Positions 1 to 64,000 of a stretch of DNA of 64,000 nucleotides are shown piece by piece. The position numbers were made by a program, and so were the translations under genes. The notes beneath the pieces were generated by a model that saw only the letters and a program-made list of their open reading frames with translations, made no database searches and was not told where the DNA came from. Location of the stretch: NCBI RefSeq assembly GCF_900176565.1, contig NZ_FXEH01000006.1, forward strand, positions 930,001 through 994,000, written 5' to 3'. The first letter of the stretch is position 1; every line of letters starts with the position of its first letter. The stretch is from Thalassobacillus devorans. Its GTDB lineage: Bacteria; Bacillota; Bacilli; Bacillales; Halobacillaceae.

Positions 1-1
1 A

Positions 2-1117
2 CCAATGGAAAAGCCGGCAGTTGAAGAATGGCTGGGACAATTGTTTAGCCACCTGGAAGAATCCGTATATACGAAAGATCTGGAAAATCAAATCTATCAA
101 CTAATAAACCAATCGAAGAGCTATGTGGATTTCTTTGCCCGCCTGATATTCCATCTGTTTCGTGAAGAAGGAGTCGTGCTGGTCGACTCCCATCACCCCT
201 CCTTCCGTAAACTGGAATCGGAGCATTTTAAAGCGATGATCCATAACCAGACACAGATCACGCAGGGGGTGTATGCGGCCTGGCAGCAGAACATGCAGCA
301 AGGCTATCCGGTTTCCCTTGATTGCAACCTGTCAGATGCCCATTTATTCTACCATCACGATGGAGAAAGGGTACTGTTAATGAAGGGGGAGGACGGGAAT
401 TACTACGGCAAGCAAAACGAGGTCGTATTGACGAAAGAAGAGTTGCTGGACATGGCTGAAGAACACCCGGAATTCCTTAGTAACAATGTAGTGACCCGGC
501 CATTGATGCAGGAGTTAATGTTTCCTACACTCGCTTTCATTGGCGGTCCCGGGGAAATCAATTATTGGTCGGTGTTGAAGCCTGCTTTTGAGGCGTTGGA
601 AGTAAAAATGCCACCAGTTTTCCCGCGTCTTTCATTTTCTCTTATCGACCGTAAAGCGGCAAAATATCTGGATCGCTTCCATTTAAGAGCGGAGGATGTG
701 ATTGAAAAAGGGATCAGTCATGAAAAGACAGCCTGGCTCACCTCACAAAGTTACCCTCCATTAGAAGAAATTACGGAACAAGTAAAAAATGGTATTGAAC
801 GACTCCATCAGCCATTAAGAGAGAAGGCAGCTGAAATACGTGATGATGTCGGTCAACTGGCAGATAAGAATTTAGCTTATCTTTTTAAAGACATTGAATT
901 TCTGGAACAGCGGATGACAAAAGCTCTAGAAGAAAAGCACGCAAACGAGCTCAACAAATTTGACTACCTGGAGCTATTGCTGCACCCAGGAGAAGGGCTT
1001 CAGGAACGGATGTGGGGTATCCTCCCATGGATAAACCAGTATGGGTGGGAACTCTTTGAAGAAATACTGGAACATGATATGAGATTTGAGGAGTCTCACC
1101 ACTGTATTTACCTATAA
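2..1117 (+). CDS. bshC: BshC, putative cysteine ligase of bacillithiol synthesis (5'-truncated by window edge)
   Basis: The reading frame is open from the window edge, so this is the C-terminal part (about 371 codons) of a protein that is about 540 residues in Bacillus; roughly the first 170 residues lie outside. BshC performs the last step of bacillithiol synthesis in the cytoplasm, joining cysteine to glucosaminyl-malate. Supporting features are the family-typical segment LAFIGGPGEINYW near the middle and a C-terminal helical, coiled-coil-like region rich in Glu/Lys followed by the LHPGEGLQERMW stretch. Its place directly upstream of mraZ matches Bacillus. A strong intrinsic terminator follows, separating it from the dcw cluster. 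The ATG at position 5 is internal, not the true start. Confidence 0.9.
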   Translation, partial: PMEKPAVEEWLGQLFSHLEESVYTKDLENQIYQLINQSKSYVDFFARLIFHLFREEGVVLVDSHHPSFRKLESEHFKAMIHNQTQITQGVYAAWQQNMQQGYPVSLDCNLSDAHLFYHHDGERVLLMKGEDGNYYGKQNEVVLTKEELLDMAEEHPEFLSNNVVTRPLMQELMFPTLAFIGGPGEINYWSVLKPAFEALEVKMPPVFPRLSFSLIDRKAAKYLDRFHLRAEDVIEKGISHEKTAWLTSQSYPPLEEITEQVKNGIERLHQPLREKAAEIRDDVGQLADKNLAYLFKDIEFLEQRMTKALEEKHANELNKFDYLELLLHPGEGLQERMWGILPWINQYGWELFEEILEHDMRFEESHHCIYL

Positions 1118-1200
1118 TCCCCCACCATCCTCCACCTAGGTGTCAAAAACCGTTAAAAACCTTGATGGGACAACAATTAAGCGTCGAAAAATAAAGAAGG

Positions 1201-1230
1201 AATCCTGCTCATTGGAGCAGGATTTTTTTT
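1201..1230 (+). terminator. Intrinsic terminator after bshC
   Basis: A 9-bp perfect stem, ATCCTGCTC (1202-1210) with GAGCAGGAT (1215-1223), is closed by a 4-nt loop and followed by a run of eight T. It lies between bshC and the mraZ promoter and should insulate the dcw cluster. Confidence 0.93.
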
Positions 1231-1256
1231 AGTGTGGGGAGAAAGTGTATGTTAAT

Positions 1257-1286
1257 GTGGAGGAAAGTGGGGGAATGTGGTACACT
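1257..1286 (+). promoter_or_regulatory. mraZ promoter with overlapping MraZ operator repeats
   Basis: Three direct GTGG repeats start at 1257, 1267 and 1277, exactly 10 bp apart, and two looser GTGG/GTGT copies lie upstream at 1234 and 1245. This is the architecture known for MraZ operators (TGGG-type boxes with a 10-bp period). The third repeat merges with an extended -10 element, TGG-TACACT (1278-1286). MraZ binding would therefore cover the promoter and repress its own operon. The operator call rests on spacing and location; no binding data are available here. Confidence 0.8.
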
Positions 1287-1315
1287 GGATTTATTCAGAA
1301 AGTGGGGAAGACTCT

Positions 1316-1747
1316 ATGTTCATGGGCGAATTCCAACATAACATTGATACGAAGGGTAGAATCATTGTTCCTGCCAAGTTCCGTGAGGGCCTGGGGGATA
1401 GTTTCGTATTGACCCGTGGACTGGATAAATGTTTGTTTGCTTACCCAATGACTGAATGGAGAATCCTTGAAGAAAAACTTAAGAAACTCCCACTTACTAA
1501 AAAAGACGCCCGCGCCTTCACACGTTTCTTCTTCTCTGGTGCAGTAGAATGCGAAGTGGACAAGCAGGGAAGAGTAAATATCGCACAACCACTAAGAAAT
1601 TTCGCAGAACTTGAGAAGGAATGTGTCGTAATCGGTGTCTCTAACCGGATTGAATTCTGGGCGAAGGATAAATGGGAAGACTATTTTGAGGAATCAGAAG
1701 AATCCTTTGCGGAGATTGCTGAAAATATGATGGACTTCGATATTTAA
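1316..1747 (+). CDS. mraZ: MraZ, transcriptional regulator of the dcw cluster
   Basis: This 143-residue protein equals the usual family length. It has two AbrB/SpoVT-like swapped-hairpin domains, one starting [12 protein letters not shown] (residues 4-15) and one around [14 protein letters not shown]. The ATG at 1316 gives the conserved MFMGE N-terminus; the frame also opens at an upstream GTG (1277), but that lies in the operator repeats. MraZ binds DNA as a ring-shaped oligomer and represses the operon it heads; the matching operator lies 30-60 bp upstream. It is the first gene of the division and cell-wall cluster, 26 bp before rsmH. Confidence 0.96.
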
Positions 1748-1773
1748 TTCGAAAATAAGAAGCGGGTGATTGG

Positions 1774-2751
1774 ATGTTTGATCATTATAGTGTATTGAAA
1801 AAGGAAGCTGTCGAGGGATTACAAATCCAGCCAGAAGGTACATACGTTGATTGTACATTAGGTGGTGGAGGTCATTCAGAAGCCATATGTGAGCAGCTAA
1901 GTACAGGTGGAAGATTGATTGCTTTCGACCAGGATGAAATGGCACTCGAGGCAGCAAAAGAGAGGCTGAAGCCTCATCACGACAAAATTACATTTGTACA
2001 TGCGAATTTTAAAGAATTGGAGTCTCAGTTAGAGAAGCTTGGTATCGAACAAGTGGATGGAATTTTGTTTGATTTAGGGGTGTCGAGCCCCCAGCTGGAT
2101 GTGAAAGAGCGTGGGTTCAGTTATCAAAATGATGCGCCGCTTGACATGCGGATGAATCAGCAGGATTCATTTTCAGCTTATCAGGTCATCAATGAATGGC
2201 CATATGAGAAGCTGGTGAGGATTTTTTTCCAATATGGTGAAGAAAAATTTTCAAAGCAAATTGCCAGAAAGATAGAAACAAAGCGGGAAGAACAGCCGAT
2301 TGAAACGACGTTTGAACTAGTCGATATCATTAAAGATGCGATCCCGGCGCCCGCCCGCAGAAAAGGCGGTCATCCTGCGAAACGCGTTTTTCAGGCAATT
2401 CGAATTGCCGTCAATGATGAGCTTGGCGTATTCAGCAACGCGCTTGATCAGGCTGCTCGTTCCGTTTCTGTTAACGGACGGATCGCTGTGATTACGTTCC
2501 ATTCACTGGAAGACAGGATTTGTAAACAGGCATTCAAAAAGTGGAGCAGTAATCCACCGGTGCCAAAGAACATCCCGATCATTCCAGAAGAAAAGAAACC
2601 GCCATTCAAGCTCATTACGAGAAAGCCAATCGTACCGGAAGAGGACGAATTAGATGACAATCGCAGATCAAGGTCCGCTAAGCTGCGAATTGTAGAGAAA
2701 GTAAAAGAATGGACAGAAGAATTCAAAAGCGATGAAAGGTGGAACAAATAA
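1774..2751 (+). CDS. rsmH: RsmH, 16S rRNA m4C1402 N4-methyltransferase
   Basis: The protein has 325 residues, close to the usual 310-315. The S-adenosylmethionine site is visible as [14 protein letters not shown] near residues 25-38, followed by [11 protein letters not shown] near residue 105 and ITFHSLEDR in the C-terminal third. It methylates N4 of C1402 in the decoding centre of 16S rRNA in the cytoplasm. The gene overlaps the start of ftsL by 1 bp (TAATG), indicating translational coupling. The C-terminal tail is basic and Arg-rich ([12 protein letters not shown]), as in the family. Confidence 0.97.
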
Positions 2752-3113
2752 TGAACGCAGAGCAAATAAAACATGTGCAACAGCCTGAAGAACAACAGCA
2801 AAAACAGGTGAAAGTCAAAGTCCAGAAAAAACGCTGGATTTCCAGAGGAGAAAAATTTCTTTATACCGCAGTAAGTGGAATAGTACTCACTGCCTCTGTT
2901 TTTATGGTACAATTTTCATCTACGACTGACGCTCTGAATAGAGATGTACAGAAATTAGAGCAACAGGTCAAAGTACAAAAGGCAGAAAATGAAAGTCTTC
3001 AGTATGAAGTGAAAGAATTAAGCAATCCGGATCGTATCCTTAAGATCGCGAAGGAGAACGGATTGAATATTCAAAATGCCCAGGTTAAACAGGCGTCAAC
3101 CATCGGAAATTAA
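2751..3113 (+). CDS. ftsL: FtsL, cell division protein
   Basis: A bitopic membrane protein of 120 residues: a charged, Gln/Lys-rich cytoplasmic N-terminus, one membrane segment at about residues 38-58, then a heptad-patterned extracellular coiled coil (NRDVQKLEQQVKVQKAENES) and a short C-terminal part. It forms the divisome subcomplex with DivIB and DivIC that controls septal peptidoglycan synthesis. The ATG at 2751 is preferred over a GTG at 2739 because AAAGGTGG sits at proper distance upstream. pbpB follows after 23 bp. Confidence 0.93.
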   Translation: MNAEQIKHVQQPEEQQQKQVKVKVQKKRWISRGEKFLYTAVSGIVLTASVFMVQFSSTTDALNRDVQKLEQQVKVQKAENESLQYEVKELSNPDRILKIAKENGLNIQNAQVKQASTIGN

Positions 3114-3136
3114 CAAAAGATTGTGGTGATCATCTG

Positions 3137-5344
3137 ATGAAAAGCAAGAATACCCACCGGATGGCTAAAGTGTGGATGCTGTTTTTTTCCTTGCTGTTCA
3201 TGCTGCTGTTAGGTAGATTTCTTTATATTCAGACAACCGGAGAAGTGCAGGGGATTGATTTAGATGAATGGGCCGATAAGAAGCGTACAAGTGCCTATCA
3301 GCTTGATGCGACCCGCGGCCGGATCCTGGATCAGAATGGCATGACACTGGCCTATGATCGCCCGACCTACAGACTTTATGCCATCGTCGATGAAAGCTAT
3401 TCCACTAACCTTGAGGAGCCAAAGCATGTCACCGACCCGGAAGAAACGGCGGATATGCTGGCTCCTTTATTAGATATGGAAGCTGGTGAAATAGAGTCAA
3501 AGATTGAATCAGGCATGGAAGACGGTCGGTTCCAGGTGGAATTCGGAGCAGCGGGAAGGGATCTATCCCAACAGACAATGAAGGATATCAAGGAAAAGAA
3601 CATCCCAGGTATTAATTTTATCGAAGAATCGAAAAGGTACTACCCAAATGGAACATTCGCTTCGCATGTCATCGGTTTTTCCCGTACGGAAGATGGGGAA
3701 AACAAAGGGATCACAGGCGTAGAGAAGCAAATGCAGAAATACTTAGATGGAAAACCCGGCCGGATATCTTATCAGCGGGATAAATACGGAGTGAAACTCC
3801 TGGATCCAAAAGAAGTGATTCAGCAGCCGGAAGACGGCGATGATGTCGTCCTAACTATCGACCAGAAGATTCAGACCTTTTTAGAAGATGCTATGTCGCA
3901 AGTAGAAGAGCAATACAACCCGAAACGGATTATGGCAGCCGTCATGGATCCGGATACCGGACAGATTCTCGCGCTGGGTAATCGCCCAAGCTACAACCCG
4001 AATCAGATCGGTGAGGTGGAGAATTGGTATAACGATATCGTTTCTTACTCTTTTGAGCCAGGTTCGACGATGAAGATCTTCACGTGGGCGGCAGCGATGG
4101 AAGAAGGAGTGTACAATGGGAATGAAAAATTTTCTTCCGGCAGCTACCAGTTTGATGAAGGAAGCCGGCCGATTCGAGACCATCGCCGTGAAGGGTGGGG
4201 AGACATTACTTACGATAAAGGTATGCGTGTTTCCTCAAACGTAGCAGCAGCCAAGCTATCCGAAAAAGTCGGATCCGATAAATTCCTTGATTACTTGCAT
4301 GATTTTGGATTTGAAAACAAAACCGGCATCGACTTGCCTGGAGAAGAAACCGGAAAAATACTTTATAAATGGCCGGTTGAAAAATTGACCACCGCCTATG
4401 GACAAGGTACGACAACCACACCAATCCAATTATTGACCGCAGCCAGCGCAGTAGCGAACGATGGCAATATGATGCGTCCATATGTATTATCGCAGGTGTT
4501 AGATGGTGAAACTAAAGAGGTTGTCAGTGAGAATGAGCCTGAAGAGATTGGTGACCCTATCTCGCCTGAGACGGCAGAAAAAATGCGCGATCTGCTTGGA
4601 ACTGTCGTTTCTGAGGACGATGGTACTGCTAGCGTCTATCAGCTTAATGATTATACATTGGCAGGGAAGACAGGTACGGCACAGATCCCGGATTCAGAAA
4701 CAGGGAAATATATGACAGGCAAGAACAACTACATGTTTTCCTTCCTGGGGATGGCTCCTCAGGAGGATCCGGAATTACTGATTTATGTAGCTGTACAGCA
4801 GCCAGAGTTGGAAGTGACCGAATATGGACCTGAGCCTGTCTCTCACATCGTAAAGACAGTGACAGAGAACAGTCTCCATTATTTGGATATCCGTCCGGAT
4901 CAGGAAACGAAAGAAACGGTGGACCCAATCGAATTGCCTGATGTTATGGGTGATAAGGTTAAGAAGGCAAAAGAGAAACTTGGTGATACATTCAATCGTG
5001 TGACAGTAATCGGGGATGAAAATGATAAGGTCGAACAAATTTATCCGGAACCAGGGGCTCCTGTACTTCCGAATCAGCGTATCTTACTTATTACCGATGA
5101 ACCGACGATGCCGGATATTACTGGATGGTCAGCAAGAGATGTCTTCCATTTTGCTGATATGTTCGGGTTGAAAGTTGAAACAATGGGCAACGGTTTTGCC
5201 TATAAACAAAGTGTTCCTGAAGGTGCAAAGATTCAAAAGGGCGGGTATCTCGTAGTAGAATTTCAGCCGCCAGGACTAGAAAATGAAGAAGAGACAGAGG
5301 AAGAGGATCAGAATACAGATGAAGAAACGGACTCTTCCTCCTGA
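3137..5344 (+). CDS. pbpB: PBP2B, class B penicillin-binding protein (septal transpeptidase)
   Basis: Septal peptidoglycan transpeptidase of 735 residues. After a short cytoplasmic leader there is a membrane anchor (about residues 12-31), a dimerisation domain, and a transpeptidase domain with SxxK at Ser310 (PGSTMK), SxN at 366-368 (SSN) and KTG at about 511-513 (GKTGTAQ). Two PASTA domains follow (from IELPDVMG and from MPDITGW). The last about 25 residues are almost all Glu, Asp, Gln, Thr and Ser, an acidic tail consistent with a salt-adapted surface protein. Its position between ftsL and spoVD is the conserved one. Confidence 0.97.
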   Translation: MKSKNTHRMAKVWMLFFSLLFMLLLGRFLYIQTTGEVQGIDLDEWADKKRTSAYQLDATRGRILDQNGMTLAYDRPTYRLYAIVDESYSTNLEEPKHVTDPEETADMLAPLLDMEAGEIESKIESGMEDGRFQVEFGAAGRDLSQQTMKDIKEKNIPGINFIEESKRYYPNGTFASHVIGFSRTEDGENKGITGVEKQMQKYLDGKPGRISYQRDKYGVKLLDPKEVIQQPEDGDDVVLTIDQKIQTFLEDAMSQVEEQYNPKRIMAAVMDPDTGQILALGNRPSYNPNQIGEVENWYNDIVSYSFEPGSTMKIFTWAAAMEEGVYNGNEKFSSGSYQFDEGSRPIRDHRREGWGDITYDKGMRVSSNVAAAKLSEKVGSDKFLDYLHDFGFENKTGIDLPGEETGKILYKWPVEKLTTAYGQGTTTTPIQLLTAASAVANDGNMMRPYVLSQVLDGETKEVVSENEPEEIGDPISPETAEKMRDLLGTVVSEDDGTASVYQLNDYTLAGKTGTAQIPDSETGKYMTGKNNYMFSFLGMAPQEDPELLIYVAVQQPELEVTEYGPEPVSHIVKTVTENSLHYLDIRPDQETKETVDPIELPDVMGDKVKKAKEKLGDTFNRVTVIGDENDKVEQIYPEPGAPVLPNQRILLITDEPTMPDITGWSARDVFHFADMFGLKVETMGNGFAYKQSVPEGAKIQKGGYLVVEFQPPGLENEEETEEEDQNTDEETDSSS

Positions 5345-5376
5345 TTTGAGCAGTGTTCTAATCGTTTTTTGACTGT

Positions 5377-5384
5377 CATATAGT
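5377..5384 (+). promoter_or_regulatory. Possible sigma-E -10 element upstream of spoVD
   Basis: CATATAGT matches the sigma-E -10 consensus CATACAnT at seven of eight positions and lies about 40 bp before spoVD, which depends on sigma-E in B. subtilis. The matching -35 element (around TCTAATC, 5357-5363) is poor, so this is a weak call. Confidence 0.4.
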
Positions 5385-5422
5385 GATACAAGCTAAGTCT
5401 ATGCGCGAAAGGGGCCAGGTTG

Positions 5423-7345
5423 ATGAAGCGCGTATCACTCGTAACAGTCAGAAAACGGTTGATCACTGTTTTTATTTTGGCAGCGGTCATTTTCTTGATC
5501 ATTATGATCAGGCTGGGATATGTACAATTTGTGCTTGGAGATTTTCTTGTGGCCGATGCAGAAGAATCATGGAGCAGGGATATTACTTTTGAGCCAGAAC
5601 GAGGGAAGATACTGGATACCGAAGGAGAAGTTTTAGTAGGCAACGTATCAGCACCCACGGTAATGGTCGTTCCGAGACAAATAAAGGAACCAAAACGAGC
5701 GGCACAGGAACTGGCTCGTATATTGGACATGCCTGTGGAGAAAGCTTATCAGCATGTAACCAAAAACATTTCGATCGAGAGAATTCATCCAGAAGGCAGA
5801 AAGATATCCGAGGAACAGGCGAAAGCAATCCAGGGGTTGAGGATGGAAGGGATCTATGTAGCACAGGACTCTAAACGTCACTATCCTAATGGTGCTTTTC
5901 TTTCCCACGTGCTCGGTTTTACCGGAATCGATAACCAGGGTCTGATGGGTCTCGAGGCTTTCTATGATGGAAAATTGAGCGGGGATCCGGGCTATCTTTC
6001 CTTTTACTCGGATGCCAAAGGAAAACGGATGCCTGATAAAGCCGATGTTTATAAAGCTCCCCAGGATGGTATGGATTTACAACTTACCATTGATCAACGA
6101 GTACAGACAATCATGGAGCGGGAACTCGATATTGCAGTATCTAAATATAATCCGGATGGGGCGATAGCCATTGCAGTCGATCCCAAGACCGGGAGAGTAC
6201 TCGGTATGTCGAGCAGACCCAATTTCCACCCGGAAAAGTACCAGGAAGTTGATGCTTCTGTATACAACCGTAACCTGCCAGTATGGAGCACTTATGAGCC
6301 AGGTTCCACATTCAAAATAATCACATTGGCTGCAGCGCTGGAAGAAGGTATGGTGGATCTGCACGAAGACCATTACCACGATTCTGGATCAATTAATGTC
6401 GATGGTGCTAAAATAAGATGCTGGAAAAGTGGTGGACATGGGGATCAAACCTATTTGGAGGTCGTTCAAAATTCATGTAACCCAGGATTCGTTAATTTAG
6501 GGCAAAAGCTGGGAAAAGAAAAATTATTCCAGTACATCGATAATTTTGGATTTGGTAAAAAAACAGGAATAGACTTGCAGGGAGAAGGGAAAGGGATATT
6601 GTTCAAGCCGGAAAATGTAGGGCCGGTTGAACTTGCGACCACCGCTTTCGGGCAAGGGGTATCGGTTACACCAATCCAGCAGGTAATGGCTGTAGCGGCA
6701 GCTGTCAACGGAGGTTATCTCTATGAACCTTATATCCAGGAAGGATGGCGTGACCCTGTGTCAGGTGAATTGGTAGAAAAAAATGAGCCAAAGCTGAAAG
6801 AACAAATTATTTCTGAAGAAACTTCGGAGGAAGTCAGCAAAGCTTTGGAAAGTGTAGTAGCCAGTGGGTCAGGCAGGGGAGCGTATGTGGAAGGTTACCG
6901 CGTGGGTGGAAAGACAGGTACCGCTCAGAAAGTCGGCAAAGATGGGACCTATATGAAAAATAATTATATCGTATCCTTCATAGGTTTCGCTCCGGCGGAT
7001 GATCCCGAGCTGGTTGTATATCTCGCTGTCGACAATCCAAAGAATACCATTCAGTTCGGTGGAGTGGTAGCTGCTCCGATTGTAGGGAATATTATGGAGG
7101 ACAGTTTGCGGGCGTTAGGAGTCGAACAAAGAGAGGGCGGTCTGGAGAAAGAGTACAAGTGGCCGGATCAGCCGATGATCGAAATGCCTGATCTGGTTGG
7201 TATGGACAGGGAAGAACTCACCAATTACCTGATCGATCTCAATATAGACGTCAGTGGAGAAGGCGACAAAGTTATCCAGCAGGCACCTGCTCCAGGCGTG
7301 AAGTTAGAAACGGGATCATCCATCAGAATTTACTTAGGAGAATGA
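5423..7345 (+). CDS. spoVD: SpoVD, sporulation-specific class B penicillin-binding protein
   Basis: A 640-residue PBP2B paralogue that makes spore cortex peptidoglycan together with the SEDS protein SpoVE. It has an N-terminal membrane segment (about residues 13-33, VFILAAVIFLIIMIRLGYVQ), a dimerisation domain, a transpeptidase domain with SxxK at about Ser295 (PGSTFK), SCN in VVQNSCNPGF and GGKTGTAQ, then one PASTA domain (MPDLVGMDREEL) at the C-terminus. The ATG at 5423 with GGGGCCAGG upstream gives the Bacillus-like start MKRVSLVTVRKRL. SpoVD normally has one PASTA domain, against two in PBP2B, and that is what is seen. Confidence 0.96.
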   Translation: MKRVSLVTVRKRLITVFILAAVIFLIIMIRLGYVQFVLGDFLVADAEESWSRDITFEPERGKILDTEGEVLVGNVSAPTVMVVPRQIKEPKRAAQELARILDMPVEKAYQHVTKNISIERIHPEGRKISEEQAKAIQGLRMEGIYVAQDSKRHYPNGAFLSHVLGFTGIDNQGLMGLEAFYDGKLSGDPGYLSFYSDAKGKRMPDKADVYKAPQDGMDLQLTIDQRVQTIMERELDIAVSKYNPDGAIAIAVDPKTGRVLGMSSRPNFHPEKYQEVDASVYNRNLPVWSTYEPGSTFKIITLAAALEEGMVDLHEDHYHDSGSINVDGAKIRCWKSGGHGDQTYLEVVQNSCNPGFVNLGQKLGKEKLFQYIDNFGFGKKTGIDLQGEGKGILFKPENVGPVELATTAFGQGVSVTPIQQVMAVAAAVNGGYLYEPYIQEGWRDPVSGELVEKNEPKLKEQIISEETSEEVSKALESVVASGSGRGAYVEGYRVGGKTGTAQKVGKDGTYMKNNYIVSFIGFAPADDPELVVYLAVDNPKNTIQFGGVVAAPIVGNIMEDSLRALGVEQREGGLEKEYKWPDQPMIEMPDLVGMDREELTNYLIDLNIDVSGEGDKVIQQAPAPGVKLETGSSIRIYLGE

Positions 7346-7549
7346 GGTTTTTATACCATTGACTTCTGTTATGGCTCCCTTTATTTAAAGATTCCGTTTA
7401 GAGGTCACTTGATTCGCCTATGTGCCTTCATCAAATTAAGAACAACTCGCTCATTCAAGTTTTTCTGAGTAAATTTTCTTCTGTCATCGTGAGATTGAAA
7501 AACTTTTGCTATAATATATGAGAATGTGTTTACAGTTAGGATGATAATA
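7346..7549 (+). promoter_or_regulatory. spoVD-murE intergenic region with extended -10 promoter
   Basis: This 204-bp gap holds TGC-TATAAT (7507-7515), a full-consensus extended -10 element, 35 bp before the murE start. No -35 stands at the normal distance, which an extended -10 promoter does not require. It would let murE and the following wall genes be transcribed in vegetative cells independently of the sporulation gene spoVD. I see no clear terminator in the gap. Confidence 0.6.
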
Positions 7550-9022
7550 TTGAAACTACCAGAATTATTGAGACATATACCGTATTTCCAAACAAATCAA
7601 CCGATAACAGAAATTGAAATAACCGGAGTGGAAATGGATTCCCGTCAAGTGAAAGAAGGGGACTTGTTTATCTGTCTGCCTGGTGAACATTTTGACGGGC
7701 ATGACTTTGTGGACCAGGCTATCCAAAAAGGAGCGGCAGCGCTCGTTTGTGAGCGCCCTCTTGATGTATCTGTACCGTATGTGGTTGTCCCGGACTCCAA
7801 CAGGGCAATGGGCAGTATTGCCAACACTTTTTACAAGTATCCGACGACTGGAATGCAGCTGATCGGTATAACCGGGACAAATGGGAAAACGTCGATCAGC
7901 TATCTGCTTGAGGAAGTTTTCCAGATGAATCAGCATAAGACCGGCTTGATCGGTACGATCCAAATGAAAATCAATGAGTCGGTGTATCCTGTGAAAAACA
8001 CGACACCAGACTCATTGTTTTTGCAAAAAAGTTTCCATACCATGAAAGAGCAAAACGTGGATACCACCATTATGGAGGTTTCTTCCCATGCATTAGATAA
8101 AGGAAGGGTGCATGGCTGCGACTTTGATGTGGCCGTTTTTACGAACTTGAGTCAGGATCATCTGGACTATCATAGCACCATGGATGAATATCTTCATGCT
8201 AAGTCACTGTTATTTGCCCAACTGGGGAATACATACCATCCTCAACACCCGAAGTTTGCCGTCATCAATGAAGATGATGATGCGGCCGATGTCATGAAAC
8301 GCAGTACTGCTCAGCCGGTTCTTAGTTACGGCATTCAAAAGGAGGCTGCGATCATGGCGAAAGACCTTCACCTGCATGAAAAAGGGACGACATTTACATT
8401 GAGTACCCCTGAAGGAGATACCCTTATCAACAGCAGCCTGATGGGTAAATTCAATGTATATAATATGCTGGCTGCTGCCGGGGCAGCGATTGCCTCCGGG
8501 GTGAAACTTGCCGTGATTAAAAAGGCACTGGAGGCCTCCAAGGGTGTCCGTGGACGTTTTGAACCCGTAGAGGAGAATCAGCCATTCGGCGTGGTCATTG
8601 ATTATGCTCATACGCCTGATTCCCTTCATAATGTGTTGCAGACAATGCGGGAGTTTTGTAAAGGCAAAGTAAGGGTAGTGGTCGGTTGTGGTGGTGATCG
8701 GGACCGGACAAAGCGCCCGCTGATGGCAGATGTAGCGATGGAGTTCGGTGACCATGCGATTTTCACATCAGATAACCCGCGTACAGAATCGCCGGAACAG
8801 ATTCTTGATGATATGACCGATCACTTGGCAGGTGGGTATGACAGAATAGTCGACCGCCGGGAAGCCATAGAATATGCTTTAGAAACAGCACAGCCAGGAG
8901 ACATGGTATTGATTGCCGGGAAGGGTCATGAAACCTACCAGGACATTAACGGAAAAAGATATGAGTTTGATGACAGAGAAATAGCGCGACAACTTTTAAA
9001 GCAGCTAAAGGAGAGTAAGTGA
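7550..9022 (+). CDS. murE: MurE, UDP-MurNAc-L-Ala-D-Glu--meso-diaminopimelate ligase
   Basis: A cytoplasmic Mur ligase of 490 residues that adds the third stem-peptide amino acid. The ATP loop GITGTNGKTS lies at residues 105-114. The substrate-selecting motif DNPR lies at residues 408-411 (SDNPRTESPEQ); this motif is linked to meso-diaminopimelate rather than lysine. The TTG at 7550 is chosen because AGGATG precedes it by about 7 bp and it gives the family start (M)KLPELL; ATG 7541 and GTG 7526 lie upstream in frame but lack good spacing. The stop overlaps murF (TGATG). Confidence 0.95.
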   Translation: MKLPELLRHIPYFQTNQPITEIEITGVEMDSRQVKEGDLFICLPGEHFDGHDFVDQAIQKGAAALVCERPLDVSVPYVVVPDSNRAMGSIANTFYKYPTTGMQLIGITGTNGKTSISYLLEEVFQMNQHKTGLIGTIQMKINESVYPVKNTTPDSLFLQKSFHTMKEQNVDTTIMEVSSHALDKGRVHGCDFDVAVFTNLSQDHLDYHSTMDEYLHAKSLLFAQLGNTYHPQHPKFAVINEDDDAADVMKRSTAQPVLSYGIQKEAAIMAKDLHLHEKGTTFTLSTPEGDTLINSSLMGKFNVYNMLAAAGAAIASGVKLAVIKKALEASKGVRGRFEPVEENQPFGVVIDYAHTPDSLHNVLQTMREFCKGKVRVVVGCGGDRDRTKRPLMADVAMEFGDHAIFTSDNPRTESPEQILDDMTDHLAGGYDRIVDRREAIEYALETAQPGDMVLIAGKGHETYQDINGKRYEFDDREIARQLLKQLKESK

Positions 9023-10383
9023 TGTTGTTTGCTGTAAAAGAATTATGTGAACTGTTCCCTGAATATAAGGGAGCAGCAATGGATAGCATTCCTTTACGTC
9101 AGGTAATGACAGATTCAAGAAAAGAAATGAAACAAAGTGTTTTTGTGCCGATTGTCGGTGAAAATTTTGATGCGCATGAGTTTTTAAAACAGGCGATCGA
9201 AAATGGAGCGGTAGCTGCCTTATGGCAAAAAGACAGGGAAGTGCCTCGGTTTGTACCGACGGATTTCCCGTTATTTTTTGTAAATGAGACCACGGAAGCG
9301 ATGCAGAAAATGGCAGGCTTCTATTTAAACAAAGTGAGCCCCCAAGTGATTGGCATCACCGGTTCAAATGGAAAAACCACGACCAAAGATTTGACAGCAG
9401 CGGTCCTCAGCACGAAATTTCGGACGCATAAGACAGACGGGAATTTCAATAACCATATAGGACTCCCTTTAACCATATTCGCGATGCCGGAGGATACGGA
9501 AGTAGCTGTTCTGGAAATGGGTATGAGCCAGGCTGGGGAAATTGAGGTGTTGAGTCGACTTGCCAAGCCGGATTACGCCCTGATTACGAATATCGGGGAA
9601 TCGCATATTGAATATTTAGGAAGCCGTGAGGGGATTGCTAAAGCAAAGCTGGAAATCAAGGCCGGTCTCAAAGGTGACGGGGCATTGATATTTGATGGGG
9701 ATGAACCGTTACTGGCTGAAGAATTAAAGGATCCGAATAACTGGGGTTGTGGTATAGACGAACATAACAGAACCCAGATCAAAGACCTGAAATTAAAGGA
9801 TCTGAAAAGCAGTTTTGTCATTGACGGGGTTCATTATGAATTACCGCTTGCAGGTAAGCATAATGTTAAAAATGCGAGCTATGTTATTACGCTGGCCCGT
9901 CTAATGGGGCTTTCCAGCGAGCTGATCCAGCAGGGACTTGACCAGATTCAGGTTACAGGCATGCGGTTTGAGCGGCAGGCAGGAAAACATGGGTCATTGA
10001 TTATTAATGATGCCTACAATGCTTCCCCTACTTCCATGAAAGCTGTCATTGAAGTCATCAAAGGCATGAATGAAAAGAAAAATAAAATTCTCGTGCTCGG
10101 TGATGTCTATGAACTCGGCAGCCATGCAAAAGCAATGCATCGCAGTGTCGCAGATGTGATAGATGAAGATATTGCAGCTGTCTATACATTTGGCGAAGAT
10201 GCCGATGAAATCAGTAAAGCCGTAGCGGAAAAGAAATTGAATATTAAATCCGAACATTTCACAGATAAAACATCTTTGCATCAAGCAGTAGAAAAAGATC
10301 TCGATAAGGATACGGTGGTATTAGTTAAAGCTTCCAGGGGTGTAAAACTGGAAACAATCATCGATCCTTTAGTAGAGAACTAA
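9022..10383 (+). CDS. murF: MurF, UDP-MurNAc-tripeptide--D-alanyl-D-alanine ligase
   Basis: The last cytoplasmic Mur ligase, 453 residues, adds D-Ala-D-Ala to the UDP-MurNAc tripeptide. The ATP loop [13 protein letters not shown] is at about residues 112-124, followed by the Mur-ligase central motif (VLEMGMSQAGE) and NDAYNASPTSM in the C-terminal domain. The ATG at 9022 overlaps the murE stop, so the two are probably translationally coupled. Having murF between murE and mraY is the ancestral dcw order; B. subtilis keeps murF elsewhere. Confidence 0.96.
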   Translation: MLFAVKELCELFPEYKGAAMDSIPLRQVMTDSRKEMKQSVFVPIVGENFDAHEFLKQAIENGAVAALWQKDREVPRFVPTDFPLFFVNETTEAMQKMAGFYLNKVSPQVIGITGSNGKTTTKDLTAAVLSTKFRTHKTDGNFNNHIGLPLTIFAMPEDTEVAVLEMGMSQAGEIEVLSRLAKPDYALITNIGESHIEYLGSREGIAKAKLEIKAGLKGDGALIFDGDEPLLAEELKDPNNWGCGIDEHNRTQIKDLKLKDLKSSFVIDGVHYELPLAGKHNVKNASYVITLARLMGLSSELIQQGLDQIQVTGMRFERQAGKHGSLIINDAYNASPTSMKAVIEVIKGMNEKKNKILVLGDVYELGSHAKAMHRSVADVIDEDIAAVYTFGEDADEISKAVAEKKLNIKSEHFTDKTSLHQAVEKDLDKDTVVLVKASRGVKLETIIDPLVEN

Positions 10384-10417
10384 ACGGACGGTACCAGGAA
10401 CAAAGGAGGAATATTAG

Positions 10418-11404
10418 ATGAACGATTTTGTACTATTAATTACAATAGCCATCGCATTTTTAATCACCGTCCTGATTTCACCTGTATTCATCCCATTTCT
10501 TCGAAGACTGAAGTTCGGACAGAGTATTAGGGAAGAAGGACCAGAAAGCCATCAGAAAAAATCAGGGACGCCGACGATGGGCGGGCTGATGGTACTGTTT
10601 TCTGTCAGCATAACGACCTTGATCATGGCAGCTAAATTTAATCCAGAACCAATGAGTTTTGAAGTCTTTTTACTTTTATTCGTATTGATTGGGTATGGAT
10701 TGATTGGATTTCTTGATGATTTTATTAAGGTAGTCATGAAGCGGAATCTTGGGTTGACTTCCAAGCAAAAATTGCTCGCACAGTTTGTCATCGCTGTCGT
10801 TGTTTATTTAATTTTACGTCAGCATAATTTCCCGACCTACATAGCTGTACCAGCTACAGATATCCAAGTAGACCTTGGTCTGCTTTATCCTGTGTTAATT
10901 CTTGTGATGCTGGTAGGAGCTTCTAATGCTGTCAATTTGACAGATGGGTTAGATGGCCTGTTAGCCGGGACAGCTGCTCTGGCATTCGGTGCTTTTGCTA
11001 TCCTGGCATGGACAGGAAATCCGCAATTTGAGATTACTATCTTTTCTTTAGCGGTTGTGGGATCACTGCTCGGGTTTTTAGTATTCAATGCCCACCCGGC
11101 TAAAGTATTCATGGGCGACACTGGATCATTGGCATTAGGTGGAGCGATTGCGATCGTTGCAATCCTGACCAAACTGGAAATCCTCCTGGTTGTAATTGGA
11201 GGAGTATTCGTCATTGAGACATTATCGGTCATTATTCAGGTAATATCATTCAAAACGAGAGGCAAACGAGTATTCCGGATGAGTCCACTCCATCACCATT
11301 ATGAATTGCAAGGCTGGTCAGAATGGCGTGTGGTAACTTCTTTCTGGCTTGTCGGACTGGTGTTTGCCATTTTAGGAATTTATATTGAGGTGTGGTTAGG
11401 TTGA
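10418..11404 (+). CDS. mraY: MraY, phospho-MurNAc-pentapeptide translocase
   Basis: Polytopic membrane enzyme (328 residues, about 10 membrane segments) that transfers phospho-MurNAc-pentapeptide to undecaprenyl phosphate to make lipid I. Diagnostic motifs are [18 protein letters not shown] with the double Asp, [15 protein letters not shown], and the cytoplasmic [11 protein letters not shown] histidine loop near the C-terminus. A strong AAAGGAGG precedes the ATG. The end overlaps the TTG start of murD by 4 bp. Confidence 0.97.
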
Positions 11405-12750
11405 AACGATTAGAAGATTTTCCTTATCAGCATGCATTGATTTTAGGACTTGCCAAAAGTGGCACAGCAGCAGCAAAGTTATTACTGGACAGTGGTGTAA
11501 ACGTCCGTGTCAATGACTATAAAGCAAGCGAGGATGACCCGGTGGTGCAGGAGCTGGAAAAAGCAGGTGCTGAGGTCATTCTTGGCGGCCATCCGGTTTC
11601 TGCGTTGGATGGTATCGATGTCATGGTGAAAAATCCAGGCATCCCGTATGACAATAGTCTGGTGACAGAGGCGGAAAAGCGAAACCTGTCAGTCATTACC
11701 GAAGTAGAGCTTGCCGCACATCTTCATCATGGTCCCATAGTAGGTATTACCGGTTCAAACGGGAAAACAACCACAACTACGCTTACCCATGAAATGTTGA
11801 AAGCGAGCGGTAGAGAGCCAAGGATTGCCGGTAATATCGGGGAAGTTTCCTGTGAAGTAGCAAGAGAGACAACGGATGATCAGCCGATGGTAATCGAATT
11901 GTCTTCCTTCCAGCTGATGGGGATCGAAAAGTTCCGTCCTACCGTTGCTGTGTTATTGAACATCTATGAAGCACACCTGGATTACCATAAGACGTTGGAA
12001 AATTACCAGCATGCCAAGGCTCGTCTCTTCAAAAATCAAACGGCGGATGACTATCTCGTATATAATGCCGATGATCCTGTTATCGCTAAGTTTCTCGATG
12101 ATGCAGCATCTGTTCTCGTACCTTTTTCTGCAAAGCAGGAATTGGAAGAGGGAGCATATGCAGACGAACAATATATCTATTATAACGGCAGCTCCATTAT
12201 GAAGCGGGAAGATATCGTCCTCGTTGGAGAGCATAATATGGAAAATATATTAGCGGCAGTAGCAGCGGCGAAATTGAATGGTGCTACCGATGAAGGCATC
12301 CAAGAAGTGCTGACAAGTTTTAAAGGTGTTCCTCACCGGCTTGAATTTGTCGGCAATATCAAGGGCCGTCTGTTTTATAATGATTCTAAGGCAACTAATA
12401 TTCTCGCTACATCCAAAGCATTGGGTGCATTTAAGCAGCCGGTGATTTTACTTGCCGGTGGTCTTGATCGGGGCAACAGCTTTGATGAATTGGTGCCATT
12501 TTTAGACCATGTGAAAGCTATGGTGGTCTTCGGTGAGACAGCGGATAAAATGACACAGGCAGCACAGCAGGCCGGTATTGCTGAAATTAAAAAAGTTGAT
12601 AATGTAGGACAAGCAGCGCAAGTGGCATTTGACCTTTCCGGGGAAAAAGATGTCATACTCCTGTCACCGGCATGTGCCAGCTGGGATCAGTATACTACTT
12701 TTGAAGAAAGAGGGCATATGTATGTCCAAGCTGTGCATAAGCTGAAATAG
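11401..12750 (+). CDS. murD: MurD, UDP-MurNAc-L-alanine--D-glutamate ligase
   Basis: A 449-residue cytoplasmic Mur ligase that adds D-Glu to UDP-MurNAc-L-Ala. The N-terminal Rossmann part begins [14 protein letters not shown]; the ATP loop is [13 protein letters not shown], and [13 protein letters not shown] and [10 protein letters not shown] follow in the C-terminal half. The TTG at 11401 is preferred because GAGGTG lies 9 bp upstream; the in-frame GTG at 11392 directly abuts that ribosome-binding site. The gene overlaps the mraY stop by 4 bp. Confidence 0.95.
12714..12743 (+). promoter_or_regulatory. Possible sigma-E promoter for spoVE inside the end of murD
   Basis: GCATATG (12714-12720) resembles a sigma-E -35 and CATAAGCT (12736-12743) a degenerate -10, with a 15-bp spacer. 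spoVE is sigma-E-dependent in B. subtilis. A transcript starting here would carry the hairpin at 12776-12813 in its leader. This is a weak consensus match only. Confidence 0.35.
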
Positions 12751-12775
12751 GGGCTTGTTCACAGTTAAAGAAATG

Positions 12776-12815
12776 AAAGCCCCATTTTCCAATTTAGTTG
12801 GAGGAGGGGTTTTTT
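12776..12815 (+). terminator. Terminator-like hairpin whose 3' arm contains the spoVE ribosome-binding site
   Basis: AAAGCCCC (12776-12783) pairs with GGGGTTTT (12806-12813) and TCCAA (12788-12792) with TTGGA (12798-12802), joined by G-T pairs and a one-base bulge, with a 5-nt loop. Six T follow at once (12810-12815). The 3' arm contains GGAGGAGGGG (12800-12809), the only Shine-Dalgarno of spoVE (TTG at 12817). The hairpin could end murD transcripts and also hide the spoVE ribosome-binding site. Confidence 0.65.
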
Positions 12816-12816
12816 C

Positions 12817-13926
12817 TTGAGTAAAAAAAGCCAGCCGAGAGCCATGCCTGATATTTTGTTGATGGTTGGTATCTTATCTTTACTTACTATCGGAGTTATT
12901 ATGGTATACAGTTCGTCCAGCATTTGGGCGACCTATAAATTCAATGATTCATTCTTCTTTGCGAAGCGGCAGATTTTATTTGCCGGAGCTGGTGTGTTGG
13001 CCATGTTTTTTATAGCGAGGGTGCCTTATCTGTTTTGGAGGACCCATGCCAAAAAGCTTCTGATTATCTGTTTTATCTTCCTGATTGCTGTCTTGATCCC
13101 TGGGGTAGGGATGGTAAGGGGAGGGGCACAAAGCTGGATTGGCGTCGGAGCTTTCAGCATCCAGCCGTCTGAGTTCATGAAACTTGGCTTAATCATTTTC
13201 CTGGCCAAGTTCCTTTCTGAGAGGCAAAAGTATATCACTTCCTTCCAACAGGGCTTTCTGCCAGCATTAAGTCTGGTACTTGTCGCGTTTGGATTAATTA
13301 TGCTGCAGCCAGACTTAGGGACGGGCGTCGTGTTAGTGGGAACGTGTATGCTGATGATTTTTGTTTCTGGAGCGAGGTGGGCTCATTTTGTTGGGTTAGG
13401 ATTGCTCGGTCTGGCTGGATTTGTCGCATTAATCGCTTCTGCACCATACCGGATCAAGCGGATAACCGCCTTTCTGAATCCGTGGGAAGATCCTTTGGGA
13501 AGCGGGTTTCAAATTATCCAATCGCTCTATGCTATCGGTCCCGGCGGGCTGATGGGGCTTGGTCTTGGGCAAAGCTTGCAAAAATTCTTCTACCTGCCTG
13601 AACCTCAGACCGATTTTATATTCGCCATTCTGGCAGAAGAATTAGGTTTTCTCGGCGGAGCATTCGTCCTGGCCTTGTTCCTGCTGGTACTTTGGCGGGG
13701 TATCCGTGTTGCTTTATATGCACCAGACCTGTATGGTACGCTTCTTGCACTTGGCATCGTAGGAATGATATCCATACAAGTAATGATTAATATCAGTGTA
13801 GTAACCGGACTTATTCCTGTTACCGGGATTACGCTACCGTTTTTAAGCTACGGCGGTTCTTCCTTAACGTTGACATTATGCTCTGTCGGCATTCTGCTAA
13901 GCGTCAGCCGCTATTCAAAACTTTAA
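12817..13926 (+). CDS. spoVE: SpoVE/FtsW-type SEDS peptidoglycan glycosyltransferase
   Basis: A polytopic SEDS protein of 369 residues with about 10 membrane segments. The FtsW/RodA/SpoVE signature is clear: GAQSWIGVG, PSEFMKLGLI, the Asp-containing MLQPDLGTG, LPEPQTDFIFAILAEELGF, and a C-terminal FLSYGGSSL. The length and position after murD match B. subtilis SpoVE, the cortex glycosyltransferase that pairs with SpoVD. A vegetative FtsW role cannot be excluded from sequence alone. The start is TTG with GGAGGAGGGG upstream. murG, which usually follows, is absent. Confidence 0.9.
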   Translation: MSKKSQPRAMPDILLMVGILSLLTIGVIMVYSSSSIWATYKFNDSFFFAKRQILFAGAGVLAMFFIARVPYLFWRTHAKKLLIICFIFLIAVLIPGVGMVRGGAQSWIGVGAFSIQPSEFMKLGLIIFLAKFLSERQKYITSFQQGFLPALSLVLVAFGLIMLQPDLGTGVVLVGTCMLMIFVSGARWAHFVGLGLLGLAGFVALIASAPYRIKRITAFLNPWEDPLGSGFQIIQSLYAIGPGGLMGLGLGQSLQKFFYLPEPQTDFIFAILAEELGFLGGAFVLALFLLVLWRGIRVALYAPDLYGTLLALGIVGMISIQVMINISVVTGLIPVTGITLPFLSYGGSSLTLTLCSVGILLSVSRYSKL

Positions 13927-13962
13927 TTACACACTCTATCAAACCCAAATTTTATTTGTGCA

Positions 13963-14552
13963 ATTAAAGCTCCCTTTAATGGAAGACTCAGTTTCGAGAG
14001 AAACTGTTTCCGTTATGGTTGTGAGCGTTTGGAGGTCCGGGAAATCACTCGCTTTCCATGGGCGTACGGTGAGCTTCCTCGGGCTAAAGCCCTGCGGGAT
14101 TTCACCATGTACTATCCTCCCATAGGACTTTGAGTAAGCTTCTTGAATAGGCACCGCACGAAGAAAATGCATAGCATTTTCGAGGAGTCTCGCAATTTCC
14201 CGGCCCTCCTTGCGTTTTATGTGGAACGGAAACAGGTCAGCACGGAAGACTATAAAATGAAAAAAACGAGCTTTATGCCTCATCACAATCAAAGGGACAT
14301 TGGGGATATGGAAGACTGATCCGAGTAATACATGGGTCCGTTAACCTTCTTGATAGCTGGGTGGCGGGGAAACGGTGAGACTCCCGTGGGAGAAGGGCCC
14401 AGACGAGACCCCACAGGGAGTGAACGACCGAGGAGGCTTGGCGGCTCCCCCACAGGAAAGCGAGCCGTTTCCCAGTCGCCCTTACTCCTGGTTCGGCAAC
14501 GGACCTCAAAGTATCTCGAAATCAAGTCTTCGACTTTTCGGGCCTTTAGTGG
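13963..14552 (+). repeat. Two-module inverted intergenic repeat, copy A
   Basis: Largest copy of the family (about 590 bp). Imperfect terminal inverted repeats are GAAGACTCAGTTTCGAGA (13982-13999) and its partner TCTCGAAATCAAGTCTTC (14514-14531). The left module (about 14031-14209) and right module (about 14359-14481) are reverse-complement relatives: both contain ACTCGCTTTCC or its complement GGAAAGCGAG, plus the TCCTCGG and GGAGTCTC blocks. Each module can fold on itself, for example GGAGGTCCGGGAAAT against the AATTTCCCGGCCCTCC side. This copy has an extra segment in the left module containing the small hairpin AAAATGC/GCATTTT (14164-14180). Confidence 0.85.
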
Positions 14553-14644
14553 AATATACTTCTTAAGGTAAATCAAAAACAAGGATTTACATCCATAGAA
14601 AATTTATGAATAATTTATTGAAGAACAGTCAGAGATATTTTTCC

Positions 14645-14684
14645 AAAGCCGTACTATGTGAATGGGCATAGCTGCGGCTTTTTT
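14645..14684 (+). terminator. Orphan intrinsic terminator
   Basis: AAAGCCG (14645-14651) pairs with CGGCTTT (14675-14681), with an inner CTATG/CATAG stem, and six T follow. No gene lies between it and the end of spoVE 720 bp upstream. It may end a spoVE read-through transcript or an RNA from the repeat, or be left over from a lost gene. Confidence 0.7.
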
Positions 14685-15072
14685 CTGTATTAAAAGCTGA
14701 AAATAAAAGTATCATTAAAAAATCTGAAGTTTTTGCCACAGGGAGTCACAAAACGCGGGCTAACATGATAAAATGAAGGGGTGGATATATGTTTAATCGC
14801 TTTTCTTAGAGGGAACATGCAAACGGGTCTTAAAGGTGATAGCCTTGACGGCTAGGGATAACAACTTTACAGCCCAGGCTTCAATGCTTTGGAATGCCCC
14901 GTTTTTAGAATGGAAAAGCAGTTTGCAACAATTATTTCCAAAAGTTAAAAATAACGGAAGATGGATGGAAACTGTTGTATGATAGAGATATAACGAGCTA
15001 GCAGGAATGACTTTTCCTACATAGTATCCCATCTTCCCTGATATTGAACGATGTTAAGGGGAAATCATCATT

Positions 15073-15900
15073 ATGGAGAAAAAAAATATTGTTTCCATTG
15101 AAGATCGTATTCCGAAGCTGAAACATGCCAGGAAGAAGAAAGCGAACAGGCGCTTGATCTTTTATTTGACGATTTTGTTCTTGTTGATTGCGATCGTTGT
15201 GTATTTACAGTCCCCCCTTAGCCATGTAAAACAAGTGGCCGTAGAAGGAAATGTCCATGTCTCCGATAAGGAAATCAAAGAAATGAGTCATGTAACCGGG
15301 AAAGATAATTTCTGGAAAGTGGACAAGCAACAGGTAGAATCCGGTGTGAAAGGACATCCGGAAGTTGCAAAAGTCAGTGTTTCCAGAGATTTTCCGAACA
15401 CGATTACCATCCAGGTGGACGAATATGACCGCGTAGGCTACGTTAGAGTGGATGGAAGCTATTATCCGATACTGGAAAACGGCAAACGGCTGGACTCCTA
15501 TGAATTGCGTGTAACAAACGGTGACGCACCGCTTTTGCTTGACTTTGATAAAGCAACCTACCTGGAGGAAATGTCCAAGGAATTGCGAGAGCTTCCATCG
15601 AGTGTCGCTAATTTGATTTCTGAAATTCATTGGACACCTACAGATGACAATCCATTTCAAATTAAGCTTTATATGAATGATGGGTATGAGGTACAAGGGA
15701 CGATCAGGAATTTTTCAAAGAAAATGAGAGCATATCCATCGATCGTTACACAATTAAGTCCTGAAGATAAAGGGATTATTCATATCGATGTCGGCGCTTA
15801 CTTTGAATCTTATTCCGACACAGAGCAGGAAGGTTCCTCTGAAGTAGAAAGCAGCGGGGAAGATCAACAGGGAGAGAATGAAGATGAAGCTCAGGGGTAA
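15073..15900 (+). CDS. divIB: DivIB (FtsQ), cell division protein
   Basis: Bitopic divisome protein of 275 residues (B. subtilis 263). A basic cytoplasmic N-terminus (KHARKKKANRRL) precedes a membrane segment at about residues 28-46, then a POTRA domain (SHVKQVAVEGNVHVSDKEI) and the FtsQ/DivIB beta domain. The tail from about residue 245 is strongly acidic and Ser/Gln-rich. With FtsL and DivIC it regulates septal synthesis by PBP2B. It begins the second half of the dcw cluster after the gene-free gap, and its 3' end overlaps ylxW by 17 bp. Confidence 0.93.
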   Translation: MEKKNIVSIEDRIPKLKHARKKKANRRLIFYLTILFLLIAIVVYLQSPLSHVKQVAVEGNVHVSDKEIKEMSHVTGKDNFWKVDKQQVESGVKGHPEVAKVSVSRDFPNTITIQVDEYDRVGYVRVDGSYYPILENGKRLDSYELRVTNGDAPLLLDFDKATYLEEMSKELRELPSSVANLISEIHWTPTDDNPFQIKLYMNDGYEVQGTIRNFSKKMRAYPSIVTQLSPEDKGIIHIDVGAYFESYSDTEQEGSSEVESSGEDQQGENEDEAQG

Positions 15901-16585
15901 GCATGTTATTCTCGCTTTCGTCCTATTAGGGACCGGCTTTCTAGTCTCTTACAGCTATACACAAGCCGACGAGAGCTCCCAAATGGTAAAACTTGCTGAT
16001 CGTACCTGGGAGAAGGAATACTACTATCGAAAGCAACTGTTGGATTTAGAATCCAGGAACAAAGAACTAAGGGAAGAATTGCAAACGAAAACAGAAGCAG
16101 TTCAGACTTATGAAGATGATCTGGCTGCGAACGAGCAGCAAATTGCAGATTTTGTCGAACGGAAGAAAAGACTTCAGATGCTTACTGGACAATTGCCTGT
16201 AAAGGGACCTGGATTGAGGGTGACGCTAAAGGATGCAGCATATATTCCAAGTGAAGAGCATGCCAATAGTTATATCGTCCATGAACCTCACATCCATCAA
16301 GTAGTCAACGAATTAAAGAGTGCCGGTGCTAAGGCAATCGCGATTAATGGTCAGCGATACGTCAGCAACAGCTATTTCGCCTGTACAGGCCCGGTCATCA
16401 CAATAGATGGCGTTCAGCACCCCGCACCGTTCGTGATTACAGCGATTGGTGATCCTGAAGTATTGTTTTCCAGTCTATCTTTAAAAAATGGAGTAGTTGA
16501 TCAGCTTGTTACTGATAACATTGAAGTAGAGCTGGAAAAGTCAGCGGAAATCCAAATGGATGCCAGGCTTTCGAGTGAAGGGTGA
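15884..16585 (+). CDS. ylxW: DUF881 family protein (YlxW-like)
   Basis: A 233-residue membrane-anchored or secreted protein: N-terminal hydrophobic segment (HVILAFVLLGTGFLVSYSY), a coiled-coil stretch at about residues 40-95, then the conserved DUF881 domain (GPGLRVTLKDA, INELK-like VVNELKSAGAKAIAINGQR). The molecular role is not known; such genes sit between divIB and ftsA in Bacillus, suggesting a division link. The ATG at 15884 is favoured over the ATG at 15878 because GGGAGAG then has proper spacing. It forms a pair with the next gene. Confidence 0.85.
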   Translation: MKLRGKHVILAFVLLGTGFLVSYSYTQADESSQMVKLADRTWEKEYYYRKQLLDLESRNKELREELQTKTEAVQTYEDDLAANEQQIADFVERKKRLQMLTGQLPVKGPGLRVTLKDAAYIPSEEHANSYIVHEPHIHQVVNELKSAGAKAIAINGQRYVSNSYFACTGPVITIDGVQHPAPFVITAIGDPEVLFSSLSLKNGVVDQLVTDNIEVELEKSAEIQMDARLSSEG

Positions 16586-16590
16586 TTTTC

Positions 16591-17316
16591 TTGAGTAAAC
16601 GTACGAAATGGCTCATGTCATTAATTTTTGCCCTGGTTGGCTTCATGCTGGCAATCCAGTTTCAAACAGCCTCTTCCGAACCTGAGCTCCGCGATACACG
16701 TGATCAGTGGGAGATCAGACAGGCATTGCAGGAGCAGCAGAAACTACAGCAGGAATTACTGGAGCAAATCGCTCAGGCTGACCGGACGCTTGAAGAGTAT
16801 GGAGAAGTATCGGACGCTGAAAAACTGGAAACTTTAAAGTCCTCTATTCATCAATTAGAGCAGGAGGCTGGTTTAGCAGAGTTGGAAGGCAGTGGAGTCA
16901 TTATAACACTTGCTCCTATTTTCCAGGAGTGGGAAGAAGGGGCCCCAGCTTATCCTACTGTAAGTCCCTCTCTGTTGACGCATTTGATCAATGAACTGAA
17001 TACTTTTGGAGCTGCAGGGATCGGGGTAGGGGAGGAGCGATTCATCAGTATATCGCCTGTCCGTAATGTAAATGGAGAGACGTATATCAATAACCGCCCA
17101 ATGCCTCCTTTGCCGATTACGATAAAGGCCATTACCAGTAATCCCAAAAAGATGATGGATTACGTCAATGCGAGTCGCTCCAGGGATATGTTCGCCCTTG
17201 ATCAGATTGCCATGGAAGTGGAGGCAGAACAGCATATAGAGCTCCCGGGTTATGAAGATAACCTGCAGATAGACGTGCTCGAGCTGGATAGCAGTAAAGA
17301 AACAGGTGAGGATTAA
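16591..17316 (+). CDS. ylxX: DUF881 family protein (YlxX-like)
   Basis: Second DUF881 paralogue, 241 residues, with the same design: hydrophobic anchor (LMSLIFALVGFMLAIQF), coiled coil (about residues 35-95), and the conserved domain (LEGSGVIITLAP, LLTHLINELNTFGAAGIGVG). Function unknown. The TTG at 16591 is chosen because AAGGGTGAT lies about 7 bp upstream; an in-frame GTG at 16582 overlaps that signal. The stop overlaps the sbp start (TAATG). Confidence 0.83.
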   Translation: MSKRTKWLMSLIFALVGFMLAIQFQTASSEPELRDTRDQWEIRQALQEQQKLQQELLEQIAQADRTLEEYGEVSDAEKLETLKSSIHQLEQEAGLAELEGSGVIITLAPIFQEWEEGAPAYPTVSPSLLTHLINELNTFGAAGIGVGEERFISISPVRNVNGETYINNRPMPPLPITIKAITSNPKKMMDYVNASRSRDMFALDQIAMEVEAEQHIELPGYEDNLQIDVLELDSSKETGED

Positions 17317-17684
17317 TGTGGCTGCCATTTGTCTTTTTAATCATCGGAGTTATCCTGGGTCTGTTAACGGATCTGCGGGTACCGGACGCTTATACCGATT
17401 ACTTGACCATAGCGGTTCTTGCCGCTTTTGATACGCTATTAGGGGGAATAAGGGCACAATTAGAAAAGAAATTCGATGATATCGTGTTTTTGACTGGTTT
17501 CTTTACCAATGTATCCCTTGCTGCCTTGTTAGCATTCCTGGGAGTGCAGCTGGGTATTGACTTGTATCTTGCGGCAGTCTTTGCATTTGGTGTACGCTTA
17601 TTCCAAAATATAGCGATCATCCGAAGACATCTCATCACTCAAACGATCAATTCTAGAAAACTGAAAAAAAATCCGGAAAAATAA
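17316..17684 (+). CDS. sbp: Sbp, small basic membrane protein (DUF1290)
   Basis: A 122-residue integral membrane protein with three or four hydrophobic segments and a basic C-terminus (RRHLITQTINSRKLKK). The family signature is visible as DYLTIAVLAAFDTLLGGIRA. Its function is unknown, but it lies directly upstream of ftsA in Bacillus as here. GGTGAGGA precedes the ATG. Confidence 0.88.
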   Translation: MWLPFVFLIIGVILGLLTDLRVPDAYTDYLTIAVLAAFDTLLGGIRAQLEKKFDDIVFLTGFFTNVSLAALLAFLGVQLGIDLYLAAVFAFGVRLFQNIAIIRRHLITQTINSRKLKKNPEK

Positions 17685-17796
17685 GAGGAATATCACATCT
17701 ATCTGTGGAAACAGAACATGACTTGATTCTATTTCCATATTTCTAAGTGGAAAGAACCATATAGTATATCAATCTATTTACGAAACGGGAAATGGA

Positions 17797-17823
17797 TTGT
17801 ATTTTCTTCTTATATTCGATAAT
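17797..17823 (+). promoter_or_regulatory. Candidate sigma-A promoter for ftsA-ftsZ
   Basis: TTGTAT (17797-17802) and GATAAT (17818-17823) are separated by 15 bp, in the 183-bp AT-rich sbp-ftsA gap where B. subtilis also has ftsAZ promoters. Spacing is short, so another register, TAATAT at 17 bp, is possible. An AGGAATAT at the end of sbp resembles a sigma-H -35, but I could not support a matching -10. Confidence 0.5.
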
Positions 17824-17867
17824 ATTTGAACTATTCATATGCCTTTAGTGCAGGAGGTGCATCGCTT

Positions 17868-19172
17868 TTGAATCAGAATGAAATATTAGTAAGCTTAGAT
17901 ATTGGGACCACGCGGATTAAAGTGATTATCGGGGAAATCCTGAATGATTCCCTGAATATCATCGGCGTAGGTACCGCTAAATCAAAAGGAATGAAAAAAG
18001 GAGCCATTGTAGATATCGATCAAACTGTCCAATCCATCCGCTCAGCTGTCGAACAGGCGGAGAGAATGGTCGATATGAAAATAGATCGCGTCGTCGTCGG
18101 TGTCAACGGTAACCATATCCAGCTCCAGCCATGTCATGGTGTGGTCGCTGTTTCCAGTGATGACCGGGAGATCGGCGATGAAGATATAAAACGTGTCATT
18201 GATGCAGCACAAGTGATTTCGATACCACCGGAAAGAGAAATCATCGACGTCATTCCGAAACAGTTCATCGTGGACGGCCAGGACGAAATTACAGACCCAC
18301 GCGGTATGATTGGCGTCCGTCTGGAAATGGAAGGTACGATCATCACTTGTTCGAAAACAGTGCTACATAACTTGTTGAAGTGTGTGGAAAGAGCTGAACT
18401 GCAAGTGTTGGATATCTGCCTTCAGCCTTTGGCTGCAGGTACAGTAGCGTTATCAGATGATGAAAAAAATCTTGGGGTCGCTTTAATCGATATTGGTGGA
18501 GGCAGTACCACTGTTTCTGTATTTGAGGATGGCCACCTGAAAGGTACAAGCATGACGGCTTTGGGCGGAGACAACATTACGAAAGATCTCTCTATCGGTC
18601 TTCGGACATCAACAGAAGAAGCTGAGGAAATTAAAGTGGAACATGGCCATGCATTTTTCGATGATGCCCGTGAAGAGGAACAATTTGAAGTGACGATTAT
18701 AGGAAGTAATCGAAAACAAACATTCAATCAATTGCAGATTTCTGATATGATTGAAGCTAGACTAGAAGAGATTTATGTGTTTGCCGCTCAAGAGATTCAC
18801 AGAATGGGCGTAAAAGATTTGCCTGGAGGTTTTGTACTGACAGGAGGCTCGATGAGCATGCCTGGTGTCATGGAACTTGCCCAGGATATCTTCCATGCGA
18901 ATGTCCGTCTCGCTATTCCGGATTATATCGGGGTTCGCGAACCACAATTTACCAGTGGTGTCGGAATCTTGCAATTCGCTTATCGTAATGCGAAAATACA
19001 AGGAAAAGAGATTTTTCCATCCGTTCAGGTGGTGGATGCTCAACAGCCTAGACCGAAGAAACAGAAAAGAAGTACGCCAAAGCAGCAAGAGCAGCAGGAG
19101 AAACCTGTAAAAGAAGAAAAAGAGAAAAAGGAATCAGGATTATCCAATCTACTGAAATACTTTTTCGACTAA
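17868..19172 (+). CDS. ftsA: FtsA, actin-like divisome protein
   Basis: An actin-fold ATPase (434 residues) that tethers FtsZ to the membrane. It shows the phosphate-1 motif [12 protein letters not shown] near the N-terminus, phosphate-2 [15 protein letters not shown], and the adenosine motif [14 protein letters not shown] Gln/Lys-rich linker leads to the amphipathic membrane-targeting helix at the extreme C-terminus ([12 protein letters not shown]). The TTG at 17868 follows CAGGAGGTG at optimal distance and gives the Bacillus-like start; an upstream in-frame TTG at 17826 is unlikely. ftsZ follows after 74 bp. Confidence 0.96.
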
Positions 19173-19246
19173 ACAACGTTTCCTTCATAACTGACGAATG
19201 GAAGCTAAAATAAGTCTCGTAATCTTTGAACTGGGAGGAACGAAAA

Positions 19247-20416
19247 ATGTTAGATTTTGATACAAGCATGGACCAATTAGCAACGATAAAAGTTATTGGG
19301 GTTGGTGGCGGCGGAAGTAACGCTGTCAACCGTATGATCGAACACGGAGTACAAGGTGTAGAATTTATTGCAGTCAACACGGATGCGCAGGCTTTGAACC
19401 TGTCCAAAGCAGAAGTGAAAATGCAAATTGGCGGCAAGCTGACCCGTGGTCTCGGGGCAGGTGCCAACCCGGAAGTAGGTAAAAAGGCTGCTGAAGAAAG
19501 CAAAGAGCAGCTGGAAGAAGCGTTGCAAGGTGCTGACATGGTATTTGTCACGGCTGGTATGGGCGGCGGTACCGGTACTGGCGCAGCGCCTGTCATCGCT
19601 CAAGTGGCAAAAGAACTTGGCGCGTTGACCGTCGGTGTTGTTACACGTCCATTCACTTTTGAAGGGCGTAAGCGTTCTGTACAGGCGACAGGCGGTATTG
19701 ACGGGCTGAAAAGCGCCGTTGATACGCTCATTGTCATTCCGAATGACCGTCTATTGGAAATCGTCGACAAGAACACCCCGATGCTTGAAGCCTTCCGTGA
19801 AGCGGATAACGTGCTTCGTCAAGGTGTACAAGGTATCTCTGACTTGATTGCAGTCCCAGGTCTGATCAATGTTGACTTTGCAGACGTTAAAACCATCATG
19901 ATGGATAAAGGGTCTGCTTTGATGGGAATTGGAATTGCAACTGGTGAAAGCCGTGCGGTTGAAGCCGCTAAAAAAGCGATATCATCTCCACTATTGGAAA
20001 CATCCATCGATGGCGCCCATGGTGTCCTGATGAATATCACTGGCGGATCAAACCTGAGCCTTTATGAAGTACAGGAAGCTGCAGATATTGTAACTTCTGC
20101 TGCTGACCAGGAAGTAAACGTCATCTTCGGTTCCGTCATTAATGAAAATCTAAAAGATGAGATCGTAGTTACCGTAATTGCGACAGGTTTTGATGAAGCT
20201 CAGTTGAGCCAAAGCCAGTCCAAGCAGCGTCCAAATATGGGACAAATGGGCGGCGGTGTAAACCAGCAGCCACAACAGCCGGACCGTCTGGAAAGAAGAA
20301 GGGAAGAACCTCGTCACCAGGAAATGCCATCCCAGCAACGAGGTGGACAAGGTGGCCAGGAAGAAGACACACTGGATATTCCTACCTTCCTTCGTAACAG
20401 AAACCGTAGAAGATAA
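19247..20416 (+). CDS. ftsZ: FtsZ, tubulin-like cell division GTPase
   Basis: A 389-residue GTPase that polymerises into the Z-ring. The tubulin signature [11 protein letters not shown] lies at about residues 105-115, the N-terminal nucleotide loop is [13 protein letters not shown], and the catalytic T7-loop segment is in the [11 protein letters not shown] region. The C-terminus has a Gln-rich linker and the conserved peptide [12 protein letters not shown] that binds FtsA and SepF. The ATG at 19247 follows GGGAGG. Tandem terminators follow. Confidence 0.98.
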
Positions 20417-20465
20417 CTAATAAAATGAAGAGGACGACTTTCACAATCCCTCTTTAATATCAGTA

Positions 20466-20538
20466 AACCCACGAAGATTCCTTTCTTCGTGGGTTTTTCA
20501 GCTTGTAGAGAAACACCTGTTTTTCTACAAGCTTTTTT
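20466..20538 (+). terminator. Tandem intrinsic terminators after ftsZ
   Basis: First hairpin: AACCCACGAAGA (20466-20477) with TCTTCGTGGGTT (20484-20495) and a T-run. Second hairpin: AGCTTGTAGA (20500-20509) with TCTACAAGCT (20524-20533) and six T. Together they should stop ftsAZ transcription before the repeat and the spoIIG operon. Confidence 0.92.
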
Positions 20539-20559
20539 GCGTTGATAATAATTTTTTCC

Positions 20560-21095
20560 ATTAAAGCACCCTTTTGCTGAAGACTCAGTTTCGAGATAGT
20601 TTGTTTCCGTTACGGTAGTAACGGTGTGGAGGTCCGGGGAATCACTCGCTTTCCGTGGGCATGTGATGAGCTTCCTCTGGCTTCGCCTTGCGGGATCTCA
20701 CCGCTCATGTTCATCCCACTGGAGTCTCGCAATTTCCCGGACCTCCTTGCGTTTATGAGAGAAACGGAAACATCGGTATATCGTTCTTCAAATCAAGAGT
20801 GAGCTATGCATAAAATATGAGCTTAAAGCCGCGTCTTTATTCATTTATCCATTAAAAGTAGAAGACATCTGCAATATAACAGGGGTTCTTTTCTCCCATC
20901 CTTCGGATGGGGTGGATGGGAAACTGCGAGACTCCCGTGGGAGAAGGATCTAGGCGAGATCCCACAGGGCGATAGCCCGAGGAAGCTCGCCAGTTCCCCA
21001 CAGGAAAGCGAGTAGTTTCCCAGCCGCCCCTGACACTTTTATGGTAAAGAACCGGAGATATTTCGAAATCAAGTCTTCGACTTTTCGGCCTTTTT
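20560..21095 (+). repeat. Two-module inverted intergenic repeat, copy B
   Basis: Second full copy, same orientation as copy A. The terminal inverted repeats are GAAGACTCAGTTTCGAGATA (20579-20598) and TATTTCGAAATCAAGTCTTC (21059-21078). Left module is about 20628-20746, right module about 20911-21030. Reverse-complementing the right module aligns it with the left: ACTCGCTTTCC, GAGCTTCCTC, GGGATCTC and GGAGTCTCGCA occur in the same order and spacing. An extra hairpin CCGTTAC/GTAACGG lies at 20607-20624. The spacer between modules is AT-rich. No coding potential is credible. Confidence 0.87.
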
Positions 21096-21176
21096 GTAGA
21101 ATAAATGTTTTACGTAAATCAATAACTTAATGAACGACAAATTCGGCTAAAAAAAGTCTTCCCACCCCATCAGAAA

Positions 21177-21210
21177 GTGACAGACTTTTAGGAACAGCAT
21201 GTCTTATACT
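21177..21210 (+). promoter_or_regulatory. spoIIG promoter with 22-bp spacer
   Basis: GTGACA (21177-21182; five of six to TTGACA) and TATACT (21205-21210) are separated by 22 bp. The spoIIG promoter of B. subtilis is known for the same 22-bp spacing and its need for phosphorylated Spo0A with sigma-A. ACGACAAA upstream (about 21134-21141) resembles a reversed Spo0A box. The spacing and position are seen directly; Spo0A control is inferred from the B. subtilis case. Confidence 0.75.
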
Positions 21211-21246
21211 TGAAATCACCATTCAATAGAAAAGGAGAAAGAGGTG

Positions 21247-22158
21247 ATGATCTATCTTGATGCCGTATGGCTCCTTAATTTTTTAGTTGATGGAATGATT
21301 CTGATTATTACACAGGCAGTCACAAAGTCCTATGCTTCTATGAAACGAATGATGTTCGCTGCTTTAATAGCCTCCTTTATTGTACCGTTAACTATTTTTT
21401 TCCCAAATTCCTGGCTGGTCTCTCCCCTGGGAAAATTCGCCTATTCGTTACTCATTGTTCTGGCGGCCTTTCCATATAAGTCATTGCGCCTGTATATGCG
21501 TAATCTGACCACTTTTTACTTTGTGACATTTGCCATCGGGGGGACGATGTTTGCCAGTCATTTCTTTTTGAACATGAACGTGCAGATGGCGACTTCAGGT
21601 ATTGTGACGTTTTCAACAGGATATGGGGATCCAATTAGCTGGCTGTTTGTCATCATTGGCTTTCCGGCAGCATGGTGGTTTACAAAGCAAAGGCTGGAAC
21701 GGATTGCTGTGCTGAAATTGAAATATGAAGAAATTTATGAAGTGGTGTTGGAATGGAACGGTAAAAAAACAGTATCAACGGGTTTAGTTGACAGCGGAAA
21801 TCAGTTGGTTGATCCATTGACGAAAAAACTTGTCTTTCTAGGTGATGAGGAAGTTTTTCAAGCTTTTGTCTCGGAAGAAGATTGGACAGCACTTAAAGAA
21901 GTGGAAGAAACGTTCGACATTAATGGAATACCTGAACCCCTGCAGGATAGTATCCACTTTGTCCCTTATCAGGGTGCTGGAGGAGAAAGAAAATTGATGC
22001 TTGCTATCCAATTAAACAAAATCGAATTAGTCAGTGAAGGGAAAAACATATGCATGCATGCTCCGCTGCTCGGGATGCAATTCGGAAACATGACCGATGA
22101 TGACAGCTATCACGTACTTCTCCATCCAGAGATGATGCAGAAAGGAAAAGTAGCTTAA
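21247..22158 (+). CDS. spoIIGA: SpoIIGA, membrane aspartic protease that activates pro-sigma-E
   Basis: A 303-residue protein whose N-terminal half has about five membrane segments. Its C-terminal half is a retroviral-like aspartic protease domain with the catalytic motif LVDSGNQ (Asp at about residue 182). It sits in the septal membrane and cleaves pro-sigma-E after a signal from the forespore. The ATG at 21247 gives the family start M(I)[10 protein letters not shown]; a GTG overlaps just upstream, and AAGGAGAAAGAGG supplies the ribosome-binding site. sigE follows after 16 bp, forming the spoIIG operon. Confidence 0.96.
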
Positions 22159-22174
22159 AGGAAGGAGTAATGTT

Positions 22175-22894
22175 ATGAGCAAATGGAAGTTGAAATTACG
22201 CCTCTGGTATTATCGTATTTTATTAAAATTGGGATTGAAGACCAATGAAATTTACTACATAGGAGGAAGCGAGGCGCTTCCTCCTCCATTATCAAGAGAA
22301 GAAGAGGCAGAGCTCCTGAAACGGCTGCCGAAGGGGGATAAAGCTGCCAGAGCAATGCTGATTGAACGGAACCTTCGACTAGTCGTTTATATTGCCCGGA
22401 AATTTGAAAATACAGGATTAAATATCGAGGACTTGATTAGTATTGGTACGATTGGTCTCATCAAAGCGGTAAATACGTTCAATCCCGAAAAGAAAATCAA
22501 GCTTGCCACATATGCCTCCCGATGTATTGAAAATGAAATTCTGATGCATTTAAGAAAGAGTAATAAGCTGAAATCTGAGGTTTCTTTCGATGAACCATTG
22601 AATGTAGATTGGGATGGAAACGAACTACTGTTGTCCGATATTCTTGGAACGGAGGAAGACATCATTACGAAAGACCTTGAAGATAAGGTTGATAAACGGC
22701 TATTAAAGAAAGCGCTGGAACAGCTGAACGATCGTGAAAAGCAGATCATGGAGCTGCGTTTCGGACTGGTCGATAAAGAAGAGAAGACACAGAAAGATGT
22801 GGCAGACATGCTTGGTATTTCACAATCCTATATTTCCAGGCTTGAGAAAAAAATTATTAAAAGATTGAAGCGTGAATTCAACAAGATGGTATAG
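22175..22894 (+). CDS. sigE: Pro-sigma-E, mother-cell RNA polymerase sigma factor
   Basis: Sporulation sigma factor of the sigma-70 family, 239 residues. The amphipathic basic pro-sequence (about residues 1-27) ends in the cleavage region [15 protein letters not shown], with the Tyr27-Tyr28 bond placed as in B. subtilis. Region 2 ([31 protein letters not shown]) and region 4 helix-turn-helix ([20 protein letters not shown]) are intact. It directs early mother-cell genes after cleavage by SpoIIGA, encoded just upstream. Confidence 0.98.
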
Positions 22895-22948
22895 CACTTT
22901 AACGGACTTTTCCGAACGTATATTCTTATATAAGCGAGTTTAGCTAAT

Positions 22949-22977
22949 GCATATTATTCCCAGCCCGGGGAGATACT
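22949..22977 (+). promoter_or_regulatory. Candidate sigma-F promoter of sigG
   Basis: GCATA (22949-22953) followed by GGGGAGATACT (22967-22977) resembles the sigma-F pattern GYWTA and GGnnAnAnTw with a 13-14 bp spacer, about 40 bp before sigG. sigG depends on sigma-F in B. subtilis, which makes the site plausible, though the -10 has one mismatch in either register. Confidence 0.5.
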
Positions 22978-23012
22978 GAATTTTGAATAGCTTCCTGGGA
23001 GGGTTTAATACC

Positions 23013-23792
23013 GTGACTAGACATAAAGTTGAAATTTGTGGTGTAGATACATCTAAGCTTCCAGTACTTAAAAACGATGAAATGCGTGTTTTATTTAAAC
23101 GAATGCAAAGCGGAGACCAATCTGCCAGGGAGGAGCTGGTCAATGGCAACCTGCGTCTGGTGCTGAGTGTCATCCAACGATTCAATAATCGTGGTGAATA
23201 TGTCGATGATTTGTTCCAGGTGGGATGTATTGGTCTTATGAAATCGATTGATAACTTTGATTTAAGTCATAACGTGAAATTTTCTACTTACGCAGTTCCG
23301 ATGATTATTGGAGAAATACGAAGGTATTTACGGGACAACAACCCGATCCGTGTGTCGCGCTCGCTTCGTGATACCGCATATAAAGCGTTGCAGATGCGGG
23401 AGAAACTGATCAGTGAACGGTCAAAGGATCCGGCACCGGCTGAAATAGCTAAGGAAATGGGAGTCCCACACGAAGATGTTGTGTTTGCTATGGATGCCAT
23501 CCAGGACCCGGTCTCATTATTTGAACCAATCTATAATGATGGCGGAGATCCAATTTTTGTGATGGATCAGTTGAAGGATGAAAAGCATAAAGATTCGGTC
23601 TGGCTGGATGAACTCTCGCTTCGAGAAGGAATGAAACGGCTGAATGAGCGGGAAAAAATGATTTTGACGAAACGCTTCTTCCAGGGAAAAACCCAGATGG
23701 AAGTAGCAGAAGAAATCGGCATCTCCCAAGCCCAGGTTTCTCGTCTTGAAAAGGCAGCCATCAAAGAAATGAACACGACGATGTTCGAATAA
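23013..23792 (+). CDS. sigG: Sigma-G, late forespore RNA polymerase sigma factor
   Basis: A 259-residue sigma factor nearly identical to Bacillus sigma-G over regions 2-4: NLRLVLSVIQRFNNRGEYVD, GCIGLMKSIDNFDLSHNVKF, then VSRSLRDTAYKAL in region 3 and EVAEEIGISQAQVSRLEKAA in the region 4 helix-turn-helix. It controls late forespore genes. The GTG at 23013 with GGGAGGG upstream gives the conserved N-terminus TRHKVEICGVDTSKLP; an upstream TTG at 22983 lies in the leader. It has its own promoter region, 118 bp after sigE. Confidence 0.97.
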   Translation: MTRHKVEICGVDTSKLPVLKNDEMRVLFKRMQSGDQSAREELVNGNLRLVLSVIQRFNNRGEYVDDLFQVGCIGLMKSIDNFDLSHNVKFSTYAVPMIIGEIRRYLRDNNPIRVSRSLRDTAYKALQMREKLISERSKDPAPAEIAKEMGVPHEDVVFAMDAIQDPVSLFEPIYNDGGDPIFVMDQLKDEKHKDSVWLDELSLREGMKRLNEREKMILTKRFFQGKTQMEVAEEIGISQAQVSRLEKAAIKEMNTTMFE

Positions 23793-23830
23793 AGCCATGT
23801 TAAAAAGAAAATAAGTTCCAATATCTTTTT

Positions 23831-23868
23831 AGTTCAGTTTTGGTGTATGCCAGGGCTGAGCTTTTTTT
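23831..23868 (+). terminator. Intrinsic terminator after sigG
   Basis: AGTTCAG (23831-23837) pairs with CTGAGCT (23856-23862) with one G-T pair, followed by seven T. The 18-nt loop can pair further (GG with CC). It lies 39 bp after the sigG stop. Confidence 0.65.
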
Positions 23869-23924
23869 CGTGTGGTCAATCGCCAGTTACTTATGGCGAA
23901 GCCTTAGTATTTTTTTATTCTTTC

Positions 23925-23957
23925 ATACTTTAACAAAGTTAAACTTTCTTAAAGTAT
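23925..23957. other. 33-bp near-perfect palindrome between sigG and ylmC
   Basis: ATACTTTAAC-AAAGTT-A-AACTTT-C-TTAAAGTAT reads as 16-bp arms around a central A, with one mismatch (23934/23948). It has no T-run on the plus strand, so it does not look like a terminator for sigG. A second 15-bp perfect palindrome, TTACATAGTATGTAA, follows at 23987-24001, just before the ylmC ribosome-binding site. Their role is unknown; a protein-binding site or RNA hairpin is possible. Confidence 0.55.
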
Positions 23958-24019
23958 AAAAAAACTATCCATGTAATCAGCGTTTCTTACATAGTATGTA
24001 ACAAGGAAGGTGATAGGAT

Positions 24020-24286
24020 ATGATGATTTCAGAATTACAATTGAAGGATATCATCGCTCTGGAAACAGGAGAAAGACTAGGTCAAATCGCTGATTTAGAT
24101 ATAGATGTGAACACTGGCAAAGTTATTGCGATCATAATTACGCTAAAAGGGAAAATGATGGGGCTTTTCGGGAAAGATGAAGAGGCGGTGATTCCTTGGG
24201 ATCAAATTATTAACATTGGAACAGATGTAATTCTGGTAAAAAAACCTTTTGCACTTCCACCTCAATCGACAAATGAGATAGAATAA
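24020..24286 (+). CDS. ylmC: YlmC/YmxH family PRC-barrel protein
   Basis: A small soluble protein of 88 residues with a PRC-barrel fold: ISELQLKDIIALETGERLGQ, then KVIAIIITLKGKMMGLFGKD and a final strand VILVKKP. Members of this family accompany sporulation and division genes, but their biochemical role is unknown. AAGGAAGGTG precedes the ATG; a second ATG one codon later is equally possible. It sits between sigG and pgeF as in B. subtilis. Confidence 0.88.
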   Translation: MMISELQLKDIIALETGERLGQIADLDIDVNTGKVIAIIITLKGKMMGLFGKDEEAVIPWDQIINIGTDVILVKKPFALPPQSTNEIE

Positions 24287-24318
24287 TGGAATTATAACAA
24301 GAAATGTGACTGGTAATG

Positions 24319-24327
24319 TGGTAAAAT
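24319..24327 (+). promoter_or_regulatory. Candidate extended -10 promoter for the ylmD-ylmG genes
   Basis: TGG-TAAAAT (24319-24327) is an extended -10-like element 23 bp before pgeF in a 63-bp gap. No convincing -35 was found. It could supply vegetative transcription to pgeF-ylmE-sepF-ylmG. Confidence 0.4.
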
Positions 24328-24349
24328 ATAGGGCAACTGAGGTGGTAAT

Positions 24350-25174
24350 ATGACAGAACCGTTTTCGCATAAAGAGGATAGGGTATTCGTTATAGAAGAA
24401 TGGATGCAAGCCCAACCTAAGTTGCAGGCTGGTTTTACGAGCAGGAAAGGCGGCGTCAGCGCGCCGCCATATGCCAGTTTTAATCATGGCCTGCATGTAA
24501 ACGATAAGGAACAAGACGTCATCGCCAATCGTGAGCTTCTTGCTTCCTCCACGGGTATATCGTTAAACAAGTGGGTGATTGGGGAACAAGTGCACGGCAC
24601 AGAAGTCGCTGTTGTCAAGCGAGCAGATGGCGGAAGAGGAGCACGGGAACAAGGATCTTCTGTTAAAAACTGTGATGGCTTGATAACCAATACGCCAGGT
24701 TTATTATTGGCGGCTTTTTTTGCGGATTGTGTGCCGTTATACTTCCATGCCCCCAATGCGGGTTGGATTGGGATTGCCCATGCTGGCTGGAAAGGGACAG
24801 TAAACGGTATGGCTGCTTCTATGGTGGAAGCTCTTATCAATGAAGGAGCATCGAGGGAAGATATCCATGCGACCATCGGCCCTTCTATCAGTAAGAAACA
24901 TTACGAAGTGGATCAAAGAGTAATCGACAACATCGAAGATAAGTATATAAAATTAGTCACAGAACCGCGTAATGATGGAAAATTCCTGTTAGATTTGAGA
25001 GAATTGAATCGACTGATGCTAGTTGGAGCCGGCATCAAGGAACAGAACATTCGAATAACCGAGCATTGTACATACGAACAAGAAGACGTATTTTTTTCCC
25101 ATCGCCGTGATAACGGGAAAACAGGCCGAATGCTTGGATTCATAGGCTTTACTGATGGAAAAGGAGACGTGTAG
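24350..25174 (+). CDS. pgeF: YlmD/YfiH family multicopper-type protein (PgeF-like)
   Basis: A 274-residue cytoplasmic protein with the conserved metal-site residues of the DUF152 family: the His in GEQVHGTEV, the Cys in FADCVPLYF and the His in GIAHAGWKGT. Relatives have been described as purine nucleoside phosphorylases/adenosine deaminases, as laccase-like oxidases, and as peptidoglycan editing factor in E. coli. The role in Bacillaceae is unsettled. It is co-directional with ylmE after 1 bp and shares the cluster with the division gene sepF. Confidence 0.85.
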   Translation: MTEPFSHKEDRVFVIEEWMQAQPKLQAGFTSRKGGVSAPPYASFNHGLHVNDKEQDVIANRELLASSTGISLNKWVIGEQVHGTEVAVVKRADGGRGAREQGSSVKNCDGLITNTPGLLLAAFFADCVPLYFHAPNAGWIGIAHAGWKGTVNGMAASMVEALINEGASREDIHATIGPSISKKHYEVDQRVIDNIEDKYIKLVTEPRNDGKFLLDLRELNRLMLVGAGIKEQNIRITEHCTYEQEDVFFSHRRDNGKTGRMLGFIGFTDGKGDV

Positions 25175-25175
25175 C

Positions 25176-25844
25176 ATGAGTGTGGAATCAAATTGGCAGG
25201 AAATTCGTACAAACATCGCAGAAGCTTGCAGGAATTGTGGCAGAGATCTGAAAGAAATTACCGTCGTTGCCGTAACCAAATATGTATCGGTTGAAAGAGC
25301 CAGAGAAGCTTTGGCAGCCGGAATCATGGACCTTGGTGAAAACAGGATGAAAGGTTTTTTGGAAAAGTATCAAGCCATAGGGGATGATGCCACGTGGCAT
25401 TTCATTGGTTCGTTGCAGTCCCGGAAAGTAAAAGAAATCATTGGCGAGGTTGATTACATTCATTCGTTAGACCGGAAATCATTGGCGAAGGAAATCAACA
25501 AACGTGCCGAAAGTCCGGTTTCCTGTTATGTGCAAGTGAATGTAAGCGGCGAAGAATCTAAACATGGACTGGCCCTGGATGAGGTAGAAGAATTCATCGA
25601 GTGGCTGAAAGACTACCCGAATGTCAACGTAGTCGGGTTGATGACCATGGCCCCGCATGTAGATGATGAAGAAATGCTCAGAGGTACCTTCCGTAAGCTT
25701 CGGGCTATGCGCGACCGGATCAGGGACAAGCACTATCCGCACGCACCTTGTAAGGAGCTATCGATGGGGATGAGTAATGATTACAAGCTGGCGATTGAAG
25801 AAGGTGCCACCTGCATCCGGCTTGGATCCAGCCTGGTAGGCTGA
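25176..25844 (+). CDS. ylmE: YlmE, YggS family pyridoxal-phosphate homeostasis protein
   Basis: A 222-residue single-domain PLP-binding TIM-barrel protein. The PLP lysine lies in VVAVTKYVSVERA, followed by LGENRMKGFLEKY, WHFIGSLQSRK, VNVSGEESKHG and LSMGMSNDYKLAIEEG, all family signatures. It has no known catalytic activity and is thought to help keep PLP levels balanced. The ATG at 25176 is chosen over an upstream in-frame ATG (25155) that lies inside pgeF; AAGGAG lies 10 bp before it. Confidence 0.92.
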   Translation: MSVESNWQEIRTNIAEACRNCGRDLKEITVVAVTKYVSVERAREALAAGIMDLGENRMKGFLEKYQAIGDDATWHFIGSLQSRKVKEIIGEVDYIHSLDRKSLAKEINKRAESPVSCYVQVNVSGEESKHGLALDEVEEFIEWLKDYPNVNVVGLMTMAPHVDDEEMLRGTFRKLRAMRDRIRDKHYPHAPCKELSMGMSNDYKLAIEEGATCIRLGSSLVG

Positions 25845-25870
25845 TATTAAATGATTGAGGTGATGGAGAG

Positions 25871-26317
25871 ATGAGTATGAAGAATAAATTCAAATCATTT
25901 TTTACCTTAGACGATGAATATGAATATATGGAAGAAGAAGTGGAAGAATCGAACAAAAGTCAGCAAGTAAGTCAACCACAGAACTACCCGGAACAAAAAG
26001 CAAAAAATGTCGTCAGTTTAAAGAGTGCCCAGTCCTCTTCCCGAATGATGCTGTGCGAGCCGCGCAACTACAATGAGGCTCAGGATATTGCCGATCACCT
26101 CGTGAACCGTCGTGCGGTAGTCATCAATTTACAACGGGTTGACCATCATCAGGCGAAACGGATTGTGGATTTTTTAAGCGGGACCGTATATGCTATTGGA
26201 GGGGACATTCAGAAGCTGGGAATGCAAACGTTCCTTTGTACCCCTGATAATGTGGAAATTTCCGGGTCAATTTCGGAAATATTGGCACAGGAAGATGATT
26301 TAGACAGAAGGTGGTAA
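25871..26317 (+). CDS. sepF: SepF, FtsZ-interacting division protein
   Basis: A 148-residue cytoplasmic protein. It has an N-terminal amphipathic membrane-binding helix ([20 protein letters not shown]), a Gln/Ser-rich linker, and the C-terminal SepF domain ([32 protein letters not shown]). SepF binds the FtsZ C-terminal peptide, anchors and bundles FtsZ filaments, and shapes the septum together with FtsA. ylmG follows after 4 bp. Confidence 0.95.
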
Positions 26318-26321
26318 GGAA

Positions 26322-26585
26322 ATGCAGCAACTATTCGTTTTATTGACTAACGCAATACAAATTTACAGCTGGGCATTAATCATTTATATTTTTATGTCCT
26401 GGTTTCCTGGAGCGAGAGAATCGAAATTCGGTCAGTTCCTGGCGAAAATATGTGAGCCGTTTTTAGAGCCGTTCCGTCGTATTATCCCGCCGCTTGGTAT
26501 GATTGACATTTCGCCGATCGTTGCCATCCTGGTACTTAACTTTGCGAATATGGGATTGCGGGAACTCTATATCATGCTTATGTAA
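26322..26585 (+). CDS. ylmG: YlmG, YggT family membrane protein
   Basis: An 87-residue protein with two membrane segments ([20 protein letters not shown] and [14 protein letters not shown]) around the conserved loop [20 protein letters not shown]. The family is linked to cell shape and division genes in many bacteria and to chloroplast nucleoid distribution in plants; its mechanism is unknown. It ends the sepF group, followed by a terminator and repeat copy C. Confidence 0.9.
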
Positions 26586-26602
26586 TACTTATAACGACCA
26601 AC

Positions 26603-26628
26603 AAAGCTGCCACCGGCGGCTTTTCTTT
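26603..26628 (+). terminator. Intrinsic terminator after ylmG
   Basis: GCTGCC (26606-26611) pairs with GGCGGC (26615-26620), including one G-T pair, with a 3-nt loop and TTTTCTTTT after the stem. It lies 20 bp past the ylmG stop and before repeat copy C. Confidence 0.82.
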
Positions 26629-26675
26629 TGCTATTTACATAGTGGTTAACAGAATATACTGGACTTCCCAGATAA

Positions 26676-27212
26676 ATTAAAGCTCCCATTAACTGAAGAC
26701 TCAGTTTCAAGAGAAACTGTTTCCGTGCTGATGTTGAGCTTTCGGAGGTCCGGAAAATCACTCGCTTTCCATGGGCGTACGGTGAGCTTCCTCGGGCTAA
26801 AGCCCTGCGGGATCTCACCATGTACTATCCTCCCATCGGAGTCTCCAATTTCCCTGACCTCCTTGAATTTATAAGAGAAACGGAAACATTGGTATGTCGC
26901 CCTACAAGCATAGAGAGAGCTATTTATAAAAACGTGCTTATAATCTGTATCATCGGTCCATATGATTTGTGGAATACACCTTCATTTATTGCAGTGGTTC
27001 GTTTCTCTTATCTTTCGGATGGGGTGGTTGGGAAACTGCGAGACTCCCGCGGGAGAAGGGACTAGGCAAGACCCCACAGGGAGTGTAACGACCGAGGAGG
27101 CTTGCCGGTTCCCCCGCAGGAAAGCGAGTAGTTTCCCAGCCGCCCCTGACACTATTATGGTAAAGAACCGTAGATATCTTGAAATCAAGTCTTCGACTTT
27201 TCGACCCTTTTG
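26676..27212 (+). repeat. Two-module inverted intergenic repeat, copy C
   Basis: Third full copy, same orientation as A and B. Terminal repeats are GAAGACTCAGTTTCAAGA (26695-26712) and TCTTGAAATCAAGTCTTC (27177-27194). In the left one, C of the TTTCGAGA motif has become A, and the right one carries the matching change (TCTTGAAA for TCTCGAAA). Left module is about 26744-26862 and right module about 27021-27146. The left module is closest to copy A (GGGCGTACGGTGAGC), the right module closest to copy B. It fills nearly all of the 722-bp ylmG-ylmH gap. Confidence 0.87.
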
Positions 27213-27307
27213 GTGAATAGGTCACTATGGTAAACCAATAACACTGTTAACAGCTATTAGTTTAATCATGCAGTCTGGTTTTATAATTTTGGAGTGGAGA
27301 GATAGAA

Positions 27308-28081
27308 ATGGAGATTTATCAGCATTTTCGTAAAGAAGAGCAGCCTTTTATCGATCAAGTACTATCCTGGCAAGAAGAAGTCGGCCGCAGTTTCCAAAGT
27401 AAGTTGACGGATTTTTTTGACCCAAGGGAGCAGTTCATTTTCGAGAGCCTGCTTGGCAATCACCCGGACTTCACCTGGAAGCTCTATGGTGGAAATGAAG
27501 AAGCGGAACGTAAGCGTGCTATTCTTGCCCCTTATTATGAAGAGATCGAACCGGAACACTTTGAACTAACATTGCTTGGGGCATCCTATCCAGAAAAATT
27601 CGTTACGCTTTCCCATCCGGATGTCCTTGGTGCGTTTATGAGCTTAGGAATCAAGCGGAAAAAGCTGGGGGACCTCGTGGTGAAAGACGGGGTTGTTCAA
27701 ATCATCGTCGCAAGTGAAATAGCTGATTATGTACGAATGAATCTGGAGGGGATCAAGAAAGCATCCGTGCAGTTTCAGGAAGTACCTTTTGACCGTATGC
27801 TCTCCAGCGATGAAGAATGGGAGCAGGTGGACACGACAGTCTCCTCATTGCGTCTCGATACGGTCGTTAAAGAAATCTACCGGATGTCCCGCCAAAAAGC
27901 TGCATTATTCATAGATAAAGGTCAGGTAAAAGTAAATTTTCGTATCGTTGAAGACCCATCATTCAAGCTGGAAGCAGGGGACATGATTTCGATACGTGGC
28001 AAAGGGCGCAGCAAACTGCAAGACGTCTTAGGCACAACCAAAAAAGATAAATACAAAGTCGTCATCTCCCGGCTAAAATAA
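27308..28081 (+). CDS. ylmH: YlmH, S4-domain RNA-binding protein
   Basis: A 257-residue protein with an N-terminal YlmH-specific part, a central domain (HPDVLGAFMSLGIKRKKLGD) and a C-terminal S4 RNA-binding domain (RLDTVVKEIYRMSRQKAALF, KGQVKVNF, GDMISIRGKGR). Recent work on B. subtilis places YlmH in ribosome-associated quality control, binding stalled 50S subunits; that makes a functional tie with rqcH at 45.8-47.5 kb possible. ATG 27308 follows GGAGTGGAG. It lies between repeat copy C and divIVA. Confidence 0.9.
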   Translation: MEIYQHFRKEEQPFIDQVLSWQEEVGRSFQSKLTDFFDPREQFIFESLLGNHPDFTWKLYGGNEEAERKRAILAPYYEEIEPEHFELTLLGASYPEKFVTLSHPDVLGAFMSLGIKRKKLGDLVVKDGVVQIIVASEIADYVRMNLEGIKKASVQFQEVPFDRMLSSDEEWEQVDTTVSSLRLDTVVKEIYRMSRQKAALFIDKGQVKVNFRIVEDPSFKLEAGDMISIRGKGRSKLQDVLGTTKKDKYKVVISRLK

Positions 28082-28169
28082 ACAACCGGACAAGCAGGAA
28101 TCTGAAAAGTTTTGTCGAAATGGGAATATAACTCGAAAAAATGTCCGATACTTTGAGGAGGTGGCTGGT

Positions 28170-28679
28170 GTGCCATTAACACCATTGGATATCCATAATA
28201 AAGAATTCACACGCGGTTTTAGGGGTTATGATGAAGACGAAGTCAATGAGTTCCTCGAACAGGTCATCAAAGACTACGAATTGGTCATTCGTGATAAAAA
28301 ATCCCTTGAAGAGAAAATAGAGCAGCTGAATGAACGCCTGGGACATTTCACAAATATCGAAACAACCCTGAATAAATCCATTCTGGTAGCGCAGGAAACA
28401 GCAGAAGAAGTGAAAAACAATGCCAGTAAGGAATCGAAGCTGATTGTAAAGGAAGCAGAGAAGAATGCTGACCGGATCATCAATGAAGCCTTGCAAAAGT
28501 CCCACCGGATTGCCATCGAAGTCGAAGAACTTAAAAAACAGGCCAAAGTGTTCCGTACACGACTGCGTATGCTCGTTGAAGCCCAGCTGGATATGATTGA
28601 TACAGATGACTGGGATCATGTGTTTGAAACAGAAATTGACGAAAAAGTCGATGGGGAAAAAGAGATGGTAGAAAAATAA
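28170..28679 (+). CDS. divIVA: DivIVA, cell pole and septum coiled-coil protein
   Basis: A 169-residue protein with the N-terminal membrane-curvature-binding domain (PLTPLDIHNKEFTRGFRGYD, EDEVNEFLEQV) followed by long coiled-coil segments and the conserved KQAKVFRTRLRMLVEAQLD near the C-terminus. It recruits MinJ/MinCD, and the chromosome-anchoring protein RacA in sporulation, to poles. The GTG at 28170 gives the family start (M)PLTP; GAGGAGGTG lies about 7 bp before. An in-frame GTG at 28161 overlaps that signal. Confidence 0.96.
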   Translation: MPLTPLDIHNKEFTRGFRGYDEDEVNEFLEQVIKDYELVIRDKKSLEEKIEQLNERLGHFTNIETTLNKSILVAQETAEEVKNNASKESKLIVKEAEKNADRIINEALQKSHRIAIEVEELKKQAKVFRTRLRMLVEAQLDMIDTDDWDHVFETEIDEKVDGEKEMVEK

Positions 28680-28681
28680 TC

Positions 28682-28710
28682 TTGACGTATGCAGTAATAT
28701 TACATATAAT
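28682..28710 (+). promoter_or_regulatory. Sigma-A promoter of ileS
   Basis: TTGACG (28682-28687) and TATAAT (28705-28710) are exactly 17 bp apart, starting three bases after the divIVA stop. It drives the T-box leader of ileS. Confidence 0.9.
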
Positions 28711-28754
28711 TCATTAACATGAAATATTTCTTGCAGCAACTGAATATTTAACGA

Positions 28755-29003
28755 GAAACGATGACAGGGAAAGTACTTAAGCCCGCTTGCAGCTTAAGCG
28801 ATCCAGGGATGGTGAAAGCCTGGAGCAGCGCCTTGAAGGAAAATCACCCTCGAGTTTTCCATTCGAAAAGCAATGAGTAGAGATGGACGCCTTATCCACG
28901 ATACGGATCAACAGAGCGGAATCGGCATGTGTAAAAGCCGGTTCTACAAGGGTGGTACCGCGAGATCCTCTCGTCCCTTTAGGGATGTGAGGGTCTTTTT
29001 TAT
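28755..29003 (+). promoter_or_regulatory. T-box riboswitch (tRNA-Ile sensing) in the ileS leader
   Basis: The invariant T-box sequence AAGGGTGGTACCGCG lies at 28948-28962. A stem I region precedes it with GGTGAAAGCC; ATC at 28843-28845 lies in a likely specifier loop and fits isoleucine, which agrees with the downstream gene. The terminator GATCCTC/GAGGGTC (28964-28995, T-run to 29001) overlaps the antiterminator half. Uncharged tRNA-Ile should favour read-through. The specifier assignment is by eye. Confidence 0.93.
28964..29001 (+). terminator. T-box regulated terminator of ileS
   Basis: GATCCTC (28964-28970) pairs with GAGGGTC (28989-28995), with an inner TCCC/GGGA stem and six T (28996-29001). 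Its 5' arm follows directly after the T-box sequence, the standard arrangement for antitermination. Confidence 0.9.
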
Positions 29004-29100
29004 ATTTTTAAATAGAAAGACTGAGGCTTACGCCATTAAGGCAGGGTGATAAGCAAGGTTTTCCTAGTCTACACACAGAAAGAGTAAGGAGGAAATGGAA

Positions 29101-31857
29101 GTGAATTATAAAGACACATTACGGATGCCAAAGACCGATTTCCCAATGCGTGGAAACCTTCCGAACCGCGAACCGAAGATGCAAGAACGATGGGAAGAAA
29201 TGAACATATATGAAAAGGTGCAGCAACGAACCGAGGGACGCCCGTTATTTGTCCTTCATGATGGCCCTCCATATGCGAATGGTGATTTGCACATGGGGCA
29301 TGCATTGAATAAATCCCTGAAAGATTTTATTGTCCGTTATAAATCAATGGCAGGTTATCACGCACCATATGTCCCTGGCTGGGATACACATGGACTGCCG
29401 ATTGAAACAGCACTTACAAAAAAGAAGAAGGTCGACCGCAAAAAGATGTCCGTCGCCGAATTCCGTCAAAAGTGTGCGGACTATGCGATGGGACAACTGG
29501 ACAATCAGCGTAAAGAGTTTAAGCGCATGGGTGTACGCGGTGACTGGGATAATCCTTATGTCACATTAAATAAAGACTATGAAGCAGAGCAGATCAAAGT
29601 CTTTGGAGAAATGGCTAAAAAAGGGTATATCTACAAAGGGTTGAAGCCTGTCTATTGGTCTCCTTCCTCAGAATCAGCACTTGCGGAAGCAGAAATTGAG
29701 TATCAGGATAAACGTTCTCCTTCTATCTATGTATCCTTCCAGGTCAAAGATGGTAAAGAGTTGTTTGACGGGGATGAAAAATTCATTATCTGGACGACAA
29801 CGCCATGGACGATCCCATCTAACCTTGCGATTGCTTTGAACCCGGCTTATAACTATGTGGTTGTAAAAGCCGGTGAAAACAAGTTTGTCATTGCGGAAGG
29901 CTTGCTGGAAGATGTGGCGCAGAAATTGGAATGGGAAGATTATGGAGTCGTAAAAACGTTCAAAGGGAAAGAGGCAGAACATGTCACGACTCAGCACCCA
30001 TTCTATGACCGTGAATCTTTGGTCATTCTGGGTAATCATGTTACGACAGATGGAGGTACCGGATGTGTCCATACAGCACCTGGCCACGGGGAAGATGACT
30101 TCTGGGTCGGAAAGCAATACGGTCTTGAAGTGCTCTGTCCGGTTGACAACAAAGGGGTATTTACAGAGGAAGCTCCAGGTTTTGAAGGAATGTTCTATGA
30201 CAAAGCCAACAAACCGATTACCGAGAAACTGACAGAAGTCGGTGCATTAGAAAAACTCGAATTCATTACACACTCCTATCCGCACGACTGGAGAACGAAA
30301 AAACCGACGATTTTCCGAGCAACGGACCAATGGTTCGCGTCGATCAAGGATTTCCGTGAAACCTTGCTGGAAGAAATCAAGAATGTGAAATGGGTACCAC
30401 GTTGGGGCGAAACCCGTCTCTATAACATGGTGAGAGACCGTGAAGACTGGTGTATTTCCCGTCAGCGTACATGGGGCGTTCCGATTCCTGTATTCTACGG
30501 AGAAGATGGCACCCCGATCATCACCGATGAAACAATCGATCACGTTGCTGGACTGTTCCGGGAACACGGCTCGAATGTCTGGTTCGAACGGGAAGCGAAA
30601 GACTTGCTTCCGGAAGGCTTTACTTCTGAACACAGTCCGAACGGAGAATTCACCAAAGAAGAAGACATTATGGATGTCTGGTTCGATTCCGGTTCTTCTC
30701 ATCAGGCAGTACTGCACCAGCGTCCTGAGCTGCAGCGTCCGGCAGACCTTTATCTGGAAGGATCCGACCAATATCGCGGCTGGTTTAACTCGTCCTTGTC
30801 CACTTCCGTTGCTGTGACTGGAAAAGCACCATTCAAAGGGATTCTGAGTCACGGGTTTGCTTTGGATGGCCATGGTCGTAAGATGAGTAAATCGATTGGG
30901 AACGTCATTCTGCCTGACAAAGTTACGAAACAACTGGGAGCGGAAATCATCCGTCTGTGGGTGGCAAGCTCCGACTATCAGGCTGATGTCCGGGTGTCTG
31001 ATGACATTCTCAAGCAGGTATCAGAAGTTTACCGTAAAATCCGTAACACATTCCGCTTCCTGCTCGGAAACCTGCATGATTTCAATCCGGCGGCTAATAC
31101 GGTGCCGGATGATCAGCTGGAAGAAGTCGACCGTTATATGAAAATGCGTCTCAACAACCTGGTCAAGAATGTTCGTGAAGCTTATGATAACTATGAATTC
31201 AATGTCATCTACCACCAGGTCCATAATTTCTGTACGATCGACTTAAGCTCCTTCTACCTGGATTTTGCAAAAGATATCCTGTATATCGAAGCTCCTGACC
31301 ATCCACGGAGAAGAAGCATCCAGACGGTCTATTATGAAACATTGACTGCACTCGTGAAGCTTCTTGCGCCGATCATCCCTCACACAGCAGATGAGGTATG
31401 GGAATACCTCCCTGGTGTCAGCGAGGAAAGTGTCCAGTTGACGGATATGCCGGAGGAAGTAGCTGTTATTGAAAGTGAAGAGCTTAAAGCTAAATGGGAT
31501 CACTTCCTGGAAATTCGTGATGATGTTTTGAAAGCTTTAGAGGATGCAAGAAATGAAAAGGTCATCGGGAAATCACTGGAGGCACGCGTGACAATTGTTC
31601 CTAAGGAGGAACAAACGCAAAGTGTTCTGAAGAATATCGAACACCTCCATCAGTTATTGATTGTATCCGATGCTGAGGTGGCATTGTCCCATCCAGAAGC
31701 CAAAGCATATGATCATGTCGATGTATATGTCGAGAAGCATGAAGGCGATAAGTGTGAACGCTGCTGGGTAGCATCTGATGATGTTGGAGAAGATGACGAT
31801 CATCCAGAATTGTGCGTCCGCTGTGCCACAGTTGTAAAAGAACATTACGAGAATTAA
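29101..31857 (+). CDS. ileS: IleS, isoleucyl-tRNA synthetase
   Basis: A class I aminoacyl-tRNA synthetase of 918 residues. HIGH-type motif GDLHMGHA near residue 65, editing domain in the middle ([18 protein letters not shown]), KMSKS motif in [10 protein letters not shown], and a C-terminal zinc site CERCW...CVRC. It charges tRNA-Ile and hydrolyses mischarged Val. The GTG at 29101 is chosen over ATG 29095 because AAGGAGG then has 7-bp spacing and the product starts (M)[17 protein letters not shown] as in Bacillus. Expression is controlled by the T-box leader. Confidence 0.97.
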
Positions 31858-31865
31858 AAGTAAGA

Positions 31866-31893
31866 AAGCCGTGTGCGCCCGCACACGGCTTTA
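31866..31893 (+). terminator. Hairpin terminator after ileS
   Basis: AAGCCGTGTGC (31866-31876) pairs perfectly with GCACACGGCTT (31881-31891) around a 4-nt loop. The T-run is short (TTT then A), so termination may be partial, but the 11-bp GC-rich stem right after the stop codon is typical. Confidence 0.78.
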
Positions 31894-31967
31894 AAATTGC
31901 ATGGAAGTAACTATATCATTATTATGTAAACAAAACTTTTTTCCAGATATCACATAACAGCTACTTG

Positions 31968-31976
31968 TGGTACAAT
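31968..31976 (+). promoter_or_regulatory. Candidate extended -10 promoter of lspA
   Basis: TGG-TACAAT (31968-31976) is an extended -10 motif 33 bp before lspA, after the ileS terminator. No good -35 is seen. Confidence 0.5.
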
Positions 31977-32009
31977 AATAAAATCGAATAATTATTTTGG
32001 AGGAAGCCT

Positions 32010-32483
32010 ATGGTCTGGTATTACATAATAGCTAGCTTTGTGATCGTGCTTGATCAATGGTCAAAATGGATGGTTGTCAAGAATATGTATATTGGAGAAA
32101 GCCTCACGATCATCGAAAACTTTTTTTATTTGACCTCCCACCGCAATCGCGGGGCGGCATGGGGGATTTTGCAAGGTCAGATGATTTTCTTTTATATCGT
32201 GACATTGATTGTCGTCGGAGTCATTATCTATTATATGCACCAATATGGTAAAAAATATAGATTGGCAGGGATTGCCCTCTCCTTGCTATTAGCGGGGGCA
32301 ATTGGAAACTTTATTGACCGGCTGATCAGAAAAGAAGTCGTCGACTTTTTTGATTTTATCATTTTTACGTATGATTATCCGATCTTCAATATTGCAGATT
32401 CCTCGCTGGTAGTCGGAGTCATTCTGGTCATCATCGCTTCTATTTTGGATGAACGTAAAAAGAAGGAGAGTACCCAATTGTGA
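32010..32483 (+). CDS. lspA: LspA, lipoprotein signal peptidase (signal peptidase II)
   Basis: A 157-residue membrane aspartic protease with four membrane segments. Catalytic aspartates lie in GAIGNFIDRLIR and FNIADSSLVVG; VVLDQWSKWMV is the N-terminal signature and RNRGAAWGIL the conserved Asn/Gly loop. It removes signal peptides from diacylglyceryl-modified prolipoproteins. GGAGGAAG precedes the ATG; the stop overlaps the GTG of the next gene by 4 bp. Confidence 0.97.
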   Translation: MVWYYIIASFVIVLDQWSKWMVVKNMYIGESLTIIENFFYLTSHRNRGAAWGILQGQMIFFYIVTLIVVGVIIYYMHQYGKKYRLAGIALSLLLAGAIGNFIDRLIRKEVVDFFDFIIFTYDYPIFNIADSSLVVGVILVIIASILDERKKKESTQL

Positions 32484-33388
32484 GTAATCAATATCAAGTA
32501 ACCAATCAGGATAATGGTAAACGCATCGATAAATTAATGATAGAAATCGAACCCTCGGTTTCCAGGACACAGGTTCAAAGCTGGATTAAAGAGGGGCATC
32601 TGGTCGTCAATGGTGATCCGGTGAAAAGTAACTACAAGGTACAGGAACAGGATGAAATAACCTGGGAAGTGCCTGAGCCAGAACCATTAAAAATTGAAGC
32701 AGAAGATATCCCTTTAAATATCGTCTATGAAGATAAAGATGTCATCGTAGTCAACAAACGGCGGGGAATGGTCGTCCATCCTTCTTCCGGACATCCTAAT
32801 GGAACACTGGTGAATGCATTACTGCACCATTGTGATGATCTCTCAGGAATCAACGGGGTAACAAGGCCTGGGATTGTCCACCGGATTGATAAAGATACGA
32901 GCGGGTTATTGATGGTCGCTAAAAACGATAACGCCCACCAATCGCTTGCTGAACAATTGGCCAATAAAACAACCGACAGGAAATACGAAGCAATTGTTCA
33001 TGGTGAAATCTCCCATGAATATGGTACGATTGAAGCGCCGATTGGCCGGGATCCGAAAGACCGACAGTCGATGGCTGTAGTAGAAGAAGGTAAGCCAGCC
33101 GTCACGCATTTTCAAGTACTGCAGGTATTCAAGGATTTCACCCATGTGGAATGTGTACTGGAAACAGGCCGCACGCATCAAATCCGCGTCCATATGAAAT
33201 ATATCAATCATCCTCTGGCCGGGGATCCTAAATATGGCCCTCGGAAATCCCTGCCAATTGATGGACAGGCGCTTCATGCGAGAACATTGGCCTTCAACCA
33301 TCCTGTAACGAACGAGCGGATGGATTTCCATGTCGAACCACCGAGTGATTTCACCCAAATGCTCGAATTAATTAAAAAACGTAGTTGA
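32480..33388 (+). CDS. ylyB: RluD-like pseudouridine synthase (YlyB family)
   Basis: A 302-residue pseudouridine synthase of the RsuA/RluA class. The N-terminal S4 domain (RTQVQSWIKEGHLVVNGDPV) is followed by the catalytic domain with the Asp in GIVHRIDKDTSGLL and the C-terminal KTGRTHQIRVH-type motif (ETGRTHQIRVHMKYI). It probably modifies 23S rRNA; the exact uridines cannot be read from sequence. The GTG start overlaps lspA, so the two are co-translated, and the pyr promoter overlaps the stop codon. Confidence 0.92.
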   Translation: MSNQYQVTNQDNGKRIDKLMIEIEPSVSRTQVQSWIKEGHLVVNGDPVKSNYKVQEQDEITWEVPEPEPLKIEAEDIPLNIVYEDKDVIVVNKRRGMVVHPSSGHPNGTLVNALLHHCDDLSGINGVTRPGIVHRIDKDTSGLLMVAKNDNAHQSLAEQLANKTTDRKYEAIVHGEISHEYGTIEAPIGRDPKDRQSMAVVEEGKPAVTHFQVLQVFKDFTHVECVLETGRTHQIRVHMKYINHPLAGDPKYGPRKSLPIDGQALHARTLAFNHPVTNERMDFHVEPPSDFTQMLELIKKRS

Positions 33389-33413
33389 CAAACCGTCGAA
33401 CGTTTGTGATAAT
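33385..33413 (+). promoter_or_regulatory. Sigma-A promoter of the pyr operon
   Basis: TTGACA (33385-33390) and GATAAT (33408-33413) with a 17-bp spacer and an extended TGT in front of the -10. The -35 overlaps the stop codon of the preceding gene. Confidence 0.92.
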
Positions 33414-33434
33414 CAATTAAAGAATTGAATATGA

Positions 33435-33531
33435 CCTTTAAAGACAGTCCTGTGAGGCTGAAAAGGAAACGGAGCATATGATTATGTTACTTACACCCTT
33501 TTTCTGCCCTCATGCAGGAAAAGGTTTTTTT
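33435..33531 (+). promoter_or_regulatory. PyrR attenuator 1 (pyr leader, before pyrR)
   Basis: The PyrR-binding loop TCCTGTGAGGCT (33448-33459) sits in an anti-antiterminator hairpin closed by CCTTT (33435-33439) and AAAGG (33462-33466). The AAAAGG arm can instead pair with CCTTTTT of the terminator, forming an antiterminator. The terminator CCTTTTTCTGC/GCAGGAAAAGG (33497-33524) ends in seven T. UMP-bound PyrR should stabilise termination. Confidence 0.92.
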
Positions 33532-33542
33532 AATAGGCCTGA

Positions 33543-34106
<564 letters not shown>

Positions 34107-34117
34107 ATAAAACAGCA

Positions 34118-34225
34118 CCTTTAAGTAAGTCCAGAGAGGCTTAAAAGGTCGCAAACTCAGAACGTATCGAAGCATACCAGGATACGTCCACCTCTTTGCG
34201 GTTTTTTAAGCAAAGAGGTTTTTTT
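34118..34225 (+). promoter_or_regulatory. PyrR attenuator 2 (between pyrR and pyrP)
   Basis: The PyrR-binding loop TCCAGAGAGGCT (34130-34141), identical to the B. subtilis consensus, lies in a hairpin closed by CCTTTAAG and CTTAAAAGG arms. The terminator CCTCTTTGC (34191-34199)/GCAAAGAGG (34210-34218) ends in seven T. Confidence 0.93.
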
Positions 34226-34269
34226 ATACCTTTAAAAAATGGCTCTAAATAATAAAGGAGGAAATGATT

Positions 34270-35661
34270 ATGAAATCAAACCAAGCTGCATTAGACGTCA
34301 GAGATGTCCCGGCACTTCATAAATGGATTACCTTAAGCTTACAGCACTTATTCGCCATGTTCGGAGCAACCATCCTTGTTCCATTCCTGACAGGCTTGTC
34401 ACCTTCCGTCGCGCTCGTTTCCAGCGGAACAGGGACACTTGCCTATCTGTTAATCACAAAAGGAAGGATTCCCGCCTATCTTGGTTCAAGCTTTGCATTC
34501 ATAGCTCCAGTAATAGCAGCCAGTTCTGCAAGCGGAGTACCAGGAGCAATGGTAGGAAGTTTTCTTGCAGGACTTGTCTACGGCCTTGTGGCACTCCTGA
34601 TCACCATGTTCGGTACAGACTGGCTGATGAACCTGCTGCCACCGGTTGTCGTCGGCCCGGTCATCATCGTCATTGGTCTTGGGCTGGCAACAACGGCCAT
34701 CGATATGTCCATGTACGTCCCAGGAATCGATGATCAGGTCTACAGCTCGACTCACTTCAGTGTAGCCCTGGTTACTCTGGCGATTACCATCATCGCATCC
34801 ATCTTCTTTAAAGGGTTTTTCAGCCTGCTTCCGATCCTTGTCGGTATCGTCGGTGGATATTCGTTCGCTCTTTTCCAAGGGATTGTTGACACGGCAGAAA
34901 TCAAAGCGGAGTGGGCAGCTATAACGTCCGCTGATTCCTTTACCGGGGTATTGGGCGCTATTTTTCAGAAGCCGGATTTCATCGTCCCATTCGTCGATTA
35001 CTCTCCGGTGGATGTCATCAGTATCGAAATCATCTTCATCATGGTTCCGATTGCGCTTGTGACCATTGCTGAGCACATCGGAGACCAAATGGTACTATCC
35101 AAAGTTGTCGGCCGTAACTTTTTGAAAGAACCTGGCTTGAACCGCTCTATTCTTGGGGACGGAACTGCGACCGCGATCGCTTCCTTCCTTGGCGGACCGC
35201 CAAACACGACTTATGGAGAAAACATCGGTGTCCTGGCTATCACACGAGTTTTCAGTGTCTTCGTTATCGGAGGAGCAGCTGTCTTTGCTGTCCTGTTCGG
35301 CTTCATCGGAATGAGTACAGCAGTAATTGGATCGATTCCATCAGCGGTCATGGGCGGTGTTTCCATCCTGCTTTTCGGTATCATCGCATCCAGCGGGCTT
35401 CGCATGCTGATTGACAACCAGATCGACCTGGGAGAAAAACGAAACCTGATCATTTCTTCCGTCATCCTGGTTATCGGAATCGGAGGAGCTTTCATCCAGG
35501 TCACTGACAATGTACAAATCGCAGGAATGGCTCTGTCCGCACTGATTGGAGTTGTATTGAACCTGATCCTTCCTGGCAAAGAAAAAGCCCATGGGAACGG
35601 GAAAATGTTCAAAGAAACAGTTACAGGCAATAAAAAATCAAATGATGATAATGCAGCATAA
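34270..35661 (+). CDS. pyrP: PyrP, uracil permease (NCS2/UraA family)
   Basis: A 463-residue integral membrane protein with about 14 membrane segments that imports uracil with protons. Family marks are QHLFAMFGATILVPFLTGL near the N-terminus, the central Glu/His-bearing IAEHIGDQMVLSKVVGRNF, and GGPPNTTYGENIGVLAIT. The ATG at 34270 is favoured over the ATG at 34264 because AAAGGAGG is 8 bp upstream. The C-terminus is a short hydrophilic tail ending in DDNAA. Confidence 0.95.
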   Translation: MKSNQAALDVRDVPALHKWITLSLQHLFAMFGATILVPFLTGLSPSVALVSSGTGTLAYLLITKGRIPAYLGSSFAFIAPVIAASSASGVPGAMVGSFLAGLVYGLVALLITMFGTDWLMNLLPPVVVGPVIIVIGLGLATTAIDMSMYVPGIDDQVYSSTHFSVALVTLAITIIASIFFKGFFSLLPILVGIVGGYSFALFQGIVDTAEIKAEWAAITSADSFTGVLGAIFQKPDFIVPFVDYSPVDVISIEIIFIMVPIALVTIAEHIGDQMVLSKVVGRNFLKEPGLNRSILGDGTATAIASFLGGPPNTTYGENIGVLAITRVFSVFVIGGAAVFAVLFGFIGMSTAVIGSIPSAVMGGVSILLFGIIASSGLRMLIDNQIDLGEKRNLIISSVILVIGIGGAFIQVTDNVQIAGMALSALIGVVLNLILPGKEKAHGNGKMFKETVTGNKKSNDDNAA

Positions 35662-35679
35662 CAGAACCATCGCACTTTT

Positions 35680-35786
35680 TAATAAAATCCCGTGAGATTT
35701 TAAAGGGTGTAGGGTTTGATTGATTCGTCATGCCTCAGAATGATGATGATAATTGAGCGCCTCCGCACCCCGGAGGCGCTTTTTTT
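35680..35786 (+). promoter_or_regulatory. PyrR attenuator 3 (between pyrP and pyrB)
   Basis: TCCCGTGAGATT (35688-35699) fits the pattern TCCnGnGAGRYT shared with the other two PyrR loops but has GAGATT for GAGGCT. Flanking AAAA/TTTT arms make the stem AT-rich. The terminator AGCGCCTCCG (35756-35765)/CGGAGGCGCT (35771-35780) with seven T is the strongest of the three. Confidence 0.85.
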
Positions 35787-35828
35787 AACCCTGCGCTGAT
35801 ACGCAAACTGGCAGAGGAGGCTGATGAC

Positions 35829-36707
35829 GTGAAACATTTATTATCCATGGAAGACTTATCATCCGAAGACATCCACCATTTAATCAGGAAAGCGGAAGTT
35901 ATCGAACGAGGGGATGTTCCTGAATTTACGAAAAAAATATTTGCTGCAAATATTTTTTTAGAACCAAGCACAAGAACGAAAAATAGCTTTGTTGTCGCGG
36001 AACGGCGGCTTGGGCTGGATGTGCTGGATATATCTTCAGAAGATTCCAGTTTGACAAAAGGGGAGTCTTTATATGATACTGTTAAAACATTATACACTAT
36101 TTCTGCAAGTTTATGCATTGTCCGCCACTCTCAAAATGGTATATTAAGAGAGATAGCGAATAAGGTGGAGGTACCGATTATCAATGCGGGTGACGGAACG
36201 GGCCAGCACCCGACGCAATGTTTGCTTGATTTATATACGATTCATCAGGAGTTCGGTACTTTTGAAGGCTTGAAAGTAGCGATAATCGGGGACATTAAGC
36301 ACAGCCGTGTCGCCCGATCAAACAGCGAAGCACTAAGAAAGTTAGGAGCGGAAGTCTACTTTGTTTCTAAACCGGAATGGCAGGATGAAGGAATAGCTGA
36401 AAACTATGTATCTATCGAGGAAGCGGTTGAACTTGCAGATGTCGTCATGCTGCTCCGGATTCAGCATGAAAGGCATGACCAATCATCAGAGGAGCAGAAC
36501 TATCTGCAAAGCTATGGACTCACGAAAGAGCGAGAGAGTAGAATGAATAAAAATTCAATCATTATGCATCCCGGGCCGTTTAACCGCGGTGTGGAAATTG
36601 ACAGTGATGTCGTCGATTCCCCCAAGTCACGGATTTTCAAACAGGTGGCTAACGGGGTAACGATGCGAATGGCAATTATATCAGAACTATTAAAGGAGGA
36701 ACTGTAA
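35829..36707 (+). CDS. pyrB: PyrB, aspartate carbamoyltransferase catalytic subunit
   Basis: A 292-residue enzyme (B. subtilis 304) that joins carbamoyl phosphate and aspartate. The carbamoyl-phosphate site [12 protein letters not shown] and the motifs [27 protein letters not shown] and [13 protein letters not shown] are present; the C-terminus is about a dozen residues shorter than in Bacillus. The start is GTG. No regulatory subunit gene follows, as expected in Bacillaceae. The stop overlaps pyrC by one base. Confidence 0.96.
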
Positions 36708-37978
36708 TGAATCTATCAATCAAAAATGTAAATGTAAGAAGAGATGGGGCATGGGTAACAGAAGATATTTTTGTTGAAGGAAATATCGTTAAGAAAATCG
36801 GTGCTCATCCAGAAATAGAAGCTGATCGTACGATTGATGGACAGGGAAAAATTGCAGTTCCAGGTCTTGTTGATGTACATATACATCTCCGGGAGCCAGG
36901 AGGAGAAGCGAAAGAAACGATTGCAACAGGGACAAAGGCTGCAGCAAGAGGAGGGTACACGACCGTCTGTGCTATGCCGAATACAAGGCCGGTACCGGAC
37001 TCACTGGATACGATGGAAGCATTAAGGCATAGGATTGAGCAGGACGCCCTGGTACGAGTGCTTCCTTATGCGGCGATCACAACGAGGCAGCTGGGAAAAG
37101 AAATCGTTGATATGGCTGTACTGAGAGATGCCGGCGCTTTTGCCTTCACTGATGATGGCGTCGGAGTTCAGGAAGCTGGGAAAATGCTGGAGGCAATGAA
37201 ATCAGCGGCTGACAATGGCGTAAGTATTGTCGCCCACTGTGAAGACAACAGTTTATTAGAAGGGGGAGTCATTCACAAAGGGAAGACAAGTGAGAAGCTT
37301 GGTGTGCCGGGTATAGCGTCTGTATCTGAATCGGTCCATATAGCAAGGGATGTTCTTTTGGCAGAAGCGGCCGGATGTCATTACCATGTCTGCCATGTCA
37401 GCACAAAAGAGTCTGTACGTGTTATTCGTGACGCCAAGCGCGACGGCATCCAAGTAACCGCGGAAGTCACTCCGCATCACCTGCTGCTGAACGAAGAGGA
37501 CATCACCCAGGACGATGCGATGTTCAAAATGAATCCACCGTTACGCAGTAAAGAGGATCAGGAAGCTTTGTTGGACGGACTGCTGGATGGAACCATTGAC
37601 TGCATAGCGACAGATCATGCGCCTCATACCGAGGAAGAAAAGGGAGAAGGGCTTATGAATGCGCCATTCGGAATTGTCGGTCTGGAAACTGCTTTTCCAT
37701 TGCTGTACACCAACCTGGTTCAGACAGGGAAAATCAGCCTCGAAGCTTTACTTGACAGGATGACAGAAATTCCAGCTGAGATTTTTGGACTTCCCTATGG
37801 GAAGCTGGAAGAGGGAAGTATCGCAGACTTAACATTGATAGATTTGGAGAAACAAAAAACAATCGACCGGCACAGCTTCTTCTCAAAAGGGAAAAACACA
37901 CCGTTCCATAATTGGGAAGTACATGGCTGGCCGGCAGTTACCATATCACAAGGTGAAATCGTTTGGGAGGATGAGTGA
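36707..37978 (+). CDS. pyrC: PyrC, dihydroorotase
   Basis: A zinc-dependent amidohydrolase of 423 residues that cyclises carbamoyl-aspartate to dihydroorotate. Metal ligands are in [16 protein letters not shown], the His in VAHCEDNSL and CHVSTKES, and the catalytic Asp in [14 protein letters not shown]. It starts one base inside the pyrB stop with AAGGAGGAACTG upstream. Confidence 0.97.
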
Positions 37979-37981
37979 TCG

Positions 37982-39097
37982 ATGACAATCAAACAATTGG
38001 TATTGGAAGATGGCAGTTATTTTGTTGGCGAAGGATTTGGAAGTGAAGAGGATTCTATCGGAGAAATTGTTTTCAATACAGGAATGACAGGTTATCAGGA
38101 AATCATTTCTGACCCCTCTTACTGCGGGCAAATCGTCACCTTCACCTACCCGTTAATCGGGAATTATGGCATCAACCGGGATGATTTCGAATCAGTCGAC
38201 CCGGCCATTTTAGGGGTTGTAGTGAAGGAGCACTGCGACACACCATCCAATTTCAGAAGTGAAGAGACACTGGATGAATTTTTAAAAGCAAAGCAAATTC
38301 CAGGTATCTCGGGCATTGATACCCGCAAGCTTACGAAAATCATTCGTAAGCACGGAACCATGAAAGCGATGATCACATCCATGGAGCGGTCTGTTTCGGA
38401 AGTATTGGAATTGCTTGATCATACAGCCTTGCCAACAGACCAGGTCAGCCAGGTGTCAACGATCAAACCATATGTCGTACCTGGAAGGGGATGCCGGATC
38501 GTACTGATGGATTTCGGAATGAAACACGGGATATTGAGGGAATTGACGAAACGGGATTGCCATGTAACCGTTGTTCCTTACGATACCAGTGCCGAGGAAA
38601 TCAACCGCTTGAAACCTGATGGGATCATGTTGACCAATGGTCCGGGAGATCCGAAAAATGTGCCAGAAGCAATTGAGACGATCAAACAGCTCATTGGTCA
38701 CGTGCCGATATTCGGGATTTGCCTCGGGCATCAGCTGATCGCTTTAGCAAGCGGGGCGGACACGTCGAAAATGAAGTTTGGTCACCGTGGGTCTAATCAG
38801 CCTGTCAAAGATTTGAGGACCGGTAAAACATATATCACTTCACAGAACCATGGCTATGCCGTAAACCAGACTTCTTTGGAAACGACTGAACTGGAACTGA
38901 CCCAAACATCCTTGAATGACGACTCGGTAGAAGGACTCGCCCACCGCGTTCATCCGGTATTTTCTGTTCAATACCATCCGGAAAGTTCTCCAGGCCCGGA
39001 AGACACCGAGAGCCTGTTCGATGAATTTCTAACCAATATTCGCACCAGTAAGAAGCAGCAGAAGGAGGAAGCCGTATGCCTAAACGTACAGATTTGA
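37982..39097 (+). CDS. carA: CarA (PyrAA), carbamoyl-phosphate synthase small subunit
   Basis: A 371-residue glutaminase subunit. The N-terminal CPSase domain (GTGMTGYQE-type [20 protein letters not shown]) is followed by a class I glutamine amidotransferase with nucleophile Cys in [11 protein letters not shown] and the His/Glu pair in [10 protein letters not shown]. It passes ammonia from glutamine to CarB. The last codons overlap carB by 22 bp. Being within the pyr operon, it is the pyrimidine-regulated enzyme. Confidence 0.97.
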
Positions 39098-42000
39098 AAA
39101 AAATTCTAGTTATTGGTTCAGGACCGATCATCATCGGCCAGGCAGCCGAATTCGATTACTCAGGAACTCAAGCCTGCCAGGCATTGAAAGAAGAAGGCTA
39201 CGAAGTCATTCTTGCTAACTCGAATCCAGCAACGATTATGACCGATTATACGTTCGCGGATGAAGTCTATATGGAGCCGCTAACCGTGGAGTTCATGACC
39301 AAAATCATCCGGAAAGAGCAGCCGGACGCCATTCTGCCTACCCTTGGAGGACAAACCGGGCTGAATCTGGCAATGGAACTGAGCAAGACTACGATTCTGG
39401 AAGATTATGGTGTCGAACTGCTCGGTACGAAAATGGAGGCGATTGAAAAGGCGGAGGACCGGGAGATCTTCCGTAATTTAATGCATGAACTCAACGAGCC
39501 GGTGCCGGATAGTACAATCGTCAGCAGTGTCGAGACTGCAACAGACTTTGCTGCGGAAATCGGCTACCCTGTCATCGTTCGTCCTGCATATACGATGGGC
39601 GGAACCGGAGGAGGAATGTGCGACAATGAAAAAGAGCTGCGGGAAATTACCCGCAACGGCCTGTCCCTTTCCCCGGTGAATCAATGCCTGATTGAAAAGA
39701 ATATCGCCGGTTTCAAAGAAGTGGAATACGAAGTGATGCGGGATAAAAGCGACCATGCCATCGTAGTCTGTAACATGGAAAACTTCGATCCGGTGGGTAT
39801 CCATACAGGGGATTCCATTGTGGTGGCGCCATCTCAGACGTTAAGTGACCGGGAATATCAACTCTTAAGGAACGCTTCTTTGAAAATTATCCGGGCGCTT
39901 GGAATAGAGGGCGGCTGTAACGTTCAGTTAGCGCTTGACCCTGAAAGCTTCCAATATTATGTGATTGAAGTGAATCCGCGTGTCAGCCGTTCATCGGCAC
40001 TAGCTTCCAAAGCGACTGGTTACCCGATCGCAAAACTTGCTGCTAAAATTGCGGTGGGACTTACCCTTGATGAAATCAAGAACCCGGTCACCGGTACCAC
40101 ATATGCTTGTTTCGAGCCGGCACTTGACTACGTTGTGACCAAAATTCCACGCTGGCCTTTCGATAAATTTGCAAAAGGTAACCGGATTCTTGGTACACAG
40201 ATGAAAGCAACTGGTGAAATCATGTCCATCGGCCGGAATTTTGAAGAATCACTGATGAAGGGTGTCCGCTCGCTGGAGGGGAAAACCGAAGAGCTGTATC
40301 TCGGTTATCTGACTGATCTTCCTGACGAAGTGCTTGATCAGCGGCTCATTAAAGCGGATGATGAACGGATATTCGTACTGGCAGAAGCATTGCGCCGCAA
40401 CCGGACACTGGAGGAACTGCATGACCTGACCGGCATTGATTTCTTTTTCCTTCATAAGCTGAAAAAGCTGATTGATTTGGAAAAGGTAATTACGGCAGAA
40501 AAGCTTTCCTACGAACCGATCAGGAAAGCGAAGCAGTTAGGGTTTTCCGATCAGCAAATAGCCCGGCTGACAGGGGATGAGGTAGATGAAGTCTATCAGT
40601 ACCGACTTACGAATCAGATCACTCCTGTCTATAAAATGGTAGATACGTGCGCCGGTGAGTTTGCATCAGAGACACCATATTATTACAGCAGCTATGAAGA
40701 AGAGAACGAATCCGTTGTTACCGACCGGAAGAAGGTGCTCGTCATCGGTTCCGGACCGATCCGGATTGGCCAGGGTGTGGAGTTTGACTATGCCACCGTA
40801 CACTCGGTACTCGCCTTGAAGGAAATGGGCTTTGAAGCCATCATTATGAATAATAACCCGGAAACGGTGTCAACGGATTTCAGTGTTTCCGATAAATTGT
40901 ACTTTGAACCATTATCATTAGAAGATGTGATGCATGTCATCGAACTGGAAAAACCGGAAGGGGTCATTGTACAGTTCGGTGGACAGACAGCAATCAACCT
41001 GGTCGATGGGCTCAGCCGGAGAGGAGTTAAAATCCTCGGAACCACCATGGAAGCCATCAATGAAACAGAAGACAGGGATCTGTTCGAACAGCTTCTCAAT
41101 CGACTGGAAATAGCAAAGCCTGGTGGAGAAAGTGTCACCAGTGTCGATGAAGCGATCGTTACAGCGCGTCAAATCGGTTATCCTGTAGTGGTCCGTCCTT
41201 CTTATGTACTCGGAGGGCGTGCGATGGAAATTGTCTATGGAGAAACAGAATTGCTTTCCTATATGGAGGAGACCGTAAGAGATTACAGTGATCACCCGAT
41301 ATTGATCGATAAATATTTAACAGGGATGGAAATTGAAGTGGACGCGATCAGCGATGGAGAGACAGTCGTCATTCCTGGCATCATGGAACACATCGAGCGT
41401 GCGGGTGTCCATTCCGGAGATTCGATGGCAGTTTATCCATCCCAGCGACTCAGCGAGGAATTAAAGCAGCAATGTGTCGATGCGACGATCAAAATTGCCA
41501 GGGAATTGAATATGCAAGGGCTAATCAACATCCAATTCGTCGTCCATAACGGTACAGCTTATGTACTCGAAGTGAATCCAAGGGCGAGCAGGACTGTGCC
41601 ATTTTTAAGTAAGATTACCGGTATTACAATGGCCAACCTGGCAACAAAAGCTATCCTTGGGCAAAACCTGACAGAACTTGGGTATGAAACTGGTGTAGCA
41701 GGCTGCCCGGATGGTGTCTACGTGAAAGTGCCTGCCTTCTCTTTCGAAAAGCTGCGCAGTGTCGATACAACACTTGGACCAGAAATGAAATCAACCGGTG
41801 AAGTCATCGGATATGACAGCACGCTCGAAAAAGCTTTATACAAAGGAATGACAGCGGCCGGCCTCAAGATACCTGTCGAAGGTTCTGTGCTGCTGACCGT
41901 TGCTGATAAGGATAAAAAAGAAGCGCTTGAGATCGCCCGTACTTTCCATGAACTCGGCTTCAGGCTTTATGCAACCATCGGTACAGCCGATGCCATTCAA

Positions 42001-42272
42001 TCTGCTGGTATACCGGTACAGACAGTCAGTAAAGTAGGAGCTACGGATATGAATATCATCGATATCATCCAGTCAGGCAATGTCCAATTTGTCGTCAATA
42101 CGTTCACAAAAGGACAGCAGTCACGCAGCGACGGCTTCCGGATCCGCCGTACTGCAGTGGAACACGGCATTGCCTGCCTGACCAGCCTGGACACGGCAAA
42201 AGCGATTGTAGATGTGATTGATTCCATGTCCTTTACAGCAAGATCGATCGGTAATCGTGAGGTGACGCTATC

Positions 42273-42276
<4 letters not shown>
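39076..42276 (+). CDS. carB: CarB (PyrAB), carbamoyl-phosphate synthase large subunit
   Basis: A 1066-residue enzyme with two homologous ATP-grasp halves. Each begins with the same motif ([20 protein letters not shown] in the first, [17 protein letters not shown] in the second) and ends [20 protein letters not shown] or [17 protein letters not shown]. The C-terminal MGS-like domain (about residues 935-1066) binds regulators such as UMP or PRPP in the family. It makes carbamoyl phosphate for PyrB. Confidence 0.98.
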
Positions 42277-44650
<2,374 letters not shown>

Positions 44651-44658
<8 letters not shown>

Positions 44659-45274
44659 TAACCAAAATATTAGTAAAAGTCTCTTGGAAATAGGAGCGGT
44701 CCAGATTCGTCCAGATCAGCCATTTACGTGGACATCCGGACTGAAGTCACCCATCTATTGTGATAACCGTCTGACGATGTCCTATCCTGGAATCAGACGG
44801 GAAATCAGGGATAAGTTTGTCGCGCGCATCAAAGAAATGGATGCAACTGTCGATGTCATTTCCGGCTGTGCGACAGCTGGCATTCCTCATGCAGCTTTTA
44901 TCGCAGAAGCGATGGATTTACCTATGGTGTATGTCCGATCGTCTGCAAAAAAGCATGGGAAAGGAAACCAGATTGAAGGAAAGATTAATCCAGGGGATCG
45001 GGTTGTGGTCATTGAAGATCTAATTTCCACAGGAAAGTCATCCATTGAAGCTGCTAAAGCATTGCAGGAAGCGGGAGCAGAAGTTGTTCAAGTGCTGGCA
45101 ATTTTCAGCTACGGCCTTCCGGAAGCCGCAGAGGCTTTTGAACAAGCAGGATTTACTTACCAGACCCTCACTGATTTTAAGGAACTGATTGCTTATATGA
45201 GGGAAGACGGTCAGCTGGATGAAGAAGCCGAAGCGAAATTAGAACAATGGCAGCGCGAACCATCCGCCTTTTAA
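44651..45274 (+). CDS. pyrE: PyrE, orotate phosphoribosyltransferase
   Basis: A 207-residue enzyme joining orotate and PRPP to form OMP. The PRPP motif VVVIEDLISTGKSSIEAAKA and the orotate-side FTWTSGLKSPIYCDNRLTM are clear. It is the last gene of the pyr operon and overlaps pyrF by 8 bp. No strong terminator follows; a short derivative of the intergenic repeat begins about 20 bp later. Confidence 0.97.
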
Positions 45275-45295
45275 TACCAAGCCCTCTTACAGTAA

Positions 45296-45363
45296 AACTC
45301 CCTGTTTCCGTTACGTTAGTAACGGCAGGTAAACATCTCGAAATCAAAGTCTTCGACTTTTCG
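45296..45363 (+). repeat. Short internally deleted derivative of the intergenic repeat (copy D)
   Basis: It keeps CCGTTAC-GTTA-GTAACGG (45307-45324), as in copy B, joined directly to ATCTCGAAATCAAAGTCTTC (45335-45354), the right terminal repeat with one extra A. Both large modules and the spacer are missing. It lies just after pyrE, matching the habit of the full copies to sit at operon ends. Confidence 0.75.
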
Positions 45364-45499
45364 TTGGTTTAATTGAATAATTTTTCTTATGCACACACCG
45401 AAAGGTTTTTCAGGGATAGAGACAGTTGAGTTGTGCTGAGGGCTTGAGTTATGTACCATATAGTGTATATAGACATCAGAGCGACAATGGTGGTGCATA

Positions 45500-45769
45500 A
45501 TGAAATCACGTAAACATTCCATGTTCATACTTACAAATGCCATTCTTGGATTGATTACATGTTTTGGCTATCTTTATGTATGGTTTACTTATTCTTTTAT
45601 GGAAAGCATGTGGTCCTGGCCACCGGTTTTGACGCTGGTGGCAGGAGTGGGAGTTTTTTTTCTGTGGAACAAATGGCTGCTCCGGAGAGAAAAAAATAGA
45701 TACTGGCTCCAGGCGGTTTTTTCCTATGGAGCAACCATCCTCGTATTCATCTACTTCTTAACAAAATAA
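45500..45769 (+). CDS. Small hypothetical membrane protein
   Basis: An 89-residue protein that I do not recognise. It has three hydrophobic segments (about residues 10-29, 35-53 and 65-85) separated by short loops with Trp-rich and basic patches (WNKWLLRREKNRYW), so it is probably an integral membrane protein with a positive loop inside. GGTGGT lies 5 bp before the ATG, a modest ribosome-binding site. It stands alone between pyrE and the convergent rqcH, with the shared terminator after it. Confidence 0.6.
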   Translation: MKSRKHSMFILTNAILGLITCFGYLYVWFTYSFMESMWSWPPVLTLVAGVGVFFLWNKWLLRREKNRYWLQAVFSYGATILVFIYFLTK

Positions 45770-45795
45770 TAAGCTTTACAGACTTGCTACAAGCA

Positions 45796-45838
45796 AAAAA
45801 AGGATGGTTCTCCCTATTGGGAGGAGCCATCCTTTTTT
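45796..45838. terminator. Bidirectional terminator that contains the rqcH stop codon
   Basis: AAAAAAGGATGG...CTCCC (45796-45814) pairs with GGGAG...CCATCCTTTTTT (45819-45838) around a TATT loop. It has A and T runs on both sides, so it can serve the small membrane-protein gene from the left and rqcH from the right. The rqcH stop (45814-45816, minus strand) lies at the loop, so the last rqcH codons form one arm. Confidence 0.9.
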
Positions 45839-47535
45839 AGTTTCTTAATAAACGTCGGATCTGGAGTTACGAACAATGTCTGCTGGTTATCATAGATGAC
45901 ATACCCTGGTTTAGCGCCTGAGGGTTTTTTGACATGCTTGATCAGCGTGTAGTCGACCGGTACGGAAGATGACTGGGAAGACTTACTGAAATTAGCGGCA
46001 AGCTGTGCTGCCTCCAACAATGTATCTTCCGATGGATCATTCGACCGTATGACAACATGGGAGCCTGGGATGTCTTTCGTATGAAGCCAGACATCATTTT
46101 TGTTCGCCAGCCGGTTGGTCAAATATTCATTTTGCTTATTGTTACGTCCCACGTAAATTGTGGTGCCGTCACTGGAATGGAATGTTTCCGGTTCCGGTGT
46201 CTTTGGTTTGTTTTTGCGTTTTTGCGTCTGAGGTTTCTTCTTCAGATAGCCTTCCTCGCGCAGTTCTTCTCTGATTTCATCGATATCCTGTTCCCTGGCT
46301 TTCTCTACCTGTTCAATCAACTGATCCAGATAACTGATTTCTGTTTCCGCTTTATTAATTTCTTCCTGGACCACTTGTTTTGATTTTTTCATCTTTTGGT
46401 AGGTTTGGAATAAGCTTTGGGCATTTTCACTTGGTGTTTTATTCGGGTTCAGCTCGATGGAAATCGTCGGCTGTTCCGGGTCATAGTAGTCGACGACATC
46501 TACTTTTTTATCACCCTGTTTTACAAGGTGTAAGTGAGCTGTCAACAGTTCCCCTTCTTTTTGATAATCATCCGCCTTCTCCGCTTTTTTCAATGTTTGC
46601 TGGTGCTTTTTGATCTTTCGGATATTTTTATCCCGTTCATTTTTCAGGAAGCGGTATAAATCTCCGGCCTGCTGTTTGACACGGTCACGTTCCGCCTTAC
46701 CTGAATAGAAGGCGTCCAGCATATCACTTACCCGGTCGAAAGTTTCGCGTTCTCCTTCCAGCGTTGAAAGAGGGAGCACATAGAATTGCTCCTTGTTTCC
46801 ATATAAAATGCTTGGCGTATAATCATGGTTTGCCAATTGCTGTTGAAATGATAGGAAAGCTTCCTTGTACCTATCCACTGACCCCAGCCTTGCCTGGTGG
46901 GCGAGTTCCCTGGTAATCAATGGGGAGCACCCCATCAAAATATTCAATATCTGCCTGTCCATTTTTCCTGCATTGAAATCAAGTTTCCGGACGAATGAGT
47001 CACCGTCGATTTTAAGCGGGTTGATTTTCCCTTGTTCCGGCGGAAATTTATAGGGCTGGCCGGGCATGACCGTCCGGTGGCGGTTTTGGGACGGCGGAAG
47101 ATGCTTGATACTGTCCAGGATATGGCCTTTTTCTTCATCAACGAGGATGATGTTGCTGTGTTTTCCCATCACTTCGATGATCAGTATTTTGGTCGTTTCA
47201 TCGCCCAGTTCATTCCTGCTTTTGATACGGAAACGGACAATCCGCTCCATCTCGACCTGCTCAATTTCTTCAATGAAACCACCGACCAGATGCTTGCGTA
47301 ATAACATGCAGAACATCGGCGGCTCCTTCGGGTTGTAATAATTATCATCGGTCAGGTGAAATCTGGCATAGCTTGGATGCACAGATAATAATAATGAATG
47401 GTTTTTGCGATGGGATCTCACCGTAAAAACCAATTCTGTTTCTGTTGGCTGATAGATTTTCATGATTCTTCCTGTTGCTAACGTTTCATTCAATTCATTG
47501 GTTGCGGCTCGAGTTACAACTCCATCAAATGACAT
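45814..47535 (-). CDS. rqcH: RqcH (NFACT family), ribosome-associated quality control factor
   Basis: A 573-residue Rqc2/NEMF homologue. An N-terminal NFACT-N domain starts SFDGVVTRAATNELNE, a long coiled coil (about residues 290-430, Lys/Glu-rich) follows, and a C-terminal NFACT-R domain with DVWLHTKDIPGSHVVIRS. In B. subtilis it binds 50S subunits with stalled peptidyl-tRNA and adds alanine tails. It was earlier annotated as a fibronectin-binding protein. The basic linker KKKPQTQKRKNKPKTPEPE precedes NFACT-R. GAGAGGTG lies before the ATG; TGC-TATACT (47568-47560, minus) is a likely extended -10. Confidence 0.95.
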   Translation of the reverse strand: MSFDGVVTRAATNELNETLATGRIMKIYQPTETELVFTVRSHRKNHSLLLSVHPSYARFHLTDDNYYNPKEPPMFCMLLRKHLVGGFIEEIEQVEMERIVRFRIKSRNELGDETTKILIIEVMGKHSNIILVDEEKGHILDSIKHLPPSQNRHRTVMPGQPYKFPPEQGKINPLKIDGDSFVRKLDFNAGKMDRQILNILMGCSPLITRELAHQARLGSVDRYKEAFLSFQQQLANHDYTPSILYGNKEQFYVLPLSTLEGERETFDRVSDMLDAFYSGKAERDRVKQQAGDLYRFLKNERDKNIRKIKKHQQTLKKAEKADDYQKEGELLTAHLHLVKQGDKKVDVVDYYDPEQPTISIELNPNKTPSENAQSLFQTYQKMKKSKQVVQEEINKAETEISYLDQLIEQVEKAREQDIDEIREELREEGYLKKKPQTQKRKNKPKTPEPETFHSSDGTTIYVGRNNKQNEYLTNRLANKNDVWLHTKDIPGSHVVIRSNDPSEDTLLEAAQLAANFSKSSQSSSVPVDYTLIKHVKKPSGAKPGYVIYDNQQTLFVTPDPTFIKKLKKDGSSQ

Positions 47536-47559
47536 GTGCGTTCACCTCTCAATGTTGCT

Positions 47560-47568
47560 AGTATAGCA
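47560..47568 (-). promoter_or_regulatory. Extended -10 promoter of rqcH
   Basis: On the minus strand TGC-TATACT reads from 47568 to 47560, 25 bp before the rqcH start at 47535. No clear -35 is needed for an extended -10 promoter and none was found. Confidence 0.55.
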
Positions 47569-47682
47569 TGTTTATGGGGGGGTTCTCTATCATCCTGCGT
47601 GTTTTTCGTAGCCATGGAGGAAGTCTTTTTGATAAAATGGAGAACAGCATGGAAAGATAATGAGTTGACGGGTGTGATGGTA

Positions 47683-48564
47683 ATGGTAACAAGTATGACA
47701 GGATATGGAAGAGAAACGGTCGATCTGGAAGAAACGCGGGTAAGTCTGGAAGTCAGGGCAGTTAACCATCGATTTCTGGATATATCGACGAAAATGCCAC
47801 GGTCATTTTTGTTTTTAGAAGATAAAATGAAAAAAGTGATACAACAGTCGATTCGGCGTGGAAAAATAGATGTTTTCGTCACGGTTGACGGTGAAGGACT
47901 GGGCAGCCAAAAACTGAAGGTGAATTGGAGCCTGGTGGACCAATATATGGAACGTCTGGAGGAAATGCAGGCGCGATATGGGTTGTCCGGCGAATTGACA
48001 GTCGATCTTGTAACAAAGCTGGAAGATGTCTTTACCGTGCAGGAAGAAGAGCAGGATGAAAGCCGGCTGGAACGTACCCTGTTAACAACACTCGGGGCGG
48101 CAGTCAAAAAAGTAGTGCAAATGAGGGAACAGGAAGGTGCTGCTTTAAAACAGGATATGCTTGATCGTTTATCCCGGATTCACCAGGTCATTGACAAACT
48201 GTCCGATAGAAGGGAAACAGTCATCGAAGCCTACCGGGAAAGGATAAAGGATCGTATTGAACAATATGTTCAGGAAGAATTGAAGGCGGAGGAATCCCGG
48301 ATTTTGCAGGATGTCGCTTTGCTCGCTGAAAAAGGGGATATTACAGAAGAATTAACGCGGCTTCGTTCCCATATCGAACAATTTAGCGCTACAATAGAAA
48401 AGACGGATGCCATTGGTCGTCGTCTGGACTTCATCGTGCAGGAAATGCATCGGGAGGTAAATACCATCGGCTCTAAATCAAATGATGCCAAAATCAGCGA
48501 ATGGGTGGTATTATTAAAGAGTGAAATTGAAAAAATCAAAGAACAAGTCCAAAATGTAGAATAA
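47683..48564 (+). CDS. yloC: YicC family endoribonuclease (YloC)
   Basis: A 293-residue protein of the YicC/YloC family. The N-terminal domain starts SMTGYGRETVDLEETRVSLE followed by VRAVNHRFLDIS, and the C-terminal DUF1732 domain ends RLDFIVQEMHREVNTIGSKS. E. coli YicC has been described as a metal-dependent endoribonuclease that affects small-RNA turnover; the role here is inferred by family. The ATG at 47683 gives the usual N-terminus; upstream in-frame starts would add up to 49 unlike residues. TGA-TAAAAT (47630-47638) may be its promoter. Confidence 0.9.
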   Translation: MVTSMTGYGRETVDLEETRVSLEVRAVNHRFLDISTKMPRSFLFLEDKMKKVIQQSIRRGKIDVFVTVDGEGLGSQKLKVNWSLVDQYMERLEEMQARYGLSGELTVDLVTKLEDVFTVQEEEQDESRLERTLLTTLGAAVKKVVQMREQEGAALKQDMLDRLSRIHQVIDKLSDRRETVIEAYRERIKDRIEQYVQEELKAEESRILQDVALLAEKGDITEELTRLRSHIEQFSATIEKTDAIGRRLDFIVQEMHREVNTIGSKSNDAKISEWVVLLKSEIEKIKEQVQNVE

Positions 48565-48667
48565 GGATGAAGTTCTTTCCCCTGTACGGGCAAAGCGATT
48601 TTTTCACAAGCGGAATAGGGAGCCACCTCCTTCACCAGCTTGAAAAACAACCATAGGAATCATACAA

Positions 48668-48697
48668 TTTACACTGCTTGCATTTTTTCCTTATAAT
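48668..48697 (+). promoter_or_regulatory. Sigma-A promoter of remA-gmk-rpoZ
   Basis: TTTACA (48668-48673) and TATAAT (48692-48697) are separated by 18 bp, about 42 bp before remA. The rest of the 175-bp gap shows no other clear feature. Confidence 0.75.
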
Positions 48698-48739
48698 ATA
48701 AGTAATGCAAAGAGAACGTGTCATGAAGGAGGAACTGTT

Positions 48740-49634
<895 letters not shown>

Positions 49635-49635
<1 letters not shown>

Positions 49636-49853
49636 TGCTCGAACCATCTATCGATTCATTGCAAAAGCAAATCAAGTCCAAGTATACGTTAGTAACACTA
49701 TCCGCTCGCAGAGCACGCGAACTTCAACAGGAGGGCGAACCGATGATTCAAAAACCTCAGTCTGATAAGTTTGTTGGAGTGGCTCTGGAAGAAATCCGTG
49801 AAGGAAAACTTACCTATTCATTCGCGGATGAAATTCAGGAACGTCAATTCTAA
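49635..49853 (+). CDS. rpoZ: RpoZ, RNA polymerase omega subunit
   Basis: A 72-residue omega subunit with the conserved helices [20 protein letters not shown] and [11 protein letters not shown], then [15 protein letters not shown]. It supports assembly of the RNA polymerase beta-prime subunit. ATGATG overlaps the gmk stop; the second ATG (49635) gives the family-like start, but the first (49632) is equally possible. Confidence 0.95.
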
Positions 49854-49917
49854 TCTCAGAAACTGAAACGTTCATGAAAACAATTCAGTGGGAAGCTGAA
49901 AACTTTTAGTATGAAAG

Positions 49918-49955
49918 AAAGCCGCGCTCAATGCTGTACTTAGCGCGGCTTTCCC
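49918..49955 (+). terminator. Terminator hairpin after rpoZ
   Basis: AAAGCCGCGCT (49918-49928) pairs perfectly with AGCGCGGCTTT (49942-49952) around a 13-nt loop. The T-run is only three, then CCC, so efficiency may be moderate. Confidence 0.75.
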
Positions 49956-50001
49956 TATAGATAAGGACTAATCGATTAAGAAGTAAAGGGAGAAGATGGT
50001 T

Positions 50002-51198
50002 ATGCTGAAGGGAAAGCGGATTGTGCTCGGTGTTTCCGGGGGTATTGCCGTTTATAAAGCAAGTGCATTAACAAGTAAACTCGTACAGGCGGGGGCTGAG
50101 GTTAAAGTAATCATGACGGAGAGTGCGATGGAATTTGTCACACCCCTAACTTTCCAGGCGTTGTCACGAAATCCGGTCTATACCGATACATTTGATGAAA
50201 AAGATCCCCGGTATATTGCCCACATTGATTTAGCGGACTGGGCGGATTTATTTTTAATTGCACCTGCGACCGCAAATATCATTGGGAAGCTGGCCAATGG
50301 GATTGCAGATGATATGCTCTCCACAACCCTGCTGGCTACAGAAGCTCCGGTTTATGTAGCCCCGGCAATGAATGTACATATGTATGCCCACCCTGCTGTC
50401 ATCAAAAACATGAAGACACTGGAACAGTGGGGCTATAAATTCATTGAACCTGGTGAAGGTTATCTTGCCTGTGGCTATGTTGGCAAAGGGCGGCTGGAAG
50501 AGCCGGAAACGATTGTATCGGTGTTGGAGAAGGTCGATCGTCCCGGCTGGCTGGAAGGGAAGCGTGTACTGGTAACAGCAGGTCCGACACAAGAAAAAAT
50601 CGATCCCGTCCGATATTTCACCAATCCATCCACCGGAAAAATGGGCTTTGCCCTGGCAGAGGAAGCGGCGAGGCTGGGAGCTTCCGTAACACTGGTTGCA
50701 GGTCCAGTCCAGCTTGATACACCCCCAGGGGTCAATCGGATAGGTATCATTACTGCCGAAGAGATGTATCAGGCTGTCCACGATCGTTTTGATGCCCAGG
50801 ATATTGTCATCAAATCGGCTGCAGTGGCAGATTACCGGCCGGCAGTCACTTACGAACAAAAGATGAAAAAGCAGCCTGGCAATTATGTAGTAGAAATGGA
50901 ACGTACCAAAGATATTCTAAAAACCCTTGGCGAGGAAAAAAAGCATCAATTCCTGTTAGGGTTTGCCGCGGAAACAACCAATCCTTTAGACTATGGCAAA
51001 GAGAAGCTGGAAAAGAAAAATCTGGATGCCATCGTCGTGAACAATGTCGCAGTTGAAGGGGCGGGGTTTGGTTATGATACTAATGCAGCAGTATATATAA
51101 ACCGTAATTTTGAGGAAACGGAGCTCCCGATGATGAGTAAGCAACAATTGGCTCAACATATTTTCAATCAGATAAAGTTGGATATCACTCATGAGTAG
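50002..51198 (+). CDS. coaBC: CoaBC, phosphopantothenoylcysteine decarboxylase/synthetase
   Basis: A bifunctional coenzyme A enzyme of 398 residues. The N-terminal CoaC half is an FMN decarboxylase (VSGGIAVYKASALTSKL, PAMNVHMYAHPAV with the active-site region, and LACGYVGKGRLEEPE with the catalytic Cys). The C-terminal CoaB half couples cysteine to phosphopantothenate (TAGPTQEKIDPVRYFTNPST). The ATG at 50002 is favoured over ATG 49996 by spacing to AAAGGGAG. The end overlaps priA by 8 bp. Confidence 0.96.
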   Translation: MLKGKRIVLGVSGGIAVYKASALTSKLVQAGAEVKVIMTESAMEFVTPLTFQALSRNPVYTDTFDEKDPRYIAHIDLADWADLFLIAPATANIIGKLANGIADDMLSTTLLATEAPVYVAPAMNVHMYAHPAVIKNMKTLEQWGYKFIEPGEGYLACGYVGKGRLEEPETIVSVLEKVDRPGWLEGKRVLVTAGPTQEKIDPVRYFTNPSTGKMGFALAEEAARLGASVTLVAGPVQLDTPPGVNRIGIITAEEMYQAVHDRFDAQDIVIKSAAVADYRPAVTYEQKMKKQPGNYVVEMERTKDILKTLGEEKKHQFLLGFAAETTNPLDYGKEKLEKKNLDAIVVNNVAVEGAGFGYDTNAAVYINRNFEETELPMMSKQQLAQHIFNQIKLDITHE

Positions 51199-53608
51199 CC
51201 AGAACATTGCCCGGGTTGTTGTCGATGTACCCTCATCCCAGACGAATCGTCCCTTCGATTATCGTATTCCGGACAAGTATCAGGGGATTGTGCAGCCTGG
51301 AGTGCGAGTCATCATTCCGTTCGGTCCCCGTAAAGTGATGGGGTATGTCGTTGCATTAACGGATGAAAGTGAATTTGACAAATTAAAGCCGGTCTCGGAC
51401 GTGCTTGATTTGACCCCGATTCTTACCAGTGAACTGCTTAATCTTGGTAAGTGGCTGACCGATAAGACGCTGAGCTTTTACATTTCATCGTTTCAAGTAA
51501 TGCTGCCCCAGGTGCTGAAAGCTAAATACAAAAAAGAACTATGGCGCCTGGACGAAGAGGAACTGCCTCAGGCGTTAGAGCAGCTGTTCGCCGGCCGTGA
51601 TGTCATCGATTTTGAAGAGTTTGAACAGGCTGGCATCAGCTACCATCAATTGCAGAAGGTAGTTCATGATGGATTGATCGATGTGCATTATGAAGTGAAA
51701 AGCAAGGAAACGAAAAAGACAACCCGAATGATACAGCCTGGAAAAAGCTCCTTAGAACTGGAAGAATCTGCCGTTGATCTCCCGAAACAGGCGGTGAAAC
51801 AAAAAGAAGTCATCCACTACTTCATCGAAAATCCGGAACCGGTCTCCCAGAAACATTTGCTGGCTGAGCTGAAAACCACAAGGGCTTCGTTAAAACCATT
51901 GTTAGAAAAAGGGTTAATCGTGGAATTCAAACAGGAAGTCTACCGCGACCCTTATAAGAACAGAGAATTTGAACGAACAGACCCCTTTCCACTGACAGAG
52001 GAGCAACAAGCGGCGATAACGCCGGTACTTAAGGATATCGAAACGAATAGCCATGAAGTCATGCTGCTTCACGGGGTGACTGGCAGCGGAAAAACCGAGA
52101 TTTATCTCCAGTCGATCCAGGAAGTTATCGATAAGGGAGAAGAAGCGATTATGCTTGTTCCGGAAATCGCTTTGACACCGCAAATGGTCGAGCGCTTCAA
52201 GGGGCGGTTCGGTTCCCGTGTAGCGGTCATGCATAGTGCGTTGTCAGCGGGAGAGAAATATGATGAGTGGCGGAAGATCCAGCGGAAAGAAGTGCAAGTG
52301 GTCGTTGGCGCCCGTTCGGCTATTTTCGCCCCATTTACGAAACTGGGCATCATTATCATCGATGAAGAACACGAGACCAGTTACAAGCAGGAGGACCACC
52401 CGCGTTACCATGCCCGGGATGTAGCTATCTATCGTGGGGAGCGGCATAACTGTCCGGTTGTACTTGGAAGTGCCACACCGACACTCGAAACCTTCGCACG
52501 CGCGAAGAAAGGGAATTATCGTCTGTTGACGCTTTCGAAACGAATGAATGATGCTTCCATGCCGGAAGTTGAACTGGTCGATATGAGAGAAGAGCTGCAT
52601 GCCGGTAACAGGTCCATGTTTTCACGGGTGTTGATGGAAAAAATACAGGAACGGTTACATCGTAAGGAGCAGGTTGTCTTGTTTTTAAACCGGCGCGGCT
52701 ATTCGACCTTCGTCATGTGCCGGGATTGCGGTTATGTCAGCGAGTGCCCTCATTGCGACATTGCTCTCACCTATCATCGGAAGCAGGAGCGTTTAAAATG
52801 CCACTATTGTGGCTTTGAAGAACCTTTGCCTAGCCGCTGTCCAGAATGTGAAAGTGAATCGATCCGCTATTTTGGCACAGGGACTCAAAAGGTGGAAGAA
52901 AACCTCCAGCAGCTGCTCCCTGAGGCGAAAGTCGTTCGGATGGATGTCGATACCACCAGAAGAAAAGGCGCCCACGAAAAACTGCTCTCCCAGTTTGGGC
53001 GAGGAGAAGCGGATATCCTGCTAGGAACGCAAATGATTGCGAAGGGACTTGATTTTCAAAATGTGACACTCGTTGGGGTATTGACTGCAGATTCGCTGCT
53101 GAACCTCCCGGATTTTCGTGCAGCTGAAAAAACATTTCAACTATTGACCCAGGTCAGCGGGCGTGCAGGACGGCACTTGAAACCAGGGGAGGTAGTGGTA
53201 CAGACATACACCCCAGAACACTATAGCATTGAACTTGCGAGCCAGTATGACTATGATCAATTTTTCAATCATGAAATGAAACTGCGGAAGGCATTCCAAT
53301 ATCCGCCTTTTTATTATTTGACCCTGATTACCGTGTCCCATCCTAATCAATTGAAGGCACAGGAGGTCACTCAGAAAATATGCAAGTTCCTGAAAGGGAA
53401 ATTATCAGACAGTACCACCATCCTTGGTCCGACTCCTTCTGCGCTCGCCCGTATCAAAGATAGATATCGTTACCAATGCATGATAAAATACAAGCAAGAA
53501 CCAGAGCAGCGGAAATTATTGAAAAAAGTGCTACATTATTACGATGAAGATATCAGAAAGAATGAGCTGCAGATTTCGATTGATTTTCAACCATACCAGC
53601 TCATGTAA
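51191..53608 (+). CDS. priA: PriA, primosomal replication-restart helicase
   Basis: An 805-residue superfamily 2 DNA helicase that reloads replication forks. It has the N-terminal DNA-binding domain, Walker A GVTGSGKTEIYL, Walker B IIIDEEHETSYKQ, and paired-cysteine zinc sites between about residues 510 and 560 (CRDCGYVSECPHC, CHYCGF, CPECESE). The helicase C-domain ends GRAGRHLKPGEVVVQTYTPEH. The B. subtilis neighbour def is missing: fmt follows after only 18 bp. Confidence 0.97.
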   Translation: MSSQNIARVVVDVPSSQTNRPFDYRIPDKYQGIVQPGVRVIIPFGPRKVMGYVVALTDESEFDKLKPVSDVLDLTPILTSELLNLGKWLTDKTLSFYISSFQVMLPQVLKAKYKKELWRLDEEELPQALEQLFAGRDVIDFEEFEQAGISYHQLQKVVHDGLIDVHYEVKSKETKKTTRMIQPGKSSLELEESAVDLPKQAVKQKEVIHYFIENPEPVSQKHLLAELKTTRASLKPLLEKGLIVEFKQEVYRDPYKNREFERTDPFPLTEEQQAAITPVLKDIETNSHEVMLLHGVTGSGKTEIYLQSIQEVIDKGEEAIMLVPEIALTPQMVERFKGRFGSRVAVMHSALSAGEKYDEWRKIQRKEVQVVVGARSAIFAPFTKLGIIIIDEEHETSYKQEDHPRYHARDVAIYRGERHNCPVVLGSATPTLETFARAKKGNYRLLTLSKRMNDASMPEVELVDMREELHAGNRSMFSRVLMEKIQERLHRKEQVVLFLNRRGYSTFVMCRDCGYVSECPHCDIALTYHRKQERLKCHYCGFEEPLPSRCPECESESIRYFGTGTQKVEENLQQLLPEAKVVRMDVDTTRRKGAHEKLLSQFGRGEADILLGTQMIAKGLDFQNVTLVGVLTADSLLNLPDFRAAEKTFQLLTQVSGRAGRHLKPGEVVVQTYTPEHYSIELASQYDYDQFFNHEMKLRKAFQYPPFYYLTLITVSHPNQLKAQEVTQKICKFLKGKLSDSTTILGPTPSALARIKDRYRYQCMIKYKQEPEQRKLLKKVLHYYDEDIRKNELQISIDFQPYQLM

Positions 53609-53626
53609 AGAAGGGAGCCGCCAATC

Positions 53627-54574
53627 ATGACAAAAATCGCATTCATGGGAACACCAGACTTTGCTGTTCCCGTTTTAGAACAACTAATCACAGACGGTTA
53701 TGAGGTTGTACTGGCCGTTACACAGCCGGATCGGCCAAAAGGGAGAAAGCGGGTAATGACCCCCCCTCCAGTAAAAACAGCAGCCGAGAAGCACGGCATC
53801 CCTGTATTTCAGCCGGAAAAAATAAAAAATGAGTACGAGAAGGTGCTGGCGTATGAACCGGATCTCATTGTAACCGCAGCTTTCGGTCAGATATTGCCGA
53901 AAGATTTGCTTGAAGCACCAAAGCATGGATGTATCAATGTGCATGCTTCTTTATTACCCGAACTTCGCGGTGGTGCCCCTATCCACTACGCGATTTTACA
54001 AGGGAAAAAAAAGACGGGGATCACCATCATGTACATGGCGGAGAAACTTGATGCTGGTGATATTCTCTCACAAGTAAAAGTAACGATCGAAGAAGATGAC
54101 CACGTCGGTTCACTCCATGACAAACTGTCTCTTGCCGGCGCAGAACTTCTTCATGAGACCCTGCCAAAGCTTTTAAACGGAGAGCTGGAGCCGAAGAAGC
54201 AGGATGAAACGTTCGTCACCTTCGCTTCCAATATCAAACGGGAGCAGGAAGAGATCAACTGGACAAATGACTATGAGACCGTTTATAACCAGATTCGCGG
54301 TCTGCACCCATGGCCTGTCGCCTACACCTATTGGAAGGGAAAGCCGATGAAAGTATGGTGGGGAGAAAAAGTGGCTGCACCTGGGAAAGGTGAACCTGGT
54401 GAAGTAACGGATGTACAGGAAGACGGCTTTGTCGTCATGACCGGTGATGAGAACGGAATTAAAATAACAGAACTGCAGCCAACGGGAAAAAAACGCATGT
54501 CTGCTGCTGATTTCCTGAATGGCGCAGGAAGTAAATTACAGCGTGGGGATAAGTTAGGAGAAGGCAATGAGTAA
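53627..54574 (+). CDS. fmt: Fmt, methionyl-tRNA formyltransferase
   Basis: A 315-residue enzyme that formylates initiator Met-tRNA using 10-formyl-tetrahydrofolate. The catalytic segment [19 protein letters not shown] with the conserved Asn-His pair (INVHASLLP) and a downstream Asp ([11 protein letters not shown]) is present, and the C-terminal OB-type tRNA domain follows. AAGGGAG precedes the ATG. The end overlaps rsmB by 8 bp. Confidence 0.97.
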
Positions 54575-55916
54575 ATTTGTATTACGGGAAACCGCCCTGG
54601 ATTTATTGACCAGGATCGGTGAACAAGGCGGTTTCAGTCACGTATTGATTGACCGGGCGATGAAACAGGAAGAGCTCATGGAGCGGGACGGAGCACTTTT
54701 GACAGAAATTGTTTATGGAACCTTGCAGCACCGCAATCTTTTAGCCTATTATGTTGATGACCGTCTCAAAGGAAAGAAGAAGCTGCGTCCCTGGGTGAAG
54801 TGGCTGCTCTATATGTCGGTGTATCAAATGCAGTTTTTAAATAAGGTACCCGACCATGCCATTATTCATGAAGCTGTAGAAATAGCCAAAAAAAGAGGCC
54901 ACAAAGGAATCGCTTCTCTCGTCAATGGCGTACTTCGTAACATACAGCGGGAAGGAGTCCCGGACACAAGTAAAATCGAAGACCCGATCCGTCGGCTTGC
55001 CATTGAAACCAGTCACCCGGAATGGCTGGTAGCCAGTTGGGTGGATATGTACGGATTAGAAACGACGAGCGACATGTGTCATACGAACCTTACTCACAAA
55101 ACGGTCAGTGTCCGTGTCCAGCCGATGAAAGCGGACAGGCGTGAGGTAATGGAACAACTGATGAACGAGGGCTTTGAGGTATCGCCTTCGATGCTCTCGG
55201 GGCAAGGTATTTTAATCCATAAAGGCAACATACTAAAGCATGATTTATTTCATAATGGGACCCTTACGATTCAGGATCAAAGCTCGATGCTGGTGGGAGA
55301 AATGATGGACGTGAATCCTGGGATGACCGTGCTTGATGCCTGCAGCGCTCCTGGGGGAAAGACTACCCATATAGCTGAAAAAATGCAAAATGAAGGGAAC
55401 GTCATCGCTTACGACCTTCATGCCAAAAAAGCAAAACTGGTGGCTGAAAAGGCGAAACAGCTTGATCTCTCTATCATAACCGCCGGACAGGCCGACAGCA
55501 GAGCTCTCGGTGACAAACATAAGCCGGAAAGCTTTGACAGGATTCTCCTGGATGCCCCTTGTTCCGGGCTTGGCGTGTTGCGCAGCAAGCCGGACATTAA
55601 ATACCATAAACAAGAAAAAGATATCCTGGTGCTATCCTCCATACAGGATGAATTGCTGGAGAGTATGGCCCCATTGTTGAAGAAGGACGGCAAACTCGTT
55701 TATAGTACATGTACAGTAGATGCTCGTGAAAATGAGCAGGTCATTGAGCGGTTTTTGACCAACCACCCGGAATATATCGTCGACCCTGCTTTCAGAAACG
55801 ATCTCCCTGATGAACTGAAGGAGGCGCCGGGGCTGAGTGACTATGGCTTGCAGCTTTTCCCCCAGCACTATGATACAGATGGGTTCTTTCTGACGAGATT
55901 GCTTAAACAAAGCTAG
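54567..55916 (+). CDS. rsmB: RsmB, 16S rRNA m5C967 methyltransferase
   Basis: A 449-residue protein with an N-terminal NusB-like RNA-binding domain (residues 1-140) and a SAM-dependent m5C methyltransferase domain. The SAM site is [17 protein letters not shown], followed by [14 protein letters not shown] and the catalytic [12 protein letters not shown]. It methylates C967 of 16S rRNA (E. coli numbering). In B. subtilis rlmN follows; here prpC follows after 44 bp. Confidence 0.95.
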
Positions 55917-55960
55917 AATAACCTATAAAAAAATTTTGTATTTGAAGACGAGGTGAAAGG

Positions 55961-56719
55961 ATGAACGGGTACTTTTTGACCGATAGAGGCCAGGTGAGAA
56001 ACCATAATGAAGACGCGGGCGGCCTCTTTGTTAACGGCCGTCACCAGACTCTCGCAGTAGTAGCGGACGGGATGGGCGGTCACCGTGCAGGAGATGTGGC
56101 TAGTGAAATGGCCACTTCTTATTTACATAACCATTGGCAGAGTGCCGAAAAAATAACTTCACCGGAGCAGGCGGAAGAATGGCTGAAACAGGCCATCCAT
56201 TCCATCAACCAGACGATATTAGACCATTCCACTACAAATGAAGAATGTAAAGGGATGGGTACGACGGTTGTAGCAGCCATATGTACGAATGAATTTGTAA
56301 CCATTGCCCATATTGGAGACAGCAGATGTTATTTAGCCAATCAATATGGATTCAAGCAGGTGACAGAGGACCATTCATTAGTGAACGAACTTGTCCGATC
56401 CGGCCAAATTACTAAAGAGGATGCGGAACAGCATCCACGGAAGAACGTTTTACTGAAGGCGCTTGGTACGGAACCGGAACTGTCTATTGATGTCCAGTCG
56501 ATAGGCTGGGAAAAAGAAGATGTTTTACTGTTATGCAGTGATGGACTGACGAACAAATTAACAGATGAAGAATTATATGACCTTGTCAAACACCCGCTTG
56601 AACTGGAAGAAGCTGCAAACAGGCTGGTTACTATCGCGAATGAAAGAGGCGGAGAAGATAACATTACCTTGGCACTCGTGCATTATGATCACCCCAATGA
56701 GAAAGAGGGTGGCATGTAA
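55961..56719 (+). CDS. prpC: PrpC, PP2C-type serine/threonine phosphatase
   Basis: A 252-residue PPM phosphatase with the metal-binding motifs TDRGQVRNHNEDAGG, VVADGMGGHRAGDVASE, AHIGDSRCYL, CSDGLTNKLTDEEL and GGEDNITLALVHY. It reverses phosphorylation by PrkC, encoded right after it with a 1-bp overlap, including the EF-G and other targets known in B. subtilis. Cytoplasmic. Confidence 0.96.
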   Translation: MNGYFLTDRGQVRNHNEDAGGLFVNGRHQTLAVVADGMGGHRAGDVASEMATSYLHNHWQSAEKITSPEQAEEWLKQAIHSINQTILDHSTTNEECKGMGTTVVAAICTNEFVTIAHIGDSRCYLANQYGFKQVTEDHSLVNELVRSGQITKEDAEQHPRKNVLLKALGTEPELSIDVQSIGWEKEDVLLLCSDGLTNKLTDEELYDLVKHPLELEEAANRLVTIANERGGEDNITLALVHYDHPNEKEGGM

Positions 56720-58776
56720 TGTTGAACAACCGCCTGTTGAACGAGCGGTATCTGGTTAAAGAAATGATCGGCGGCGGTGGGATGGCGAACGTTTATTTAG
56801 CTGAAGACACCATTCTTGAGCGGGATGTTGCCATCAAAGTGCTTCGTCTGGAATATGGAAACGATGAAGAATTCATTGCAAGGTTCCACCGGGAGGCACA
56901 ATCAGCAACAAGTCTTTCTCATCCCAATATAGTGAATATCTATGATGTAGGCGAAGAAGATGACATTTATTATATGGTCATGGAACATATCGACGGGATG
57001 ACATTGAAGAAATACATACAGCTGAACAGTCCTGTAGATGTTTCCGATGCCATTGCTATCATGCAGCAAGTGACATCCGCAATCGCTCATGCCCATGAGA
57101 ACGGAATTGTCCACCGGGACATCAAACCAGAAAACATTTTGATCGATCATTTTGGACAAGTAAAAGTAACCGATTTTGGTATAGCGATGGCACTTAGTGC
57201 TACAGCGCTCACCCAAACGAATTCAATCCTTGGCTCGGTCCACTACCTTTCACCGGAACAGGCCAGGGGAGGCGTTGCTACCAAAAAATCAGATATTTAT
57301 TCCATGGGAATCGTATTATTTGAATTATTGACTGGCAGGCTCCCATTTTCTGGTGAATCGGCGGTTTCGGTGGCATTGAAACACCTTCAAAATGATACAC
57401 CTTCCATGAAGCGTTGGTACCCTGACCTGCCGCAGAGCGTGGAAAACGTTGTCTTGAAGTCGACTGCCAAAGATCCGCTGCAACGGTATGGCAACGCCCA
57501 TGAGATGGAAATGGATTTAGAAACATCGCTGGACCCTGCAAGAAAAGATGAAGCTCCTTTCACTATTGATGAGGATGATATAGACGAAAAAACGAAAGCG
57601 ATCCCCGTCATTACAAAAGAAGCATTCGAAAATCATCACAGTGATGAAACAATCGTCCACACCAATGGAAACAGCCATGGTACCAAGCCAGTACCGATCA
57701 TGAATGAACAGCCCCGGGAAAATTCAGAAGAACTGAAAGAGAAGAAGAAAAAGAAAAAGAAAAAGAAGGTTTGGCCTTGGCTGCTGACAATATTTCTAGT
57801 GCTGCTGGCTGGCGGCATTGCCGCGTTATTGCTAATACCGGGATTGTTAGAGCCGAAAGATGTTGAAATGATCGATGTGACTGGGATGGAATATGAAGAA
57901 GCGTTTAGTGAACTTAGAAACTTGAATCTGCAAGTCGAAAGAAAAACGGAGTACTCCGATACAGTAGAAGAGGGATATGTGGTTAGAACGAACCCTGAGG
58001 CAGGGAAGACGATCAAAGAGGGATCGACCGTGACCGTTTTTTCCAGCGATGGAAAAGAGACCGCGACTTTTGGCGACTATGTCGGTGAGGATTTTGAAAA
58101 AGTTAAGACCGAGTTGGAGGAAAATGGCTATGCCAGTGTAAGAAGCATCCAGGAGCGTTCCACGGAATATCCTGCCGGGACCATTATCGAACAGATCCAG
58201 CCCCAGCCGGATGAAGACGTAGTTCCTGAAGATACCCGGGTCATCTTTGAAGTCAGTGCTGGTCCGCCTACTGTCATGTTACAGGATTTAAGGGGGCGTT
58301 CACAGGCTGATGCGGAAAGGTATTTAGAAGAGAACAACCTCGGGGTCGAAGTAGAAGAATCTTTTTCCGATAGTACCGGAGAAGGACTGGTCATGTCCCA
58401 GAAGCCAGACCCATACCAGGAAGTGAATGAAGGCTCGACTGTTACGATTGTCATTTCCAAAGGCCCGGAAGCGAAGCCGCATACTAAAACGGTGACGGTC
58501 GAGGTTCCTTACGAGCCGGCACAGGAAGAAACAGATGAAGAAGAGAATACAGACGAACAAGGACAGGATGAAAATAACGAAGAAGAACCACAGGAACAGG
58601 AAGTAATCATCTATGTGAATGATATGGAAAATGATATCTCCGAAGTTTACGAAAAAACGATGATAACAGAAGATACAGAATTTGATATCGAGTTGATTAT
58701 TGCCCCTGGCTCAGAAGCAAGTTACCGAGTTGTACGAGATGGAGAAACAGTTGCCGAAGAAACGGTTGCATATTAG
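56719..58776 (+). CDS. prkC: PrkC, PASTA-domain eukaryotic-type Ser/Thr kinase
   Basis: A 685-residue membrane kinase. The N-terminal kinase domain has GGGGMANVYLAED, catalytic HRDIKPENIL (about residue 133) and DFGIA. A run of ten lysines (KEKKKKKKKKKKV region) precedes the membrane segment at about 350-376. Three PASTA domains (about 378-580) follow outside, then an unusual Glu/Asp/Gln-rich linker and a C-terminal beta-rich piece. PASTA domains sense muropeptides and drive spore germination in B. subtilis. The protein is longer than B. subtilis PrkC (648), mainly through the acidic linker. Confidence 0.96.
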   Translation: MLNNRLLNERYLVKEMIGGGGMANVYLAEDTILERDVAIKVLRLEYGNDEEFIARFHREAQSATSLSHPNIVNIYDVGEEDDIYYMVMEHIDGMTLKKYIQLNSPVDVSDAIAIMQQVTSAIAHAHENGIVHRDIKPENILIDHFGQVKVTDFGIAMALSATALTQTNSILGSVHYLSPEQARGGVATKKSDIYSMGIVLFELLTGRLPFSGESAVSVALKHLQNDTPSMKRWYPDLPQSVENVVLKSTAKDPLQRYGNAHEMEMDLETSLDPARKDEAPFTIDEDDIDEKTKAIPVITKEAFENHHSDETIVHTNGNSHGTKPVPIMNEQPRENSEELKEKKKKKKKKKVWPWLLTIFLVLLAGGIAALLLIPGLLEPKDVEMIDVTGMEYEEAFSELRNLNLQVERKTEYSDTVEEGYVVRTNPEAGKTIKEGSTVTVFSSDGKETATFGDYVGEDFEKVKTELEENGYASVRSIQERSTEYPAGTIIEQIQPQPDEDVVPEDTRVIFEVSAGPPTVMLQDLRGRSQADAERYLEENNLGVEVEESFSDSTGEGLVMSQKPDPYQEVNEGSTVTIVISKGPEAKPHTKTVTVEVPYEPAQEETDEEENTDEQGQDENNEEEPQEQEVIIYVNDMENDISEVYEKTMITEDTEFDIELIIAPGSEASYRVVRDGETVAEETVAY

Positions 58777-58788
58777 GATGGTGAAAAA

Positions 58789-59664
58789 ATGCCAGTAGGA
58801 AAAATAATAAAAGCGTTGAGCGGCTTCTATTATGTCTATTCAGACGGAGAAGTTTATCAGTGTAGAGGAAGAGGCGTATTCCGGAAGCAAAAGATCACTC
58901 CGCTGGTAGGTGATGAAGTCACGTTTGAAGCGGAAAACCAACAGGAGGGCTATGTGCTTTCTATTGAAGACCGGAGGAACGAACTGGTACGCCCGCCAAT
59001 CGCCAACGTGGATCAAGCATTAATCATGACTTCTGCCAAGAACCCGGATTTCAACCCTTTGCTGCTGGACCGTTTTCTTGTCCTGATTGAAGCGAACCGT
59101 ATTGAACCTTTGATTGTCATCTCAAAGGTTGATGGAGCGGAAGAAAAAGAGAAGATCAGAGCGTTTCAAGCCATCTACGAGAGAATCGGCTATCCCGTCA
59201 TCCTTACGTCTAAGGAAACAGATATGGCACTCGATCAAATTGAAAAACATTTGACTGACAAGATCACCGTAGTTGCTGGTCAGTCAGGTGTAGGAAAATC
59301 CACTCTCTTGAATCACCTGGATCCTGCTTTGGCTATTGAAACCAATGAGATCTCAGAAAGTCTCGGTCGTGGGAAACACACAACCCGCCATGTAGAACTA
59401 TTTGAAATTGCAGGTGGGCTGGTAGCTGATACGCCTGGGTTCAGCTCATTGGAGTTTCAGGACCTGGAAGAAGATCAGCTGCCGGAATGTTTCCCGGAAT
59501 TCCGGGAAGTACAGCATTTATGCAAATTCAGAGGCTGTCTCCATAAAAAAGAGCCGAAATGCGCCGTAAAAGCTGCTGTAGATAATGAAGAGATATCAAG
59601 CCAGCGTTACGACCATTACTTACAGTTTTTAGAAGAAATCCAAACCAGAAAGCCGAGGTATTGA
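58789..59664 (+). CDS. rsgA: RsgA (CpgA), circularly permuted ribosome-assembly GTPase
   Basis: A 291-residue GTPase needed for 30S maturation. An N-terminal OB-fold ([20 protein letters not shown]) precedes the permuted GTPase order: G4 ([10 protein letters not shown]) before G1 ([14 protein letters not shown]) and G3 (DTPGFSS). A C-terminal zinc motif C...H.C is seen in [15 protein letters not shown]. It lies 12 bp after prkC, and CpgA is a PrkC substrate in B. subtilis. Confidence 0.95.
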
Positions 59665-59666
59665 CT

Positions 59667-60317
59667 ATGACAAAGATAGCACCTTCTATATTGTCTGCAG
59701 ACTTTGCAAAGCTGGGACAGGAAATCGAAGAAGTAGTGAATGGAGGAGCGGACTACATCCATATTGATGTGATGGATGGACATTTCGTTCCCAATATCAC
59801 CATCGGCCCATTAATTGTCGATGCTGTCCGTCCAGTTACGGATCTTCCATTAGATGTTCACTTAATGATAGAAAATGCCGAACAATACGTTGAAGCATTC
59901 GCAAAAGCAGGCGCTGACATTATTACCGTACATCAGGAAGCGAATGTACACCTGCATCGCACCATTCAATTGATCAAAAGTCATGGCGTGAAAGCAGGCG
60001 TTGTCATTAATCCGGCGACCCCCGCAGAAACGATCAAACCAATTCTTCAGGATGTCGATCTCGTATTGTTGATGACGGTCAACCCTGGTTTCGGCGGGCA
60101 ATCTTTCATTGACTCCGTCGTGCCTAAGATACAACAGATCTCCCATTGGAGAAAAGAATTGGGGTTATCCTTTGAAATAGAAATTGATGGAGGGGTCAAC
60201 AAAGATACAGCCCGCACCTGTGTGGAAGCTGGTGCTGATGTACTGGTTGCCGGTAGTGCCGTCTTCAATAAAGAAGACAGAAAAGCAGCCATTGATGCGA
60301 TCAAGAACGCCTATTAA
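59667..60317 (+). CDS. rpe: Rpe, ribulose-phosphate 3-epimerase
   Basis: A 216-residue TIM-barrel enzyme of the pentose phosphate pathway (ribulose-5-phosphate to xylulose-5-phosphate). Motifs are [29 protein letters not shown] with metal His/Asp, [26 protein letters not shown] and [11 protein letters not shown]. The ATG at 59667 is preferred because GAGGT lies 7 bp upstream; an in-frame TTG at 59661 overlaps the rsgA stop. Confidence 0.96.
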
Positions 60318-60322
60318 TCAGA

Positions 60323-60346
60323 CAGCCGCACATGGTGCGGCTGTTT
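60323..60346 (+). terminator. Short hairpin between rpe and thiN
   Basis: CAGCCGCAC (60323-60331) pairs perfectly with GTGCGGCTG (60335-60343) around a 3-nt loop, followed by TTT. The weak T-run suggests partial termination or attenuation before thiN. Confidence 0.6.
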
Positions 60347-60369
60347 CCATTCAGTGAGGAGTGTGGCAG

Positions 60370-61017
60370 ATGAAACACGTAGCCATAGTCGGAGGGGGAC
60401 CGAAACGGTATATCCCTGATTTAACGGAATATGATAAAGACAATATGATATGGATTGGTGCGGATCAAGGAGCGGAAGTATTACTGGAACAGGGCATTCC
60501 CATCAGCCTGGCTGTCGGTGATTTTGATTCGGTGACCGAAAATCGTCTGGAAGAAATCAGGAATTGTGCCAAACATATGGACGTTCATCCGGAAGAAAAA
60601 GACGACACCGATCTCGAGCTGGCAGTCAAAGCAGCTTTGAAAGAAAAACCTGACCAGATTTACCTGTTTGGGGTGACCGGCGGCCGAATCGATCATACGC
60701 TCGCCAATATTCATTTGCTGCATCAGACAGAACGGGCGAATGTACCGGCTGTAATAATTGATCAACAGAACCAGATTGAACTTACTACACCAGGTAATCA
60801 TCGAGTCAAAAAAGTCGATGGTTACCCTTATATCTCTTTTATTCCGATATCTATGACGGTAAAGAAGCTCTCACTCGATGGTTTTTATTACCCATTGAAC
60901 GACAGGGACCTGCCCCTCGGGTCCACTCTTTGTATGTCAAATAAGCTTGTAAAAGAATATGGTACTTTTTCCTACGACCAAGGCATACTATTGTTAATAA
61001 GGAGTCGAGATAGTTGA
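60370..61017 (+). CDS. thiN: ThiN, thiamine pyrophosphokinase
   Basis: A 215-residue enzyme that makes thiamine diphosphate from thiamine and ATP. The N-terminal catalytic domain carries VGGGPKRYIPDL, IGADQGAEVLL, AVGDFDSVTENR, DDTDLELAVKAAL and GVTGGRIDHTLANIHLL; the C-terminal thiamine-binding domain ends SNKLVKEYGTFSYDQGILLL. The ATG at 60370 is chosen because GAGGAGTG lies 6 bp upstream; an in-frame GTG at 60361 overlaps that signal. Confidence 0.95.
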   Translation: MKHVAIVGGGPKRYIPDLTEYDKDNMIWIGADQGAEVLLEQGIPISLAVGDFDSVTENRLEEIRNCAKHMDVHPEEKDDTDLELAVKAALKEKPDQIYLFGVTGGRIDHTLANIHLLHQTERANVPAVIIDQQNQIELTTPGNHRVKKVDGYPYISFIPISMTVKKLSLDGFYYPLNDRDLPLGSTLCMSNKLVKEYGTFSYDQGILLLIRSRDS

Positions 61018-61027
61018 GAATGCGCAC

Positions 61028-61033
61028 CATACA
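61028..61033 (+). promoter_or_regulatory. Possible sigma-E -10 element for spoVM
   Basis: CATACA (61028-61033) is the core of the sigma-E -10, with ATAGTT (61010-61015) as a possible -35. spoVM depends on sigma-E in B. subtilis. Spacing is somewhat short, so confidence is low. Confidence 0.4.
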
Positions 61034-61073
61034 GCTTGTCCGCAGTTGATTCAGGAAAGAGGAGGGGGACTCA

Positions 61074-61154
61074 TTGAAATTTTATACCATTAAACTCCCA
61101 AAATTTATTGGTGGCTTTGTCAGAGCTGTCATAGGAACCTTTAAAAAAGGGTAA
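61074..61154 (+). CDS. spoVM: SpoVM, 26-residue spore coat anchoring peptide
   Basis: A 26-codon gene beginning TTG with AAGAGGAGGGGG upstream. The peptide starts MKFYTIKLPKFIGGFVRA and ends VIGTFKKG, matching B. subtilis SpoVM in length and at most positions, including the helix-breaking Pro9. It is an amphipathic helix that recognises the convex forespore membrane and anchors SpoIVA, starting coat and cortex assembly. It sits between thiN and rpmB as in Bacillus and is followed by its own terminator. Confidence 0.95.
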   Translation: MKFYTIKLPKFIGGFVRAVIGTFKKG

Positions 61155-61155
61155 C

Positions 61156-61188
61156 AAAAAAAGCACCCCGGCGCAGGGTGCTTTTTTT
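61156..61188 (+). terminator. Intrinsic terminator after spoVM
   Basis: GCACCC (61163-61168) pairs with GGGTGC (61176-61181), extended by A/T pairs from the flanking seven A and seven T. With A and T runs on both sides it could work in both directions. Confidence 0.88.
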
Positions 61189-61247
61189 GTACTTTAAGAA
61201 AGCTTAATAGAAAAAATGTAAAAAATTACTGTATTAAAGTAAACGAA

Positions 61248-61268
61248 ATGCCTGTCAGTGACAGGCAT
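61248..61268. terminator. Palindromic hairpin downstream of rpmB
   Basis: ATGCCTGTCA-G-TGACAGGCAT is a 21-bp perfect palindrome 12 bp past the rpmB stop (minus strand). In the rpmB direction it is followed by TTCGTTTACTTT, a weak T-rich tract, so it may be a terminator or a 3'-end stabiliser. Confidence 0.6.
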
Positions 61269-61280
61269 ACTACTGCGTGA

Positions 61281-61469
61281 TTATACGCGTGTTACTTTAC
61301 CAGATTTAAGTGCACGGGCAGATACATAAACTTTTTTAGGCTTTCCATCCACTAGAATGCGTACTTTTTGTACATTAGCCTTGAAATTACGTTTATTAGC
61401 GTTCATAGCGTGCGAACGATTGTTACCTGAAGTTGTTTTGCGTCCAGTTACTACACATTTACGTCCCAT
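61281..61469 (-). CDS. rpmB: RpmB, 50S ribosomal protein L28
   Basis: A 62-residue basic ribosomal protein ([20 protein letters not shown], then [16 protein letters not shown], and the C-terminal [14 protein letters not shown]). TAGGAGGG precedes the ATG on the minus strand. It keeps Cys5 but lacks a full four-cysteine zinc ribbon, so it looks like the zinc-free form. Its inverted orientation between spoVM and yloU is conserved in Bacillus. Confidence 0.97.
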
Positions 61470-61557
61470 GGTAATCCCTCCTAGTGCTTACAAGTATATC
61501 TTGAAATACTTATACAATGTATCATAATGCAATCAGGATTGCAATAATTGCTGTTAA

Positions 61558-61566
61558 ATTATATCA
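61558..61566 (-). promoter_or_regulatory. Extended -10 promoter of rpmB
   Basis: On the minus strand TGA-TATAAT reads from 61566 to 61558, giving a leader of about 80 nt before rpmB. The -35 (TTCTGT) is poor. Confidence 0.55.
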
Positions 61567-61690
61567 AGAATTTTCACTTGACAGAACGCTTGAATTCATC
61601 CAAAGTATTATAGGGGCAATCTTTGAAAAAGACACGATAGATGCCCAGAACGGATAAGTACCAGCGATAATCCTGACAAGCTTGTGAATG

Positions 61691-61699
61691 TGTTATAAT
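61691..61699 (+). promoter_or_regulatory. Extended -10 promoter of yloU-fakA
   Basis: TGT-TATAAT (61691-61699) lies 37 bp before yloU. CTGACA (61673-61678) is a possible -35 with a short 15-bp spacer. Confidence 0.65.
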
Positions 61700-61736
61700 A
61701 TAGGGAATAAACGAACAGGGACGAAGGAGGATCATC

Positions 61737-62099
61737 ATGTCTGTTGATATGAATACTAAATATGGTCAAGTAACAATCAGTAACGAAGTAATTTCTACCA
61801 TCGCAGGCGGTGCCGCTGTTGAATGCTATGGAATCGTAGGGATGGCTTCAAAAAGCCAGCTGCGTGATGGTATTGCAGAAATCCTCAGAAAAGAGAACTT
61901 TTCTAAAGGCGTGGTGGTCAGACAGGAAGATGATTCATTGCATATTGATATGTATATCATCGTAAGCTACGGGACGAAAATTTCTGAAGTTGCTCACAAC
62001 GTCCAATCTCAAGTCAAATATACGTTGAATAAAACAGTGGGATTATCCGTAAACTCAGTGAACATTTATATTCAGGGTGTTCGCGTTTCTACTAACTAA
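61737..62099 (+). CDS. yloU: Asp23/Gls24 family protein (YloU)
   Basis: A 120-residue protein with the Asp23 domain (ISNEVISTIAGGAAVECYGI, DMYIIVSYGTKISEVAHNVQ, VKYTLNKTVGLSVNSVNIYI). Relatives are abundant membrane-associated or stress-linked proteins in staphylococci; the exact role is unknown. AAGGAGG precedes the ATG. It pairs with fakA after 45 bp, as in Bacillus. Confidence 0.92.
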   Translation: MSVDMNTKYGQVTISNEVISTIAGGAAVECYGIVGMASKSQLRDGIAEILRKENFSKGVVVRQEDDSLHIDMYIIVSYGTKISEVAHNVQSQVKYTLNKTVGLSVNSVNIYIQGVRVSTN

Positions 62100-62144
62100 A
62101 CAATAATAACAGACAAACTAGCAGATATAGAGGAGGAAGCAGGT

Positions 62145-63806
62145 GTGACGGTTAAATTGTTGGACGGTAAAACGTTCGCTGAAATGGTGCTCGCAGGCGC
62201 GCAGCATCTAACCAATAACGCGGATATGATTGATGCGTTGAACGTCTTTCCCGTTCCTGATGGTGATACGGGTACGAATATGAATTTATCGATGACTTCA
62301 GGTGCTAATGAAGTCAAGAATGTAAAGGAAAATCATACAGGGGATGTTGCCCAGGCACTGGCCAAGGGTTTATTAATGGGTGCGCGAGGCAATTCAGGTG
62401 TCATTCTCTCTCAATTATTCCGTGGATTCGGAAAAGAACTCGCTCAGAAGCAATCCTGTGATACAAAAGAATTTGCCCAGGCGTTGCAAGCAGGTGTTGA
62501 AACGGCTTATAGAGCGGTGATGAAGCCTGTGGAAGGGACCATTTTGACAGTTGCTAAGGAATCGGCAGAAGCTGCTGTCAAGACAGCAAAAAAAGAAGAG
62601 GATATGATCGTTTTTCTTGAGACGGTTGTAAAAGAAGCTCAGGCTTCTTTAAAACGCACTCCGGAACTGCTTCCGGTCCTGAAAGAAGTCGGAGTTGTAG
62701 ACAGTGGCGGGCAAGGTCTATTGACTATCTATGAAGGATTTCTGGCAAACCTGAAAGGGGAAACACTGCCGGAACCTGACACTGCTGGTTCCATGGATGA
62801 AATGGTGAATGCCGAGCATCATAAGCTCGCTCAGGATTTCATGGACACAGCAGATATCGAGTTTGGCTACTGTACCGAGTTCATGGTCAAGTTCGAAGAG
62901 GACAAGCTTAAGGATAACCCTTATGATGAAGACCAATTCCGCAATGAATTGAGTGAAATGGGAGACTCTCTGCTTGTCGTTTCCGATGATGAATTGATAA
63001 AAGTACACGTGCACGTCGAATACCCTGGCGAAGCGATGACACTCGGTCAGCGCTACGGCAGTCTCGTGAATATGAAAATTGAAAACATGCGCGAACAGCA
63101 CACTTCTATCGTAGGTGATAAAAAAGAGAAGCAGCCAAAAGCAAAAGCGGAATATGGAATTGTCACTGTTTCTATGGGGGACGGCCTGAAAAAGATGTTT
63201 GAAAGCCTTGGCGCCACTGTTGTCATCCAGGGAGGCCAGACAATGAACCCAAGTACACAGGACATCTCGGAAGCTGTGTCAAAGGCTCATGCTAAAAATG
63301 TACTGATCCTGCCTAATAACAAAAATATCGTCATGGCTGCCGAACAGGCGGCTGATCTTGCGGAAGACAATGTGGCGGTGATTCCTAGTAAGTCGATCCC
63401 TCAGGGTATGAGTGCTTTATTGGCATTCAACCCGGATGCTGATCTGGAAACAAATCAACAGGAAATGTCCGGCATGATGGAACAGGTGAAAACCGGGCAG
63501 ATCACCTATGCGGTCCGGGATACCCAAATCGATGGCATGACCATTGAAAAAGATCACTTCATGGGAATTTTCGATGGGGATATCAAAGCGACCGACAAAG
63601 ATAAAATAACTACCGTTGAGAAACTCCTGAAAGAAATGATTGATGAAGATGAAGATGAAATTCTTACCGTTTTAGCCGGTGAAGAAGCAACCCAGGAAGA
63701 AATCGAGAAACTCGAAGCTTTCATGGAAGAAGAATTTGAAGATATCGAAGTAGAAGTCCATCAAGGCGACCAGCCGATCTATTCCTTCATATTCTCAGTC
63801 GAATAA
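62145..63806 (+). CDS. fakA: FakA (YloV), fatty acid kinase catalytic subunit, DhaL-like
   Basis: A 553-residue protein. The N-terminal DhaL-type ATP-binding domain has the Asp-rich FPVPDGDTGTNMNLSM motif and RGNSGVILSQL; a middle domain with GYCTEFMVKFEED and HVHVEYPGEA and a C-terminal DegV-like YloV domain follow. In Staphylococcus FakA phosphorylates fatty acids carried by FakB proteins. The start is GTG with AGAGGAGG about 7 bp upstream. An IS1182-type element begins 12 bp after the stop. Confidence 0.93.
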   Translation: MTVKLLDGKTFAEMVLAGAQHLTNNADMIDALNVFPVPDGDTGTNMNLSMTSGANEVKNVKENHTGDVAQALAKGLLMGARGNSGVILSQLFRGFGKELAQKQSCDTKEFAQALQAGVETAYRAVMKPVEGTILTVAKESAEAAVKTAKKEEDMIVFLETVVKEAQASLKRTPELLPVLKEVGVVDSGGQGLLTIYEGFLANLKGETLPEPDTAGSMDEMVNAEHHKLAQDFMDTADIEFGYCTEFMVKFEEDKLKDNPYDEDQFRNELSEMGDSLLVVSDDELIKVHVHVEYPGEAMTLGQRYGSLVNMKIENMREQHTSIVGDKKEKQPKAKAEYGIVTVSMGDGLKKMFESLGATVVIQGGQTMNPSTQDISEAVSKAHAKNVLILPNNKNIVMAAEQAADLAEDNVAVIPSKSIPQGMSALLAFNPDADLETNQQEMSGMMEQVKTGQITYAVRDTQIDGMTIEKDHFMGIFDGDIKATDKDKITTVEKLLKEMIDEDEDEILTVLAGEEATQEEIEKLEAFMEEEFEDIEVEVHQGDQPIYSFIFSVE

Positions 63807-64000
63807 TTATCAAAATAAGGGGCTGTCCCAAAAGTCTCTTTAAAATGAAAAAAACCACGAAGAAATTAATTTTTCTTCGTGGTTTTTTCGTTGTGAGCTT
63901 ATTTCCCCAGTGAAACAGGCGGTTCCACTCCGCCTGTTTCAGGAAGTTGTGGGCGATGGCGACCAGCCCAAACTCTATATTCACTTTATCCATGCCCCGG
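63787..64000 (-). CDS. IS1182-type transposase, C-terminal fragment (cut by window edge)
   Basis: The minus-strand frame enters from the right edge and encodes a typical transposase C-terminus: MDKVNIEFGLVAIAHNFLKQ, then a basic patch (KKPRRK) and a hydrophobic end. No stop occurs inside the element; translation passes through the inverted repeat (coding LLGQPL) and stops at 63787-63789, within the antisense of the last fakA codons, so about the last 10 residues are host-derived. This read-out is common for such elements. Family assignment is by the AHN motif and end sequence; most of the gene is outside. Confidence 0.75.
   Translation of the reverse strand, partial: RGMDKVNIEFGLVAIAHNFLKQAEWNRLFHWGNKLTTKKPRRKINFFVVFFILKRLLGQPLILIIIRLRI
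63819..64000 (-). mobile_element. IS1182-type insertion sequence, left end (element continues beyond window)
   Basis: The terminal sequence GGGGCTGTCCCAAAAGTC begins at 63819, 12 bp past the fakA stop, and is typical of this IS type. Inside it are the terminator hairpin (63851-63888) and the transposase 3' end. The other end, and thus the target duplication, cannot be seen. In Bacillus the serine dehydratase genes normally follow fakA. Confidence 0.8.
63851..63888. terminator. Bidirectional terminator inside the IS end
   Basis: AAAACCACGAAGAA (63851-63864) pairs with TTCTTCGTGGTTTT (63873-63886), with A and T runs on both sides. It would terminate fakA transcripts entering the IS and possibly transposase transcripts leaving it. 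Confidence 0.88.

Follow-up and report, generated by a model that had tools for sequence, protein, structure and literature searches.

Intergenic repeats of Thalassobacillus devorans as probable old copies of a MITE with IS1595-family ends

The described systems closest to the repeats considered here are the IS1595 insertion sequences (PF12762), a MITE (non-autonomous transposable element) of Haloquadratum walsbyi, two repeat families of Bacillus, and the REP elements targeted by IS110-family insertion sequences. The H. walsbyi MITE is given in the part of PMC3852290 that concerns it as an IS1595-derived element of 165 bp, with IR 25 and DR 8. Passages on bcr1 in PMC2267715 and PMC3733652 report a length of 147-167 bp and cite a title in which it is described as specific to the B. 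cereus group, and the corresponding passage of PMC2267715 lists Bhal-1 as a 74-bp stem-loop family of Bacillus halodurans with 36 copies. The REP elements are named in the relevant section of PMC1525189 as targets of the IS110-family elements IS621, ISPa11 and ISPpu9/10. A text search of a review of prokaryotic MITEs (PMC10969869) finds no mention of IS1595, Bacillus, Bacillaceae, Halobacillus, REPIN or IS110.

The elements analyzed here are best explained as old copies of a MITE with IS1595-family ends, and the full explanation, including mobilisation and homogenisation, is assigned a probability of roughly 0.9. Evidence at the sequence level consists of the ends and target duplications, one empty site, covariation, and autonomous relatives that share those ends. 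Such an assignment would provide a mobile-element identity for an intergenic repeat found across much of a bacterial order, and would account for its hairpins, its ends and its spread.

Layout and distribution of the elements

The window, the whole stretch of 64,000 nucleotides analyzed, contains three elements in a common orientation (Table 1), present where the original prediction had placed them, after genes that it names spoVE, ftsZ and ylmG, and with the shared blocks and layout it described: terminal repeat, left module, AT-rich spacer, right module, terminal repeat. The predicted boundaries hold for the cores only; the true ends, judged from copies L003 and L010, are to be placed some 30-40 bp beyond them, and these ends have decayed in the three elements. 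Two modules had been recognised correctly, and the relation between them had been missed: both are inverted relatives of one ~130-nt fold, the right module being an inverted, diverged copy of the left, which R1, a covariance model built from the right module, matches on the opposite strand. Elements 2 and 3 are 78% identical over 544 bp (556 alignment columns, E = 9e-123). Averaged over the columns of 28 full-size copies, conservation reaches 0.91 for the left module and 0.88 for the right, with 0.67 for the spacer between them and 0.42-0.43 just outside. Open reading frames of at least 80 amino acids (81-117) touch elements 1 and 3 only, with none on element 2, and the elements lack a transposase gene, as is characteristic of MITEs.

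Table 1. Positions of the repeat elements and their parts in the window
Feature	Position	Strand	Remark
Element 1, core	13963..14556	+	extra ~60-bp stretch in left module; TIR ends decayed
Element 1, left module, partial match	14049..14131	-	module model, 31.5 bits
Element 1, right module core	14356..14484	+	module model, 136.5 bits
Element 2, core	20560..21103	+	orthologous site: element detected in G004; none in G001, G002, G003
Element 2, left terminal segment	20560..20601	+	imperfect inverted repeat of right terminal segment
Element 2, left module	20602..20773	+	structured core 20625-20749, matched by model R1 on minus strand
Element 2, variable AT-rich spacer	20774..20880	no strand	column conservation
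Element 2, right module	20881..21081	+	structured core 20907-21032
Element 2, right terminal segment	21060..21103	+	AAATCAAGTCTTCGACTTTT block
Element 3, core	26676..27219	+	element detected in G004; relic in G002; none in G001, G003
Element 3, left module core	26741..26865	-	module model, 73.5 bits
Element 3, right module core	27019..27148	+	module model, 151.3 bits
Short relic built from terminal pieces of the same repeat family	45303..45389	+	

The three belong, as old copies, to a dispersed family that occupies at least 41 sites in the Thalassobacillus genome, which bears out the prediction of a repeat family and disposes of the case in which no further copy exists. In the order, the module fold has matches in 83 of 120 genomes, which represent 52 of the 74 genera sampled, and by these matches the remark that similar GC-rich motifs occur in other Bacillaceae was right. 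Such breadth suggests that the module does more than travel passively. Forms with one module only, 182-185 bp long, occur in Mesobacillus, Metabacillus, Cytobacillus, Calidifontibacillus and Bacillus sp.; they have the same ends and are matched by the module model. The search for plasmid-borne carriers yielded one weak partial match only.

No described family covers the elements in the sources searched. Rfam gives no match over them at gathering score, and at E up to 1 a single match (E = 0.28) that falls outside them; a described RNA family was set aside on this basis. Among the literature matches listed for 10-mers of the element sequence there is no related paper, and longer strings matched unrelated ones only. 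That the repeats correspond to no nameable family thus stands for Rfam and the searchable literature, a result weaker than exclusion.

Ends, target duplications and IS1595 relatives

The best-kept copy, L003, spans 619 bp between perfect 12-bp inverted ends (GGCTCTGTTAAA...TTTAACAGAGCC) and is flanked on both sides by ATTTTTTA, an exact 8-bp target duplication. Flanking duplications also accompany L010 (TTAAAAAA; one end with one mismatch) and L002 (AATTTATT; worn ends), the ends and duplications of all three having been read by eye. The L003 site is uninterrupted in the sister species (G004), where a single target copy with one base different lies in sequence of 92% identity over 400 bp, and G001 and G002 likewise have the target without the element. 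At 25 of the 80 named loci listed for the end motif, a partner end is present together with an exact 8-bp repeat, compared with 0 of 80 for a reversed 12-mer used as control, and the repeats are 95% A+T. Clear ends and target duplications are not visible in the three window copies.

Ends of the GGCTCTGTTAAA type also enclose IS1595 transposases (PF12762) at four loci: L140 (1857 bp, duplication AAAGATAA), L071 (1543 bp, duplication TTATATAA), and L186 and L188, both in the window's taxonomic family. Terminal inverted repeats are thus common to the element and its autonomous relatives, another characteristic of MITEs. An autonomous partner in the same genome was not found; PF12762 transposases are absent from this genome and from all five genus genomes, and occur in only 2 of 44 family genomes. 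Such a partner is not a strict requirement for a MITE and can be lost. Because the five genus genomes lack the transposase, the Thalassobacillus copies look orphaned, and the case for mobilisation in this genus rests on relatives. A length of ~620 bp puts the element at the upper limit of usual MITE sizes or beyond it. Its interior is not a deletion product of the insertion sequence: the module model has no match up to E = 1 in the IS1595 loci L140, L071 and L141.

The element was probably mobilised by an IS1595-type transposase acting in trans, which would recognise the ~12-bp ends and a subterminal TGTTGAT, and insertion would have been into AT-rich targets with an 8-bp duplication. Enclosed by these ends are two inverted copies of the folding module, which was not found in the insertion sequence itself. 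With no transposase source found in the genus, copies would lose their ends. The fold was presumably retained for helping the element persist, either as a folded transcript or as single-stranded DNA during transposition or replication. A REP/REPIN system with a RAYT (Y1 type) is disfavoured because the 8-bp duplications and IS1595 ends point elsewhere.

Covariation, exchange between copies and alternatives

Covariation was assessed after removal of modules outside set length limits, rows at least 95% identical to a retained one, and non-redundant rows with a core too short or not recovered by exact string, leaving 30 of 40 right and 35 of 41 left modules; one rearranged copy was then removed by hand from each set (L051 and L025, respectively), giving alignments of 29 (A1) and 34 rows (A2). 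Within two species, double changes occur in 12 of 41 pairs in the right module and 6 of 37 in the left, values that 0 of 500 shuffles reached by pairs or by cells. In a cross-genus alignment fitted to the model (A4), they occur in 34 of 41 pairs, with 251 double-change cells against 33 single-sided ones, its 28 rows not all being independent because four loci (L123, L242, L243 and L244) were read on both strands. The compensating changes that the prediction proposed to look for are present, and its proposal of a repeat family whose folded parts may be under selection is partly supported; it had overlooked the transposable nature of the element (IS1595-type ends, 8-bp duplications) and the separate folding of the modules. 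Selection on the fold may possibly act at the RNA level.

It is conceivable, if rather unlikely, that the modules are structured RNAs in flanking transcripts, serving as 3'-end protectors, processing sites or insulators, and that the transposon is only their vehicle. The strong covariation would suit this role, as would the preponderance of G.U over A.C wobble cells on the plus strand of the right module (15:2 pairs in the union of both-strand structures, 9:0 in shared pairs). However, the left module is symmetric (8:8 shared, 8:10 union), and in three other genomes (G014, G148 and G078) shared-pair ratios of 3:1, 3:0 and 4:0 lean the same way with none significant alone (sign p = 0.625, 0.25 and 0.125), in copies whose selection relied on a covariance model with a preference for G.U over A.C. 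The common orientation of the elements persists genome-wide as a leaning, with 23 of 30 tandem contexts co-directional (from 41 loci; p = 0.005; crude ORF calls), and this too would fit flanking transcripts. However, non-orthologous copies in the sister species alone give 11:6 (p = 0.33), and the three other genomes give 6:5, 6:6 and 6:10 (20 loci each, with context read only around the right module and ORFs called crudely); the leaning was consequently dropped as a sign of transcription. Nor is there an excess of terminator-like sites across the 13.4-kb region 13900-27300 (12 against 12.0 in shuffles, one of the 12 inside element 1), and terminator function was rejected.

Element interiors look homogenised between sites. 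Fifteen of 17 comparable modules are closer to their best same-genome paralog than to their counterpart at the orthologous site, the flanks of which are 90-98% identical, a comparison that sets the best of many paralogs against a single ortholog, includes some ortholog values lowered by deletions, and leaves 7 of 24 modules not comparable. The modules of L013 and L014 are 98.5-98.8% identical, though each locus shares its insertion site with the sister species. The pair L215/L021, nearly identical over most of its length, counts against this reading. Gene conversion between sites probably keeps the interiors uniform, and the family would thus offer a natural example of what looks like gene conversion among dispersed repeats of ~600 bp.

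It may instead be, with slightly lower probability than the structured-RNA alternative, that selection plays no part in keeping the pairing, which would be maintained by template switching at quasi-palindromes (palindrome correction) combined with gene conversion between copies. The quasi-palindromic nature of the modules, the large excess of double over single-sided changes in A4, and the apparent exchange of interiors speak for this. However, many unpaired and internal-loop positions are also invariant, which correction leaves unexplained, and the module is matched across those 52 genera while the spacer varies even within a genome. That the whole element acts as one giant hairpin, such as a cruciform or REPIN-like pair, is very improbable: although the arms are related by inversion and largely pair with each other in the minimum-energy folds of elements 2 and 3, element 1 folds mostly within its modules, single-module forms are common, and the left-right hairpin was rejected as the selected unit by a permutation test in which arms of one element show no coevolution (mean score 116.95 against 117.37 for arms from different elements in 33 own elements; 1304/2000 permutations as high, and 707/2000 in 23 sister-species elements).

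Relation to known systems

All five copies of one IS110 element lie at the same point of the module, this second mobile element using the repeats as a landing site. A doubtful extension of the MITE explanation is that the module is a functional nucleic acid (a folded transcript or single-stranded DNA signal), a domesticated cargo that was spread by IS1595 ends, doubled in this family, made uniform by gene conversion, and became the programmed target of an IS110 bridge RNA. The function of a MITE's internal fold, and the evolution of IS110 bridge RNAs toward MITE folds as safe landing sites, are now testable.

By description, both bcr1 and Bhal-1 are comparable: bcr1 is likewise foldable, MITE-like and intergenic in Bacillaceae, but is shorter and, by the cited title, confined to the B. 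cereus group, and Bhal-1, also made up of repeated stem-loops in a Bacillus, could represent a fragment of the element's family. The H. walsbyi MITE, as described in the passages cited, resembles the element in being non-autonomous, of the IS1595 family and flanked by 8-bp repeats, whereas the element is ~620 bp long, has two covarying modules and resides in Bacillus-like hosts. IS1595 insertion sequences have the same ends (GGCTCTGTTAAA and TGTTGAT) and the same 8-bp target duplication, but carry a transposase that the element lacks, and a search of three named IS1595 loci did not recover the element's modules. Finally, as in the REP/IS110 systems of the source cited, insertion of the IS110 element is confined to a single point of a palindromic repeat; here, however, the target is the folded module of a transposable element, in a Bacillus relative.

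Copies, ends and target sites

The three elements are present in the layout originally described for them (end, left module, AT-rich spacer, right module, end). Within the window, BLAST aligns elements 2 and 3, at the ftsZ and ylmG sites, along their entire core (78% over 544 bp) and matches element 1, at the spoVE site, to both in blocks; the left module of element 1 holds roughly 60 bp of additional sequence. The limits first assigned to the elements are, however, too short: when flanks are compared side by side, fresh copies extend beyond them, ending GGCTCTGTTAAA...TTTAACAGAGCC. The clearest case is locus L003, a 619-bp copy with perfect 12-bp ends and ATTTTTTA flanking both sides. Two further copies, L010 and L002, are flanked by TTAAAAAA and AATTTATT, respectively, and have less perfect ends. 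In most copies, including all three in the window, the ends are decayed.

Four other genomes of the genus (G001 to G004) were compared at the L003 site. G004 is continuous across it: a single copy of the target is present, with one base changed, and 400 bp align at 92% identity. In G001 and G002 the target occurs without the element, similarity to the right flank picking up again further on, and no alignment spans the site in G003. At the window sites (gene names are those of the original prediction), two of the five genomes of the genus have a detectable element or relic at ftsZ, and three of five do at both spoVE and ylmG. In G002 (T. devorans), a group II intron (RVT_1 + GIIM, reverse transcriptase/maturase; L204:57-1199) adjoins the ylmG-site relic. 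G002 belongs to the same genus as G000 and is 100% identical to a 7-kb stretch of T. devorans MSP14 (L123), so the host falls within Thalassobacillus under the taxonomy applied.

The search for further copies proposed in the original prediction was productive. With element 2 as query, the 4.07 Mb source genome (G000, in which the window is C4:930001-994000) gives 106 matches, arm-to-arm cross matches counted, and the whole-genome search resolves 41 element loci, of which 28 are 480-640 bp long and the others are shorter, broken or interrupted; additional weak copies occur at L054, L055, L058, L060 and L063. Among the genomes searched, DNA matches are found in 26 of 41 (G000 included), representing 10 of 22 genera.

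Features located in the window and IS110 copies in the source genome (C, contig)
Feature	Location	Basis
Element 1 (spoVE site)	window 13963-14556	BLAST within window
Element 2 (ftsZ site)	window 20560-21103	BLAST within window
Element 3 (ylmG site)	window 26676-27219	BLAST within window
Ordinary T-box leader	window 28752-28981	Rfam
PyrR binding site	window 33431-33532	Rfam
PyrR binding site	window 34114-34227	Rfam
Smaller element relic	window 45303-45389	BLAST within window
IS110 copy L236	C4:14323-16058	
IS110 copy L237	C2:300143-301878	
IS110 copy L238	C1:935275-937010	
IS110 copy L239	C1:784884-786619	
IS110 copy L240	C1:969043-970772	

The folded modules

Compensating changes, suggested at the outset as a test for selection on the folded parts, are present in both modules. 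In the right module core (29 aligned rows), 12 of 41 predicted pairs are changed on both sides; none of 500 shuffles reaches either the pair or the cell count, and slid structures give 0-3 pairs. In the left module (34 rows), double changes affect 6 of 37 pairs, as against 0 of 500 shuffles as high and 1-3 pairs in slid structures, and additional pair types are not unusually numerous (316 of 500 shuffles). The rows are not independent events in either alignment, since only two species are represented and copies seem to exchange sequence.

A covariance model built on the right module also detects left modules, on the opposite strand. A search of 81 sources with a cutoff of E = 1 gives 46 matches, the weakest of them at chance level, with the module detected in Sutcliffiella, Metabacillus, Alteribacter, Cytobacillus, Mesobacillus, Neobacillus, Calidifontibacillus and several Bacillus sp. 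loci. At E up to 0.001 (model E-values being rough), the module is matched in 83 of 120 genomes sampled from the order, G000 included, and in 52 of 74 genera; per-genome copy numbers are lower bounds, at most 28 candidates having been scored in each. In a 28-row alignment across genera, double changes affect 34 of 41 pairs, compared with 14-22 in slid structures; this alignment was fitted to the model and includes some modules on both strands. The arms of one element are no more alike than arms across elements (33 in G000, 23 in G004), and the conserved unit is thus each module and not a large hairpin. The large hairpin in the minimum-energy fold of element 2 is ruled out as a conserved unit by the same comparison.

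It is possible that the modules have a role as RNA. Among right-module pairs seen on both strands, plus-strand wobble cells prefer G.U over A.C (9 pairs versus 0), and three further genomes lean in the same direction (3:1, 3:0 and 4:0). However, none of these three is significant singly, their copies were picked by a G.U-favouring model, the left module is even (8 versus 8), and the orientation leaning of G000 is absent when the analysis is repeated in the three further genomes.

Probable mobilization and exchange between copies

Scanning the named genome contigs for the end motif GGCTCTGTTAAANNNNNNTGTTGATTTT yields at least 120 stretches, of which 80 among the matches listed were used. A partner end (up to 3 mismatches) together with a perfect 8-bp repeat is present in 25 of these 80 listed matches, compared with 0 of 80 for the reversed 12-mer; these 25 range from 88 to 2562 bp, ten being 175-199 bp. 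Transposases lie within L140 (1857 bp), L071 (1543 bp) and L141 (2270 bp; its 8-bp repeat has one mismatch), and all three are assigned by Pfam to IS1595 (PF12762). Three other loci (L084, L128 and L068) resemble mobile cassettes, with the same ends, exact 8-bp repeats and other genes replacing an intact transposase. Two of the 44 genomes of the window's family (G012 and G014) carry PF12762, and none of the five of its genus does. Two of the loci in G012 and G014 (L186 and L188) have the same ends, with 8-bp repeats TTAAATAA and AATTCTTT; at the third, L187, a single end was found. The type of end, the length of the repeat and the composition of the target are all consistent with an IS1595 transposase acting in trans, and we infer that such an enzyme would mobilize the element.

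At twelve sites, G000 and G004 both carry an element: eleven have both flanks matched at 90-98% identity, and the ylmG site is added from a separate comparison. Of 24 modules at these sites, 17 are comparable, and 15 of them, all except L045 (left) and L021 (right), are nearer their best G000 paralog than the orthologous copy. In this test a single ortholog competes with the best match among many paralogs, and deletions depress some ortholog values. As that test is uneven, the stronger evidence comes from L013 and L014, distant elements in G000 with differing flanks, each flank common to the sister species. Their modules are 98.5-98.8% identical to one another and 58-86% identical to their orthologs. 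The right junction of each is common to a G004 copy (L221 and L209). L013 and L014 are likely to be a gene-conversion pair, and gene conversion between dispersed copies is the simplest reading of the interiors; re-insertion at the identical base is less likely.

Insertion sequences within the elements and known families

One IS110-family insertion sequence (PF01548 + PF02371, Pfam) has five copies in G000, four identical and one at 99%. In all five, the left junction follows GAGACTCCC of a module, a common insertion point; the right junction is seen in four, and in the fifth on separate examination. The 357-nt non-coding tail holds both target halves, GCGAGAC and GCGGGAGAA; their starts are separated by 25 nt, and a small hairpin is predicted between them. 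By a rule set after the tail had been seen, 45 of 20,000 random tails of equal dinucleotide make-up perform equally well, and a few shorter 7-mers, at chance level, also match. This layout resembles a bridge RNA's target loop. A second, different IS110-family insertion sequence lies inside another element copy (L055:564-2603).

The portions of the open-licence literature consulted yielded no published description of this element family, which does not establish its absence from print. IS1595-type MITEs are already known in other organisms (PMC3852290), and Bhal-1, a 74-bp family of B. halodurans (PMC2267715), might overlap with the present family. In how it is spread, the element is ordinary; it is unusual in carrying two strongly covarying modules, in its breadth, in the apparent homogenization of its copies and in serving as a landing site for an IS110 element.
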